64,000 nt of DNA, from assembly GCF_032118995.1 (NCBI RefSeq), contig NC_092665.1, positions 2,702,001-2,766,000 of the forward strand, in the 5' to 3' direction. The notes beneath the pieces were generated by a model. The model was not told the DNA's origin. It saw nothing but the letters and a program-made list of their open reading frames with translations, and did no database searches. This document shows positions 1 to 64,000 of this stretch, one piece after another. The stretch is from Asterias amurensis (taxonomy: Eukaryota; Echinodermata; Asteroidea; Forcipulatida; Asteriidae). The first letter of the stretch is position 1, and each line of letters begins with the position of its first letter. Position numbers and translations under genes: made by a program.

Positions 1-364
1 TTCATGCTATGCAAATTTTTGTGCTTATCAGCTCTATGAAATTGGGCCCAGGTTTCTAAGTGCTGAATCAAAGTGTCAATATTTTGGCTTCTGTGCGTGC
101 GTACTCCGCGTTACTTTGCATACTACACTTACAAGGCTACCGCAGAAATTCGGCGCTTGCACGTAAGCAGGGAATCATGATCATAAGCGCAGAATTCGGC
201 GGTTAGCGGAGCCATAAAATTGGGCCCAGTTGGTTGATTTTTATTTTTCAAATTTGCTTTCATAATAACATTTGAAATTGTGGAGATATTTGTCTGAGTA
301 AACTCACAGGCAGTGACACAATTATGCCTCATGAATTTTTGATCAAATAGAAGAAAGATAATGT

Positions 365-725
365 TTGGGTGTCATGGCTGAGCGTATACGAGGACTGAAC
401 TCAAGCTCTGGTGTTTCTGATTAGCAGAGTTTGGGTTCGAGTCCCGGTCGTGACACTTGTGCAAGACACTTAACCATTTGCTTCTTTCCACCCAGGGGTA
501 AATGGGTACCTGTGAGGACAGAGATGGTTCTTGTGATTGTTTAGCTTAGTGCGCTACATATTTGGCGGCACAGGCTGTTTACTCCCCTGGGAGCTGAGAT
601 GGTTTAAGGAATGATTTAAGGCCCAGTGACCAGGGGTAATAATGTTGAAGCACCACTGCGTGACGGACCTGCGCACTATATAAGAAGCCACGATTATTTA
701 TTATTTATTATTATTATTATTAAAA
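365..725 (+). mobile_element. tRNA-derived SINE, near full length
   Basis: The head (371-457) resembles a Leu/Ser-type tRNA with ATGGCTGAGCG and B box GGTTCGAGTCC at 434-444. A body with GGGTAAATGGGTACC and GGCCCAGTGACCAG follows, ending in a TTA-rich tail. It preserves the empty TTAA site (604-607) used by the MITE in the second copy. Confidence 0.82.
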
Positions 726-822
726 ACTGCTCCTGATGAGTACCAACAGTGATAAACGCTGGTCTGCTTTTAGTACGTGACTCACGTAATGATGACTCTT
801 CTTGTTTGTGTTTACATGACAG

Positions 823-955
823 CCCCTTCATTACCTAGGCAACCTAATACCAGACCCCGAGGCTGAGCATGAGTTGTTTGACCGGGTAATCAACGTCAGG
901 GAAGGGTTCAGCGTCCCTCTTGGTCTACGCGGTGTGATCATTGGAATACAACCAG
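823..955 (+). CDS. xrn1: xrn1 exon a
   Basis: Acceptor AG at 821-822, donor GT at 956-957. It encodes 44 codons plus 1 nt, containing DRVINVREGFSVPLGLRG, the most conserved XRN1 block in the window. It is followed by the 16.3 kb intron that carries the GPCR cluster. Confidence 0.9.
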
Positions 956-3900
956 GTAATGTACTGAGTTTCAATCAAAGTGGGCAAAAATATGTTGGAC
1001 ACTTTCGGTACAGAATTTTTTTTTTCCACAGATTTACGAATAACTTACAGGGTTTACAGAAGGTAATGGTGAAAGACATCTCCTGAAATATTATTCCATG
1101 AAATGTTTTACTTTTTGAGAAAACATTGAAACAATATCAATTCTCGATATCGTGAATTACAGATTTATTTTAAACACATGTCATGACACAGCGAAACGTG
1201 CATAAACAAGGGTGGGTTTTCTCTTTATTTTCTCCCCACTCCGATGACCAATTGAGCCTAAATTTTCACAGGTTTGTTACAGTATTTTATATATAAGTTG
1301 TGGTACACAAAGTGTGGGCCTTGGACAATACTGTTTACCGAAAGTGTCCAATGGGGACACTATTGGTAATTACTCAAAATAGTTTTTAGCATAAAAACTT
1401 ACTTGAGAACGAGCAATGGGGCGCTGTTGATAGTACAAAACATTGTGAGAAACAGCTCCCTCTGAAGTACATGTAACGTAGGTTTTTTTTTAAGAAGTAA
1501 TTTCTCTCTAGAATATTTGATTTGATTTCGAGACCTCAGCTGAGGTCTCGAAATCAAGCATCTGAAGTTTTTTTTTTTTTTTTTTCCATTATTCTCTCAC
1601 AACTTCAACGACCAATTGAGTTCAAATTTTTACAGGTTTGTTATTTTATGCATATGCTGAGATATACCAAGTGAGAAGACTGGTCTTTGTCATAACCAAT
1701 AGGTGTCCAGTGCCTTTACATGTAAATTGGGCCAATGGTTTCTAACATTACATCAACTAAAGACAAAGTAAAATCTTTGGTTTTTTGAACCGTTTGGTTG
1801 TTTTATTCCTATATCATTATAGATGTGCACAATCAAATTAACATTTTACCAGCACTAAAACAAAATTGAAAGAAGGGCCAGTCTCAGTGATGCTTGGGGT
1901 CTAGACTGCTGAAAATATACTCAATTTCAGGGTGGCCTTTGATGGCCCCAGAAAAAAAATTCTCCACTCGTTTTGTTAGCTTTAAAACTTTTTTGCGATT
2001 TAAAACAGTCATATTGTCAGAGTAAATGCTTGTTAGGGTGTCGTTGAAGAGCAGATAAGAGCACCGAACTCAAGCTCTTGTTATTCTGTTCAGCAGAGTG
2101 AGGGTTGCACAAAGCTGTATACTCCCCAGGGAGCCGAGATGGTTTAAAGCCATTGGACCCTTTCGGTACAGAAAAAAAAAAAAAAAGTTCACAGATTTAC
2201 AAATAACTTACAGGGTTTACCGAAGGTAGTGGTGAAAGACTTCTCTTGAAATATTATTCCATGAAATGCTTTACTTTTTTGAGAAAACAGTAAAACGATA
2301 TCAATTCTTGATATCGAGAATAACGGATATTAAACACATGTCATGACACGGCGAAACGTGCGGATACAAGGGTGGGTTTTCCCAATATTTTCTCCCGACT
2401 CCGATGACCGATTGAGCCTAAATTTTCACAGGTTTGTTATTTTATATATAAGTTGTGATACACAAAGTGTGGGTCTTGGACAATACTGTTTACCAAAAGT
2501 GTATAATGGCTTTAAGGAATGATTAAGGCCCAGTGATCAGCGGTAATAGTGTGAAGCGCTTTGGGACGCCCTTCGGGTGTGAAAAGCGTTACATAAAAAC
2601 TGGCTAATGTTTTTCTCAGGCATGTGATTTCTTAGTATTTGTCCTTTGCAAAGTAAATATTTACACATAGTGTTACCGAAAAGTGAATACACATTCTGTT
2701 CGCCCTTTTTCCAAAAGTGTCTGTTATGATGCAACTCGTAAAACCAAGCTAGATATCATTGTTAGAAGTTAAATTGGAATCAAGTACGCCTTGTAAAAGC
2801 CCAAGAAAACATGGTCACTAGCTTTAAAGGCAATGGACACTATTGGTAATTACTCAAAATAATTATCAGCATAAAACCTCACTTGGCAACAAGTAATGGG
2901 AAGAGGTTGATAGTATGAAACATTGTGAGAAACGGGTCCCTCTGAAGTGGTGTAGTTTTCGAGAAAGAAGTAATTTTCCACGAATTGTTATTTGTTATTT
3001 TGTGCATATACATGTATGTTGAGAAACACCAAGTGAGAAGACTGGTCTTTGACAATTACCAAAGGTGTCCAGTGTCTTTGAAAAGATTAAATTGAAATCA
3101 GCCCTACTCTAAAAGCAATTGCTTTAATGAAACAAATAATGGAGAAGTCACGGGTAGTTCATGAAAATAATGCACAGTTTCAAAAGTACTAAATTAGGTA
3201 GTTAGTTTGGGAGGGGGTAGGCATTCTGTGTCAGAGTTTAGTTTGTACGCATGTGCGAACTCAGGCCAAAAGTATTAAGTGGCGTCAACAAAATACGTCC
3301 AAATTTTCACAGGCGTTGTTATTTTATATATATAATGTGGTTGATCACACAAAACATGCACTGTTCAAAAGTTAAGTGTCAGGTTTTTTAGGGGAAAATA
3401 GTATGAGGCCTGAACAACTACAATAAGTTTATATAACCTGCAGGATTTTCTGTTGAACCTAAAACTGAAACTGCAGCACTCACTTGTACAGTATGTTGTG
3501 CAGTTGCTTCCTGTCTTGTTGATCCACTAAATGGTGTCCACACGGCTGTCATTAGTGGCGTCCACACGGTTAACATTGCGCTGACGTCCACCACAAACAA
3601 TCTTCTTGACTTGTGTCTGAAAGCGTTCGTAGGTGAAGCAGTAGATAAAGGGATTGACACACAGATTCAGCACCAGGATGGCATTAGTTGTGGGATTGAC
3701 AAAGTTATCGCTCAATCCAAGATTGAACAGCAAGTAGCTGGTACAAGATGGTGTCCAACAGATGGCAAAGAATACTGCCACCACAAGTAGGGTCAGGGTA
3801 ACATTTTTATTGGCTTTATTCAACATGTTTCTTGCATCTTGGTTGTTGTCGCCGACCCTGGCCTGTGACCGCTTGCGGATTACCAAGATAATCTGGGTGT

Positions 3901-6900
3901 AGGAAATCATGAGGATGACCAACGGGACGAAGAGCAGCGAACTTGTGACGATAAACAAACCCACAATTAGCTGGACTGTACGGTTCGGCCAGCCGATATC
4001 ACACCCATCTTCGGTTTTAAATGATATGAGACTCAAATGAAGAGTTGGTATGAGGCTGCACAGCCAGGTTGCAGCCATGATCATCTTCAGTCGCCGGCTT
4101 GTGAAAATCTGGCGGTGTCTGACTGGTTGACAAGTTGCGTAGTATCGCTCTACAGATATAGCGACTAAGTTGTAGGTAGAAACAGTGTAGAAAGTAAACG
4201 ACCACCACTCCGACCACCAGATTTTACAATACAGCGTGCCAAAGATGTTATCCGGTACTTGACTTGGTGATATTATCAGAAAAAGGCTGAGTAAGAAGAA
4301 AACAGAGCCAAGAAAATCCATGAAAGATTGATGGATGATGAACTTTTTGGTTGTGGAGTTGAAGACTCTTCGATATCGCAGCATGACCAGACAGACAAAT
4401 GCATTGCCGATCAGTCCGAGTAAACCAATAATGATGTTCACATAGAAAGCAGCGTAGTTGAAATTATCCTCTGGCAGAGATGTAGAAACGGTCGACAGCT
4501 CCATTTCAGTCTCTCAGTGTTTGCTTTACCTTGCTTACTGTCTACAGTTTTTTAGTCAATTGCCGACAGTCAGTTCTCGCTGAACAGTTTTTATGATTTT
4601 TCGTTTCTTTTTTTCTTTTGTGTAAATTTTTAGAGAGTTTTTTTTTTACGAGTATATTTTAGAAATTCTTTGTGATCTTATCATTATTTGTTATGCCCCG
4701 TGGCTAAGCTGAAGGGGCAGGTAGTGTTTGCACTATTGTTTCTAAAACAGCAATGTACTTTTTTGATCAATGCATTTTCCATAACTGGCTCCTGTGGGTA
4801 ACATGTAATTTTTCAGGGAGGTTTTTATTTGACGAGTGTATTTTACAAATCTTTTGTGATCTTATTTTTTTTGTTTCTGAAAACAGCGATGCACTTTTTA
4901 GATCGATGCTTTTCCCATAGTTGCTTCTGTGGGTAGCATGTACAATGCATTTCTATTCTTCCTTGCTGCACAAAAAAACCATTCAGCAATCCCACTGGAG
5001 GAGACTTGTTCATAGTTTGTGATGTTTGTGATTGGATATTTATGGCGTGTATCAAATCTCAAGGGAAACTGACTTTGTAAAGTACAAGAGCTTAATGTTT
5101 GGTAAAGTACAAGAGCTTAATGTTCACATAAAAAAAGCTGCCTCATTGTTAAAGACAGTGGACACTTTTGGTAATTGTCAAAGACTAGTCTTCACAGTTG
5201 GTGTATCTAATGCAAAAAATAACAAACCTGTGCAAATTTAAGCTCAATCGATTGTCGAAGTTGCGAGATAATAATGAAAGAAAAAACACCTTGTCTCACG
5301 AAGTTGTGTGCTTTCTGATGCTTGATTTCGAGACCTCAAGTTCTAAACTTGAGGTCTCGAAATCAAATTAGTGAAAAACTACTTCTTTCTCGAAAACTAC
5401 GTCACTTCAGAGGGAGCTGTTTCTCACAATGCTTTATACTATTAACCTCTCCCCATTACTCGTAATCAAGAAAGGTTTTATGTTGATATTTATTTTGAGT
5501 AGTTACCAATAGTGTCCACTGCCTTTAAGCACGGTTTGTACTTCATGCTAATGGGAATGCAATGCAAATTATATGACGTGAATTTGACGTCTCAACTCTG
5601 TTTTCAGTGCAAATTGGCAAGCGAGTCAAGCACAAGTCAACTGCTGTGAATTTGTGAGGTCTTCATTTGCTTCGCATTCACATTCTCAGGAAGTATCGAA
5701 TCAGAGTTTGAGTAAGAACACATTAGATTGATGGATGATGAGCTTATTGGATGTGGAGTTAAAGGCGCTTCGATATCGCAGCATGACCAGACAGACAAAT
5801 GCATTGCCGATCACTGCCGATAAGTCAGTTTTCGCTGGACAGTTTCCCTCAGGAACTGCCTCATGCTTTGTTTACACAGTTAGGTTTTTACAAAAAACAT
5901 TTTTTAGCCAGCATTACTTTTAAGAGCAAATGCTTTAAAGAAACTAATATTAGATATGTCATAGAAACATTGTAAATAAAATGCCATTATAAACCTTAAA
6001 AACAAAAACAAAATGCAAAAGCTAATTTCGGTTGTTGCAGCCAATATCAAGGAGAATGTATAAATGCTGAAAATTGTGCATGGTTTACCGTTTTTCACTA
6101 TTTTTCCCGGACTCACACAATACATTAAGCCCCAAATTTTGAAGGTTTGTTTTTTCATTATGGTTGATCAAACAAAACATGAACACGGTCTGCGACTTTT
6201 TTGTCAGCTTTTAAGTTAAGGGTCTTCAGGATTGTCTCTTGCACTAATAACTGAAACTGCAGCACTCACTTGAGCAGCGTGTTGTGCAGTTGCTTCCTGT
6301 CTTGTTGATCCACTAATGGTGTCCACACGGTTGTCATTAATGGTGTCCACACGGTTGCCGTTGCGCTGACGTCCACCACAAACCATCTTCTTGACTTGTT
6401 TCTGAAAGCGTTCATAGGTGAAGCAGTAGATGAATGGATTGACGCAAAGGTTTAACACCACGACGGCATTCAAAGTGGGACTGACAAAAGTTTCGTTCAA
6501 TCCAAGATTGTACAACATGTAGCTGGTACTAGTTGGTGTCCAACAGATGGCAAAGAATATGGCCACCACAAGTAGAGTCAGGGTGACGTTTTTGTTGGCT
6601 CTAGTCAACATTTTTCTTGCATCTTGGTTGTTGTCGTCGACCCTGGCCTGTGACCGCTTGCGGAGCACCAAGATGATTCTGGTGTAGGAAAATATAATGA
6701 TGACCAACGGTAAGACAATAGTCATACTGTAGATGATAAACAAACCCACGACTACCTGGACGGTACGGCTTAGCCAGTCGACGTCACACCCATCTTCGGT
6801 TTTATATGATATGAAAATCAAATGAAGAGCTGGTACGAAGCCACACAGCCAGGTTGCAGCCATGATCATCTTCAGTCGCCGGCCTGAGAAAATTACACGG

Positions 6901-9900
6901 TGTATGAGTGGCTTACATGTTGCGTAGTATCTCTCTGTTGATATAGCGACTAAGTTGTAGGTAGAAACAACATAGATACTATACTGCAACCACTCTGACC
7001 ACCAGAGTTTACAGTACAGCGAGCCCAAGATGTTATCCGATACTTGACTTGGTGGTGATATTATCAGAAAAAGGCTGAGTAAGAAGAAAACAGACCCAAG
7101 AAAATCCAAAACAGATTGATGGATGATGAGCTTATTGGTTGTGGAGTTGAAGACTCTACGATATCGCAGCATGACCAGACAGACAAATGCATTGCCGATC
7201 AGTCCCAGTGAACCAATAATGATGTTCACATAGAACGCAGCCGTGGTTGAATTTTCCATTGGCTGAGATGTTGACACAGTAGACATCTCCATTTTGTGTA
7301 GAGTGTCAAGTCTCTCAGTGTTGCTCAGTGTCCAGAGTTTTAGTCAAAACTGCGCTCAGGTATTTCTCGCTGAACATTTCCCCCTTATCCTGTTACCTTT
7401 TCGCCTTTTGTATCCTAATTCCTTGTCACCATAATGAGAGTGGGAGTAGTTTATTGAATGCAATCGCAGAAAAGCAAGATGTATCCCTTGCTTTGCGGAC
7501 CAGTCGTCTGATTAAACTTCTGAAAATCTTTTCCCTGCCATCGTAGTCTAATTTGCAAGAGAGTTTTCCATTCTGCTCAACTGCCCTATTTTTTGTATCT
7601 CTTTTTCAAAGTTATTTCTTTGAACATTAGTGGTGGGAAAATGCAGAATCCTTTCTTACTTGATGAAATTAGGTTGTTGGTTTTTTTTATATTTAATAAT
7701 GCAAATCGAATCGAGTATTTAAGAAACTATTGTTCGGAGGAAATGTAAAGGGACTTCTCCGTTTGAAATTCTATGTACATCTTCCATTTCTACATGTATG
7801 TCGAGTTAAAGCACATTTATCAAATTAAAAAGCAGTACCTTTGTTATCAATGTAATTAAATTTTCTTTAGTTTGTTGAGTCCTCAAAAAATCTTGCAAAT
7901 CTCTATGTGTAGAAGACTTTTGGGGTTTTTTAGGGGGGGGGGAGGTAGTGCTTTCTGCTCATGCTCATACCACCCATGCCTCAGATTGATGATACCCAAG
8001 CCTACATCCATATGGACTGTAAAGGGGGTTCCCTGTTTCAGCCCTAGGAGTAGGTGGCAACAGCCTCTGGAACAAAATAATTCTAGCCCACACCTTGAAG
8101 TGGCCTTCAGGCCTTGTGTGTCTGGCGATTTGCATAAAAAATAAAAAATAGTTTTTTTTTTTTGGTTTTTTTTTTGAGCAAATGCTTTTCAAGCATTTAT
8201 TTCGCCAGGTTTGTACAGTGTTACTGCAAACGGAGTACGCACTGTAATGGTCTGCTTCTAAAAAGACCCATCAAGATATTTGAGAAACTATTGTTCGTTG
8301 GAAACATGGGTGGAAATTTCAATGGGAAATTCTATTCCATTTACGTGTCGAGGTGGGGCACACTGATCAGATTTAAAAGCGACATCATTGTTAGAAATTA
8401 AATTTGATATATGTATGACTTGTAAAGGCCCCAGAAAATGTTGCGACTCACTTTGTTTGCAAAATTTGGTTTAAAGTTTTGTTGTAAGAGCAAATGCCAA
8501 ATAACAAAACTAATATAAGCGATTTCATACTGTAGTGTAAATATAATGCTTCGTATATATCATAAACCTTGGATTATTCGAGTTGGTCTATGAAAAGCGT
8601 TTGAAACCGTTTGTTATGAAATGCATGATTAGAAAGATCTTGTTTTAAAAGTGTAATATAATGATCCACACAACTTGCCTTCGAAATTGCATGGTTTTCA
8701 TTTTACTTTGTCAACTAACACGGTCGGCGGTTTTGTGGACTCCGCAAAATGGCGTGCCGTGTTAGTTCACAACATATGAGGAAAACCATGCAATTTCGAA
8801 GCCTAGTTGTGTTGATCATTATATTACACTTTCAAAACATCTTTCTAACGGTATACATTTTATAACAAACGGTTTCAAATGCTTTTCATTGTTCATAGAC
8901 CAACTTGACCAATCCAAGGCAATGTGTCTCATAAAAAAAAATTAAAAAAACGCAAAAGCTGATTGAGGAGAATATGCGGAAAAATTGTGCACGGTTTTCA
9001 CTATTTCTTCCTGAAACACACAATACATTAAGCTCCAAATTTCACAGGTTTGTTATTTCATTATGGTTGATCAAACAAAACATGTACACGGTCTGCGACT
9101 TTTTTGCCAGCAGCTCTAACTAAGTTAAGGAACTGCAGGATTGTTTCTTGAACTAATAACTGAGACTGCAGCACTCATTTGTAGTTGTACAGGGTGTTGT
9201 GCAGTTGCTTCCTGTCTTGTTGATCCACTAATGGTGTCCACACGGTTGTCATTGCGCCGACGTCCACCACAAACCATCTTCTTGACTTGTTTCTGAAAGC
9301 GTTCATAGGTGAAGCAGTAGATGAATGGATTGACGCAAAGGTTTAACACCACGATGGCATTCAAAGTGGGACTGACAAAAGTTTCGTTCAATCCAAGATT
9401 GTACAACATGTAGCTGGTACTAATTGGCGTCCAACAGATGGCAAAGAATATGGCCACCACAAGTAGAGTCAGGGTGACGTTTTTGTTGGCTCTTGTCAGC
9501 ATGTTTCTTGCATCTTGGTTGTTGTCGCCTACCCTGGCTCGAGAGCGTTTATAGAGCGCCAAGATGATTTTGATGTAGGAATATATGATGACAGCTAACG
9601 GAATGACAATAATGACGTTCTCGACTATAACTACACCCACAACAGCCTGGATTGTAGGGCTCGGCCAGACGACTTCACAAACCCCATCGATGTTGTGTGA
9701 AAAGAAGATTAAGTAAGATTGTAATAAACAGTTGGATATCCAGGCTAAGGCTACAACCATCATGAGTCGATGACTTGAGAACATGTTACGATGTCTGACG
9801 GGTTGACACGTTGCAAAGTATCGCTCTACAGATATTGCTACCAGGTTATAGGTAGAGACAGTGAAGACACTATACATGGACCACTCTGACCACCAGATTT

Positions 9901-12900
9901 TACAGTACAGCGAGCCTAAGATGTTATCCGGTACTTGACTTGGTGGTGATAGAACCACGCCTAGTAAAAACAGTAGAGATCCAAGAAAATCCACAACAGA
10001 TTGATGGATGATGAGCTTATTGGTTGTGGAGTTGAAGACGCTTCGATAGCGCAGCATGACCAGACAGACAAATGCATTGCCGATCAGTCCGAGTGAACCA
10101 ATAATGATGTTCACATAGGATGCAGCCGTGTTAGAATTGTCCGTCACCTCAGATGTAGAAATAGTAGACATCTCCATTATGTGTACAGTGTCCAGTCTCT
10201 CAGTGTTGCTCGGTGTGTACAGTCTAGTCAATTGCACTCAGTCAGTTCTCGCTGAGCAGTTTTTATGATTTCACAATGCCTTTTCCCTTTTTATAGCACC
10301 TACTTTATATATTTGTATACTTTTTTATTAAATATTAAACTTTTTGAAGTGAAAATCTTAATGTTTTTATTAAATAAAAAATTAAAACTGTTGTTCAGGC
10401 CAAGATCAATCGAAGCGCTCGTTTGAAGTTGTAAGCCGGTTCCATTATTCTTCGCAAGAAGGGCATGCTGATCAAATTAAGTGCTAACCTTTATTTATGT
10501 AAGTTAATTATCATTTGTCCTGCTCTACAAACTATTATGTCAATGTTCGTGCTCACAATTTGCTTGAAAGCTTTTCAGTATAATTTCATGTCAGACGTAT
10601 TTTTAAAGTTGTTTTTTTTGTTTGTTTTTTTCAATTTTATTTAATTTACCCAGTCAGTTTCCCTTGTGGTTTATAATGATATCAATTTATTTTTTACGCA
10701 AGTTGCCAGACACAAAAGGCCTGAAGGCCACTTTAAGATGTGTGCTACAAGCAATCAACTACTTTTCCGGGGCCATTGTCAACCTACTCCTGGGGCTAAA
10801 ACAGGGTTACCCCTCTTTACAGTCCATGCGGATGTAGGCTTGGGTATCCTACAGTTGCATGGTAATCAAGCCCTTGTTTCACTCAGTATGAGTTGATACA
10901 CTAGACATCTTTATTTTTTGTGAAGTACAGTGTTGTGCAGTTCCTTCAGGCCTTTTTGCTTCATTAATGGCATCCACACGGTTGTCATAAATGGTGTCCC
11001 CCAGAAAATGTTGCGACTCACTTTGTTTACACAATTTGGTTTAAAGTTTTGTTTTAAGAGCAAATGCTTTAAAGAAACTAATATAAGAGATTCATACTGT
11101 AGGAAACTTGTAAATATAATGCTTCGTATGTATCATAAACCTTGGATTATTCGAGTTGGTCTATGAAAAGCGTTTGAAACTGTTTGTTATGAAATGCATG
11201 ATTAGAAAGATGTTTTAAAAGTGTAATATAATGATCCACACAACTTGCCTTCGAAATTGCATGGTTTTCATTTTACTTTGCAAACTAACACGGTGGGCCA
11301 ATTTGTGGACATCACAAAATGTGCCGCGTGCCGTGTTAGTTCACAACATATGAGGAAAACCATGCAATTTCGAAGCCTAGTTGTGTTGATCATTATATTA
11401 CACTTTTAAAACGTATACATTTTATAACAAACGGTTTCAAATGCTTTTTATAGACCAACTTGACCAATCCAAGGCAACGTGTCCCATTAAAAGAACAAAA
11501 TAAAAACCAAAAAGCTGATTGAGGAGAATAATGCTGAAAAATTGTGCACGGTTTTTCACTATTTCTTCCTGAATCACACAATACATTAAGCTCCAAATTT
11601 CACAGGTTTGTTATTTCATTATGGTTGATCAAACAAAACATGTACACAGTCTGCGACTTTTTTGCCAGCAGCTCTAAGTTAAGGAACTGCAGGATTGTCT
11701 CTTGAACTAATAACTGAGACTGCAGCACTCATTTGTAGTTGTACAGGGTGTTGTGCCGGTGCTTCCTGTCTTGTTGATCCACTAATGGTGTCCACACGGT
11801 TGTCATTGCGCCGACGTCCACCACAAACCATCTTCTTGACTTGTTTCTGAAAGCGTTCATAGGTGAAGCAGTAGATGAATGGATTGACGCAAAGGTTTAA
11901 CACCACGATGGCATTCAAAGTGGGACTGACAAAAGTTTCGTTCAATCCAAGATTGTACAACATGTAGCTGGTACTAATTGGCGTCCAACAGATGGCAAAG
12001 AATATGGCCACCACAAGTAGAGTCAGGGTGACGTTTTTGTTGGCTCTTGTCAGCATGTTTCTTGCATCTTGGTTGTTGTCGCCTACCCTGGCTCGAGAGC
12101 GTTTATAGAGCGCCAAGATGATCTTGATGTAGGAATATATGATGACAGCTAACGGAATGACAATAATGACGTTCCCGACTATAACTACACCCACAACAGC
12201 CTGGATTGTAGGGCTCGGCCAGATGACTTCACAAACCCCATCGATGTTGTGTGAAATGAAGATTAAGTGAGATTGTAAAAAACAGTTGGATATCCAGGCT
12301 AAGGCTACAACCATCATGAGTCGATGACTTGAGAACATGTTACGATGTCTGACGGGTTGACACGTTGCAAAGTATCGCTCTACAGATATTGCTACCAGGT
12401 TATAGGTAGAGACAGTGAAGACACTATACATGGACCACTCTGACCACCAGATTTTACAGTACAGCGAGCCTAAGATGTTATCCGGTACTTGACTTGGTGG
12501 TGATATAACCACGCCTAGTAAGAACAGTAGAGATCCAAGAAAATCCACAACAGATTGATGGATGATGAGCTTATTGGTTGTGGAGTTGAAGACGCTTTGA
12601 TAGCGCAGCATGACCAGACAGACAAATGCATTGCCGATCAGTCCGAGTGAACCAATAATGATGTTCACATAGAATGCAGCCGTGTTAGAATTGTCCGTCA
12701 CCTCAGATGTAGAAATAGTAGACATCTCCATTATGTGTACAGTGTCCAGTCTCTCAGTGTTGCTCAGTGTGTACAGTCTAGTCAATTGCACTCAGTCAGT
12801 TCTCGCTGAGCAGTTTTTATGATTTCACAATGCCTTTTCCCTTTTTATAGCACCTACTTTATATATTTGTATACTTTTTTATTAAATATTAAACTTTTTG

Positions 12901-15900
12901 AAGTGAAAATCTTAATGTTTTTATTAAATAAAATATTAAAACTGTTGTTCGGGCCAAGATCAATCGAAGCGTTCGTTTGAAGTTGTAAGCAGGTTCCATT
13001 ATTCTTCGCAAGAAGGGCATGCTGATCAAATTAAGTGCTAACCTTTATTTATGTAAGTTAATTATCATTTGTCCTGCTCTACAAACTATTATGTCAATGT
13101 TCGTGCTCACAATTTGCTTGAAAGCTTTTCGGTATAATTTCATGTCAGACGTGTTTTTCAATATTTTTTTTTTTTTTTTTGTCTTATTATTTAATTTACC
13201 CAGTCAGTTTCCCTTGTGGTTTATATTGATATCAATTTATTTTTTTACGCAAGTTGCCAGACACAAAAGGCCTGAAGGCCACTTTAAGATGTGTGCTACA
13301 AGCAATCAACCACTTTTCCGGGGCCGTTGTCAACCTACTCCTGGGGCTAAAACAGGGTTACCCCTCTTTACAGTCCATGCGAATGTAGGCTTGGGTATCC
13401 TACAGTTGCATGGTAATCAAGCCCTTTTTTCACTCAGTATGAGTTGATACACTAGACATCTTTATTTTTTGTGAAGTACAGTGTTGTGCAGTTCCTTCAG
13501 GCCTTGTTGCTTCATTAATGGCATCCACACGGTTGTCATAAATGGTGTCCCCCAGAAAATGTTGCGACTCACTTTGTTTACACAATTTGGTTTAAAGTTT
13601 TGTTTTAAGAGCAAATGCTTTAAAGAAACTAATATAAGAGATTCATACTGTAGGAAACTTGTAAATATAATGCTGCGTATGTATCATAAACCTTGGATTA
13701 TTCGAGTTGGTCTATGAAAAGCGTTTGAAACTGTTTGTTATGAAATGCATGATTAGAAAGATGTTTTAAAAGTGTAATATAATGATCCACACAACTTGCC
13801 TTCGAAATTGCATGGTTTTCATTTTACTTTGCAAACTAACACGGTCGGCCATTTTGTGGACTTCACAAAATGTGCCGCGTGCCGTGTTAGTTCACAACAT
13901 ATGAGGAAAACCATGCAATTTCGAAGCCTAGTTGTGTTGATCATTATATTACACTTTTAAAACGTATACATTTTATAACAAACGGTTTCAAATGCTTTTT
14001 ATAGACCAACTTGACCAATCCAAGGCAACGTGTCCCATTAAAAGAACAAAATAAAAACCAAAAAGCTGATTGAGGAGAATAATGCTGAAAAATTGTGCAC
14101 GGTTTTTCACTATTTCTTCCTGAATCACACAATACATTAAGCTCCAAATTTCACAGGTTTGTTATTTCATTATGGTTGATCAAACAAAACATGTACACGG
14201 TCTGCGACTTTTTTGCCAGCAGCTCTAAGTTAAGGAACTGCAGGATTGTCTCTTGAACTAATAACTGAGACTGCAGCACTCATTTGTAGTTGTACAGGGT
14301 GTTGTGCAGGTGCTTCCTGTCTTGTTGATCCACTAATGGTGTCCACACGGTTGTCATTGCGCCGACGTCCACCACACACCATCTTCTTGACTTGTTTCTG
14401 AAAGCGTTCATAGGTGAAGCAGTAGATGAATGGATTGACGCAAAGGTTTAACACCACGACGGCATTCAAAGTGGGACTGACAAAAGTTTTGTTCAATCCA
14501 AGATTGTACAACATGTAGCTGGTACTAATTGGCGTCCAACAGATGGCAAAGAATATGGCCACCACAAGTAGAGTCAGGGTGACGTTTTTGTTGGCTCTTG
14601 TCAACATTTTTCTTGCATCTTGGTTGTTGTCGCCTACCCTGGCTCGAGAGCGTTTATAGAGCGCCAAGATGATCTTGATGTAGGAATATATGATGACAGC
14701 TAACGGAATGACAATAAGGACGTTCCCGACTATAACTACACCCACAACAGCCTGGATTGTAGGGCTCGGCCAGATGACTTCACAAACCCCATCGATGTTG
14801 TGTGAAATGAAGATTAAGTAAGATTGTAAAAAACAGTTGGATATCCAGGCTAAGGCTACAACCATCATGAGTCGATGACTTGAGAACATGTTACGATGTC
14901 TGACGGGTTGACACGTTGCAAAGTATCGCTCTACAGATATTGCTACCAGGTTATAGGTAGAGACAGTGAAGACACTATACATGGACCACTCTGACCACCA
15001 GATTTTACAGTACAGCGAGCCTAAGATGTTATCCGGTACTTGACTTGGTGGTGATATAACCACGCCTAGTAGGAACAGTAGAGATCCAAGAAAATCCACA
15101 ACAGATTGATGGATGATGAGCTTATTGGTTGTAGAGTTGAAGACTCTTCGATATCGCAGCATGACCAGACAGACGAAAGCATTGCCAATCAGTCCTAGTG
15201 AACCAATAATGATGTTCACATAGAATTCAGCATTCGGAATATTAGAATTTTCCAATATTGGCTGAGATGCACGAGTAGAAATCTCCATCTTTCTTTTTGA
15301 ATGAGCGACTTACCAACTTTCCCAGAGACCGTTTTCTTCCGACGCTACTTTTACTCTGCCAAAATATCTACATTGGTCAGTTGGTGTCTCTTCTTTATCA
15401 TTAAATGATGCACAGATCAGAATTAATGGTGTACCTTAATTGCTTGATCATATGCCTGGCTATGGCTTTGTTGAAAGCTTTAATAGCCTACTTCATCTCC
15501 CATTATGCCTGAAACGTGCACATTGTACAATATTAACCACCAAGGGATTGGCATTTTCCAATAAAGATGGACAAATCTAAAGAACTGATTTCCGTTACAT
15601 CAAATATTAGACTGTTAGAGGACCGGGAAAGTGGGGGGGGGGGGGGGGGTGGACACACATTGGTTTCATTATACGTGATCTCAATTCCAAGGTATTCACT
15701 TTAACAATTAGTGGTAGACAAGGGGCCAATTTCATAGAGCTGCTTTAAGCACAAAAATTTTCTAAGCATGAAGTTTCTTCCTTGATAAAAAACAGGATTA
15801 CCAACCAAATTTCCTTTTGGTTGCATATTGCTTGTTACTGGTATTTAGCTGTTGTTTGCTTATCCTGAAAATCACGTGAACATTTTGATGGTAATCCTGT

Positions 15901-17999
15901 TTTTATAAAGGAAGAAATTTCATGCTTAGCAAACTTTAGTGCTTAGCAGCTCTATGGCCAAGGACGGAAACATGTAGAGCATGATTGGGTCTTGGTTGCA
16001 AATTATAATAACATGCCACTAGAGGATCAGTGTATTTAGTAAACAAATGTGGGACAACATGGCGCTGCCAAGCAACCGTGATTAAGTTCACTTTTGTTGT
16101 CCCTCTAGGGCACAAAAAATTGTTTTTGTCCTTTTGTTTGGTATTTTTTTTGTGTCCTTCCCAGATTAAATTCTTGTACGTATGACTGCTCCCCTGATTC
16201 ACTTCTTTTTTTTTTTTTGTAGCTGCCCTAGTTTCATCATAATTTCTGCATTTTACTGTTAAGTTACTTTGTTGTTTCTGTTTTATACTGCTTTATTATG
16301 CCTCGTAATGTATTCTTTGTTGAGGTCGAACAAATTATTATTATAATAATAGTAATAATGGTTATTGAAGAGGTTGTACATAATTGGTTTCTACAGTATG
16401 ACAGTTAATTAATGTCTCTCTTTTCTAAAATTATAAATTATAATAGCAAGAAGAGTTTCGTACAAAATAGTGCATGTAATGAGAAAAAGAACATCTCTTT
16501 TATTGAATCATGGAAAAAGGGCCAAGTCACATAAGGCAACTTTTCAGCCAATCTCAGAGAGGTAATATTTTAATATTAAAGTTCAAATTTCATTTTCTTT
16601 GTGATATTAAGATGTTGTTAGTAAAATGGATTTCATGTCACCAAAGTGTTCCTTTACATGTATCTATCAAATTAGTTGCCCCTTTGTTGTTTATAAAAAC
16701 TGCCTGGTACATGTATGTAAAGTTCGTCAAAGCTTTTTTTTTTTTTCAATCACATACTTTTTCAGATTTTCTTTTTAATTGCTAACGCATACTTTGGTTG
16801 TGATCAAGTTAAAAACTCTTTCTCCGGAAAGTTTCTGATACAACCTGGGAAGCGGCAGCCAGGGGATCAGGGGACGCGAATTGTTTATTTCAGATATCAA
16901 ATAATAAACCACAAGGGAAACTGACCTGGGCCCAATTTCATGGCTCTGCTTACCGTAAGCACAGAATCGGCGCTTACGGAAGCAGGAATTCTGTGCTTAC
17001 GGCAAGCGTATTTCACGGGCTAGCGGCGAATTTGGGCTTCTGCGCGTGCGTACTTCACGTTACTAGGCATTCTACGCTTACAAGGCTAGCGCAGAAATTC
17101 GGCGCTTGCACGTAAGCGGGGAATCGCAATCGTAAGGGCAGAATTCGGCGGTAAGCAGAGCCATGAAATTGGGCCCTGTTAAATTTTAAAGGGTTTGGGG
17201 TTGAACAAAGAAAAATTGACTGTAGCAGGATTTGAACCAACGAACTCTTGATTAACTTCGCGGCGCTCTTTTTTTCTGTCACTCTCAGGAAGCGGTATCT
17301 TGGACTACCTCTATGAAGTCGTCTTCGATGAGGAGTTCCCCGGAGGACTAAAGATCCGCTGTGACGGCCATCGAGGTTACAAAGTACCAACGACGGCGAT
17401 TATTAACATATCCTACGGCATGCGTAAAGAGCAATGCCAACAGCAGAGTAACAAACCAATGGCAGTTGTTAAACCCCAGGTAAGGGCAACTTCACTCCAA
17501 TCTTGGTGCAGAAAATACTGCTTGGCTAAAAATGAGTTGGGCACCAGTTGCAACTTTGTAACTTGTATTGAATCTTGGCTGGTAAACCAGTTTCTGTTAA
17601 TCAGATTTTCTGTGCTTAGCAATGTTTATGCTTACCTGCTTAGTAGATGTTGGCCCAGGCATATCAAAGGTTACACAGGTTAGCATGGTTAGGAGCCATT
17701 CAGAATAGTCAATGGTATTTTTTTATTTATTTATTTTTTTTTTTGGGGGGGGGGATCAAATGTTTCTAACATCAGTAGCTGTGGACAAAATTACGTAGAA
17801 GACTGCACATATTTTTTCTAATTTTATTTTAAAATTGTATAATTTGCTTTGACATTTTTATAACCGCCCACTGGTACTCTGATCGTCTATGCTTACAGGT
17901 GTTCCCTCAACCCAATGCCCAGACACAGAGCCGAGGCTGGTACTCTAACATGGTGACTAAGCTAGGGTCCAACCAAGAGCAGCAAGTGCAGCGTCAACC

Positions 18000-18035
<36 letters not shown>

Positions 18036-21000
18036 GCAGCAGCAGGTTAGCAGAAGTAAGAAACAACCACTGGCGCAGACTTCTTTAAAAGGAGCCATCA
18101 ACTACAGGTATGGAATTAAAAGCACTGGACACCTTTGGTAATTGTCAAAGACCAGTCTTCTCACTTGGTGTATGCTTAAAATAACAAACCTGTGAAAATT
18201 TTAACTCAATTGGTCGCCGAAGTTGTGAGATAGTTATGGAAGAAAAGACACCCTTGTCACACAAAGTTGTGTGATTTCAGACGCTTGAATTTAAGACCTC
18301 AGCTGAGGCCTCGAATTCAATTCAAATAGTTTAGTGAGAAATTAATTCTTTCTCAAAAACTGCGCTACTTCAGAGGGAGTCATGTTTTATTTTATCAAAA
18401 GTTCTCTATTGCTCGTAACAAAATAAGCTTTTATGCTAACAATTATTTTGAGCAATAACCATTAGTGTCCATGGCTTTAAGCCTACAAAAAGAAAGGCAA
18501 CTCAATGTTGCATTTAATTGACCCTTAAACAAATTTATTTGACATCAGGGTTGCGATTTTGAGGTTTGAGGTTCCAGTTTTTATTTTTGATAGTTTTTAC
18601 CTTATATACCGATTCGAGGAAGAGATCTATCGCCAGGTCTTTGCCAACTTATATTTTTATTTATTTATGTATTGTTATGTTTATTTATTCATTTTGATTT
18701 TCCAAAACCACCAGGGCTGCCCTAGAACAAGATAACGGTTTCAAGCAAACCAGTGATCAGAAGTCCAATAAACAAGCTACTCCCGCACCCATGACGATCC
18801 TGACTCGATCGGGGCCCAAACTGATCTCACGATCACCAACCAAAGATCCTCAAGGTAGGGCCATTGATAAGCAACTGAGGCACCAAGGCAAGGATCAGAT
18901 GGATAGGATTGAAAGTAAACCAATGCCGCAGACGCCACAGGGTCAGACACAACGACAAAACTCTGATGCAAAGTCAGCGTCAAAGGGCGAAGTCAGCGTG
19001 GATGCTCGAAGTGGACGCCACATCCCTAAAGAAACTTCAAAACTTCAACAGAGCGCCCCCGTTAGTGAGGTGGACGAGTTCGCCGATATGTGGCGTAACC
19101 TGCAGAAGGGAGCCAGTAGCAGCGGTGCCTCGTCGCCGTTCACCGAAGACGCCTCGACAGACAAGGATGATGAGCGGAATGTAGAGAGCGACGACCTGAC
19201 GTCTCCGTTCGCATCCGGGATTCAGACACCGCTCTCCGAAGAGGATTCAGAAAGCGGTCCTTCCATCCAGATGCAGCTGGCACTGTCTGCATTGCCCAAG
19301 GTGGACGTCAACAAGCCTAGTTTGGCTGATGATAACGTGGGCGAAGATATTGTCTTGGAAGGCACTGAGGAGGACGAGGAAGTGGAGGAGTTTGAAATTG
19401 ACGAAGAAGCTCGGATGACCCCGAGGACATACGCAAAGGTGAGTGTCATTGTCAACGTCATGGTCATTGACACTGCTATTGTCATGGTCATTGTCTCTGC
19501 CATTGTCACTGTCATGGTCACTGTAATCATCATGGTCATTGTCACTGTCGTTTTCACTGTCGTTGCCATGGTCATTGTCACTGTGAATGTCACTCTAATC
19601 GTCATGGTCATTGTCATGGTCAACAGTTCGTGCAGTTCGTGCACTCTGCACTAATACTAAAAACAGAAGCTCGGTGCCCTGACAATGTGTCAAAATTCAC
19701 TAACGTATGCGCACCGTCATGTTCAAGACTAATGTACATGTAAGGTAACCCCTACCCCCGCTTACACCCATCCCAAAACCAACTGAATAAATACTTTATC
19801 TTGTAATCTTGCTAAGTATGAAGTCACCACCAGTAACATAATAATAATAATTTATTTTTGATGAAGCGTCTTACATTAAAAAAAATCTCAAAACGCTGTA
19901 CAGAATTGTTTTACATATTATTAACATTAAGCTTAAAAGAGATAAGCAAAATACAGCAAGATACAATAAGACTGACAAATACAAACAACGAGATAAAACA
20001 ACAACACAACAGATCGTAAACCAATACGAGTCAAACAACAATATCACACCACAAGAAAAGGCAATTAATAAAAAAAGATACAAAGATTCAAAGATAATGT
20101 CATTCAAAAAGAAATGTTTTGAGTTGAGTTTTAAAAATACCAAAGTTTACGATTTTCTTAAAATGAATAGGTTATTGACATTATTATCATTTATCCTCCT
20201 GGCCTAATGATTAAATAAGTTCATTTGTCTTGTAATCTTACTAATCAGTCTGGAACCGCTGAACTGTGTCGAATGTTAAACATCGCATCGATGTCCGGGA
20301 GTAATGCCGAGGCGCAAGATGATTTGATCATACCACACTCTGTCATCATCAAGGCTTCTTCAGGAACAAAGCAGTACGGCAGACCGCTTTCGTTGGACCA
20401 ACTTTTCGCAGGTCAGATTTGTGGATGTTTCCGATCTATTTTCTTTCATAAAATGTAACGTACATGTACTCAAGCTAAGCAGTGTGTTTAAGCTTGGGTT
20501 AAACATGTAAGCTGCATGTGTCGAAAAGATCAATTTAGAAACTCATTCCGCGACAGTGAAGTTAATAACAGGAGAATAAGCAGGACAGTTCTTTTGAGAA
20601 CTAAGTATTCTCCTGATTTTTTCAAAATCTACTCCGCGATAGTAGAATAAAAAGCAACAGTCTTGTGTACTCAACAACTTGGTACTAAATCTAAGCAATA
20701 ATAGTAATTGATTTGAGCTCTAGATAAAGATTGTTATTATTATTATTATTATTTTTATTTATTCGGCCAAGATTTCAACAAACAGTACAAGATACAATAT
20801 TACCGTACTAAAGAAATATAACAGTATAAGAAACAAGGAATGTAAACTTATGACACCTAGAACAATAGTATACCAATGATTGAATGAGACAGAGCACTGG
20901 CAATCAAGCAAGACAAACAAAAAACAGACAGGACAAGCCCATTCTAAGATGGCCAGGATGGCAGCTGCATGTAAATTGTATGTTGCATTCTATATTCTTT

Positions 21001-24000
21001 ATGAAAACTAATGTTGAGTTGAACTGAGTTGAGTTGAAATGCTAAGTTGAGGGGAATGTGAACTTGCGGCCATGTTGAGTAATGATAGAGTTGTTCGTAT
21101 GAGATATGCTTTTAGCCTGAAAGCCTGAAAAGATGTCAGGTCTCCAAAGATGCCACGACACCCACAGCAATAGCCCTGGTGTCATGTGCTTTTGCTGTGG
21201 CGCTCTCTGCAAGGTTCCAATACAAATTTACATTTTCCTCATAGAATTACTGTGGCCCTTCAAGAGTAAAGTTTAAAGGAACACGTTGCCTTGGATCGGA
21301 CGAGTTGGTCTATAAAAAAGCATTTGTAACCGATTCGTTATAAAATGCATATGGTTGGAAAGATAATTTTAAAGTAGATTACAATGATCCACACAAGTTT
21401 GCCTCGAAATTGCGTGGTTTTCCTTTTACTGTGCGAACTAACACGGTCGGCCATTTATGGGAGTCAAAAAAAATGGCCGACCATGTTAGTCGACGAGGTA
21501 AAAGGAAAACCGTGCAATTTCGAGGCATGTTTTTGTGGATCTTTGTATTCTACTTTTACAGCATCTTTCTACCCATATGTATATTATAACAAACGCTTTT
21601 CAAAGACCAATTCAACAGATCCAAGGCAACGTGTTCTTTTAAGGCCTGAGATGTAAATTAGTTACACTTTCTTTCACAATTTTACTTTCAGGTGCTGTCA
21701 ATACCCAGCCATCGCCCGGTACTTCACCTGTGCCCCTTACGCCTACGAACCCTAACCCAGTCAACATACCCGCTCTGCCACAAGGGGTACCACAAAGGGT
21801 ACCACAAGGGGCGCCACAAGGGGCGCCACAAGGGGTAGCACAACCTACAGCATTCCATACACACCCTCAGCAACCCATGCCGATACCGAGCCATCACCAC
21901 CCAAGAGATGGAAGAGGTAATAAAGCTCTAAAACTTTTGTCCATGTTTCAAGTTTATTACTTGAATTTTGGAATTTGAAAGTTGCATCCTCTTAAGGTGA
22001 TCTCTCTCCAGTTGCTTCCTTTCTTGACGTAAAAGTCTTAACCGCAGTTTTGTGCTCTACTATCCTGGCTCACAAAACCTCCAAGCATGACGTGTTTATA
22101 ATTTGTTTTTACTCTTTCAGCAATGTGTACTAAGCACTGTATACTGAGTACTTTCTAGTCGCTTCCTTTCTTGACGTAAAAGTCTTAAGCGCAGTTTTGT
22201 GCTTTACTATCCTGGCTCACAAAACCTCCAAGCATAATGTGTTTATAATTTGTTTTTACTCTTTCAGCAATGTGTACTAAGCACTGTTTACTGTGTACTT
22301 TCCCAAGCTCTGTGAAAAAAATAATCCTCTGGCAAATAACTTGGGTGGGATACAAACCTACGACATTGCTAGAGCACATGTCTTACCACTAGACTGAGCT
22401 AGTCCATTAGTTAGAGGCAGTTTGAATCTAATGTGTAGCCCTGGGTACTGCAATCATTTAACAGATGTTATTAACGTGTTTGTAATTTTAAGTGTTATTT
22501 CTTTTTTGCGTTTAGGCCCGATGTCGCCTGGTAGAGGTGGTCCAGCTAATCTGAGTAACTCCAACGCAAACCCACCTCAGCCAATCCACCTTCATAGACA
22601 GCCTACACATCCCACCAACCTAGTACCTGTATCCATGTCCATGGGACCCCCACTTCCCACTGGGCAAGAGGGATTCCAAAAAGGAACCCAGATGATCCCA
22701 ACGAGGGCCTTTCCAGCCCAGCAAATGGGCTCAATATCCCAGAGTGGTGTCTCTCCCCGACTCTCCCCCGCCCACTATCTAGCCCAATCCCCGGGTACCC
22801 AGCCCTCATCAGTTGCTACCCAGCCTGTACCCGGTGGTGTTGTCATCATACGCCCAGGGGTACAGCGAGTGATGCAGCAACCAGGCTTTGCAATGCACCC
22901 CGGTGTGCAAATGTCCGCTGACCAACAAGTACCACCATGGCAGCAGGTTATAGTGTCCCACCATCAAGGCAAGCAGCAGTCGTTTCAGCCTCAGGTACAA
23001 GCTCAAGCTGTACGGCTTCCAGGCCAGCATGTCATGCAAGTGGCCCCACATCAACAACCCGGTAATCAACCTCAGATGAACCAGGAGATTGGAGTCAAGC
23101 CCATTATGACCCAAAACATGCCCCGCCCAATGCAGTATCAAGCCCCACCCTCCTCCCAACAGCCTATCAACCCCGCCCAACAGAATGTGAATCCCGCACA
23201 ACAAAACATTGGCCCAAGCCCACAGAACGTTGTCCTCGCCCCGCAAAATATTCCCCTTGCCCAACACACTATGATCCCCACCCAGCCAAACATGAACACT
23301 GCTGTACAAAACATGGGTCCCGCCCATCAAAACAGTTCCAACATTGTGAGAATGCAAGGACAACCTTTGAAGCAGATGTCCCAGCTAAACAGAAAACCAC
23401 TAATGAGTATGACTCCGGGGATGACCGGTCAACCTCGTGGGCCGCAACAACACCTCCCTCAGAACTTCGGACAAAGTGGACAGTTAACACACCAACCTCC
23501 GAATGCTATGCAGGCTCTCTTAGCATGGTGCCAACACCAGAATCTAAAGTTTCCGATGTACAATTTCCAAAGGAACATGCAGACGGTGAGTCTTTCTTCT
23601 TAAAGATTTCTGAAACTTGGCCCCAAATTCATGGCACTGCTAACCACAGAATTGTTCACAAACAGCTCATAGAAATTTGCCTTAGAGCCACTTCCCAACA
23701 GTTATTTACCATAACTCTACACCTTCTTATATTTTGGGTGTTGAACAAAGACAACTTTACAAGAGCGGTATTTGAACCATCGACCATCGGATTAGCATGC
23801 TGACACTCTATACTTCTTCTCTATTTTGTCAATATCTTTGTTCTGGGTGACAGTCAGAAGGCATACAACTGTATTAAAGCTGTGGTGTGTTTACAATATA
23901 AGCTGAGAGGCAACAGCCAGGGTAGAGTGCTGGCACATTAATCCAGAGGCCTTTTGTCAAAATCCTGCTCTGGTCAATTTTATCTTTGTTCAACCAAAAT

Positions 24001-26870
24001 CATTTGTTTTGGGTATGGTATTTTCTGAACTTTTCTAAACCTTGACTAAACAAAGTACAGACATTACATTTTGTTCACAATAATGGACAGTTTTCACAAT
24101 TTGATTCAATCTATTCTAGGGTCATTGCAGAGGAATTGTTCAGCTTTCCAACGGTGTTCAAGTCGTAGGCCCAGACTGTCCTAATAACGATGTGGCTGCA
24201 GAAGCCGTAGCTCGGGCGACTATGGCTCAAGTGGTAAGTAGCCCCTAACACAACCTTTTTCCCTGGGGAGATCGATCTTGCCGCACCAATTTCCGGGCAG
24301 GCTTTGCTCACTCATAACCCCTGGAGTTGGTTCAGAAAAATGTGGCAGAATCTGTCCCAACTTAACGAGGCCCATTGCTGATCCACTTTACACGCTCGTT
24401 CATGTATGGTTGCCTGCAAAAGAGGAAAAATTTCACCGGTTTTAAGAGTCTGAAATTTGAAGCCATTGATAGACAGCTGTTGCTTATGAAGGCATTATCA
24501 CTATTAATGAATTGTTCGTTTGTACATGTATCAAACAAATTGTTGTTTAATGACCTCCAATTAGACGCTTTAGGGACTTTAAAGAAAAAATTTAACTTAT
24601 GTCCTGGAGCAAGATGCTTTACCATAACTGCTTTGTCCTTCAGGTGGAATACTAAATTGTACGTGTAGGTCCTGTTTACTAAGATTGGTAGTGCATGTAA
24701 AAAAAAAACAGAAGAAGTATCATCGAAGAGTAGGGGTTTACCCCAGTGTTTGTGGTTCACATAGCAAGCACCCTTGTGTACAGGTTTCTTGAGGCTTTGC
24801 AAGCTACAGTGATTAAATTCACTTATGAGACATCATTTCAAAAAATGTATAAAAGCCCAATAATGTAATCGTAATAAAATAATAGTAGTAAAAAAAAAGA
24901 AATTGAATTATTGTTTGTTTTTCTTGTAGACAAAACAGCAGCCCAGAGGTGTTTTTCAGCAGTTACGTCCAACAACGAGACCCCCAATGGGTGAGATCTA
25001 GTTACTTGTTCTTATCATTCTCAGGCCTGTGAAATTTCAGCTTTAAAGCGGATATCTGCTCTGTTATTGATCAGGCCGATTTTTCACTCGTTTTTTTTCT
25101 TCTTTTCATAATTTTGTTTGTTCCTTCCTTTTATATAAGCTTTGCAACAATAATGTACAACTACAATAATGTGGCATAAGCCTAGTTACTGGATTATTGG
25201 GGTGCCCCTATTCGACCAGCGTAAATGTGTGACGCACGCTCACTTGTCAATACACGATCATTCTTACATCATAATGTGTTTCAGCTCTTTTTTTAAGGGG
25301 CTACTCACTGGCCATCCGTGCTTGTTTTTTACAACTCTGTACTCTACATAAAGAAAGTCTGGTTGTTCCATGTTATTCCTTTTCACCAGTGGATTTTAAT
25401 CTTTAAATCAGACCATGAACAAGCCAGCAGTGCTGCTGTTTGCCCCGAGCAGATTAATTACTCATCCCCTAAGTTTGATTACCAAAGTAATAACAACACG
25501 AACACACTCACTCAAAAGGATGTTTAGTTTCCAGATTTGTTCGGCCAAACTCGGAAATTCACCCAACTTCTCGTACTTATAAAAAACAAAAGACTAAATT
25601 GGTTCTTTTTTATTGTTCTTTCCAACAGGGATGAACCAGCAACAGGGAGTTATGTTTCACGCATCCGGAGCAAATCCGTTTGTGCCTCTACAGGTAGGAA
25701 TATAACCTCATCATGTCTTGGCAGTTTTCTTATCTTATATTTCTTTTATGCTACTTTTTTTGAAAATTTAACCAAATGCAGGAAACATACATGATATAAT
25801 TGTCAAGACGTAGTACAGGATTAATGCCCTTGCTGGGGTCTAACAATGGAAAACGTGCACTTGTCTGCATGCCACAATGGGTGTAGCCTGATCGTCGAAC
25901 ATCAAACTACGAGGCTTGTGAATAACCAGATACCAGCCTGCCCGGATGTTGCTAGATGTACCTTCGACCTAGCATTCATTTGACACAGAGATTCACAGTA
26001 AATTCACATGTGCATCTACACATAGTGAATAAAACAACCTTGTGCACAACATTATGCGCACATACTCTGCTTGCAGACGGTTGAAAGTGCAAGCGGACAT
26101 TACACCACCTCCAACCAACCAAAACACAGATATGGAAAGCTTGCATCACTGCACGTCTATCCAATGAAACCATTTTATCCATTGAAATCATTGGGTCTGT
26201 AAAACCAGTGCCTGTCTTCTCCCACAAGGATAATACATGAGTCGGGGGTGGATTTAACAAAGAGTTAGGACTAGTCTTATCTCGAGTTAGGACCAGTTAC
26301 TCGTCCTAACTTACGACTATCCATGCAATTTGTATATCTCCTAGGGCTAGTCCTAAGTTAGGACTAGTCCTAACTCTTTGTGAAATCGACCCCTGGTCTA
26401 CCAGCAAAGAGGCATAAAGTCATATTTTTAAAACTGAGGTTTATTTAATATTTCCATGAGATCTACAGTTCATGATTGTTTTCGTTTGTTGCCATTATTG
26501 TCACCAGGTAACAAAGCAACTCAACACACCGAGCAAGTCCCACCCAGCCTTTGATACAGAATCATCCCCAGCCAGAATTATCCCCCATCCACAAATGGAA
26601 TATCCCACCTCTGTAGGCCCCTCTGTACCTCAAACGGACTCGGCAGCCATGCCAACTAACCAGTCAGTGTTTGTGGAGAATCCCAGGCTTAGGTCAAGGG
26701 GGATCAGTGACCCCCCTGTCATAGGAATAGAACAGACCCAGATGTTAGAGGTTGATCTATCCCAGGGAACAGACCATTCGAAGAAACAGGTGTCAAATGC
26801 AGCTGCCGTCAAAACTCGCAGGGGCTCCTCTAAAGCAAAGCTTGCAATCAACTTTGGGAGTAAAAATTAG
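823..26870 (+). CDS. xrn1: XRN1 5'-3' exoribonuclease, 3' part (11 exons)
   Basis: Encodes the C-terminal 1,105 residues of the cytoplasmic 5'-3' exoribonuclease that degrades decapped mRNA. The N-terminal nuclease domain lies upstream of the window. Eleven exons with GT-AG borders join in one frame (3,318 nt including TAA). Residues at the start (DRVINVREGFSVPLGLRG, then YEVVFDEEFPGGLKIRC) match the conserved core region of animal XRN1. Later blocks also match human XRN1 from memory: VDEFADMWRNLQ, GIVQLSNGVQVVGPDC (the conserved C-terminal block, dsRBD-like by my reading) and the terminal KAKLAINFG. Between these blocks the tail is disordered and rich in Gln, Pro and Asn, and it is longer than the roughly 600 residues I recall for the human equivalent. 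In XRN1 this tail binds decapping factors. Intron 1 of the window hosts a receptor cluster on the other strand. Identity is secure; minor alternative splicing cannot be excluded. Confidence 0.9.
995..1354. mobile_element. MITE family B copy
   Basis: Ends TTGGACACTTTCGGTA and TACCGAAAGTGTCCAA. Same interior as 2148-2511 (ACTTACAGGGTTTAC, CATGTCATGACAC). It abuts a family A copy. Confidence 0.82.
1351..1718. mobile_element. MITE family A copy 1
   Basis: Family marks: GGACACTATTGGTAATTACT at one end, GGTGTCCAGTGCCTTTA at the other, and a central palindrome GAGACCTCAGCTGAGGTCTC. Confidence 0.82.
2036..2608 (+). mobile_element. Second SINE copy, internally deleted and split by a MITE
   Basis: The head at 2036-2105 and the GGGAGCCGAGATGGTTTAA block match the SINE at 365-725 with an internal deletion. 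The 3' part resumes at 2512 and ends GGGTGTGAAAAGCGTTACA. A 364 bp element separates the two. Confidence 0.8.
2148..2511. mobile_element. MITE family B inserted in SINE, TTAA target duplication
   Basis: Inverted ends AGCCATT...CTTTCGGTA and its complement, with TTAA at 2144-2147 and 2512-2515. Central palindrome around GATATC. No coding capacity. Confidence 0.85.
2824..3080. mobile_element. MITE family A copy 2, internally deleted
   Basis: TTAAAGGCAATGGACACTAT start and GGTGTCCAGTGTCTTTGA end, lacking the central palindrome. Confidence 0.8.
3527..4504 (-). CDS. Rhodopsin-class GPCR 1 (tail shortened)
   Basis: Single-exon seven-helix receptor of 325 residues. Visible family marks are GNAFV in TM1, a DFLG Asp in TM2, Cys in the YCKIWW motif before TM3, ERY in place of DRY after TM3, Trp in TM4, CWTP in TM6 and NPFIY in TM7. 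A C-terminal Cys (IVCGG) could be palmitoylated. Compared with its neighbours the reading frame ends early. One extra A near 3529 on the + strand brings in a stop, and the paralogue-like tail continues in another frame to about 3424. Loss of ~35 residues affects only the cytoplasmic tail, so the receptor core is intact. The ligand is unknown; the sequence looks like an echinoderm lineage expansion related to peptide-type receptors (inference). Confidence 0.88.
   Translation of the reverse strand: MELSTVSTSLPEDNFNYAAFYVNIIIGLLGLIGNAFVCLVMLRYRRVFNSTTKKFIIHQSFMDFLGSVFFLLSLFLIISPSQVPDNIFGTLYCKIWWSEWWSFTFYTVSTYNLVAISVERYYATCQPVRHRQIFTSRRLKMIMAATWLCSLIPTLHLSLISFKTEDGCDIGWPNRTVQLIVGLFIVTSSLLFVPLVILMISYTQIILVIRKRSQARVGDNNQDARNMLNKANKNVTLTLLVVAVFFAICWTPSCTSYLLFNLGLSDNFVNPTTNAILVLNLCVNPFIYCFTYERFQTQVKKIVCGGRQRNVNRVDATNDSRVDTI
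5149..5528. mobile_element. MITE family A copy 3
   Basis: TTAA at both ends, central GAGACCTCAAGTTC palindrome, between GPCR 1 and the receptor relic. Confidence 0.85.
5726..5815 (-). pseudogene. GPCR relic, TM1 end to TM2 start
   Basis: Ninety bases match the neighbouring receptors on the minus strand. They encode IGNAFVCLVMLRYR followed by NSTSNKLIIHQS with the frame still open. Nothing of TM2-TM7 lies downstream. The side that should lead to the N-terminus jumps straight to a block like the receptors' 5' flank (to about 5850). A receptor copy was deleted on both sides of this fragment. Confidence 0.75.
6216..7292 (-). CDS. Rhodopsin-class GPCR 2
   Basis: Intronless, 358 residues. The N-terminus has an N-glycosylation sequon at Asn14. 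Approximate helices: TM1 19-43, TM2 57-79, TM3 95-118, TM4 137-157, TM5 175-200, TM6 228-252, TM7 262-285. Key motifs are GNAFV, LDFLG, YCKLWW, TERYYAT, CWTP and NPFIYC. The extracellular Cys pair is YCK and GCD. The tail carries a MVCGG palmitoylation-type Cys and a Ser/Thr stretch. The start MEMST is shared with neighbours and upstream sequence is not open, which supports this ATG. It is the most typical member of the cluster; ligand unknown. Confidence 0.92.
   Translation of the reverse strand: MEMSTVSTSQPMENSTTAAFYVNIIIGSLGLIGNAFVCLVMLRYRRVFNSTTNKLIIHQSVLDFLGSVFFLLSLFLIISPPSQVSDNILGSLYCKLWWSEWLQYSIYVVSTYNLVAISTERYYATCKPLIHRVIFSGRRLKMIMAATWLCGFVPALHLIFISYKTEDGCDVDWLSRTVQVVVGLFIIYSMTIVLPLVIIIFSYTRIILVLRKRSQARVDDNNQDARKMLTRANKNVTLTLLVVAIFFAICWTPTSTSYMLYNLGLNETFVSPTLNAVVVLNLCVNPFIYCFTYERFQKQVKKMVCGGRQRNGNRVDTINDNRVDTISGSTRQEATAQHAAQVSAAVSVISARDNPEDP
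7936..8135 (-). repeat. Dispersed repeat K
   Basis: Shares TACCCAAGCCTACATCC, CAGCCCTAGGAGTAGGT and GGCCTTCAGGCCTT, in reverse, with 10694-10880, 13246-13432 and 44117-44250. Confidence 0.6.
8567..8932. mobile_element. MITE family C copy 1 (3' of GPCR 3)
   Basis: Long inverted repeat with GCATGGTTTTC arms and AACTAACACGG around the centre. Degenerate ends CCTTGGATTA and AATCCAAGGC. Confidence 0.8.
9125..10177 (-). CDS. Rhodopsin-class GPCR 3
   Basis: Intronless receptor, 350 residues from the conserved MEMST start. An in-frame ATG 60 nt upstream (10237) would add 20 residues, but that sequence corresponds to 5' UTR in the other genes. Motifs are SVERYFAT, CWTPISTSY and NPFIYCF. It differs from GPCR 4 at only a few positions. 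TM2-ECL1 (LLFLLGVVLSPPSQ) and TM4-TM5 diverge from GPCR 1 and 2, so genes 3-5 form a subgroup. Tail: VCGG, then a Gln/Ser-rich end. Confidence 0.92.
   Translation of the reverse strand: MEMSTISTSEVTDNSNTAASYVNIIIGSLGLIGNAFVCLVMLRYRSVFNSTTNKLIIHQSVVDFLGSLLFLLGVVLSPPSQVPDNILGSLYCKIWWSEWSMYSVFTVSTYNLVAISVERYFATCQPVRHRNMFSSHRLMMVVALAWISNCLLQSYLIFFSHNIDGVCEVVWPSPTIQAVVGVVIVENVIIVIPLAVIIYSYIKIILALYKRSRARVGDNNQDARNMLTRANKNVTLTLLVVAIFFAICWTPISTSYMLYNLGLNETFVSPTLNAIVVLNLCVNPFIYCFTYERFQKQVKKMVCGGRRRNDNRVDTISGSTRQEATAQHPVQLQMSAAVSVISSRNNPAVP
10239..10266 (-). promoter_or_regulatory. Conserved block upstream of receptor genes
   Basis: A ~28 bp block (core CAGTTCTCGCTGA on the + strand) lies 60-90 bp upstream of the receptor starts. 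It recurs at 4567-4593 (GPCR 1), 12793-12820 (GPCR 4), in weaker form at 7355-7380 (GPCR 2) and beside the relic at 5822-5850. It is absent upstream of GPCR 5. It could be a core-promoter element or simply inherited by duplication. Confidence 0.4.
10645..10880 (+). repeat. SINE tail plus dispersed repeat K
   Basis: CCCAGTCAGTTTCCCTTGTG tail followed by AAAGGCCTGAAGGCCACTTT and CTACTCCTGGGGCTAAAACA. Duplicated at 13198-13432. Confidence 0.6.
10885..11000 (-). pseudogene. Possible GPCR relic: start region abutting a tail
   Basis: 10890-10932 resembles the receptors' start-codon region, and 10932-11000 resembles their C-terminal tail with its 3' side. All the sequence between is missing. Because an N-terminal part lies below a tail in coordinates, this looks like the collapsed junction of two former tandem genes. 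Similarity was judged by eye. Confidence 0.4.
11138..11490. mobile_element. MITE family C copy 2 (3' of GPCR 4)
   Basis: Copied with the 2.55 kb receptor unit; same structure as 8567-8932. Confidence 0.8.
11679..12731 (-). CDS. Rhodopsin-class GPCR 4
   Basis: Near-identical copy of GPCR 3, 350 residues from MEMST (or 370 from ATG at 12791). Same motifs (SVERYFAT, CWTPISTSY, NPFIYCF). Its flanks, including the 3' MITE and the upstream block, are also duplicated. The offset from GPCR 3 is about 2,554 bp, indicating recent unequal crossing-over or gene conversion. Confidence 0.92.
   Translation of the reverse strand: MEMSTISTSEVTDNSNTAAFYVNIIIGSLGLIGNAFVCLVMLRYQSVFNSTTNKLIIHQSVVDFLGSLLFLLGVVISPPSQVPDNILGSLYCKIWWSEWSMYSVFTVSTYNLVAISVERYFATCQPVRHRNMFSSHRLMMVVALAWISNCFLQSHLIFISHNIDGVCEVIWPSPTIQAVVGVVIVGNVIIVIPLAVIIYSYIKIILALYKRSRARVGDNNQDARNMLTRANKNVTLTLLVVAIFFAICWTPISTSYMLYNLGLNETFVSPTLNAIVVLNLCVNPFIYCFTYERFQKQVKKMVCGGRRRNDNRVDTISGSTRQEAPAQHPVQLQMSAAVSVISSRDNPAVP
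13198..13432 (+). repeat. SINE tail plus dispersed repeat K, second copy
   Basis: Carried by the 2.55 kb receptor duplication. Confidence 0.6.
13438..13551 (-). pseudogene. Possible GPCR relic, second copy
   Basis: Duplicate of the start-plus-tail relic at 10885-11000, copied together with the 2.55 kb unit. Confidence 0.4.
13690..14041. mobile_element. MITE family C copy 3 (3' of GPCR 5)
   Basis: Copied with the receptor unit. Confidence 0.8.
14230..15288 (-). CDS. Rhodopsin-class GPCR 5
   Basis: Intronless, 352 residues. From TM1 to the tail it is almost identical to GPCR 3 and 4. The N-terminus (MEISTRASQPILEN) and the 5' flank differ, and the TM1-ICL1 codons look more like GPCR 2 (YRRVFNSTT). 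This points to a mosaic made at the edge of the duplicated unit or by gene conversion. Motifs: ERYFAT, CWTP, NPFIYCF, VCGG. It is the outermost receptor; no further copy is seen toward xrn1 exon b. Confidence 0.92.
   Translation of the reverse strand: MEISTRASQPILENSNIPNAEFYVNIIIGSLGLIGNAFVCLVMLRYRRVFNSTTNKLIIHQSVVDFLGSLLFLLGVVISPPSQVPDNILGSLYCKIWWSEWSMYSVFTVSTYNLVAISVERYFATCQPVRHRNMFSSHRLMMVVALAWISNCFLQSYLIFISHNIDGVCEVIWPSPTIQAVVGVVIVGNVLIVIPLAVIIYSYIKIILALYKRSRARVGDNNQDARKMLTRANKNVTLTLLVVAIFFAICWTPISTSYMLYNLGLNKTFVSPTLNAVVVLNLCVNPFIYCFTYERFQKQVKKMVCGGRRRNDNRVDTISGSTRQEAPAQHPVQLQMSAAVSVISSRDNPAVP
15300..16905. other. xrn1 intron beyond GPCR 5
   Basis: Contains a poly-G run (15634-15649) and a family D MITE. 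No receptor copy or other gene is seen. Confidence 0.4.
15725..15957. mobile_element. MITE family D copy
   Basis: Ends CCAATTTCATAGAGCTGCTT and AGCAGCTCTATGGCC form the inverted repeat. Related pieces occur at 1-55 and 50522-50700. Confidence 0.75.
16926..17179. mobile_element. Family D-like palindromic element inserted in a SINE
   Basis: Ends GGGCCCAATTTCATGGCTCT and CATGAAATTGGGCCC, GC-richer interior with CGTAAGC repeats. It splits SINE sequence (16908-16925 and 17186-17262). A related piece lies at 84-232. Confidence 0.75.
17186..17262 (-). mobile_element. tRNA-type SINE fragment just upstream of xrn1 exon b
   Basis: GGTTGAACAAAGAAAAATTG followed by TTTGAACCAACGAACTC, the antisense of a tRNA-type B-box region. 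It ends 27 bp before xrn1 exon b. Confidence 0.65.
17289..17479 (+). CDS. xrn1: xrn1 exon b
   Basis: Acceptor CTCTCAG, donor GTAAGG. It continues the frame from exon a (phase 1) with YEVVFDEEFPGGLKIRC and VPTTAIINISYG. This ends the conserved core region before the disordered tail. Confidence 0.9.
17899..18107 (+). CDS. xrn1: xrn1 exon c with polyglutamine tract
   Basis: Phase 0 in, phase 2 out. It contains a tract of about 15 consecutive Gln encoded by CAA then CAG codons (17998-18044). The donor is only 8 bp from the left TTAA of a MITE at 18116. Confidence 0.85.
18116..18480. mobile_element. MITE family A copy 4, beside xrn1 donor
   Basis: TTAA-flanked. Its left end lies 8 bp after the donor-side end of xrn1 exon c. 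Confidence 0.85.
18715..19438 (+). CDS. xrn1: xrn1 exon d
   Basis: Joins exon c in phase and encodes 241 full codons. It includes VDEFADMWRNLQ, matching the human DDEFCNIWQSLQ block, followed by a strongly acidic stretch rich in Glu and Asp. The donor GTGAGT runs straight into a GTCATT-type minisatellite. Confidence 0.88.
19439..19632. repeat. GTCATT-type minisatellite at xrn1 donor
   Basis: Degenerate 6/12-nt units (GTCATTGTCATG) starting at the splice donor of xrn1 exon d. The xrn1 frame stays open through it for about 70 codons. Confidence 0.8.
19835..20170. other. xrn1 intron sequence, possible retroelement 3' tail
   Basis: TAATAATAATAATTT followed by AAACGCTGTACA and A-rich sequence, resembling the 3' end of a non-LTR element. 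No coding part. Confidence 0.35.
20249..20411 (+). CDS. xrn1: xrn1 exon e
   Basis: Acceptor CTAATCAG, donor GTCAGA, phase 0 to 1. The peptide SGTAELCRMLNIASM resembles the TELSRICSLVGM block of human XRN1. Confidence 0.82.
20720..21100. other. xrn1 intron sequence, possible retroelement tail
   Basis: TTATTATTATTATTATT run with TTCGGCCAAGATTTC downstream. Otherwise nothing recognised. Confidence 0.3.
21274..21642. mobile_element. MITE family C copy 4, complete
   Basis: TTAA both ends; ends AAGGAACACGTTGCCTTGG and CCAAGGCAACGTGTTCTT. Arms of ~170 bp. In xrn1 intron before exon f. Confidence 0.88.
21692..21916 (+). CDS. xrn1: xrn1 exon f
   Basis: Phase 1 to 1. Pro-rich, with about four to five copies of a PQG(V/A)-type tetrapeptide around 21778-21840 that arose from a 12-nt DNA repeat. 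Begins 50 bp downstream of a MITE. Confidence 0.82.
22008..22292. repeat. ~142-bp tandem duplication in xrn1 intron
   Basis: Two near-identical copies (TTGCTTCCTTTCTTGACGTA / TCGCTTCCTTTCTTGACGTA). Each ends with an acceptor-like TTTACTCTTTCAG. Confidence 0.85.
22516..23585 (+). CDS. xrn1: xrn1 exon g, large Gln/Pro-rich exon
   Basis: The largest exon (356 full codons), low-complexity Pro/Gln/Met/Asn. Residues encoded around 23161-23335 form a degenerate repeat of the type PAQQN(V/I), about 7-8 units. The end, LKFPMYNFQRNMQT, aligns with the human segment preceding the conserved C-terminal block. Confidence 0.85.
23730..23815 (-). mobile_element. SINE fragment in xrn1 intron
   Basis: GTTGAACAAAGACAACTTTA with TTTGAACCATCGACC, same family as 17186-17262. 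Confidence 0.6.
24120..24233 (+). CDS. xrn1: xrn1 exon h, conserved C-terminal block
   Basis: 38 codons encoding CRGIVQLSNGVQVVGPDCPN and an Ala-rich helix. This aligns with human CQVKLSNGLLVHGPQC and its following helix. It is the clearest conserved element of the distal tail. Confidence 0.88.
24930..24990 (+). CDS. xrn1: xrn1 exon i
   Basis: Small 61-nt exon, acceptor TTCTTGTAG, donor GTGAGA, phase 0 to 1. Encodes a basic/Gln peptide (TKQQPRGVFQQLRP). Confidence 0.8.
25629..25693 (+). CDS. xrn1: xrn1 exon j
   Basis: 65-nt exon, acceptor TCCAACAG, donor GTAGGA, phase 1 to 0. Encodes a Met/Gln-rich peptide ending NPFVPLQ. Confidence 0.8.
26245..26393. mobile_element. MITE family E copy
   Basis: Inverted AACAAAGAGTTAGGACTAGT and its complement ending GTGAAATCGACCCC, 149 bp, in the last xrn1 intron. 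Confidence 0.75.
26508..26870 (+). CDS. xrn1: xrn1 terminal exon
   Basis: Acceptor TCACCAG, stop TAA at 26868. The C-terminus KAKLAINFGSKN matches the conserved basic end of animal XRN1 (human RKLAVNFG). The 3' UTR follows; no single poly(A) signal stands out in the next 500 bp. Confidence 0.88.
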   Translation, partial: VTKQLNTPSKSHPAFDTESSPARIIPHPQMEYPTSVGPSVPQTDSAAMPTNQSVFVENPRLRSRGISDPPVIGIEQTQMLEVDLSQGTDHSKKQVSNAAAVKTRRGSSKAKLAINFGSKN

Positions 26871-27436
26871 CTTTACATACATTAAATACATCCCTTGGGG
26901 TCATAGGTGAAGTAAGGGTCAAAGGTGAAGAAGGGGTCAGAGTGGAGTACCAGTAAGTTTAAATAATTAAAGTGATTTTTAACAGAACAAAATGTAGTTT
27001 TTAATCTAATGTTTTAGCTAGCATATTTGATTTAGCCATCACAGTCTCAATATTATTGGCAAAGACACTTTGAAAAAAATGAAAAATATCAAAGCCTTGA
27101 AATGTTTTGCCTAAGACTGTTGAGATTTTTGAATGTTTTTTTGTTTACTTTCAACTTTGCCGTTTATGAAAGGCTTTAAAATGTGACTTAATTAATGTAT
27201 TTTAATTTTTTAAATTGTAAGAAGTAAACACTTTATGTTTGTTTAACTTGATGAGCTGTTTTAAGTTTTTAGTGTACAGAGCAGCGTAACCAAAAACTGT
27301 AGTCGTTGGCGCTTGCTGAATCTTAATGACCAAAGCTTGGCAAACCTTTATCTGCCATTGAACCTAACTTACTATTTTACAGGGAGTTCTAAGGGCCAAC
27401 TAAGTTGAATTTGGAATGACTTTAAATCTTTATCAA
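26871..27436 (+). other. xrn1: Probable xrn1 3' UTR and flank
   Basis: A/T-rich sequence after the stop, with no repeat or ORF. The end of the transcript is not identified. Confidence 0.4.
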
Positions 27437-27560
27437 GTAATACACCACAGGGAAACTGACTGGGTAAATCCAATTTGGGGTTGAGCCAAGAAAAATTGAC
27501 TTATAACCGGGACTTGAACCTGGGACCTCCGGATTGATGTGCCCTTGCTCTACCAACTGA
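27437..27560 (-). mobile_element. tRNA-type SINE, near complete, antisense
   Basis: From CCACAGGGAAACTGACTGGG to GACTTGAACCTGGGACCTCC and CTACCAACTGAGCTA, the antisense of a tRNA D arm. Confidence 0.72.
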
Positions 27561-27669
27561 GCTACAGCTACGGCTACGGCTAGATTTCTGCATCATCATG
27601 CGTTGAGGTATAGGACGTCCTTAGCAACACACATAGCAACAGCCGTAGCCATAGCTGTAGCCACCAATT

Positions 27670-28009
27670 CGAAATCAGCCTAGCTTAGTTGGTAGAATGC
27701 CAGCATGTAATCTGGAGGTCACAGGGTCAAGTCGGGTCAAAGTTTACCATTGCTCTATTATGGTTGATATGATTGTGTGTTTTGTAATATCCATACCATA
27801 TAAGGTCACTGTGGCTTGTTAATTTAAACTTGTGCCCTTACTCTACCAACTGAGCTATCTAGCTTAGTTGGTAGAGTGCCAGCATGTAATCTAGAGGTCA
27901 CAGGGTCAAGTCAGGTCAGAGTTTACCAGTGCTCTATAATGGTTGATATGATTGTGAGTTGTGTCAAGTTTCACATAAAGGTCACTGTGGCTTGTCAATT
28001 TAAACTTGG
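27670..28009 (+). mobile_element. Two tandem SINE-like copies
   Basis: Two ~160 bp units each starting TAGCTTAGTTGGTAGA and containing CAGCATGTAATCT and GGTCACTGTGGCTTGT. Confidence 0.65.
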
Positions 28010-28205
28010 CCCCATTTCATAAAGCTGTTTAGCAGAAAATACTGCTTAAACAATTTCTTTGCTAAGCGATGAAATAGTGGAGCACCATGCAGGTTGCAAT
28101 AATCTAAACTTTATGGAAGGTTGACTGGTAACCTGTTTTTGCTAAGCAAGGTTTTCCTGTGCTTAGCGGCTTTTGTGGTTGAGCGGCTTTATGAAATTGA
28201 GCCCT
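28010..28205. mobile_element. MITE family D copy
   Basis: CCCCATTTCATAAAGCTG and GCGGCTTTATGAAATTGAG ends. Confidence 0.7.
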
Positions 28206-28338
28206 AGTGTCAAGGGGTTTAGCTCCTTGGTTTTCATAAATTGTTGTGTTTTATTCAAATGTGTATGAATGCCTCACATGTAATGTAAAGAAATAGGTCT
28301 GCATGTAATAACATGCATGTTTAAGTAGGGTTCTAAAC

Positions 28339-28684
28339 TTAAAGGCAATGGACACTTGGTAATTACTCAAAATAATTATTAGCATAAAACCTTACTTGGT
28401 AACAAGCAATGGAGAGTTGTTGATAGTATAAAACATTGTGAGAAATGGCTCCCTCTGAAGTAATGAAGTAACGTAGTTTTTGAGAAAGAAGTAATTTTCC
28501 ACAAATTTGATTTTGAGACCTCAGAATTAGATTTTGAGGTCTTGAAATCAAGCATCTGAAAGCACACAACTTCGTGTGACAAGGGTGTTTTTTCTTTAAT
28601 GAGATATGTTTTATGCATATGTTGAGATACACCAAGTGAGAAGACTGGTCTTTGACAATAACCAATAGTGTCCAGTGTCTTTAA
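28339..28684. mobile_element. MITE family A copy 5
   Basis: TTAA-flanked, complete ends, downstream of xrn1. Confidence 0.85.
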
Positions 28685-28689
28685 TAAAT

Positions 28690-30240
28690 TATGGTGGGAA
28701 AACATCTACATAGGAACTAAGGTTAACTACTAACTGAAGAATTTGTATCAAACCTTGTGGCAGGTAATGAATAGGTACAAAAAAAGTAACGCAGAAAATC
28801 AATGTTTTAATAGGGAAATTTAATAAGAAAGAGTAATAAATGTCTTTTTATGAAGGCGAATTGATAAAAAATATGGTGTTCTTTTTTCTTTCATTTAATA
28901 AGTAATAGGCCATAAACAGCCACCCCGGTATGCTTCCCCGAACTTTTTACTCCCTCAATTACCCCTAACTGTGATCAGAAATGTGAAGAGCTCTACAAAA
29001 AGTAGTCACTTGTTGCACAACCTCTTCCAGTATAGGGCTGTTGAGTGATCTGATGGGAGGGTGAAAAAATGATGACTATTTGTTTTTTATGTGGTTTTAT
29101 GCTTCTTTACTATGGTCCATTATTTTCACATTATTATTTTTATTAATTAAAAACTTTATCGAAAAAGGTGATATGTACTTTTTGTTCATGCCTTAGACAT
29201 CAATAGTTGATGTAGTTGATGTTTTTATTACATAGGCTGTTTCCCCAGTATGGGTAATTTTCAGATTATAACAAAATCTATTTTCTAAAAAAAAACAATA
29301 AGTTAATTATTGAGTTTTATACATGGCTGAAAATAGCCCACCTTGTTGAGCTGTAATGGCTCCGCTTTAAGCCATTAACAGCTCAACAAGGTGGGCTAGA
29401 GGCTGAAAAGAGCATACAACAAACTTTTATTTTGACATATCTTACACACTTGTGTAATGTTTGGTTCAAAAGTTACGACCTGTGACTCTTTTTTACAGCG
29501 CCAAACACAAAATAATTCATCACACTCTTCAAAAAGAATTAATTCAACCCGAACCCAGGCCCCGCCACTCCCCCCATCCTTCCCCTGCCCAAGCCAAAAA
29601 TATCAAACACTTATCTTCAACAATGAATCCCCGTTTAACAAAATGTTCATTCAATAAATGCCTCGTGGTTTTTAGTAGGCCCTACTACTACTACTACTAC
29701 TACTCATTTTTCAAGCAGGTTGCACCTCACTTCTGTCCAAAAGTCGATGTTTTGAAATTAACTGCTGGTAAAAAAACGAAAGCACGTGGGTTTGTTTATG
29801 AAGTGCGCCCTCCATAGTCCAATCTAAGGACAGTTTCCAAAACAATGGAGGGAGGTTTGACATCTGACAGGATGGGACGTCTATCTACCAATTTCGTTTT
29901 GCTGTTTTGTCTCTTCAAAGACCGTTTATAATGCTTCATCTTTCGTTCATCTCTGGCGGGTAAGTTGCTCCATATTCTAAAGGTATTCTGATGAGTCTTT
30001 ATTGTTACTAATTGATGATTTCTTGGTGTGTTTGTGTAGTTGACAGTGCACTCTTTTTTCAATAGTTTATAGTGTGTCGTTGAATGTACACACGTACTGT
30101 ACATGTTTACATCTTTATGTACGGTGTGTTGTGACCTGTGTTTGCCGTGTGCATGTTTGTATTACCTATTAGGCGGCACTCTACTTGATGTGTCCTTCCT
30201 TGACACCTGAGTGAAATTGCTCCTTGGCTTCTTGGCTTAT
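28690..30240. other. Intergenic, little structure
   Basis: Apart from the hairpin at 29334 and a (CTA)n run at 29683-29703, nothing is recognised. Confidence 0.4.
29334..29398. other. Near-perfect 28-bp hairpin
   Basis: Stem TAGCCCACCTTGTTGAGCTG plus TAATGGCT, mirrored after an 8-nt loop with one unpaired base. Either a tiny fold-back element or a small-RNA precursor. Confidence 0.6.
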
Positions 30241-30247
30241 TAAGAAA

Positions 30248-30500
30248 CTTGCTTTTAAAAAGTACGTATAGCCGGTGTGGCACTGGCCATTGGTTTGGCT
30301 ATGATGCTGGCCATTGGTTTGGCCATGCTGGCAGAAGATTCTGTTTCCCCGGCCCAGAGATTCGGTCGCCTCAAAGTCAAACTTCTCTTTGTAGCACCCT
30401 CTTTTGGCTTACATGATTGCTTTTAAAAAGTACATAGCCGGTGTGGCAGTGGCCATGATTCTGTTTCCCCCGGTCTGGAGATTCGTTCCCCTCATATTGT
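30248..30500. repeat. Imperfect direct duplication
   Basis: GCTTTTAAAAAGTAC and AGCCGGTGTGGCA recur about 170 bp apart, each followed by GATTCTGTTTCCCC. Confidence 0.6.
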
Positions 30501-30756
30501 TATTGGCAAACTGTACAAACTTCTTCTGATAGTGATAGCGCCCTCTTTTGAATCATCCTCTTTCAGCCCATGTTAATTTCCCATAATTATGGGGAACAGA
30601 ATCTCTGGCGAATAGAATTCTTTGAAACACCGGCAGCAACTTAATCTTTATCTGTTCAGAAAACATGCAAAGTGTCAATTGAACAGTGGTCAGTATAGAC
30701 TTAGACAGTGCAAGTCTTGCGACTTTTGGGACTGATATAGTGTACGTGTGGGACCA

Positions 30757-30877
30757 TGGGGTAGATTTCACAAAGAGTTAAGACTAGTCTCATCTCAGGA
30801 TTAACTAAGCTTTTGATATCTCGTAGGAGTAAGTCTTAAGTTAGGACTAGACCCAACTCTTTGTGAAATCGACCAAT
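30757..30877. mobile_element. MITE family E copy
   Basis: GGGTAGATTTCACAAAGAG to CTCTTTGTGAAATCGACC. Flanking GGGACCAT/ATGGTCCC extends the stem. Confidence 0.72.
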
Positions 30878-31089
30878 GGTCCCACAAATGTTTGAATGTT
30901 CGTGAGACTTGCACGATCTATACAAAAGTTTCAAAAAGGTGTCAGAATATTGCCGGCTGGATATGAAATTTTTTCCTTTGTATAACAGTGGGTTTAGAGG
31001 TTTCGCCAACCTTTTGTTACCTTTTATCTCCACATACCGTATTCCCTGGTTTGCTTTAAAATGACTACTCCTTTTACAAGTTTTTGTTT

Positions 31090-31640
31090 CACTTTGTTTA
31101 GGGTGTGAGAACTTCTCAACCAGTCAACCAGCACTTTTCCAACATGGATGCTTAGTTTCATCTCTGAGTTGTGATATGGAGACTGGGAGGCTGAGTCAAC
31201 CAGCATCTCTCCAACATGGATGCTTAGGTCCATCTCTGAGTTGTGACATGGAGGCTGTCAGAACTGCCTACCAGTCAACCAGCACCTCTTCAACATGGAT
31301 GCTTAGGTCCATCTCTGAGTTGTGACATGGAGGCTGGGAGAACTGCCTACCAGTCAACCAGCATCTCTCCAACATGGATGCTTAGGTCCATCTCTGAGTT
31401 GTGACATGGAGGCTGTCAGAACTGCCTACCAGTCAACCAGCACCTCTTCAACATGGATGCTTAGTTTCATCTCTGAGTTGTGACATGGAGGCTGTCAGAA
31501 CTGCCTACCAGTCAACCAGCACCTCTCCAACATGAATGCTTAGTTTCATCTCTGAGTTGTGACATGGAGGCTGGGAGAACTGCCTACCAGTCAACCAGTA
31601 CCTCTTCAACAAGGATGCTTAGCTTCACAAAAACTGAGAC
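31090..31640. repeat. 79-bp minisatellite, about 7 units
   Basis: Units contain CAGTCAACCAGCACCTCTCC, ATGGATGCTTAG and TCTGAGTTGTGACATGGAGG. It lies just outside the left arm and no inverted partner is seen. Confidence 0.9.
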
Positions 31641-31679
31641 CCTTGTGTAGCCAAAATGGACATTAAAGAGGTAATGTTT

Positions 31680-32380
31680 CCCTTTTTTTAGTTTGAGGAA
31701 TTAAGAAGAAATTTCACTTCGGTTTATATTTCAAGAGAAAATACATATGAGGATTGAATTTTTTCAGGGTATGTTCAGTTTTGTGCGAATTGAAAAAATA
31801 TGATTATTTCGCCATGACTAAACATTTTGTTGGGATTATACGCTGAGAAACATATTTTAGTTTTGCTTTGAGACTGCTGTTATCAGATTGAGGAATAAAA
31901 TATAAATCTCACCTCAGTTTACAAAATTTCAGGACGTTTTTAAGTTTGATGCCAAGTGATCCAATAAATAATTTGGCCTTGCCTATCCATAACATTTCAT
32001 TGAGACTAAATTTTGTTTTAGTTTGAGGAATAAAAAATCTCAATTGGTTTAAATTTTAAGCTATAATATTTTTGAGTAATGTATGCTTCCAGGAAATTTT
32101 CCTTTTGATGGAAAGTAAAAACAGATGATTATTTGGCTTTGATTTGAATGTTGAGAGAAAAATTTTTTTCCCACATTTTTGTTAGTTTGAGGAATAAAAA
32201 AGGAAATCTCACTGTATTTTCAGTTTGATACAAAGTGACAATAGATTATTTGGCTGTTACCTGACTGTTGAGAAAGATGTTGTGTTTTGCTTTAAAACTG
32301 CAAAAGAAATCAGTTTGAGGGATAAAAAAGAAATCTCACTTGGTTTAAGTTTCAAACTATGTTTTTGATGCAGGACCTGT
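31680..32380. repeat. Degenerate A/T-rich tandem repeat (outer left arm)
   Basis: Four to five loose units of roughly 130-160 bp, each with TTTGAGGAATAAAAAAG, AAATCTCAC and a GATTATTTGGC motif. Confidence 0.5.
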
Positions 32381-32382
32381 GT

Positions 32383-32475
32383 TGAACAAAGACTAATTTA
32401 CTAACGGGGCTCGAACCAGCTGCCTCCGGATAAAAAACCTGGCACTCAACCAACTGAGCTATCTGGCCCTACATA
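32383..32475 (-). mobile_element. tRNA-type SINE head, antisense
   Basis: GGGGCTCGAACCAGCTGCCT and CCAACTGAGCTATCTGG, a well-kept tRNA-like half. Confidence 0.7.
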
Positions 32476-32597
32476 TTTGCAATCTCCCTATTTGGGCAAT
32501 ACCTTTTTTGTGTGGTTTATTTTTTTTTAGAAACACATTTTATTTCATGCATTCTTTCAGTTTGATTCCAAGTGAAATTGATTATTATTTGCACCCA

Positions 32598-32850
32598 CAG
32601 CAACATCTGATTCCTACATGGACATCCACTTCAGACTCCTACAAATACAGCAACATCTGATTCCTACATGGACATCCACTTCAGACTCCTACAAAGACAG
32701 CAACATCTGATTCCTACATGGACATCCACTTCAGACTCCTACAAAGACAGCAACATCTGATTCCTACATGGACATCCACTTGAGACTCCTACAAATACAG
32801 CAACATCTGATTCCTACATGGACATCCACTTCAGACTCCTACAAAGACAA
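32598..32850. repeat. 50-bp minisatellite, 5 units (left arm)
   Basis: Five near-identical 50 bp units with CAGCAACATCTGATTCCTAC and ATGGACATCCACTTCAGAC. The reverse complement appears, degenerate, at 47730-48060. Confidence 0.9.
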
Positions 32851-33379
32851 TTTCGATCACCGTACAACATCTGATTTGTGTGGATTGTGTAGTAAAGAGA
32901 ATCTTTTAGTCAAAGAAAAGAGACTCAAGAATAATAACCACAAATTTCTGATCTAGGAATTTTGTGTGGAAGACACCAGACAACTACCCCCCCCCCCCAG
33001 CTTGAAGGTCCAAAACATGTCCTCAAGTTTGTGATGGATAATAATTTGTTTTTTCACAACGTGATTTGTAATCTTTCAACGGCAAAGTATTCCTTTGGCT
33101 TTTTTTAACAAAATATTTTTTTGTTTTAATTTATATACAAAGTTATACAATAAATTAACTGTGAAAATTTCAATTAAAAGATGGTCACTTTTTTTAAATG
33201 TCCCTGGCAATCCCAAGCGAACGTGTCGTAATATGCAGGACTAAATAATCCCTAATAAAATACACAATCTCAGAACCATTACTGCAGTAATGCTTCTCAG
33301 ATTCAAATTTTTGGGAAAAAAACTGAAACACAATGTTTTTCAAAATGCTGCTTTCTACAAAAATTACAAAAGTTGCTAA

Positions 33380-34050
33380 TTAAAGGCAAGGTACATATTT
33401 GGTAATTGTCAAAGACCAGTCTTCTCACTTGGTGTATCCCATCATAACCATAAAATAACAAGCCTGTGAAAATTTGGGCTCAATAGGTCATCGAAGTTGC
33501 GAGAAAATGATGAAAGAAAAAACACCCTTGTTGAGCGAATGTGTGTGCTTCAGGTAGGAATACAAGACTTCTTAGCTAGAAGTCTTCTAATATTTGAGTG
33601 AGAAATTACCTCTTTCTCAAAATCTGCGCTACTTCAGAGTGAGCCGTTTCTCACAATGTTTTACACTATCAACGGCTCTCCATTACTCATTACCAAGTAA
33701 GTTTTTATGATAATGTATGTTTTGAGTAATTACCAAACGTGTACCGTCCCTTTTAAAGGCAGTGACACTATTGGTAATTACTCAAAATAATTATTAGAAT
33801 AAAACCTTAATTGGTAACAAGTAATGAGGAGAGGTTGATAGTATAAAACATTGTGAGAAACTGCTCCCTCTGAAGTGCCATAGTGTTCGAGAAAGAAGTA
33901 ATTTTCCACGAATTTGATTTTGAGACCTCAGATTTAGAACTTGAGGTCTCGAAATCAACCATCTAAACGCACACAACTTCGTGTTACAAGGGTGTTTTTT
34001 TTATTATTATTATCTCGCAAGTTTGATGACCGATTGAGCTCAAGTTTTAA
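33380..34050. mobile_element. MITE family A copies 6 and 7, back to back
   Basis: Copy 6 (33380-33756) is full length. Copy 7 starts at the shared TTAA and is truncated near 34050. Neither is present at the matching place of the right arm. Confidence 0.8.
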
Positions 34051-34569
34051 ATGATAATGTTCAAACTTAAGAATTATATATTTGTTCAGAATCCCTACTA
34101 GGATAACATTTTCCCACGTCAGAGTGTTAGTAGTTAATTGATGTCAATAATTCACTGGTAAAAAGTTGATTGTAGATATTCTAGATTTAATTAAGAATGA
34201 ACGATTAACGTAAACTTATGTTATAGCATTGAGACTTTATTGTAATTCTGCGCTATATTAAAAATGTTCATTATTATTACCGTAATAAATAAAAATGCTA
34301 TACTATTAATCTAAACCTGTTTTTGTCTGATTGTCATTATTTTGTTGCCAAACCTGTATTTATTTGTTTAAAAAGATTTATTTGACTTCATAAAACAAAA
34401 CAAAAACGTGCAAACCGTGCAATCCCTGTATTCACATTTTATAAAATAAAACAATTAAAATTAAAAATTAATTAAATTGTGTATTCAAATGAAACAGACA
34501 AACAAGTTTATGTTTCCTTGTGGCCGTGTAGACTTTGACTGGTAGTCTTGATTCAAGAATTTTATCCTT

Positions 34570-34657
34570 GAGAGAGCGCCCTCTTGTGGCAATATTAATT
34601 ACTTACGGGAATAATAATTACATATTAATTAATATTGCCACAAGAGGGCGCTCTCTC
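34570..34657. mobile_element. Fold-back element, left arm
   Basis: Stem AGAGAGCGCCCTCTTGTGGC with AATATTAATTA, perfectly mirrored after a ~30 bp loop. The partner in the right arm is 46896-46983. Confidence 0.7.
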
Positions 34658-34761
34658 GACGACTGATCCAGAGACTGACCGCTAATGTGTAGTATAGGCA
34701 TATACAGTGTGTACGTCAAACTTCGTTCTAATGTTTACCACCTAAAAAAATTTTTTTCAAA

Positions 34762-35040
34762 CCCGGAAGACGCCATAGCCTAGCGGATAAGGAGACGGCT
34801 TTGGAGGACTACACTGGAGACATCTGTGCGGGTTCGAGCCCCGGCCAGGACACCACCACCATGGAGACACCAGAGGAACGCCCACGGACCCCGGACCACG
34901 ACGAGGAGGCAACATGGCGGAGATACACCAGGGGGAGGCGTGGACCCGGAGAGAGAGAGAGGGGGGAGAGGTGGACCGGGCAGAAGGGGAAGTGGAGACG
35001 AGATTTTTTTTTTAATTAAATTTTATTTAATTTTAATAAA
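34762..35040 (+). mobile_element. tRNA-derived SINE with long-arm tRNA head
   Basis: Pol III-type head with a TAGCCTAGCGGATAAGG A-box-like stretch and GGGTTCGAGCCCC B box, and a long variable arm. A GC-rich body follows (CCACCACCATGGAGACACC, GAGAGAGA), then an A/T tail. The frames open across it are not genes. Confidence 0.75.
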
Positions 35041-35049
35041 AAAAAAAAT

Positions 35050-36870
35050 AAAAAAGTCAAAATTAACGGTGAATGGTTTTCTTAAAATCGCCTGAAACGT
35101 ACGCTCGTTAATTTTTTTTTTTTTCCATAAAGGAAAATCCAAAATTGTAAAAACTTGCAAAAATCACCACTGATTTTTTCGTTTTTTTAATTTCATTTTC
35201 TTAAAATCGCCTGAAACGCATGCTCGTTAATTTTTTTTTCAATCAAATTTTTTTGGGGAAAAAAAACTTGAAAATCACTGAAAATTACCAAAATTGAGAG
35301 TAAAAACATTTAAAACACCCTTAAAACAGTGCGTGATACACTCCAGGATATCCCTGTTGACATTCTACATGTAATAGACATTCTGGTGAAAAACAAACTT
35401 ACAGGAAAGTGTCGTATTAATAAATATTGCTTAAAATTACTCTAAGTTGGCACTTAGCGTAAGTTGTAGGTGCTTTAACTCTTTAATTTTAACAATTCAA
35501 TTGCACAGAACACATCGTTCGTGACTTCTAACCTTCAAACTTCTTATTATTTTAAGTATTACACTCAGCCTAACTGTGAATAACGAAGCTGGCATATTAA
35601 AAGCTGTTGTTTAAAAGGGGCATTCACACACATAACCTTGATATCAGCTAAGTGTATACACATAATACATGTATAGGAGAAATCAAACAAGTGTGTGAAG
35701 AAATTAGTCTGACACCTACATTAAGAACTAGTGTTGTATTACCACTAAGAGACTTGGAACCAGACTTCAAAAGATGGAGCAAAAATTGTATGGGAGCTTA
35801 CAAGGACCATCTGCATTGCCAACTTTCCATATTATATAGATCAGAAAATCATAAAAAAATACTATAACTATTTATTTTGGGGTTCTCATGGATTTGCGAA
35901 ATCTAGTTTTTCAAGATAAAATGGTAAAAAGGTACAGTACTGTACTTTCACTACTAAGAATAAAACTTTATGGAAATGCAGATGTTCACTCCAAGTTTCC
36001 ATATATTTGAAATCCATTAAAACCAAAGGCCCTGCACAGTTCGTACAATGTTTTACAGATAAATATAATCACGTGCGATACAAATACATCAAGTTTACCA
36101 CATATAAATATCAAACTAAGTATTTAAAACATTTTTCAAACTCTGACATCTGTGTAAAGTTAAGTTTTAAAACTGTACATGGTAGCCCATATGTTGCATG
36201 ATTGCTCACTACACTGCTTTGGTATTCAGTAAAAAATGTTAGTCGTAGCTAGTAGCCCTTTGTTTTCTTCATTTCATTACCCATTTTTCAGGCCTGATGC
36301 TTCATTCTTGTAAGGGCCAGAGTCTGAGGGAAATTTGAGTTAGTACCAGAACATTTCAATGGGCACCAAGGCAATGACCAATGCTGTGTGCATGGAGGCA
36401 ATTGCTGCGTAACTTGTCACTGCAAAGTATCAGGCCTGATGATTCAACAGAGCTACAAAATGTACACAACAATATTCAGCAAAGTTTTCACTTCATAACA
36501 AAAACAGCCACATAGGGCTGTTCATGGTAAAGATCTGTTTACGCAGTACACTGTGGTTTGAATAAAGTTCATAGCTTTTGAAATAAATAACAACTTTGTT
36601 TCAGTTGTAAACAGTAAAGACTGATGTCCGAGTGGTTTTATAAGAGTCCATGTAAACAGACCTTTTTACAATGAATAAACCTCTCTACGTGCTATCCATG
36701 TATGAGTGTATAAGACAACAAAGATCTGCTTAAGAAATAAAGGACTTTCAATTTTTAACGCTACAGCTTTGTAAGTTTTGTTTAACAACAAGGACTCATT
36801 TCCAAGTGGTGTCTAAGAGTCTATGTAAACAGATCTTTTACAGTAGGTAAAATTCACTACTTGAGACGTA
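35050..36870. other. Left-arm unique sequence, no gene seen
   Basis: Non-repetitive and collinear, in reverse, with 44.84-46.4 kb. It includes two copies of a GCGATTTTAAG-type motif beside AACGAGCATGCG-like sequence (35.08 and 35.2 kb). No convincing exon was found. Confidence 0.5.
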
Positions 36871-36871
36871 C

Positions 36872-38307
36872 CTTAATATCCACTATAATGTTTTCCGCGA
36901 ATAACTAACAAAGTTGAACTGAGGAAGCTTGAGACGCTGAGAAGATGACGTATTGGAATTCATGATGATGCTGCAATCTCATGGGCTCTCTTCAGTCAAG
37001 CTGATGCATCTTTCATATCAAGGCTTATCATCTTGAGTGTTCTATAAACAACATTTCAAAGCACAAATTAATGCATGAACTACATTTCATTCATAATGGA
37101 CCAAGACATGTCTTTTGGAAAACAGATCACATGTTTGGGTTAATAAAGTTTGAAGAAGGGTACACGATGTTGTCCTGTATCCAGATTAGAAAAGAGGCAT
37201 CACATTACAGATATAGATTTGAAGTAAATGTAAAAGAGGTTATAATATTGGGGAGGGTTTAGGATAGCAGATAGCAGAAAAGATGGATGCATGTTTTGGG
37301 TTGATACAGATTTGAAGTAAAATGGGTAAAATGCTAGGGGCAGGTTATGAATGGCAGACAAGGGGGTGTTTGCTTTGAGTTGAGAGGGGTAAGTTGTTGG
37401 AGGTTGGTCCTGAATGACAGACAAGAGGGGTGCTTGTTTTGGGCTGTTTTGGGGTAAGTTGTATTGGCACTGAACATGACAGACAAGGAAGGTGTGAGAT
37501 TTGGGTTGATATAGAAGGGGTAAATTGTTGGGGTTGATACAATGGTTATAGATGAAAGACAAGGGGGTGCTTGCTTTTAGTAAGAGGGGTAAGTTGTTTG
37601 GGACTCGCACCGAATGGTAAACAAGGGGGTGTATAATTTGGTATGATATAGATATGAAGTAGATGGGGATAAATTATTGGGGTTGGTCCAGTGGCCCTGA
37701 GTGACAAAAAAAGAGGGGGGGGGGGGGGTGATTTAGGTTTATATAGATTTGAAGTAGAAGAGGTAACATGTTGGGGGTTGGTCCTGAATGATAGAACATA
37801 CAGTGGTTTATGCCTGAGTGTGATTGTGATACAGTATGAAGTTAAAAGAGGTAAACTTTTGGGGTGGTTCCTGAATGAAATACGAGAGGGTGAACTTTGG
37901 ATCGATACAGATTTTAAGGAGAAAGGTAACCTATTGGGAATGGTCCAGAAATGCCAACAAGTAGGGTCTGATTTGGGGATTTAAAAAGTAGGGGTAAACT
38001 AAAATGTTTACAAGACAAGACAGGGGTGGCAAGACAGTTGGCTGATTGAACTGAAGGAAAAGGGTTAAAAAGTGTTGGCAAGTCCAAAATGGCATAGAAG
38101 TTTGGTGCATACTTTGGATTGAAAATGTAAAAATCAATGTAGAGGTACATACCTTCTCATCATGGTTTTGAATAAACAAGTTGAACTGAAGTAGCTTGAG
38201 GCAATGGGAAGATGATTTGGTTTCATGATGATGCTGCATCTCAGGGCTCTCTTCAATTAAGATGCCACATCACTTCTTCTAAGGCTTGCCATCCTTTCAA
38301 GAGTGTT
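36872..38307 (-). ncRNA. Two splice-bounded non-coding exon cassettes, left arm
   Basis: 38307-38153 (acceptor ATTTTAG, donor GTATGT) and 37041-36872 (acceptor TTTATAG, donor GTACGT) are related sequences. Both begin AACACTC and both have stops in all three frames. They are mirrored by two cassettes in the right arm. Confidence 0.45.
37250..38150. repeat. Degenerate G-rich minisatellite, left arm
   Basis: Irregular ~60-80 bp units containing GATTTGAAGTAAA, GGTAA and GTCCTGAATG. It is the complement of the unit expanded in the right arm at 40.7-43.1 kb. Confidence 0.7.
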
Positions 38308-38389
38308 CTAAAATCAGGAATTAAAACCACAATGTTAATTACAAATGAAACAGTGTGTTCACTGCTCACTAAAATTCTATTGGTTAGGT

Positions 38390-38760
38390 GGTTCTAAAAG
38401 AGGGATGCATATTTTGGATGACAACGGGTTGGTTGCAAATGGGTCCTCTTTGGGGGGAACCCTTTGAGTGCTCCTACAAAGGAGGATGTATCATTTGGGA
38501 AGGCTCTTTCCAAAGAGGATGGATGCATTTGGGATTCATACGTAATTGGGTGGGTCCTTATTGTGGGCAGGGGGTGGGGGGGGTGGTGCTTCAAGTGAAC
38601 GATGAGAGGGGTGGATATTTGGGATTGATGTTGGTTGCAGGAGGTAAATGGGTCAACAATGGGGGCGGATCTAAGTATGCTGAGAGGGGGAGGCATTGTT
38701 TTGACTGATTACACAAGGTTGTGGGTGGATCAACATTAGCAGAAAAGGGGATGAATTTTT
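38390..38760. repeat. G-rich degenerate repeat, left arm
   Basis: A few loosely related units (ATTTGGGAT, GGGGTGG) between two predicted exons. Open frames here are by-products of low complexity. Confidence 0.45.
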
Positions 38761-38951
38761 AGCTATTTTGATATTTGTTGGCAGATTATCAGAGGATGAT
38801 TCAAGGTGCAGTACAGAGCACAGAGGAATACCCACGAGGGAGGACCAAATGGGTCCATAATTAAGCGAGGCGGTCGGGGAGAGAAGAATTGGAAGAAAAA
38901 CAATTCTGGTGGAAAGATCATGACAAAATAAAATACTTCTTTGAAACTCAC

Positions 38952-39959
38952 CATCATATTTAAAGAGGTAGGGCGTGGTCCAAACTGATGATTCTTCATC
39001 CACGTGTATTCTTGGATGGTTAATGGTTGATGAGGATTCATTCCACAGATGATTCAAATGGTTCAATGCCAAAACCGAAACTAACACATCTAGAGAGAAA
39101 AAGGATAAACAAATAAAATAAGCATCTGATAATATGTAATGTCAGTTGATACATGGGGATTTTCCTTTTTAACACAAAATGGTGAGCAGTGATTTCTTTG
39201 AATCCCAAAGAGAAGACAGTTTCTCGTATAGAATCTTAGTCCTTCTTGCGTAAAACAAGTACATCTTGAGAGTTGGTCTTAGTGCTGGTATATGTCTCTG
39301 CACAAGTTGGTTCATGCACGAGTTAGCATGCGTACAAGTTGACCAGTATTTTTTCTCATACAGAGTAATATTTAGAGTTCCCGAGTACAGAGTATTGGAT
39401 GTATGGAGGGCAGAACCCTCAACAAAACCCTCCCACTCCTTCCCAAATGATACAAAAACAGTGCACACAGGAATTTTATGGGCATGGCTTGAGTTTTTTT
39501 TAGGTTGCAATTGAATTGAATGATGAAACATTAAATAAATACTATCCTGACACTGTCACTTACACTGACTGCCAGGCCCACAATGTTGTGTTCTTACCGC
39601 ACTTGCCCCGCCCCCTTCTTATCTGGTTAGGCCATTATAATTATATTGATTGGAACATGGAGGTAGACTACCTCCATGAATGATTGGAACGACACTCAAA
39701 ATCTAAACTGACAACTCGTCAGCAAAAAATAAGATTACGAAAACAAACGTTAAATAATCACATTGAATAATTGGCACAAAAACGATCCCAAAATACTCCC
39801 TTCCAAATCTTCCTATTCAAGAAATACACGTCATGTTATGTGCTATACATTCTATTTGCACTATATAAATATTTTGGGATTAAAAAACGAGCACTTACAT
39901 GAAATGTTTTGTGCTGAAAACATTTGATTTTGAAGACGATGACGGTGAGCAGACGACAT
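38952..39959 (-). CDS. Predicted two-exon small ORF at centre of inverted duplication
   Basis: Exon 1 (39959-39899) encodes MSSAHRHRLQNQMFSAQNIS and ends at donor GTAAGT. Exon 2 (39089-38952) follows TCTCTCTAG and encodes VLVSVLALNHLNHLWNESSS, ending TTPYLFKYD at donor GTGAGT. Phases agree (1 nt carried over). The next plausible acceptor (38308) brings a stop within a few codons, giving a ~69-residue product. No family is recognised. It may equally be the 5' end of a long non-coding RNA. Confidence 0.35.
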
Positions 39960-40690
39960 TATTTTGCACTTTTGGTAGACGCCGAATGCGCATGTGCAAA
40001 TCTGTTGCTGAAACAAAATGAAAGGGCGACCTCTATCGTCATAAAATTAACAGTCTGTCATTATTGCGTGGGGAAAACCCCGATGCAGTCAACATGGCGT
40101 TGACGACACACGTGGATTATAAACTGATCAACTTCAGACAATGTTTATTGCAAGACCATACGATTTCATAACCATAATGGATGTTCATCAAACCCGGAGT
40201 ATCAACCTACACCCCCAGGGTAAGTTCCAGTATTCGTACTCAACTGTAAGCTATGTTGTTTGGGGATCAAAGTGTCCTGCATTTCACTTCAGTAAGTATT
40301 TGATCAATCAACAACAACAACAACGTCTGCGAAAGGTATCTCGCGAGTGGTTAGTTTACAAACTATAGTGTAGTAGGTAGGGTTATCTTGACCTTATAAC
40401 ACTGTCTAACATGGATTTTATCTGGCATTTTATTTTAGTCCTAGCTAGAAGTAGAACTGTACCGCGAACATCATATTGATTACATCATATCTTAAAAAAA
40501 AAACTTGTTTCCCTAGCCCTTCTTCACGTTTTGTGCACACACCACGTACCGCACTACAGTTCTTGTTTTGAAACCGGATCTGCCAAAATTATAGGCTCTG
40601 TGTTTCTTGGACTTGTGGTGATCTTGGGGTTGGCCAAGAGTATTTATTCCACACAATCTTTGTAGGAAACAAATCTGCCATTTTAGACCC
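39090..40690. other. Centre of the inverted duplication
   Basis: Largely unique sequence with two divergent candidate first exons. 39960-40176 is the likely shared promoter. A short CAA run lies at 40311-40322. No arm-to-arm homology is seen here. Confidence 0.5.
40177..40219 (+). CDS. Possible first exon of right-arm transcription unit
   Basis: ATG opens MDVHQTRSINLHPQ, then donor GGTAAGTT at 40220. It diverges from the minus-strand first exon only 218 bp away. Joined to the next cassette the frame closes within a few codons, so coding value is doubtful. Confidence 0.25.
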
Positions 40691-43110
40691 GCCCCACCCC
40701 TTCTTCTTCATATCTCATAATCACCCCTCTTTTTGGCCATTGAGGACCCGCCCCCAAGAATTACCCATTTTACTTCAAATAAATCAATCCCTATGCACCC
40801 AACCTTTATGCCATTTTAGACCACCATCGACTGTTTACCCCTTCAACTTATTCCAAATACACCAGACTTTTTGGCCACCCAGGATATGCCCCTATAAGAA
40901 GTACCCATTTTATTTAAAATTATAAATCAATCCCAAATGCACCCCACTTTTCTGCAATTCAGGACCCATTTCCAACATTTTACCCAGGCTTTTAGTTCAA
41001 ATTGGAATAAATCCAATATGCATCCCACTTTTCTGCCATTCAGGACCCACCCCAAACATTTTACCCCTTTTACTTCAAATCAGATTAAATAAAATATGCA
41101 TCCCAATTTTCTGCCATTCAGGACCCACCCCCATTATTTTACCCCTTTTACTTCAAATTTGAATAAATCCAATGTGCACCCTACGTTTCTGCCATTCAGG
41201 ACCCACCCCAAACATTTTACCCATTTTACTTAAAATCAGAATAAATCCAATACACACCCCACTTTTCTGCCATTCAGGACCCACCCCCATTATTTTACCC
41301 CTTTTACTTCAAATCAAAATGAATCCAATACACACCCCACTTTTCTGCCATTCAGGGCCCACCCCCAACATTTTACCCATTTTACTTCAAATCAAAATAA
41401 ATCCAATACACACCCCACTTTTCTGCTATTCAGGACCCACCCCCAACAATTGACCCCTTTTACTTCAAATCAGAAAACAAATCCAATACGCACCCCAATT
41501 TTCTGCCATTCAGGACCCACCCCCATTGTTTTACCCCTTTTACTTCAAATCTGAATAAATCCAATATGCATCCCACTTTTCTGCCATTCAGAACCCACCC
41601 CAAACATTTTACCCATTTTACTTAAAATCAGAATAAATCCAATACACACCCCACTTTTCTGCCATTCAGGACCCACCCCCATTATTTTACCCCTTTTACT
41701 TCAAATCAAAATGAATCCAATACACACCCCACTTTTCTGCCATTCAGGACCCACCCCCAACATTTTACCCATTTTACTTCAAATCAAAATAAATCCAATA
41801 CACACCCCACTTTTCTGCTATTCAGGACCCACCCCCAACATTTGACCCCTTTTACTTCAAATCAGAAAAAAAATCCAATACGCACCCCAATTTGCTGCCA
41901 TTCAGGACCCACCCCCATTGTTTTACCCCTTTTACTTCAAATCAGAATAAATCCAATATGCACCCACTTTTCTGCTGATCAGGACCCACCTACAACATTT
42001 TTCCCATTTTACTTCAAATTAGAACAAATCCAATATGCAGCCCACTCTTTTGCCATTCAGGACCCGCCCAAGACATTATACCCATTTTACTCCAAATCAG
42101 AATAAATCCAATATGTACCCCACTTATAGCCGTTCAGGACCCACCCCAACATTTTACCCCTTTTACTTCAAATCAGAATAGATCCACTATGCACCCCACT
42201 TTTTTGCCATTCAGGACCCGCCTCAAACATTTTACCCCTTTTACTTCAAATCAGAATAAATCCAATATGCACCCCACTTTTCTGCCATTCAGGACCTGCC
42301 CCAAACATTTTACCCCTTTTACTTCAAATCAGAATAAATCCAATATGCACCCCACTTTTCTGCCATTCAGGATCCACCCCCAACATTTTACCCCTTTTAC
42401 TTCAAATCAGAATAAATCCAATATGTACCCCACTTTTCTGCCATTCAGGACCCACCCCCAACATTTTACCCCTTTTACTTCAAATCAGAATAAATCCAAT
42501 ATGCACCCCACTTTTCTGCCATTCAGGACCCACCCCCAACATTTTACCCATTTTACTTCAAATCAAAATAATTCAATACGCACCCCACTTTTCTGCCAAT
42601 CAGGACCCACCCTCAACATTTTACCCCTTTTACTTCAAATCAGAATAAATCCAATGCGCACCCGACTTTTCTGCCATTTAGGACCCGCCTCAAACATTTT
42701 ACCCCACTTTACTTCAAATCACAATAATTCAATACGCACCCCACTTTTCTGCCATTCAGGACCCACCCTCAACATTTTACCCCTTTTACTTCAAATCAGA
42801 ATAAATCCAATAAGCACCCCTCTTTTCTGCCATTCAGGACCCACCCCAAACATTTTACCCCTTTTACTTCAAATCAGAATAAATCCAATATGCACCCCCA
42901 TTTTCTGCCAATCAGGACCCACCCCCAACATTTTACCCCTTTTACTTCAAATCAGAATAAATCCAATACGCACCCCACTTTTCTGCCATTCTAGACCAGC
43001 CCCACAAATAAGTACCACTTTTTCTTCAAATCTGTATATAAATACTATATGTATCCCACTTTTCTAACATTTCAGGACCCACACCCAACAGTTTACCCCT
43101 TTTACTTCAT
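40690..43110. repeat. ~78-bp minisatellite, about 30 units
   Basis: Tandem unit with CACCCCACTTTTCTGCCATT, CAGGACCCACCCC and TTACTTCAAATCAGAATAAA. Since 78 is a multiple of 3, long open frames (up to 292 codons at 42189-43067) arise without coding selection. Confidence 0.92.
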
Positions 43111-43600
43111 TCCCTACCAAGAAAAACCATTGCAAGAATTACAAGCCATATGATGACATATTATTATTGTGAATTTGTGTTTATTTATTGTTTTCTTGTG
43201 GGGGTACATCTAAGGATTTGCCTCATGATTACACTTTGGGGGCAAGGGGCAGCACAAGGCAAAGTTTTTAGTGGAGGGGGGAGGGGCCCGGATTCCTCTC
43301 TTCACAGATTGGTGATTTACGTGTAATTTTGTTCACATGCTTGACTAAAATGTAACTCATGGGTTATTGGTTTTATTATTTCTCTTTTTAGAACACTCAA
43401 GATTATGATGGAAAGATGCACTCATCTGAAGAGATCTCAAACAGCATCACCAAGAATTTGAATACGTCATCTCCTCACTGCTTCAGGTTACTTCAGTTCA
43501 GCTTGGCTACTTTTTTTTCACTGCTAGAATTTAAAGGTGCGTCCAATTGTCTAACTTTTTTCAGTCCCAATAAGTATTAAGATTAACTTGTACTTGAAAG

Positions 43601-44093
43601 TTAAAGGGAATGTACACGTTTGGTAATTACTCGAATCAAATATTAACTTAAAAACTGACTTGGTAACGAGCATTGGAGAGCTGTGGATAGTATAAAAATG
43701 ACGCCCTGTTATTGTAACATAGTTTTTGAGTAAGGTAATTTCTCACTAAAATATTAATAGACTTCTAGCTAGATGTCTTTTATTCCTACCTGAAAGCACA
43801 CAAATGGTCCAACAAGGGTGTTTTTTTCTTTCATTATTTTCTCGCAACTTCGATGACCAATTGAGCCCAAATTTTCACAGGCTTGTTTATGCTTTGATGG
43901 GATACACCAAGTGAGAAGACTGGTCTTTGACATACTAATAGTTTCCAGTGCCTTCAACCTTTCATTATTTTCTCGCAACTTCGATGACCAATCGAGCCCA
44001 AATTTTCACAGGCTCGTTTATGCTTATGATGGGATACACCAAGTGAGAAGACATGTCTTTGACAATTACCAAACGTGTACAGTGCCTTTAAAG
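43601..44093. mobile_element. MITE family A copies 8 and 9
   Basis: Copy 8 (43601-43957), then a half copy to about 44093. They lie between the two right-arm cassettes and are absent from the left arm. Confidence 0.8.
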
Positions 44094-44116
44094 GCACTGG
44101 ACAAGGTGTGCATGGG

Positions 44117-44250
44117 CTACGAATAACTGTGTTTCCAGGGGCCAATGCCACCTACTCCTGGGACTGAAATAGTCCATACGGATGTAGCCTTTGCCTTGGG
44201 TATCATCCATTATCTGGCTGGTATAGCAGAAAGCACTACCTCCCCAGTTG
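44117..44250 (-). repeat. Dispersed repeat K fragment
   Basis: CCAGGGGCCAATGCCACCTA and CTGGTATAGCAGAAAGC match the other K copies. Confidence 0.5.
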
Positions 44251-44259
44251 TACCCAAAT

Positions 44260-44590
44260 TCTCCCCATCGTTTTGCCAAATTTTGTAGTGTGAATTGCTC
44301 CCCCCCAGGCTGTACACAAATGATTGTGTGCTTTTCTGTGATGTACTTCTATCAATGCCAGGCTGGCACCAATGTTAATTGCCCATTGTACAATGCCAGA
44401 TTTGCTCACAACTTGTCTGTTTATCTAGACTCATCTCCAATACTATTACCCCTTCGACTTCAAATCTGTATCAGTGCCAAAGATTCACAAAATTGTTCTG
44501 CCGTTCTTGACCCGTCCCCAATATATCACCCTTGGGATGTACGACACTTCTGCCAATCTGTATCCACCATCAATCATCAGCCCCTTCTAT
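44260..44590. repeat. Decayed copies of the 78-bp unit
   Basis: Fragments such as TTACCCCTTCGACTTCAAATC and TTCTGCCGTTCTTGACCC show older, diverged units between the two right-arm cassettes. This corresponds in position to 37.25-38.15 kb of the left arm. Confidence 0.5.
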
Positions 44591-44839
44591 GAACTGAATT
44601 ACACACGTCATACAATATGCAACTGTTGACATATATTTCATGCATTAATTTTGTCCTTTGAATGTTTTGTTTATAGAACACTCAAGATGATGACAAGCCT
44701 TGGTATGAAAGATGCGCCAGCTTGACTGACGAGAGCCTGTGAGATGCTGCCTCAAATTTCAAATACGTCATCTTCTCAGCGTCTCAAGCTAATTCAGTTC
44801 AACTTTGTGATTCATTCATTACTAAGATGTTAAGGTACG

Positions 44840-46490
44840 TCTCACTTAGGGAGGTTTATTTATTGTAAAAAGGTCTGTTTACCTGGACTCTTATAAAACC
44901 ACTCAGACAATCAGTCTTTACTGTTTACAACTGAAACAAAGTTGCTATTTATTCCAAAAGCTATGAACTTAATTCAAAGCAAAAGTGTACTTCGTAAACA
45001 GATCTTTACCACGTACAGCCCTATGTGGCTGTTTTTGTTATGAAGTGAAAACTTTATGCTGAATATTGTTGTGTACAGTTTGTAGCTCCTTTGAATCATC
45101 AGGCCTGATACTTTGCAGAGACAAGTTACGCAGCAATTGCCTCTGTGCACACGGCCTTGGTCATTGCCTTGGTGCCCATTGAGTATACTAATTCAAATTT
45201 CCCTCACTGACTCTGGCATTTTAATGAGAAAAGCTGCCTTGCCCTTACAAGAACGAAGCATCAGGCCTGAAGAATGGGTAATGAAATGCAGAAAACAAAG
45301 GGCTACTAGCTACGACTAACATTTTGTACTGAATACCAAAGCAGTGTAGTGAACACTCATGCAACATAGGCTAACATGTACAGTTTTAAAACAGATGTAA
45401 GAGTTTGAAACATGTTCTAAATACCTAGTTTGATATTTAATTGTGGTAAATTTGATGTACTTGTATCACACGTGATTATATTTATCTGCAAAACATTGTA
45501 CGAGCCGAGCAGGGCCTTTGGTTTTAACGGAATCCAAATGTATGGAAACTTAGAGTGAACATCTGCATTTCCATAAAGTTGTTTGCTTAGTACTGAAAGT
45601 AAATGTACAGTATCTTGCCACCATTTTATCTTAAAAGCTAGATTCCGCAAATCAATGAGAACCCCAACATAAATAGTTATCATATTTTTTTATGATTCTT
45701 TGATATTATTTAACTTGGAAACTTGACAACGCAGATGGTCCTTCTAAGCTTCCATACAATTTTTGCACCATCTTTTGAAGTCTGGCTCCAAGACTCTTAG
45801 TCCTTATACAACACTAATTCTTAATGTAGGTGCCAGACTAATGTCTTCACACACTACTACTGGTAGGCCTACAGTATGTATACACTTAGCTAATAAGTTA
45901 TCAAGTTTATGTGTATAAAGGCCCCAAACTCTTAATATATTATGCCAGCTTCGGAATTCACAGTTATAAGTTGAGCGTACATACTTTGTAATACTTAAAA
46001 TAAGAAGTTTTAAGGTTAGAAGTCACGAACGTGTGTTCTGTGCAATTAAATTGTTAAACTAGAGAGTTATACATGTAAAGCACATACAACTTACGCTAAG
46101 TGATAATTTAGAGTAATTTTAAGCAATTATTTATTAAAACGACCCTTTCCTTAAGTTTGTTTGTCACCAGAATGCCTATTACAATGTAGAATGTTAACAG
46201 GATACCCTGGAGTGTACCATGCACTTTTTTAGTGGTGTTTTAAATGTTTTCACTCACTTTTTTGGTAATTTTCAGTGATTTTCATGGTTTTTTTTCCAAA
46301 AAAAATTTGATTTCAAAAAAAATTAACGAGCATGCGTTTCAGGCGATTTTAAGAAAATGAAATTTAAAAAAATAAAAATTAGTGGTGATTTTTGTAAGTT
46401 TTTACAATTTTGGATTTTCTTTTATGGAAAGTAAAAAAAATTAACGAGCATGCGTTTCAGGCGATTTTAAGAAAACCATTCACCGTTAAT
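44840..46490. other. Right-arm unique sequence, no gene seen
   Basis: Reverse counterpart of 35.05-36.87 kb. The only open frames are short and not conserved in the other arm. Confidence 0.5.
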
Positions 46491-46499
46491 TTTTACTTT

Positions 46500-46800
46500 T
46501 TTTTTTTTTTTTTAATTAAAATTAAATAAAATTTAATTAAAAAAAAAATCTCGTCTCCACTTTCCTTCCTGCCCGGTCCACCTCTCCCCCCTCTCTCTCT
46601 CTCCGGGTCCACGCCTCCCTCTGGTGTATCTCCGCCGAGTTGCCTCCTCGTCGTGGTCCGGGGTCCGTGGGCGTTCCTCTGGTGTCTCCATGGTGGTGGT
46701 GTCCTGGCCGGGGCTCGAACCCGCACAGATGTCTCCAGTGTAGTACTCCGAAGCCGTCTCCTTATCCGCTAGGCCATGGCGTCTTCCGGGTTTGAAAAAA
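46500..46800 (-). mobile_element. Inverted partner of the 34.8 kb SINE
   Basis: Reverse-complement copy of the SINE at 34762-35040 with the same flanks. It was duplicated as part of the arm rather than inserted twice. Confidence 0.75.
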
Positions 46801-46895
46801 AATTTTTAAGGTGATAAACATTAGAACGAAATTTGATGTGCACATGTATTATATACGTATATACACAGTAGCGATCAGTCTCTTGATCAGTCGTC

Positions 46896-46983
46896 GAGAG
46901 AGCGCCCTCTTGTGGCGATATTAATTAATATGTTGTTAATAGTGCCGTACATAATTAATATTGCCACAAGAGGGCGCTTTCTC
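46896..46983. mobile_element. Fold-back element, right arm
   Basis: Same stem as 34570-34657 with a different loop. It is part of the inverted duplication. Confidence 0.7.
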
Positions 46984-47729
46984 AAGAGTATTGTCTTGAA
47001 TCAAGACTACATATCAACGCCTACTCGGCCACAAGGAAACATAAACTTGTTTGTCGGTTTTTGTTTTAATAAAAAATTTAATACGTTTGTCGTTTTTTTA
47101 AATAAAATTTGAATGAGCTAAGATTGCCTGATGTGCACGTTTGTTTCGTTTTATGAAGTAAAATAAATCTTTTTAAACAAATAAATACAGGCTTGACAAC
47201 AAAATAATGACAATCAGACAAAAATGGGTTTAGATTAATAATGTATCATTTTTATTTATTACACTGACACTAAAAATTATAATTCTTAAATGGTACCATT
47301 TTTTTCATTAAGAATCTTTAAAAAAAACAAAAACATCATTTACTTTAAAGATCATCAGTATTAAACTAAACTTAGAATAATTTTGGCAGTTACATCAGTA
47401 GGCCCCAAGTATTTAAAAGTATTTGCGCATACCACTTAATTTAAGCCTTTTGATGTGGATGCCTAAACTGGTGACATGGATCTTGAATAACCGTACAATT
47501 TCTTAAGTTTTAAACCACATAATTTCACAGTGTCACTACGATGATGCAAGTTTGAAATGGATAACTAAACACTGAATTATTTAATGTTTTGGACTTTTTA
47601 AGGATTCAATAAACATGATAAAAGAAACTTTTTAGCGTGTCCTTCAAGTGTGTACTGTCTGCTTTTAACAAAAATCCTGAATGACCGAAGTTTGTGATGA
47701 TCGTTCTTGGCGTATACATTATCTTCACA

Positions 47730-48060
47730 TATCAGATGGTACTGTCCATGTTTCAATGAGATGTTGCTGTCCATTTAAGAAAAAAAACATTGCTGCCCAT
47801 GTCGGAATCAAATGTTGCTGTCCATGTAGGAATCAGATGTTGCTGTCCATTTAAGAATCAGATCTTGCTGTCTATGTAAGAAGCAAACCTTGACGTCCAT
47901 GTCTGAATCAAATATAACTGTCCATACTGAGGAATGAGATGTTGCTGTCCAAAAAGGAATCACATGTCCATCGTAGGTATCAAATGTTGATGTCCATTTA
48001 GAAAATCAGAAATTGCTGTCCATGTAAGAGTCAGATGTCCCTTTCACATTATTCTTCCAA
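47730..48060. repeat. Degenerate ~25-50 bp repeat (right arm)
   Basis: About ten imperfect copies of TTGCTGTCCATGTAGGAATC with variable spacing. It is the inverted counterpart of the 50-bp array at 32.6-32.85 kb. Confidence 0.75.
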
Positions 48061-48199
48061 TCAGGGTAGTTTTGTCACTTTTCAAGTTGGAAATCCATGC
48101 TGCATTTGGATTCCAAAAATCCACATGAGATCTGCATTAAAAAAAAAAATGATAAATCAATTTCAAAACAACCCAATAAAATGTTTGAGGCATGGCAAG

Positions 48200-49050
48200 A
48201 ACTTTTCTTATCAAACGACCTGAAAAATAAATTGTGTTTCTCATAAAATTTAAACTTAAGAGAGAACTTTTGAAAAATTCTCACAAATTTAAGCGTCTTT
48301 ATGTTTGAGGCAAAACCAACCATTTTCAAACTTGGTATGATAATTTAATAATTATTATTGGCTTCTTATAAAGCGTGCATATCCATCACTCATCGATGCT
48401 CAAGTGGCTACGACATTCAGTTTTTCCTGCAAGAAAGTGGGACTGTGTTTGAATGATGAGATCTACTCCAGGTATAAATGACTTGGGAAAAAAATTGCGT
48501 TTCTCATCAATTATGTCAACAAATTTAACCCTAAGAGAGAAATTTTTAAAATATTTCTCATAAATTTAAAGGTCTAATGTTTGGGGTAGAATCAACAGTT
48601 TGTCTAACTTTGTATCAAAATGACCTGAAAAATTGTGTTTCTTAAACTATGTCAACAACTTTGAACATGAGAAATTTGTAAAAAAAAAGAAAAAAAAAAA
48701 TTCTCACAACTAATAGCTCTATGGATCTACTCCAGGTACAAATGACCTGGGGAAAAAATGCGTTTCTCATCAATAATGTTCACAAAATTAACCCTGAGAG
48801 AGAATTTTTTTAAATAATTCTCACAAATTTAAAGGTCTAATATTTCAGGCAGGAACAACAATTTGTCTAACTTTGTATCAAATGACCTGAAAAATTGTGT
48901 TCCTTAAAACTATGTCAAAAAATTTAAACATGAGAAATTTGTATTAAAAAAAATCAATTCTCACAGTTTTAAAGGTCTTATGTTTGAGGCAAAAAATGGT
49001 GTTTCTCGTTAATATGTAAATAATTTAAGAGAAAACTTAAAAACACATTG
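48200..49050. repeat. Degenerate ~260-bp tandem repeat (outer right arm)
   Basis: Units start near 48461 and 48723 with ATCTACTCCAGGTA. Each has two related halves (TGCGTTTCTCATCAAT and TTGTGTTTCTTAAA). Weakly complementary to 31.7-32.4 kb. Confidence 0.55.
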
Positions 49051-49109
49051 GACCTTTAATGGAGGTAGGACCAAAAAAAAAATTGCATCCATGCCCCCAC
49101 AAAGGTTGT

Positions 49110-50076
49110 GTCTGTCACAAAAAAAAAAGAATTAAAAAAGAGAACTTTTTAAAATTCTAAAAAAAGTGTTTATATAAAAACCTGTAAAACCAACCTTTGG
49201 TGTTGAAACATGTATTAGATAAACATATCACAATTCAAGTCACAGCCAAAAATGTATACAAATTTGCTTAGCATTGTGGATAAACGTGGCCTTAAAAAAA
49301 TGTGTTTCTCAAATTATGAAAAATGTGAACCAAAAATAAATTGTTGATCAGTTGCAAAAACATAATTATTTCAAAAAAGTAAACCAAAACATGTGTTATA
49401 TCCCACTCTTGAGTCGTGGCAATTTTAATTAAGTTGGCATGAAAATGTCAGAAAAACTCGTAAAATTTAATTCAAAGTTTTTAAAATTTTCCACAAAAAA
49501 AAGAAGTTAATTCATAATATAAAATACAAAACATGTGGGACCTCCTTTAAAAACTGTTTGGTCTATGGTTGGTTGGAATCTTTGATTGAAATAGATGCTC
49601 AATATGTTGAAAATCTACTGTAAAGTTTAAGCAGAGCCATCTAATCAGTTTAAGTTTTCAGTCAATTCATAAGTATCTATCTGTACACACGTACACCACG
49701 TACAATCACCCACCACAGGCCAGAGGGTTGCCGCCGTACAATGGTCAGGTACCACCGGTCAAGAGTGTACGGTGATAAGGGTCGTGTTCTCGTTAAAATC
49801 AAAACATGCAAACTACAAACATAAAGTATCAGGAAATGCGTGTTTCTTAATATATCACTCTAAAACATACCTTGATATGTCCGGTCAGCCTCTGATGAAC
49901 AGCCACATTTACAGTAATCCCATGGATGATCTTGAAGGAGACATTTTGCCTGAGTTTTTAGATGACAAAAATCGACATGATTAACGTCAAAATGTTTGTG
50001 TTTACTACATGCCTAAAACTGAGCTACAGAGGGCGCACTCCATAATAATTGTGGCGATGGCACATGTCACACACAG
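49110..50076. other. Intergenic with one short unusual ORF
   Basis: 49877-49984 encodes MSGQPLMNSHIYSNPMDD then EGDILPEFLDDKNRHD, with natural-looking acidic composition. No splice context or family is evident. Confidence 0.25.
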
Positions 50077-50232
50077 GCCCTTTTTAAAACCAAAATATGG
50101 CGGCTTCGGCTTTGGATTAGACTTCATCAGGCTCCGGCCTCTCGTTTAGCCCTATGCAAAACATGAGGAACTGGGGGCCAAGCTAGCCTAAGCCGAATCT
50201 TGAGCCAAAGCCATTGATTCGAAAAGGGCCCC
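50077..50232. mobile_element. MITE family G copy
   Basis: GGCCCTTTTTAAAACC...GGCTTCGGCTTTGG at one side and GCCAAAGCCATTGATTCG with AAAAGGGCC at the other. Confidence 0.72.
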
Positions 50233-50819
50233 ATCCAAACTTTTTTCTGAGACTTTTGTAGTTAATTCTTATAGGCAGTTTCAGAAATGAAAGCAAGTAT
50301 AGAAATTCTCGGTTGGTTTACTATAATAAACTGTGTGGACATATAATAGGCTATTAGTTTCGTTTGAGTTATTATAATAGCTAGTATTGGCATTTTTTAT
50401 TTTTCCATGAAAGCTGTTTTAAGCAAAACAAAATTATCTGCTTAGCAAGAAACTACATTTAATAAATACAAAAAGTGAGTGGCAACAGTATAAACTCTGT
50501 GTGAAACTTTTGCCTGTTACCTGGGCCCAATTTCATAGAACTGCTTTCTTTAGACAGAAACATTAATATGACTGCTTTATCTGCCAAAAAAAATAAATAA
50601 ATAAAATCAGGATTCGCATAGTGTACAATGACATTGTTAACTGGTAAATTTATTCCGGTATGCACAAAAAAAGGTTGTGGGCCGTGTTTGTGCCCCATAA
50701 GATTTGTTGATTTATGAAAATTGGTCCCAGCTTACCGAATTATTGTTTGGGGCCAGTGTTGTCGTCAAGACAAATGGGCCCAGATTCATCGAGCTGCTAA
50801 GCACAAACAGAAGCTTCAA

Positions 50820-51055
50820 AGATGCCAAGTCCAGAGGCCAGCTATGCGTGACATTTTTCAAAGCTCAACCCCCCCCCCCGAAAAAAATTTGCCAGTTTTA
50901 GAAGGCCTTTCGAAATCGCCGCCAAATTTCTTTTTTTTTAATAAAAAAAAAAATCAGAAATTGAATTGTGGACAAAAAAGTGTGCCAAAATGCATCAAAA
51001 AACTCTTCAGAGTAATTAAAACTAAAATGAGGTACACAGAATATGTTGATGGTTA
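50820..51055 (+). repeat. Left ~240-bp direct repeat flanking 30-bp array
   Basis: Begins AGATGCCAAGTCCAGAGGCC, contains a C run and AGAAGGCCTTTCGAAATCGC. Repeated at 51832-52083. Confidence 0.85.
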
Positions 51056-51827
51056 ATGACTACACAACCATACACAAGTCAATTGGAAGCTACACAACCA
51101 TACACAAGTCAATGGGAAACTACACAACCATACACAAGTCAATGGGAAACTACACAACCATACACAAGTCAATGGGACACTTTACAACCATACACAAGTC
51201 AATGTAACACTTCACAACCATACACAAGTCAATGGAAAACTACACAACCATACACAAGTCAATGGGACACTTTACAACCATACACAAGTCAATGTAACAC
51301 TTCACAACCATACACATGTCAATGGGAAACTACACAACCATACACATGTCAATGGGAAACTACACAACCATACACATGTCAATGGGAAACTACACAACCA
51401 TACACAAGTCAATGGACACTTAACAACCATACACAAGTCAATGGGAAACTACACAACCATACACAAGTCAATGGAAAACTACACAACCATACACAAGTCA
51501 ATGGGACACTTTACAACCATACACAAGTCAATGTAACACTTCACAACCATACACATGTCAATGGGAAACTACACAACCATACACATGTCAATGGGAACCT
51601 ACACAACCATACACATGTCAATGGGAAACTACACAACCATACACAAGTCAATGGACACTTAACAACCATACACAAGTCAATGGGAAACTACACAACCATA
51701 CACAAGTCAATGGAAAACTACACAACCATACACAAGTCAATGGGAAACTTCACAACCATACACAAGTCAATGGGAAACTACACAACCATACACAAGTCAA
51801 TGGGAATATACACAACCATACACAGTT
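51056..51827. repeat. 30-bp tandem array, about 26 units
   Basis: Unit CACAACCATACACAAGTCAA with TGGGAAACTA. Unit length is a multiple of 3, so a 341-codon open frame spans it; an occasional 29-bp unit shifts the peptide register. Confidence 0.92.
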
Positions 51828-51831
51828 CCAG

Positions 51832-52083
51832 AGATGCCAAGTCCAGAGGCCAGCTATGCGTGAGATTTTTCAAAGCTGAATCCCCCCCCCCCCCGAAAAA
51901 ATTGCCAGTTTTAGAAGGCCTTTCGAAATCGCCGCCCAACTTGTTTTTTATTTTTCATTTTTTTTATAAAAAGAAAAATCAGAAATTTAATTGTGGACAA
52001 AAAAGTGTTCCAAAATGCATAAAAAACCTCTTCAGAATAATTAAAACTAACATGAGGTACACAGAACATGTTGATGGTTAATG
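51832..52083 (+). repeat. Right ~250-bp direct repeat flanking 30-bp array
   Basis: About 90% like 50820-51055 by eye, with longer C and T runs. Confidence 0.85.
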
Positions 52084-52327
52084 TGGAGGTACGATTGTGT
52101 CAGATTATTTCCTTCAAAAAAAAAAAATTTTCACTAAAAATGATGTCCAAAATACTCCGCTCACTTCCTCTGTGAGACAGAGCCCAAATGCGTGAGTCTC
52201 ACGCCTAATGCGTGAGACTTGGTAGGTCTGTAGCTTAGCACAATGACTTGCTTAACAAGACTAAGCTTTACCAGCCTAACCATTATTTATATTTATGTAC
52301 ATTGTGACTAGCCTGCAAAATGATCTG

Positions 52328-52571
52328 GGGCCAATTTCGTAGAGCTGCTCAAGCAAAAAATTTGCTTAAGCATGAAAATAGCTCGCTTATTTTACACATA
52401 TTACTGGCCAAAATTTCCTGCCATATACATTGCTTATGACTAGTATTAAGCTGTTGTTTACTTAGCATTACAATTGAGTGGAGTCTTGGCCGGTAATCTG
52501 ATTTTACTAAGCAATGAATTTTTTGCTTAAGCAAATTTTTTTGCTTAAGCAGCTCTATGAAATTGGGCCCA
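52328..52571. mobile_element. MITE family D copy, well preserved
   Basis: GGGGCCAATTTCGTAGAGCT and AGCTCTATGAAATTGGGCCC ends with TTGCTTAAGC repeats inside. Confidence 0.78.
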
Positions 52572-52587
52572 GCTCATTATGCCCTGC

Positions 52588-52966
52588 TTAAAGGGACACG
52601 TTGCCTTGGATCGATCGAGCCATGGTCCATGAAAAGCGTTTACAACGATTAATATAAACAACTAAGGTAAATTTAGAAAGATGTTTTACTAAAATATGCT
52701 TCGAAACTGCATGGTTTTCCTTGAACTAACATGGCACGCAAAATTACTGTAGCCCACAAGTTTTTGACTCAGTAAAATCGCAGACCGTGTTAATTCGCAC
52801 CGAGCAAAAAGGAAAACACGCTAGTTCGAAGCCTATAGTTGCTTTGTGTGGATCATTATATTATTCTACTTTTAAAACATCTTTCTAACCAAAATAGTGC
52901 ATTTCATAGTGAAGCAGTTTCAATTCGCTTTTAACTCGACCGATCCAAGGCAACGTGTCCATTTAA
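52588..52966. mobile_element. MITE family C copy 5, complete
   Basis: TTAA both ends; ends AAGGGACACGTTGCCTTGG and CCAAGGCAACGTGTCC. Confidence 0.88.
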
Positions 52967-53010
52967 GCAATTAACTCTGTATAAATTTAGCCCGGTACAC
53001 CTGAGACCTA

Positions 53011-53250
53011 CTCTCTAAATGTAAAAGAGTGACAAGCACTACTCTTTACATCGAGCTGTCCTTCATGGCTCTTCAAAAAGAGTGGTGGTTATTTCGCTCT
53101 TTTAGAATGGGGTTTCACTCCAGGACAGAGTGACCAATCACTCAAAAAGATGCAAACTTCAATCTAAAAGAGTGGAAGACCGCTCAAAAAAGAGTTGTCC
53201 TTCATAATAACTCTTTAAAAAGTGCTTTTCACTCTTTTACATTTAGAGAG
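53011..53250. mobile_element. MITE family F, 240 bp
   Basis: Ends CTCTCTAAATGTAAAAGAGT and the exact complement. The interior repeats AAAGAGTG/CACTCTTT in both directions. Confidence 0.8.
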
Positions 53251-53935
53251 AAGACAAGGTCGAACCAAACCCAAGACTAAGACCAACTAAAAGGTACATG
53301 ATTGTATTATATTCAAGATAATGATGCGCAAAATGGCAACATTAGGCCACATAAAAATTTGTTTTTGGATCATCCCTTTTTTGCGGATGGGGAAGTGAGT
53401 TTTTTTTTAAGTTTTGTTGACATGCCAAAGTATGAAATCAATAAAGAAATCATCACAATCACTATAAAACAGAGGTTTTGTGTGTTGTTGATGTTTTCAA
53501 TAGTTTAACTCCTAGATGACATTTTCTGTAAACTTTTTGAAACAACTATTAGCACTCAGTGTAGCCCAAGTAAATATTTGAAGAATTGTTCTAGATTTGC
53601 TAACATGAATAAAAACCTTCTTTAAACATCTTTTCAAACCTGTACATTTTGAAAAAAAAATATTAACTGACAAATCTTGGCAGTAAAAGTATGAAGAGAT
53701 ATCCAGACATGAGAAAAAAAAGAAAAAAATGGGGTCGGGGGTTTTGAACGTCGGGCGGGGACGATCAACAATCTTTTTTTGTGTGGCCTTATCTGGGTGA
53801 CTAAAAGTGAAGTGTGCTTCACTACCTATAGTATAAGGTTTATTTCGGAATGCATTGGCCCACCCGGCCGAAGTAACTTGATGTGTCTTTTGCAGCATGT
53901 GATTTTGCCATCACATAGCGGGGGGGGGGGGGGGG

Positions 53936-54128
53936 GGGGGCAATATCATAGAGCTGCTTAAGAAAGAAATAAGTATTGCTTATCAATTGTCTGCTAAGCA
54001 ACGAGGAGCACGATACCATTATAACCCTTTGACATGTTATTTTGGATGGTAACTCTTTTCATGTAACCATAATTACTTTGTGCTAAGCTACTTTGTGTGC
54101 TCAAGCAGCTCTATGCAAGTGGACCCAG
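53936..54128. mobile_element. MITE family D copy
   Basis: Begins in a poly-G run, CATAGAGCTGCTTAAG to CAGCTCTATGCAAG. Confidence 0.65.
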
Positions 54129-54131
54129 GCT

Positions 54132-54498
54132 TTAAAGACACAGACACCTTTAGTAATAATTGTAAAAATCGGTTTTCTAACTTGGTTTATGATCTCAACA
54201 TTTTATTATGTATAAAACCACAGACCTGTGGAAATTTGGGCTCTTCCAAATTAGAGAAGACACCCTAGTCACGCAAGTTGTGTGCTTTCATACGCCTTGA
54301 ATTCGAGACCTCAGCTGAGGCATCTTATTCAATTCAAATAATTTATTTGAGTACCTTTTTCTCACTCAAACACGTTACTTCAAAGGGAGCCGTTTCTCAC
54401 AAGGTTTTATACTATCAACTATCCATTGCTCGTTACCAAGTAAATTTTTATGCTAACAATTATTTTGTGTAATTACCATTAGTGTCCAGTGCCTTTAA
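54132..54498. mobile_element. MITE family A copy 10
   Basis: TTAA at both ends with the usual GAGACCTCAGCTGAGG centre. Confidence 0.85.
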
Positions 54499-54499
54499 G

Positions 54500-55365
54500 C
54501 TACTAATTAGCGTAACAAAACGAAGCTCTCATTTGGACAATCGTCATTGCACGGTTTTATTGTTTATAATGACAGAGTACCCCTGTAACAAATTTGACAC
54601 CCGAGACACTTCTTAATGATAGATGCTTACATTTTTTATTAAAAAAGCATGTTTTTTCTTTAAACACACAAATGTAAATAAATACAATCTATCTAATTGA
54701 ATTTAATAATATTAAGATTTGATCCCGTTGTGCAACATGAAATATTCAAGCATAAAAAATAATCTTCAATCTCATATTCACGGGTGAGAGTCATTACTGA
54801 CAAAAGGTCTAAAACTCGGATCCCGAACTAAAAAGTGATGAAATGACGGTATTTCCACCTTGTGGTACAAAAGCTTTTGGGTCCAAAGCAACTATACAGA
54901 GATGCAATTAAACTATTGTTTTCTGACAATAAACCCAGCATTGCTTTGTATAACCAGGCAGTCTTTAAAAACTCTTAAATCACCCGAAAGTCTCTGAAAT
55001 TTCTTATCCCTGTATATAGGCCTACAGAACTTGCACGAAGTTTCGCCAAACTAAATAATAAAGATGAGAAAATTTGCTTGGCTTCATTATAATGAGAACT
55101 GGTAGAAGTTTATGCGTCATATTTTAGGAAAACAATTGGCTGTGATGCGACTTATCTAACTCAAACTCAATTTTTCTCAAAAACCATAGTTCTCCAATAA
55201 ATAATTATTCTCAAAAGAAAATACAGCCCACTGCTCCATATTAATTTATTAAGTATATCTGAACGGTGTTTTGGGAGTTTTTGAAAGGTATGCCTATGAG
55301 GCAGTTTACAAGTATACGTAATATCTTTAAAAAACATATTATGTAAATGTAAGTCTCCATGACAA
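54500..55365. other. Intergenic, no gene seen
   Basis: A/T-rich, no repeats recognised. Possible 3' UTR of the predicted minus-strand gene. Confidence 0.3.
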
Positions 55366-55540
55366 TAGCCCTTTTCGAAACGACGGCTTCGGCGTTGGAT
55401 TCGGCTCATCAGGCTAGCTTGGCCCTGCCGGTTGTTTAGACAGTGCGCGTGCTTTGGGTATACGCGCTCGGGGTTTCAGACGAGAGAAAAGAGCCATAAG
55501 CCGAATCCAAAGCCGAAGCAATGATTTCGAAAAGGGCCTA
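55366..55540. mobile_element. MITE family G copy, in predicted coding exon
   Basis: AGCCCTTTTCGAAACGACGG and its mirrored GCAATGATTTCGAAAAGGGC. It supplies the C-terminus of the predicted minus-strand gene. Confidence 0.75.
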
Positions 55541-58500
55541 TGATCCAACTCGAATGCCAGTTCGTCGATGTACTGTCCAGTAGCATCCTAGAAAACAAAA
55601 CGAGAGAAGACAGCACTTAGTTTATAATACAAACAAAATGGGCAACGTATAAAGCATTAGACAAAAGCGAACATTACGAATAGAGCCTCTGCCAACAAAG
55701 GACTAGATAGCTCAGATGTTAAAAAGTATCGACACGTTAATCCCAAGGTCATTAAATCAAATCCCACTGTTTTTAATTTTTCTTTGTTTAACCCCGAATC
55801 ATTTGAAAATGTGCCCAGTCAGTTTCCCTTTTGGTTTATATTAAATACGTTGAAAAACACACAGACTTGCACCCCCCCCCCCCCCCCCCAAAGAGGGACA
55901 GCTTGCGTTTGTATACCTACGGTTCTGAAATGAGTAGAGTAGATGGCCTATATATAGCTTTCGATCCAAACCGGACCTTCTCCGGAAACGTACACAATGT
56001 TATTTCAAACAAGTACATATACATTTAAAGTGAAAGAGAGAGAAACCTGCAAAAAAAAATAATAAGTTATTTACAAACCTGTAAAGAGAAACATAAAGCC
56101 TGCAAAAATAATTCTTAGTTATTTACAAACCTGAAAAGCGAAAGAAACCGGGAAAAAAATTGTAGGTTATTTACAAATCTGTAAAGAGAAACATAAAGCC
56201 TGCAAAATAAACATTTAGTTATTTACAAACCTGAAAAGCGAAAGAAACCGGGAAAAAATTGTAAGTTATTTACAAATCTGTAAAGAGATAAAAAGTCTGC
56301 AAAAAAGATTATAGGTTATTTACAAACCTGTAAAGAGAAACATAAAGCCTGCAAAAGAAATATTTAATTATTTACAAACCTGAAAAGCGAAAGAAACCGG
56401 GAAAAAAATTGTAAGTTATTTACAAATCTGTAGAGATAAAAAGCCTGCAAAAAAAATTATAAGTTATTTACAAATCTGAAAGAGAAAGAAACTTGCCAAA
56501 AAGAAATTGTAAGTTACTTACAAATCTGTAAAGAGATAAAAAGTCTGCAAAAAAGATTATAGGTTATTTACAAACCTGTAAAGAGAAACATAAAGCCTGC
56601 AAAAGAAATATTTAATTATTTACAAACCTGAAAAGCGAAAGAAACCGGGAAAAAAATTGTAAGTTACTTACAAATCTGTAAAGAGAAACATAAAGCCTGC
56701 AAAAAAAACCATTTAGTTATTTACAAACCTGAAAAGCGAAACAAACCGGGAAAAAATTGTAAGTTATTTACAAATCTGTAAAGAGATAAAAAGTCTGCAA
56801 AAAAGATTATAGGTTATTTACAAACCTGTAAAGAGAAACATAAAGCCTGCAAAAAAAAAATTTAATTATTTACAAACCTGAAAAGCGAAAGAAACCGGGA
56901 AAAAAATTGGAAGTTATTTACAAATCTGTAGAGATAAAAAGCCTGCAAAAAAAATTATAAGTTATTTACAAATCTGAAAGAGAAAGAAACTTGCCAAAAA
57001 GAAATTGTAAGTTACTTACAAATCTGTAAAGAGATAAAAAGTCTGCAAAAAAGATTATAGGTTATTTACAAACCTGTAAAGAGAAACATAAAGCCTGCAA
57101 AAGAAATATTTAATTATTTACAAACCTGAAAAGCGAAAGAAACCGGGAAAAAAATTGTAAGTTACTTACAAATCTGTAAAGAGAAACATAAAGCCTGCAA
57201 AAAAAAACATTTAGTTATTTACAAACCTGAAAAGCGAAAGAAACCGGGAAAAAATTGTAAGTTATTTACAAATCTGTAAAGAGATAAAAAGTCTGCAAAA
57301 AAGATTATAGGTTATTTACAAACCTGTAAAGAGAAACATAAAGCCTGCAAAAAAAATTTAATTATTTACAAACCTGAAAAGCGAAAGAAACCGGGAAAAA
57401 AATTGGAAGTTATTTACAAATCTGTAAAGAGAAACATAAAGCCTGCAAAAAAAATATTTAGTTATTTACAAACCTGAAAAGCGAAAGAAACCGGGAAAAA
57501 ATTGGAAGTTATTTACAAATCTGAAAAGAGATAAAAAGCCTGCAAAAAAAATTCTTAGTTATTTACAAACCTGAAAAGCGAAAGAAACCGGGAAAAAAAT
57601 TGTAAGTTATTTACAAATCTGTAAAGAGAAACATAAAGCCTGCAAAAAAAATATTTAGTTATTTACAAACCTGAAAAGCGAAAGAAACCGGGAAAAAATT
57701 GTAAGTTATTTACTCATCTGTAAAGAGAAACATAAAGCCTGCAAAAAAAATATTTAGTTATTTACAAACCTGAAAAGCGAAAGAAACCGGGAAAAAATTG
57801 TAAGTTATTTACAAATCTGTAAAGAGAAACATAAAGCCTGCAAAAAAAATATTTAGTTATTTACAAACCTGAAAAGCGAAAGAAAGCGGGAAAAAAATTG
57901 TAAGTTATTTACAAATCTGTAAAGAGAAACATAAAGCCTGCAAAAAAAATATTTAGTTATTTACAAACCTGAAAAGCGAAAGAAACCGGGGAAAAAAAAT
58001 TGGAAGTTATTTACAAATCTGTAAAGAGAAAGAAACCTGCAAAAAAATAATAAGTTATTAACAAACCTGTAAAGAAAAAGATATAGCCTGCAAAAAAAAG
58101 AATTTAGTTATTTACAAACCTGAAAAGCGAAAAAACCGGGAAAAAATTGTAAGTTATTTACAAATCTGTAAAGAGAAACATAAAGCCTGCAAAAAAAATA
58201 TTTAGTTATTTACAAACCTGAAAAGCGAAAGAAACCGGGAAAAAAATTGTAAGTTATTTACAAATCTGTAAAGAGAAACATAAAGCCTGCAAAAAAAATA
58301 TTTAGTTATTTACAAACCTGAAAAGCGAAAGAAACCGGGGAAAAAAAATTGGAAGTTATTTACAAATCTGTAAAGAGAAAGAAACCTGCAAAAAAATAAT
58401 AAGTTATTAACAAACCTGTAAAGAGAAAGATAAAGCCTGCAAAAAAAAAATTTAGTTATTTACAAACCTGAAAAGCGAAAGAAACCGGGAAAAAATTGTA

Positions 58501-61319
58501 AGTTATTTACAAATCTGTAAAGAGAAACATAAAGCCTGCAAAAAAAATATTTAGTTATTTACAAACCTGAAAAGCGAAAGAAACCGGGGAAAAAACTGTA
58601 AGTTATTTACAAATCTGTAAAGAGAAACATAAAGCCTGCAAAAAAAATATTTAGTTATTTACAAACCTGAAAAGCGAAAGAAACCGGGAAAAAATTGGAA
58701 GTTATTTACAAATCTAAAAAGAGATAAAAAGCCTGCAAAAAAAATTCTTAGTTATTTACAAACCTGAAAAGCGAAAGAAACCGGGAAAAAAATTGTAAGT
58801 TATTTACAAATCTGTAAAGAGAAACATAAGCTGCAAAAAAAATATTTAGTTATTTACAAACCTGAAAAGCGAAAGAAACCGGGAAAAAATTGTAAGTTAT
58901 TTACAAATCTGTAAAGAGAAACATAAAGCCTGCAAAAAAAATATTTAGTTATTTACAAACCTGAAAAGCGAAAGAAACCGGGAAAAAAACTGTAAGTTAT
59001 TTACAAATCTGTAAAGAGAAACATAAAGCCTGCAAAAAAAATATTTAGTTATTTACAAACCTGAAAAGCGAAAGAAACCGGGAAAAAATTGTAAGTTATT
59101 TACAAATCTGTAAAGAGAAACATAAAGCCTGCAAAAAAATATTTAGTTATTTACAAACCTGAAAAGCGAAAGAAACCGGGAAAAAATTGTAAGTTATTTA
59201 CAAATCTGTAAAGAGAAACATAAAGCCTGCAAAAAAAATATTTAGTTATTTACAAACCTGAAAAGCGAAAGAAACCGGGGAAAAAATTGTAAGTTATTTA
59301 CAAATCTGTAAAGAGAAAGAAACCTGCAAAAAAATAATAAGTTATTAACAAACCTGTAAAGAGAAAGATAAAGCCTGCAAAAAAAAATATTTAGTTATTT
59401 ACAAACCTGAAAAGCGAAAGAAACCGGGAAAAAATTGTAAGTTATTTACAAATCTGTAAAGAGAAACATAAAGCCTGCAAAAAAAATATTTAGTTATTTA
59501 CAAACCTGAAAAGCGAAAGAAACCGGGAAAAAATTGTAAGTTATTTACAAATCTGTAAAGAGAAACATAAAGCCTGCAAAAAAAATATTTAGTTATTTAC
59601 AAACCTGAAAAGCGAAAGAAACCGGGAAAAAATTGGAGGTTATTTACAAACCTGTAAAGAGAAAGATAAAGCCTGCAAAAAAAATATTTAGTTATTTACA
59701 AACCTGAAAAGCGAAAGAAACCGGGAAAAAATTGTAAGTTATTTACAAATCTGTAAAGAGAAACATAAAGCCTGCAAAAAAAATATTTAGTTATTTACAA
59801 ACCTGAAAAGCGAAAGAAACCGGGAAAAAAATTGTAAGTTATTTACAAATTTGTAAAGAGAAACATAAAGCCTGCAAAAATATATTTAGTTATTTACAAA
59901 CCTGAAAAGCGAAAGAAACCGGGGAAAAAAATTGGAAGTTATTTACAAATCTGTAAAGAGAAAGAAACCTGCAAAAAAATAACAAGTTATTTACAAACCT
60001 GTAAAGAGAAACATAAAGCCTGCAAAAAAAATATTTAGTTATTTACAAACCTGAAAAGCGAAAGAAACCGGGAAAAAATTGGAAGTTATTTACAAATCTG
60101 TAAAGAGAAAGAAACCTGCAAAAAAATAACAAGTTATTTACAAACCTGTAAAGAGAAACATAAAGCCTGCAAAAAATATATTTAGTTATTTACAAACCTG
60201 AAAAGCGAAAGAAACCGGGAAAAAATTGTAAGTTATTTAAAAATCTGTAAAGAGATAAAAAGCCTGCAAAAAAAAAATAATAAATTATTTACAAATCTGT
60301 AAAGAGAAAGAAACCTGCAAAACAAACTAATAAGTTATTTAAGCGAAAAAAGAGCAGATAACAAAACCTGAAAAAATAATTAATTTTATTTTACAAACCT
60401 GTAAAGACTTGCTTCACGTATACGCACCCCTTTCAAAAAATAATGAGTTGATCCAACGCAAAGACTTGGAGTTCGACTCTACACCAAATTAATGGTTATT
60501 TAGACGGATTTAACTTATGGCAGTGATCATAATACGGAACCGGAAAATACCCTCTTTCATAAAATCTCTTCACTTTCAAAATAATCTTAGATTCAAGCTG
60601 TATATAATTATTTTTGTTGATAGAATCGTAATCACAGGCTTCATGTTTGACGTGCACACGCACGAAAGCGTGAGTCGAGCTAGTTCCCAAAACAACAAGC
60701 GCGTATGTTGCCTGCATACGAGAAACTATTGGAACCAGACTATAATACTATACAACGTCTTCAGATGAAAGGAGCTCAACAATTGGATCGTTAAACGCCC
60801 TTTATTCTTCTAGACCAATCGAAATCATTCTTATATATCCCTGGAAAGAGAATTTTCTTCAGTTTATTTAGAAATGCGATCCACGTGTGTAATGAATGGA
60901 AACATGTTGCTGTTCAATCGATCGAGTGAACCCCGGGAAAACTGGGTTAGGTTTGTTGTGACATAAAACACGAGGTCCACATCACGCTCCACAGATTTAG
61001 TATTAAACAACACACATTTTAATGATCGCAGGCAGCTTCCCTTAAAATTTAATTGCTGATATGATGAACTTTTGAGTTGATGAACACAATGTCTCGAAAA
61101 CAATTTCTGTCCCAATGGAGACGAAATTTTTGAGTATGTAAAACCGTAAAACGTACTTGTAATTAATTTTTGATAGTAAAAAAAGGCCCGGCATAATATG
61201 ATCATGCCCTTTTTCATTGAAACAAAAATGGAACAACTCGACTGTAACCAATGGTTATATCTTACCTTTAAGGGCATAGACTCACACTGAGGTCCAACGG
61301 CTGTATTGTATGAATCCAT
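55414..61319 (-). CDS. Small predicted gene with MITE-derived C-terminus
   Basis: Two minus-strand exons are compatible in phase. Exon 1 (61319-61266) encodes MDSYNTAVGPQCESMPLK and ends at donor GTAAGA. Exon 2 (55587-55414) starts after TTTTCTAG and encodes DATGQYIDELAFELDH, then about 41 residues read through a MITE, stopping at TAG 55416-55414. The result is 75 residues with no recognised domain. The 5.7 kb intron holds the 98-bp satellite. The gene would be transcribed divergently from odad1. Other exons could exist and the pairing is inferred from splice signals alone. Confidence 0.4.
55698..55848 (+). mobile_element. tRNA-type SINE, sense
   Basis: TAGATAGCTCAGATG head, body TTTCTTTGTTTAACCCCG, tail CCCAGTCAGTTTCCC. 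Confidence 0.68.
56029..60345. repeat. ~98-bp dimeric satellite array, ~44 units
   Basis: Unit = two related ~49 bp halves: TTATTTACAAACCTGAAAAG with CGAAAGAAACCGGG, and TTATTTACAAATCTGTAAAG with AGAAACATAAAGCC. Higher-order structure is visible near 56.3-57.4 kb, where longer blocks recur. Strongly A-rich on +. Confidence 0.95.
60350..61265 (-). other. Intron of predicted minus-strand gene
   Basis: No repeat or additional exon recognised between the satellite and the first exon. Confidence 0.3.
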
Positions 61320-61540
61320 GGTTTTTTAATGCAGAAATTATTTCTCAAAACCCAACTCTTACCACTCCATTTTGACAGAAGGCATTGCGTAATGACCAAA
61401 CTGAGCTAGGGAGGGCGCACTCCATTAGACTGTTTAATTTCTGTGGGCGTCTCTGCCAAACCAAAAATAAAGCCAACTAAACAGTACAGGTAACTGGGGC
61501 GCTAAACGGCTGGAGGAGTAGGCTAGACCCACAGCGCCCC

Positions 61541-61908
61541 TGTCAGATGCAATTGTGTCCGCCATACAATACTGTCCACCCGGACACTGTTGCATATGCA
61601 ATCGTGTCCGGGGCTATGCAAAAGCCGTCCGGCGGACATGTACATGACTGTACTTGTCAGCGAATACCCAACGGCCGAACATTTCCTACATATGTCATTC
61701 ATCAATGACATCACTTATATTAGCTTTTAAAAAAAATAACGAACAGTGTTCCGTCTTTGCACGGGGCAGACACAACTGCATTTGCATTATGCAGCAGCGT
61801 CCGGGCGGACACGATTGCATATGCAAAACCGTCCGGCGGTCATTAATGCATATGCAAAAATGTCCTCCGAATAGGGTTGCATAGAGGACATAATTGCATG
61901 CGACACCC
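61541..61908. mobile_element. GC-rich inverted-repeat element with octamer palindromes
   Basis: Repeated modules of TTGCATATGCAA-like palindromes next to GTCCGG(C/G)GGACA-like palindromes, arranged in both directions around an A/T-rich centre at 61650-61740. Confidence 0.6.
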
Positions 61909-61953
61909 ATTCCCCAGTAACAGGCGCGTCTATAGCTATTTCACAAGTGTTTT

Positions 61954-61981
61954 ATGTTGTTGTTGTTGTTGTTGTTGTTGT
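61954..61981. repeat. (TTG)n microsatellite
   Basis: About nine TTG units upstream of odad1. Confidence 0.9.
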
Positions 61982-62227
61982 GTGGCCAAGAATAATTAAT
62001 TAAGGGTGGCTCCCGCAGTAGCTTGCCTTTCACCTCAGTCTATGGACAGGTATGTATTCTGGTAAGCACCGTTGCGCCCATTAGCTCAAAACAGCCCCAG
62101 CTGGGGAGCCACACTGGCGCGGCTGGTTACACAGTGGCGATGGGGGCGCTGTCTGTAACCCGGACGACTGACCAAAACACTGCCTCGCTACGTTGTTGAT
62201 GTTGGTTTGATTGATTGATTGATTTTG

Positions 62228-62276
62228 TGAGCTCTGAGGACGAACTCGTCTGAAACTCGGAAGATTTTTAAACAAG
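62228..62276 (+). other. odad1: odad1 5' UTR exon (3' end)
   Basis: GC-richer sequence ending AACAAG followed by donor GTAATT. The next acceptor, TTTCTTTCAG at 62990-62999, opens the exon that holds the odad1 start codon. The 5' limit is not visible and 62228 is only a minimum. Confidence 0.45.
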
Positions 62277-62999
62277 GTAATTGAACATTTTGCCGTTTTT
62301 TTTAAGCATTATAGTAGGATACTATATAAAATATATCTGTGTAATAGCTTTGTTTGTTGATTTGTTCAAATAGTGAAGGAAAATTGTCCAAATTGTTAGT
62401 TTTTGATGTTGTCATCCCAGTGAACGCTGCGCTTTTTGTGGCCGTCGTCGTCGCGGCACGGATCCGTGTGTTGTATCCGTTTGTGTGTTGTGTAATCGGT
62501 TTAATCTCTTTCGTTTATCAGCACATTATGCAGTACAGTAGGATTAACATAAGAACAGAAATAACTGTCTTCAAATCAAATTTACCCCTGTCTTGGTTGC
62601 ATCTGCGTGCTTTGAATTGAACTTTGAAGGGTTTTTATTGCAGCTAATCGCTAATGAGTGAGAAAAGAACATGATCTGGATAATATTTATTAAAATTGGC
62701 CATCATGGGAAATTCAACCCTACATCATGTGTAATATCCCCTGGCCCTGTGTATGCCTATAAAATAGTAAAACTTTCAGCAGAAGGGATTCTATAACAGT
62801 CACATTAACCAGCTGTGCTTATTGATTACTGGATGTTTTAATTTAGCCATTTTATTAATCGATTATCTCATCATTGTGGTTGGGACTGGGGGGGGGGCAA
62901 GAGGGATATCCTCGACTGAGAAAAATGCATCAAGCTTGGTCGAATGTTGAAGCGACTGTTGTTTTAACTATTTGTTTATAATTTTTTACTTTCTTTCAG

Positions 63000-63071
63000 A
63001 AAACAGTGAGCAACCGTGTATCAGAATTGTTGACATCAAGTTTTTTTCAAGTACGACATAAAACTATCATC
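63000..63071 (+). other. odad1: odad1 exon 2, untranslated part
   Basis: Runs from the acceptor to the ATG at 63072. It has stops in the odad1 frame, supporting translation from 63072. Confidence 0.6.
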
Positions 63072-64000
63072 ATGCCACGTGGGGGCCAGAGATCTGCCAG
63101 TCGGCGCTCCGACATCAGCGACATTGATGCTGATCAGCAATTGGGTAAGCCAATTTATTTTCACAAAAATATCAGGCCTGGAATTAAACGTAAGCCACGA
63201 CCTCTGTTGCCTCTGGTCTTGCTGCCCCTCAAAACGTTCCCCAATAGACATAAAGGTTTTCCAATGGAAATGCCCTTTGTCAAATGAAAATGGCCTTGCC
63301 CTTTAAAAATGAAATTCCAGGCCTGAAATATGTATCGTAAGTTTTTATAATTTGTAAATTTATACTTGCCTAGCCTGTCGTTTAATACTGAATGTGCACT
63401 TCTAAATTATTGAGTCTAAAGTTACTAGAAGAAAGTTTAATTTGTTGCCTTGTTTGTGTTTCCCCATCAGCCGAGGTGGAGTTGGCCAAGCTTCAGCGTC
63501 AGTACCGCATCATGGAAGGCGACCGTAACGCTTACAACATCGAGTCCCAGGATCTCATCCGTAGACAATTGTAAGCATTCAAACATACAGGGTAGATATT
63601 GGGTGCTAGACTCAGTCAAAAACTTTAAACACAGAGGCTAACTTGACCAGCCATTTTGAAAAGCCTATAGGAATTGAAATCAATATTTCTTGAAGTTAAG
63701 AATCACCTTATTTACATGCCAAGTAGTGGTAAAGCCCCCTTGCCTAACCTATGACCATTTTCATAAAGCCTGTAATCATAAAAACTTGCTTAGCACAGAT
63801 AATTTTGGCCAACAGAAACAGTTACCAGCAAAAATTGCTATTATTGCAACTGGTGCCCCACTAATTTATTGCTTAAAAAAGAAAATTTGCTGAGCAGTAT
63901 TTTCTGTTTAAAAGCTTTATGAAATTGGGCCTTATTTGACATTTTGTCTTGTATCCTACCCCTCTTTTAGAGCCGAGATAAAAACCCTTGAAGCAGAGAA
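63072..64000 (+). CDS. odad1: ODAD1/CCDC114, outer dynein arm docking subunit, 5' part
   Basis: First coding exons of the coiled-coil protein that helps dock outer dynein arms on ciliary doublet microtubules. Exons are 63072-63144, 63471-63570 and 63971-beyond the window, joined in phase 1 then phase 2. The peptide runs MPRGGQRSASRRSD, then ELAKLQRQYRIMEGDRNAY, then QDLIRRQLAEIKTLEAE. It aligns with human ODAD1 ELSRLQRQCKVMEGERRAY followed by KQLEEIRRLEE (recalled). The heptad pattern of a coiled coil starts in exon 2. The start ATG sits in a short Ser/Arg/Asp-rich leader after a 72-nt non-coding stretch of the same exon. Confidence 0.85.
63750..63935. mobile_element. MITE family D copy in odad1 intron
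   Basis: TTTTCATAAAGCCTG to AGCTTTATGAAATTGGGCC, imperfect arms. Confidence 0.6.

What the first reader, a model, noticed from the sequence alone, without database searches (positions are those of the whole stretch)
31680..49110. Large inverted duplication with a divergent centre
Two ~7.4-8.4 kb arms are reverse complements in collinear order across SINE, fold-back element, unique sequence, exon-like cassettes and minisatellites. They surround a ~1.5 kb centre with two divergent first exons. Either a duplicated head-to-head transcription unit or a giant long-inverted-repeat element. Same-sense RNAs from both arms would be homologous; read-through would make very long hairpin RNA.
Basis: partly seen in the sequence, partly recalled or inferred. 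Interest (0 to 1): 0.8.

Follow-up and report, generated by a model that had tools for sequence, protein, structure and literature searches.

The report
Head-to-head pair of noncoding gene copies
In what is probably a sea-star genome, the inverted duplication is a back-to-back pair of related genes that look spliced but seem to encode no protein, and they belong to a family of about 26 copies clustered mainly near one end of one chromosome.

Summary
The inverted duplication is real but is not two continuous 7-8 kb arms. One 2.5 kb core (34177-36691 / 44843-47379; 2203 of 2459 aligned bases identical) and several collinear patches match; the first exons do not. The window lies in a 491.5 Mb genome, probably the sea star Asterias amurensis. 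The core has 26 near full-length copies: 21 in the first 4.6 Mb of contig 18, four on contig 21, one on contig 7. The copies look like spliced genes without a conserved reading frame: acceptor AG in 32 of 32 aligned cassette exons, 54 of 63 exon indels frameshifting. Two unrelated first-exon types (L, R) point away from a shared centre. L-R pairs recur at three other C18 places; one shares pieces of a 19 kb block with the window, so the pair predates block duplication. Some arms are homogenised, consistent with gene conversion. Near the 3' end, 19 of 21 aligned copies (of 26) carry an inverted pair of a CTCF-like 12-bp motif. Best reading: a divergently transcribed pair of paralogous long noncoding RNA genes in a locally amplified family. 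Transcription could not be tested; function is inferred.

The parts
31100..50045 (.). Extent of the block shared, in pieces, with C18:2013076-2035329 (reverse orientation); it contains the whole head-to-head pair
   Evidence: order of the small outer pieces is not strictly collinear
39899..40033 (-). L-type exon 1 (5' end approximate), donor GTAAGT
   Evidence: 6 copies aligned, donor GT 6 of 6; identity 0.745 in the exon, 0.43 and 0.53 in flanks
38952..39089 (-). L-specific exon 2
   Evidence: 5 copies aligned, donor GT 5 of 5; identity 0.758 against 0.50 in flanks
38153..38307 (-). L cassette exon c1
36872..37041 (-). L cassette exon c2
34177..36691 (-). Left core (3' part of the L unit), inverted copy of 44843-47379
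   Evidence: 26 near full-length copies of its inner 761 bases
34567..34660 (-). Inverted CTCF-like motif pair (short hairpin) in the left core
40086..40219 (+). R-type exon 1 (5' end approximate), donor GGTAAGTT
   Evidence: 9 copies aligned, donor GT 9 of 9; identity 0.704 in the exon against 0.48-0.49 in flanks
40902..43109 (+). 78-bp C-rich minisatellite (28.2 copies) between R exon 1 and c1; diverged G-rich counterpart at about 37142-38120
43392..43536 (+). R cassette exon c1
44677..44834 (+). R cassette exon c2
44843..47379 (+). Right core (3' part of the R unit); an AATAAA-type signal lies near 47180
   Evidence: signal CAAATAAATACAGG or CAAATAAATGCAGG kept in 14 of 16 aligned copies that reach it
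46887..46991 (+). Inverted CTCF-like motif pair (short hairpin) in the right core
32575..32824 (-). 25-bp minisatellite, inverted partner of 47743-47999
47743..47999 (+). 25-bp minisatellite, partner of 32575-32824

Best explanation
A head-to-head pair of paralogous, spliced, long noncoding RNA genes. L runs leftward from about 40.03 kb and R rightward from about 40.09 kb, probably from one bidirectional promoter region. Their bodies (cassette exons plus a roughly 2.5 kb 3' part) are homologous and make the inverted repeat; their first exons are unrelated and define two lasting types. The pair belongs to a family of about 26 copies that spread mainly by local, often inverted, segmental duplication, with bodies partly homogenised between arms and copies, probably by gene conversion. 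Each arm most likely yields a spliced, polyadenylated noncoding RNA; the CTCF-like motif pair near the 3' end most likely acts as DNA, as an architectural or boundary site. Shown by sequence: homology, copy number, exon boundaries, broken frames, recurrence of the pair, motif conservation. Inferred: transcription, promoter activity, polyadenylation, conversion as the cause, CTCF binding and any cellular role.
For: 26 near full-length copies, 21 within C18:0.117-4.568 Mb, and cassette c2 found beside 26 of 26. Acceptor AG 32 of 32, donor GT 29 of 32 cassettes; c1-c2 similarity 0.71 in exons falling to 0.27 upstream (30-60 bases) and 0.23 downstream (20-40 bases); 54 of 63 indel events frameshifting; 30 of 32 cassettes have stops in all three frames. 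First exons more conserved than flanks, with donors kept 9 of 9 (R), 6 of 6 (L), 5 of 5 (L exon 2). The window's 66-codon L frame over exons 1 and 2 stops early in the four other L copies examined (14, 24, 24 and 61 codons). L-R first exons back to back at four C18 places. Shared block 31100-50045. 1150L and 1161R bodies 97.3% alike despite different first-exon types; the window's L body is a mosaic.
Against: No RNA evidence at all. Cassettes were chosen by similarity to a probe that includes splice sites, so part of their conservation is ascertainment. No convincing acceptor for a terminal exon was found. Within-pair identity is not the highest for the window, 1573/1583 and 2017/2028 pairs, so homogenisation is not general. 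Sixteen of 26 copies have no inverted partner nearby by position. The C21 pair departs from the pattern: its L exon 2 and weak R-like exon 1 are on the same strand. The inverted motif pair is absent from at least 6 of 26 copies.
Confidence: 0.68

Rival explanations
1. Decaying pseudogenes: unprocessed duplicates of a former protein-coding gene, now unconstrained, with exons still recognisable.
For: Frames are broken in nearly every cassette, no transcription evidence, seven ORFs of the window other than the GPCRs had no Pfam match, three of them in this region.
Against: Between cassettes that differ at about 29% of exon positions, the acceptor AG is kept 32 of 32 and donors nearly always, while intron flanks are unalignable; first exons and donors are kept across about 25-30% divergence. 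No intact coding member was seen, but no coding relative was searched for by protein.
Confidence: 0.17
2. A transposon-like giant long-inverted-repeat element.
For: Many copies, also on three contigs; repeats and minisatellites inside.
Against: 21 of 26 copies in under 1% of the genome; 16 of 26 not in inverted pairs; no common outer ends; no transposase-like Pfam match among the ORFs tested. Target-site duplications were not examined.
Confidence: 0.05
3. A source of hairpin RNA: read-through across the centre folds the two cores into long double-stranded RNA that feeds small RNAs.
For: Inverted cores of 2.5 kb at 90% identity.
Against: Transcription from the conserved first exons runs outward, giving same-sense RNAs from both arms; 16 of 26 copies lack an inverted partner. 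Not testable here without RNA data.
Confidence: 0.07
4. Assembly artefact: a false fold-back or uncollapsed haplotypes.
For: Inverted repeats are a known source of mis-joins (general knowledge).
Against: Arms differ by about 10% with different first exons; no N in the window; L-R pairs with their own divergence recur at three other C18 places. If the genome is that of PMC10625585, it was built from HiFi reads with purging of haplotypic duplication.
Confidence: 0.03

Closest known systems
Multi-copy (ampliconic) gene families in palindromes, best known from mammalian sex chromosomes (PMC3403216 and PMC4772468: search listing and start of abstract only; noncoding TTTY families recalled)
   Same: Inverted duplicates carrying gene copies, local amplification, arms partly homogenised in a way that fits gene conversion.
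   Different: Here the centre holds two unrelated first exons, arms are only about 90% alike in the window, most copies are single, and the contig is not known to be sex-linked: the published candidate sex region of A. amurensis is at 7-12 Mb of chromosome 10 (PMC11757944, abstract; correspondence of contig numbers to its chromosomes was not checked).
Divergent (bidirectional-promoter) gene pairs / divergent lncRNAs (recalled)
   Same: Two units start within about 50 bp to 1.7 kb of each other and run apart.
   Different: Usually the two partners are unrelated; here the bodies are paralogous while the first exons are not.
FIRRE-type and macrosatellite-linked noncoding loci with CTCF-like sites (recalled)
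   Same: Noncoding-looking unit with repeated exon cassettes, internal tandem repeats and CTCF-like motifs.
   Different: No sequence relation tested; here the motif pair is inverted near the 3' end. [quoted passage not shown]

Membership tests
Long noncoding RNA gene | No conserved open reading frame | tested here: met
   54 of 63 exon indel events frameshifting, stops in all frames in 30 of 32 cassettes; longest spliced ORFs 65 and 69 aa in the window; L frame not kept in 4 of 4 other L copies
Long noncoding RNA gene | Conserved splice sites / gene structure | tested here: met
   acceptor 32 of 32, donor 29 of 32; first-exon donors 9 of 9, 6 of 6, 5 of 5; terminal-exon acceptor not identified
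Long noncoding RNA gene | Is transcribed into RNA over 200 nt | not testable with these tools
   no RNA data available
Ampliconic palindrome gene family | Several inverted gene pairs by local duplication | tested here: met
   five inverted pairs by position, 10 of 26 copies
Ampliconic palindrome gene family | Arms kept alike by gene conversion | tested here: inconclusive
   1150/1161 97.3% alike and mosaic pattern in the window's L body, C21 pair 93%; but three pairs are not most alike within the pair; no formal recombination test
Long-inverted-repeat transposon | Dispersed copies with constant ends | tested here: not met
   21 of 26 copies in under 1% of the genome; no common outer end
Long-inverted-repeat transposon | Target-site duplications | not tested
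   not examined
Structured RNA / microRNA hairpin (short hairpin at the 3' end) | Compensatory changes in the stem, or an Rfam match at gathering score | tested here: not met
   of 58 changed flank cells 39 break pairing, 16 keep it by one-sided change, 3 by two-sided change; 0 Rfam matches at gathering score; sub-threshold microRNA models only
CTCF binding site (motif pair) | Match to the CTCF core CCACYAGRGGGCGC (recalled) | tested here: inconclusive
   family core CCACAAGAGGGCGC differs at one position; consensus 192 matches genome-wide against 2 for the reversed control, family 15-mer 100 against 0; binding not testable

The most novel reading that the evidence does not exclude
A new sea-star family of noncoding RNA genes on a 'two promoters, one body' plan: two unrelated promoters are kept head-to-head while the transcribed bodies are kept alike by arm-to-arm conversion, and in the main C18 group each body ends in an inverted CTCF-like pair, so that the pair forms a self-contained, insulated chromatin unit amplified along one chromosome end.
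Probability: 0.15. Interest if true: 0.7.

Novelty: new member of a known kind. Interest (0 to 1): 0.45.

Why it matters
If transcribed, the family is a natural experiment: the same RNA body under two unrelated promoters, about 26 copies of graded divergence, and inverted pairs of different ages in which arm-to-arm conversion can be measured. The 12-bp core, exact in the first half of 21 of 21 and the second half of 19 of 21 aligned copies, is a concrete site to test for CTCF binding in an echinoderm, where the role of CTCF is open (PMC13317027, passages).

Tried and rejected
Rfam at gathering score on the whole window: 0 matches; with a lax threshold on 33000-49200, 14 matches, mostly long-stem microRNA models below their cut-offs, taken as an effect of any strong stem. 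Pfam on nine ORFs of the window: the two GPCR ORFs matched, the other seven did not. The short hairpin as a structured RNA: not the leading reading, for lack of compensation. An acceptor for a terminal exon: six weak candidates, none convincing. A link to sex determination: the paper's region is on chromosome 10 (abstract), no support. Literature searches that listed nothing on this family: starfish multi-copy lncRNA, Asterias with lncRNA, palindrome / head-to-head / lncRNA / CTCF (no paper held five terms), ampliconic palindromes, echinoderm CTCF, starfish genomes. 'Undescribed' is a statement about these searches of one open-access library only.

Rows left out: one search compared 19 of 26 copies (those with letters in hand). 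One search used 32 cassettes chosen by similarity. One search aligned 21 of 26 copies, chosen by score; the five left out are the 1573 copy and the four C21 copies. One search used 19 of these 21 and located the motif by an exact 12-base search, so invariance inside that core is by construction; the unbiased figure is 21 of 21 exact first halves and 19 of 21 exact second halves. Of the five copies left out, four were looked at: 1573 has one exact core, two C21 copies have one exact core plus a poorer one in the same orientation, one C21 copy has only two poor ones; the 14627 copy was not in hand (one exact core). In one search the exon-2 cut of the 1583L copy failed (3 bases), but its frame already stops inside exon 1.
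Full report
WHERE. The window is C18:2702001-2766000 of a genome of 491,506,623 bases in 23 contigs. The size fits Asterias amurensis (491,537,102 bases in 22 scaffolds; PMC10625585, abstract and assembly section), as does the repeat content, which I only recall. The totals are not identical, so the species is an inference. The window has no N.

OBSERVATION. The inverted duplication is real. Its only long continuous stretch is 34177-36691 against 44843-47379, with 2203 of 2459 aligned bases identical (about 85% with gaps counted). Further collinear matches are cassettes c2 and c1, a patch 37206-37362 / 44412-44562, a 25-bp minisatellite, and a diverged pair of G-rich/C-rich minisatellites. The outer 1 kb, the piece between core and 25-bp minisatellite, and the first exons are at or near shuffle level. 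Homologous patches therefore span about 5.8 kb on the left and 4.6 kb on the right. The roughly 300-bp fold-back repeat is in different places in the two arms.

FAMILY. A 761-base probe from the left core gave 42 matches: 26 near full length, one of 171 bases and short ones (40 of 371 candidates were scored, so this is a lower bound). Twenty-one of the 26 lie at C18:0.117-4.568 Mb, four near the end of C21, one near the start of C7. A probe over cassette c2 finds it beside 26 of 26, with additional cassettes at several. By position and strand, ten of the 26 form inverted pairs about 10 kb apart: C18 1.150/1.161, 1.573/1.583, 2.017/2.028 and 2.737/2.746 Mb (the window), and C21 14.627/14.637 Mb. 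Sixteen stand alone at this resolution.

EXONS WITHOUT A FRAME. Thirty-two cassettes align over about 160 bases. The acceptor AG is present in 32 of 32, the donor GT in 29 of 32; two exceptions are alignment gaps and one is a changed base. Comparing 12 c1 with 19 c2 cassettes, similarity is 0.71 in the exon and 0.70 in the ten bases before the acceptor, then 0.54 and 0.27 further upstream; downstream of the donor it is 0.40, 0.37 and 0.23. Homology is thus bounded by the splice sites, though the cassettes were picked with a probe that includes them. Of 63 indel events against the consensus, 54 shift the frame (counted per copy, not independent), and 30 of 32 cassettes have stops in all three frames. 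R-type exon 1 (9 copies) has identity 0.70 against 0.48-0.49 in flanks, donor GT 9 of 9; L-type exon 1 (6 copies) 0.745 against 0.43 and 0.53, GT 6 of 6; L exon 2 (5 copies) 0.758 against 0.50, GT 5 of 5. The longest spliced ORFs in the window are 65 aa (R) and 69 aa (L). The L frame starts at an ATG shared by the L copies, which could have spoken for a peptide, but in the four other L copies examined it stops after 14, 24, 24 and 61 codons, with different residues. I conclude that these are spliced units without a conserved protein. Transcription is not shown.

THE PAIR IS OLD. L and R first exons lie back to back in the window (about 50 bp apart), near C18 1.578 and 1.156 Mb (about 0.4-0.5 kb) and near 2.023 Mb (about 1.7 kb). 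Window 31100-50045 is matched in pieces by C18:2.013-2.035 Mb, and the 1.57-1.59 Mb block matches from 34045 inward. So the pair existed before these block duplications. On C21 the two inverted bodies are 93% alike over 3470 aligned columns; the L exon 2 and a weak R-like exon 1 (63%) between them are both on the minus strand, so that pair departs from the pattern.

MIXING OF ARMS. In the first 1.6 kb of the 3' part (19 of 26 copies), 1150 (L first exon) and 1161 (R first exon) are 97.3% alike, closer than either is to any other copy compared. The window's L body is closest to 2017R (94.6%), then 1583L (94.0%) and 1161R (93.6%); it is 97% like 1583L at its start and 98-99% like 2017R, 1161R and 1150L around bases 900-1050, where 1583L is 91%. 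The window's R body is closest to the 3409 copy (94.3%); L and R of the window are 89.3% alike. Within-pair identity is not the highest for the window, 1573/1583 and 2017/2028 pairs. Homogenisation is clear for one pair, gene conversion is the likely cause, and it is not uniform.

MOTIF PAIR. Near the 3' end lies an inverted repeat of GAGAGCGCCCTCTTGTGGC. A 32-base pattern from it (up to 2 mismatches) has 23 matches genome-wide, all on C18 within about 1.5 kb of a family copy, against 0 for the reversed control. Of 21 aligned copies, 21 have the exact first 12-base core and 19 the exact inverted second one; the 4138 and C7 copies lack the second. Of the five copies not aligned, 1573 and three of the C21 copies lack an exact inverted second core, and one C21 copy was not in hand. 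The inverted pair is thus a feature of most C18 copies, not of the whole family. Next to the core, 39 of 58 changed cells break pairing, 16 keep it by a one-sided change and 3 by a two-sided change; this fits two protein-binding sites better than a conserved RNA stem but does not exclude the latter. The 15-mer core occurs 100 times genome-wide (reversed control 0), 62 of them outside the family by my count of the list. A recalled CTCF core, CCACYAGRGGGCGC, occurs 192 times (control 2). The family's version differs from it at one position, so CTCF is a lead. [quoted passage not shown]

VERDICT. A family of spliced, apparently noncoding genes that the literature searches listed in Tried and rejected did not turn up; the reported palindrome is one of its head-to-head L-R pairs. 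It is ordinary in kind (amplified genes in inverted duplications, partly homogenised) and unusual in detail (unrelated first exons on homologous bodies; a strongly kept motif pair). Expression and function remain open. After checking, I lowered confidence in the best explanation slightly (to 0.68), because the motif pair is not family-wide and the C21 pair departs from the pattern.

Noticed in passing
window 3527-15309 (-): Five long single-frame ORFs in tandem that look like intronless rhodopsin-type GPCR genes; two of the five were scanned and both match Pfam 7tm_1.
   Followed up: partly
window 8567-8889, 11140-11474, 13691-14025, 21272-21642: Roughly 300-bp self-inverted (fold-back) repeats, three of them in the stretch of the GPCR ORFs.
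   Followed up: no
window 33380-34048, 43603-44091 and other places: A fold-back repeat family with about 75-90% identity between copies, several in the window; probably a MITE-like element (recalled resemblance to asteroid repeats).
   Followed up: no
window 56033-60341: A 4.3 kb A-rich satellite array, period about 100 bp, GC about 27%.
   Followed up: no
window 51059-51824: A 30-bp minisatellite of 25.6 copies that reads through in several frames.
   Followed up: no
G000:C21:14614387-14655996: R-type first exons at 14616186 (-) and 14648963 (+), very similar by eye, flank the C21 inverted pair, suggesting a larger palindrome of about 40 kb.
   Followed up: partly
genome-wide: CCACYAGRGGGCGC, mostly as CCACTAGAGGGCGC in the places listed, is about 100-fold over its reversed control: a candidate sea-star CTCF consensus.
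   Followed up: no
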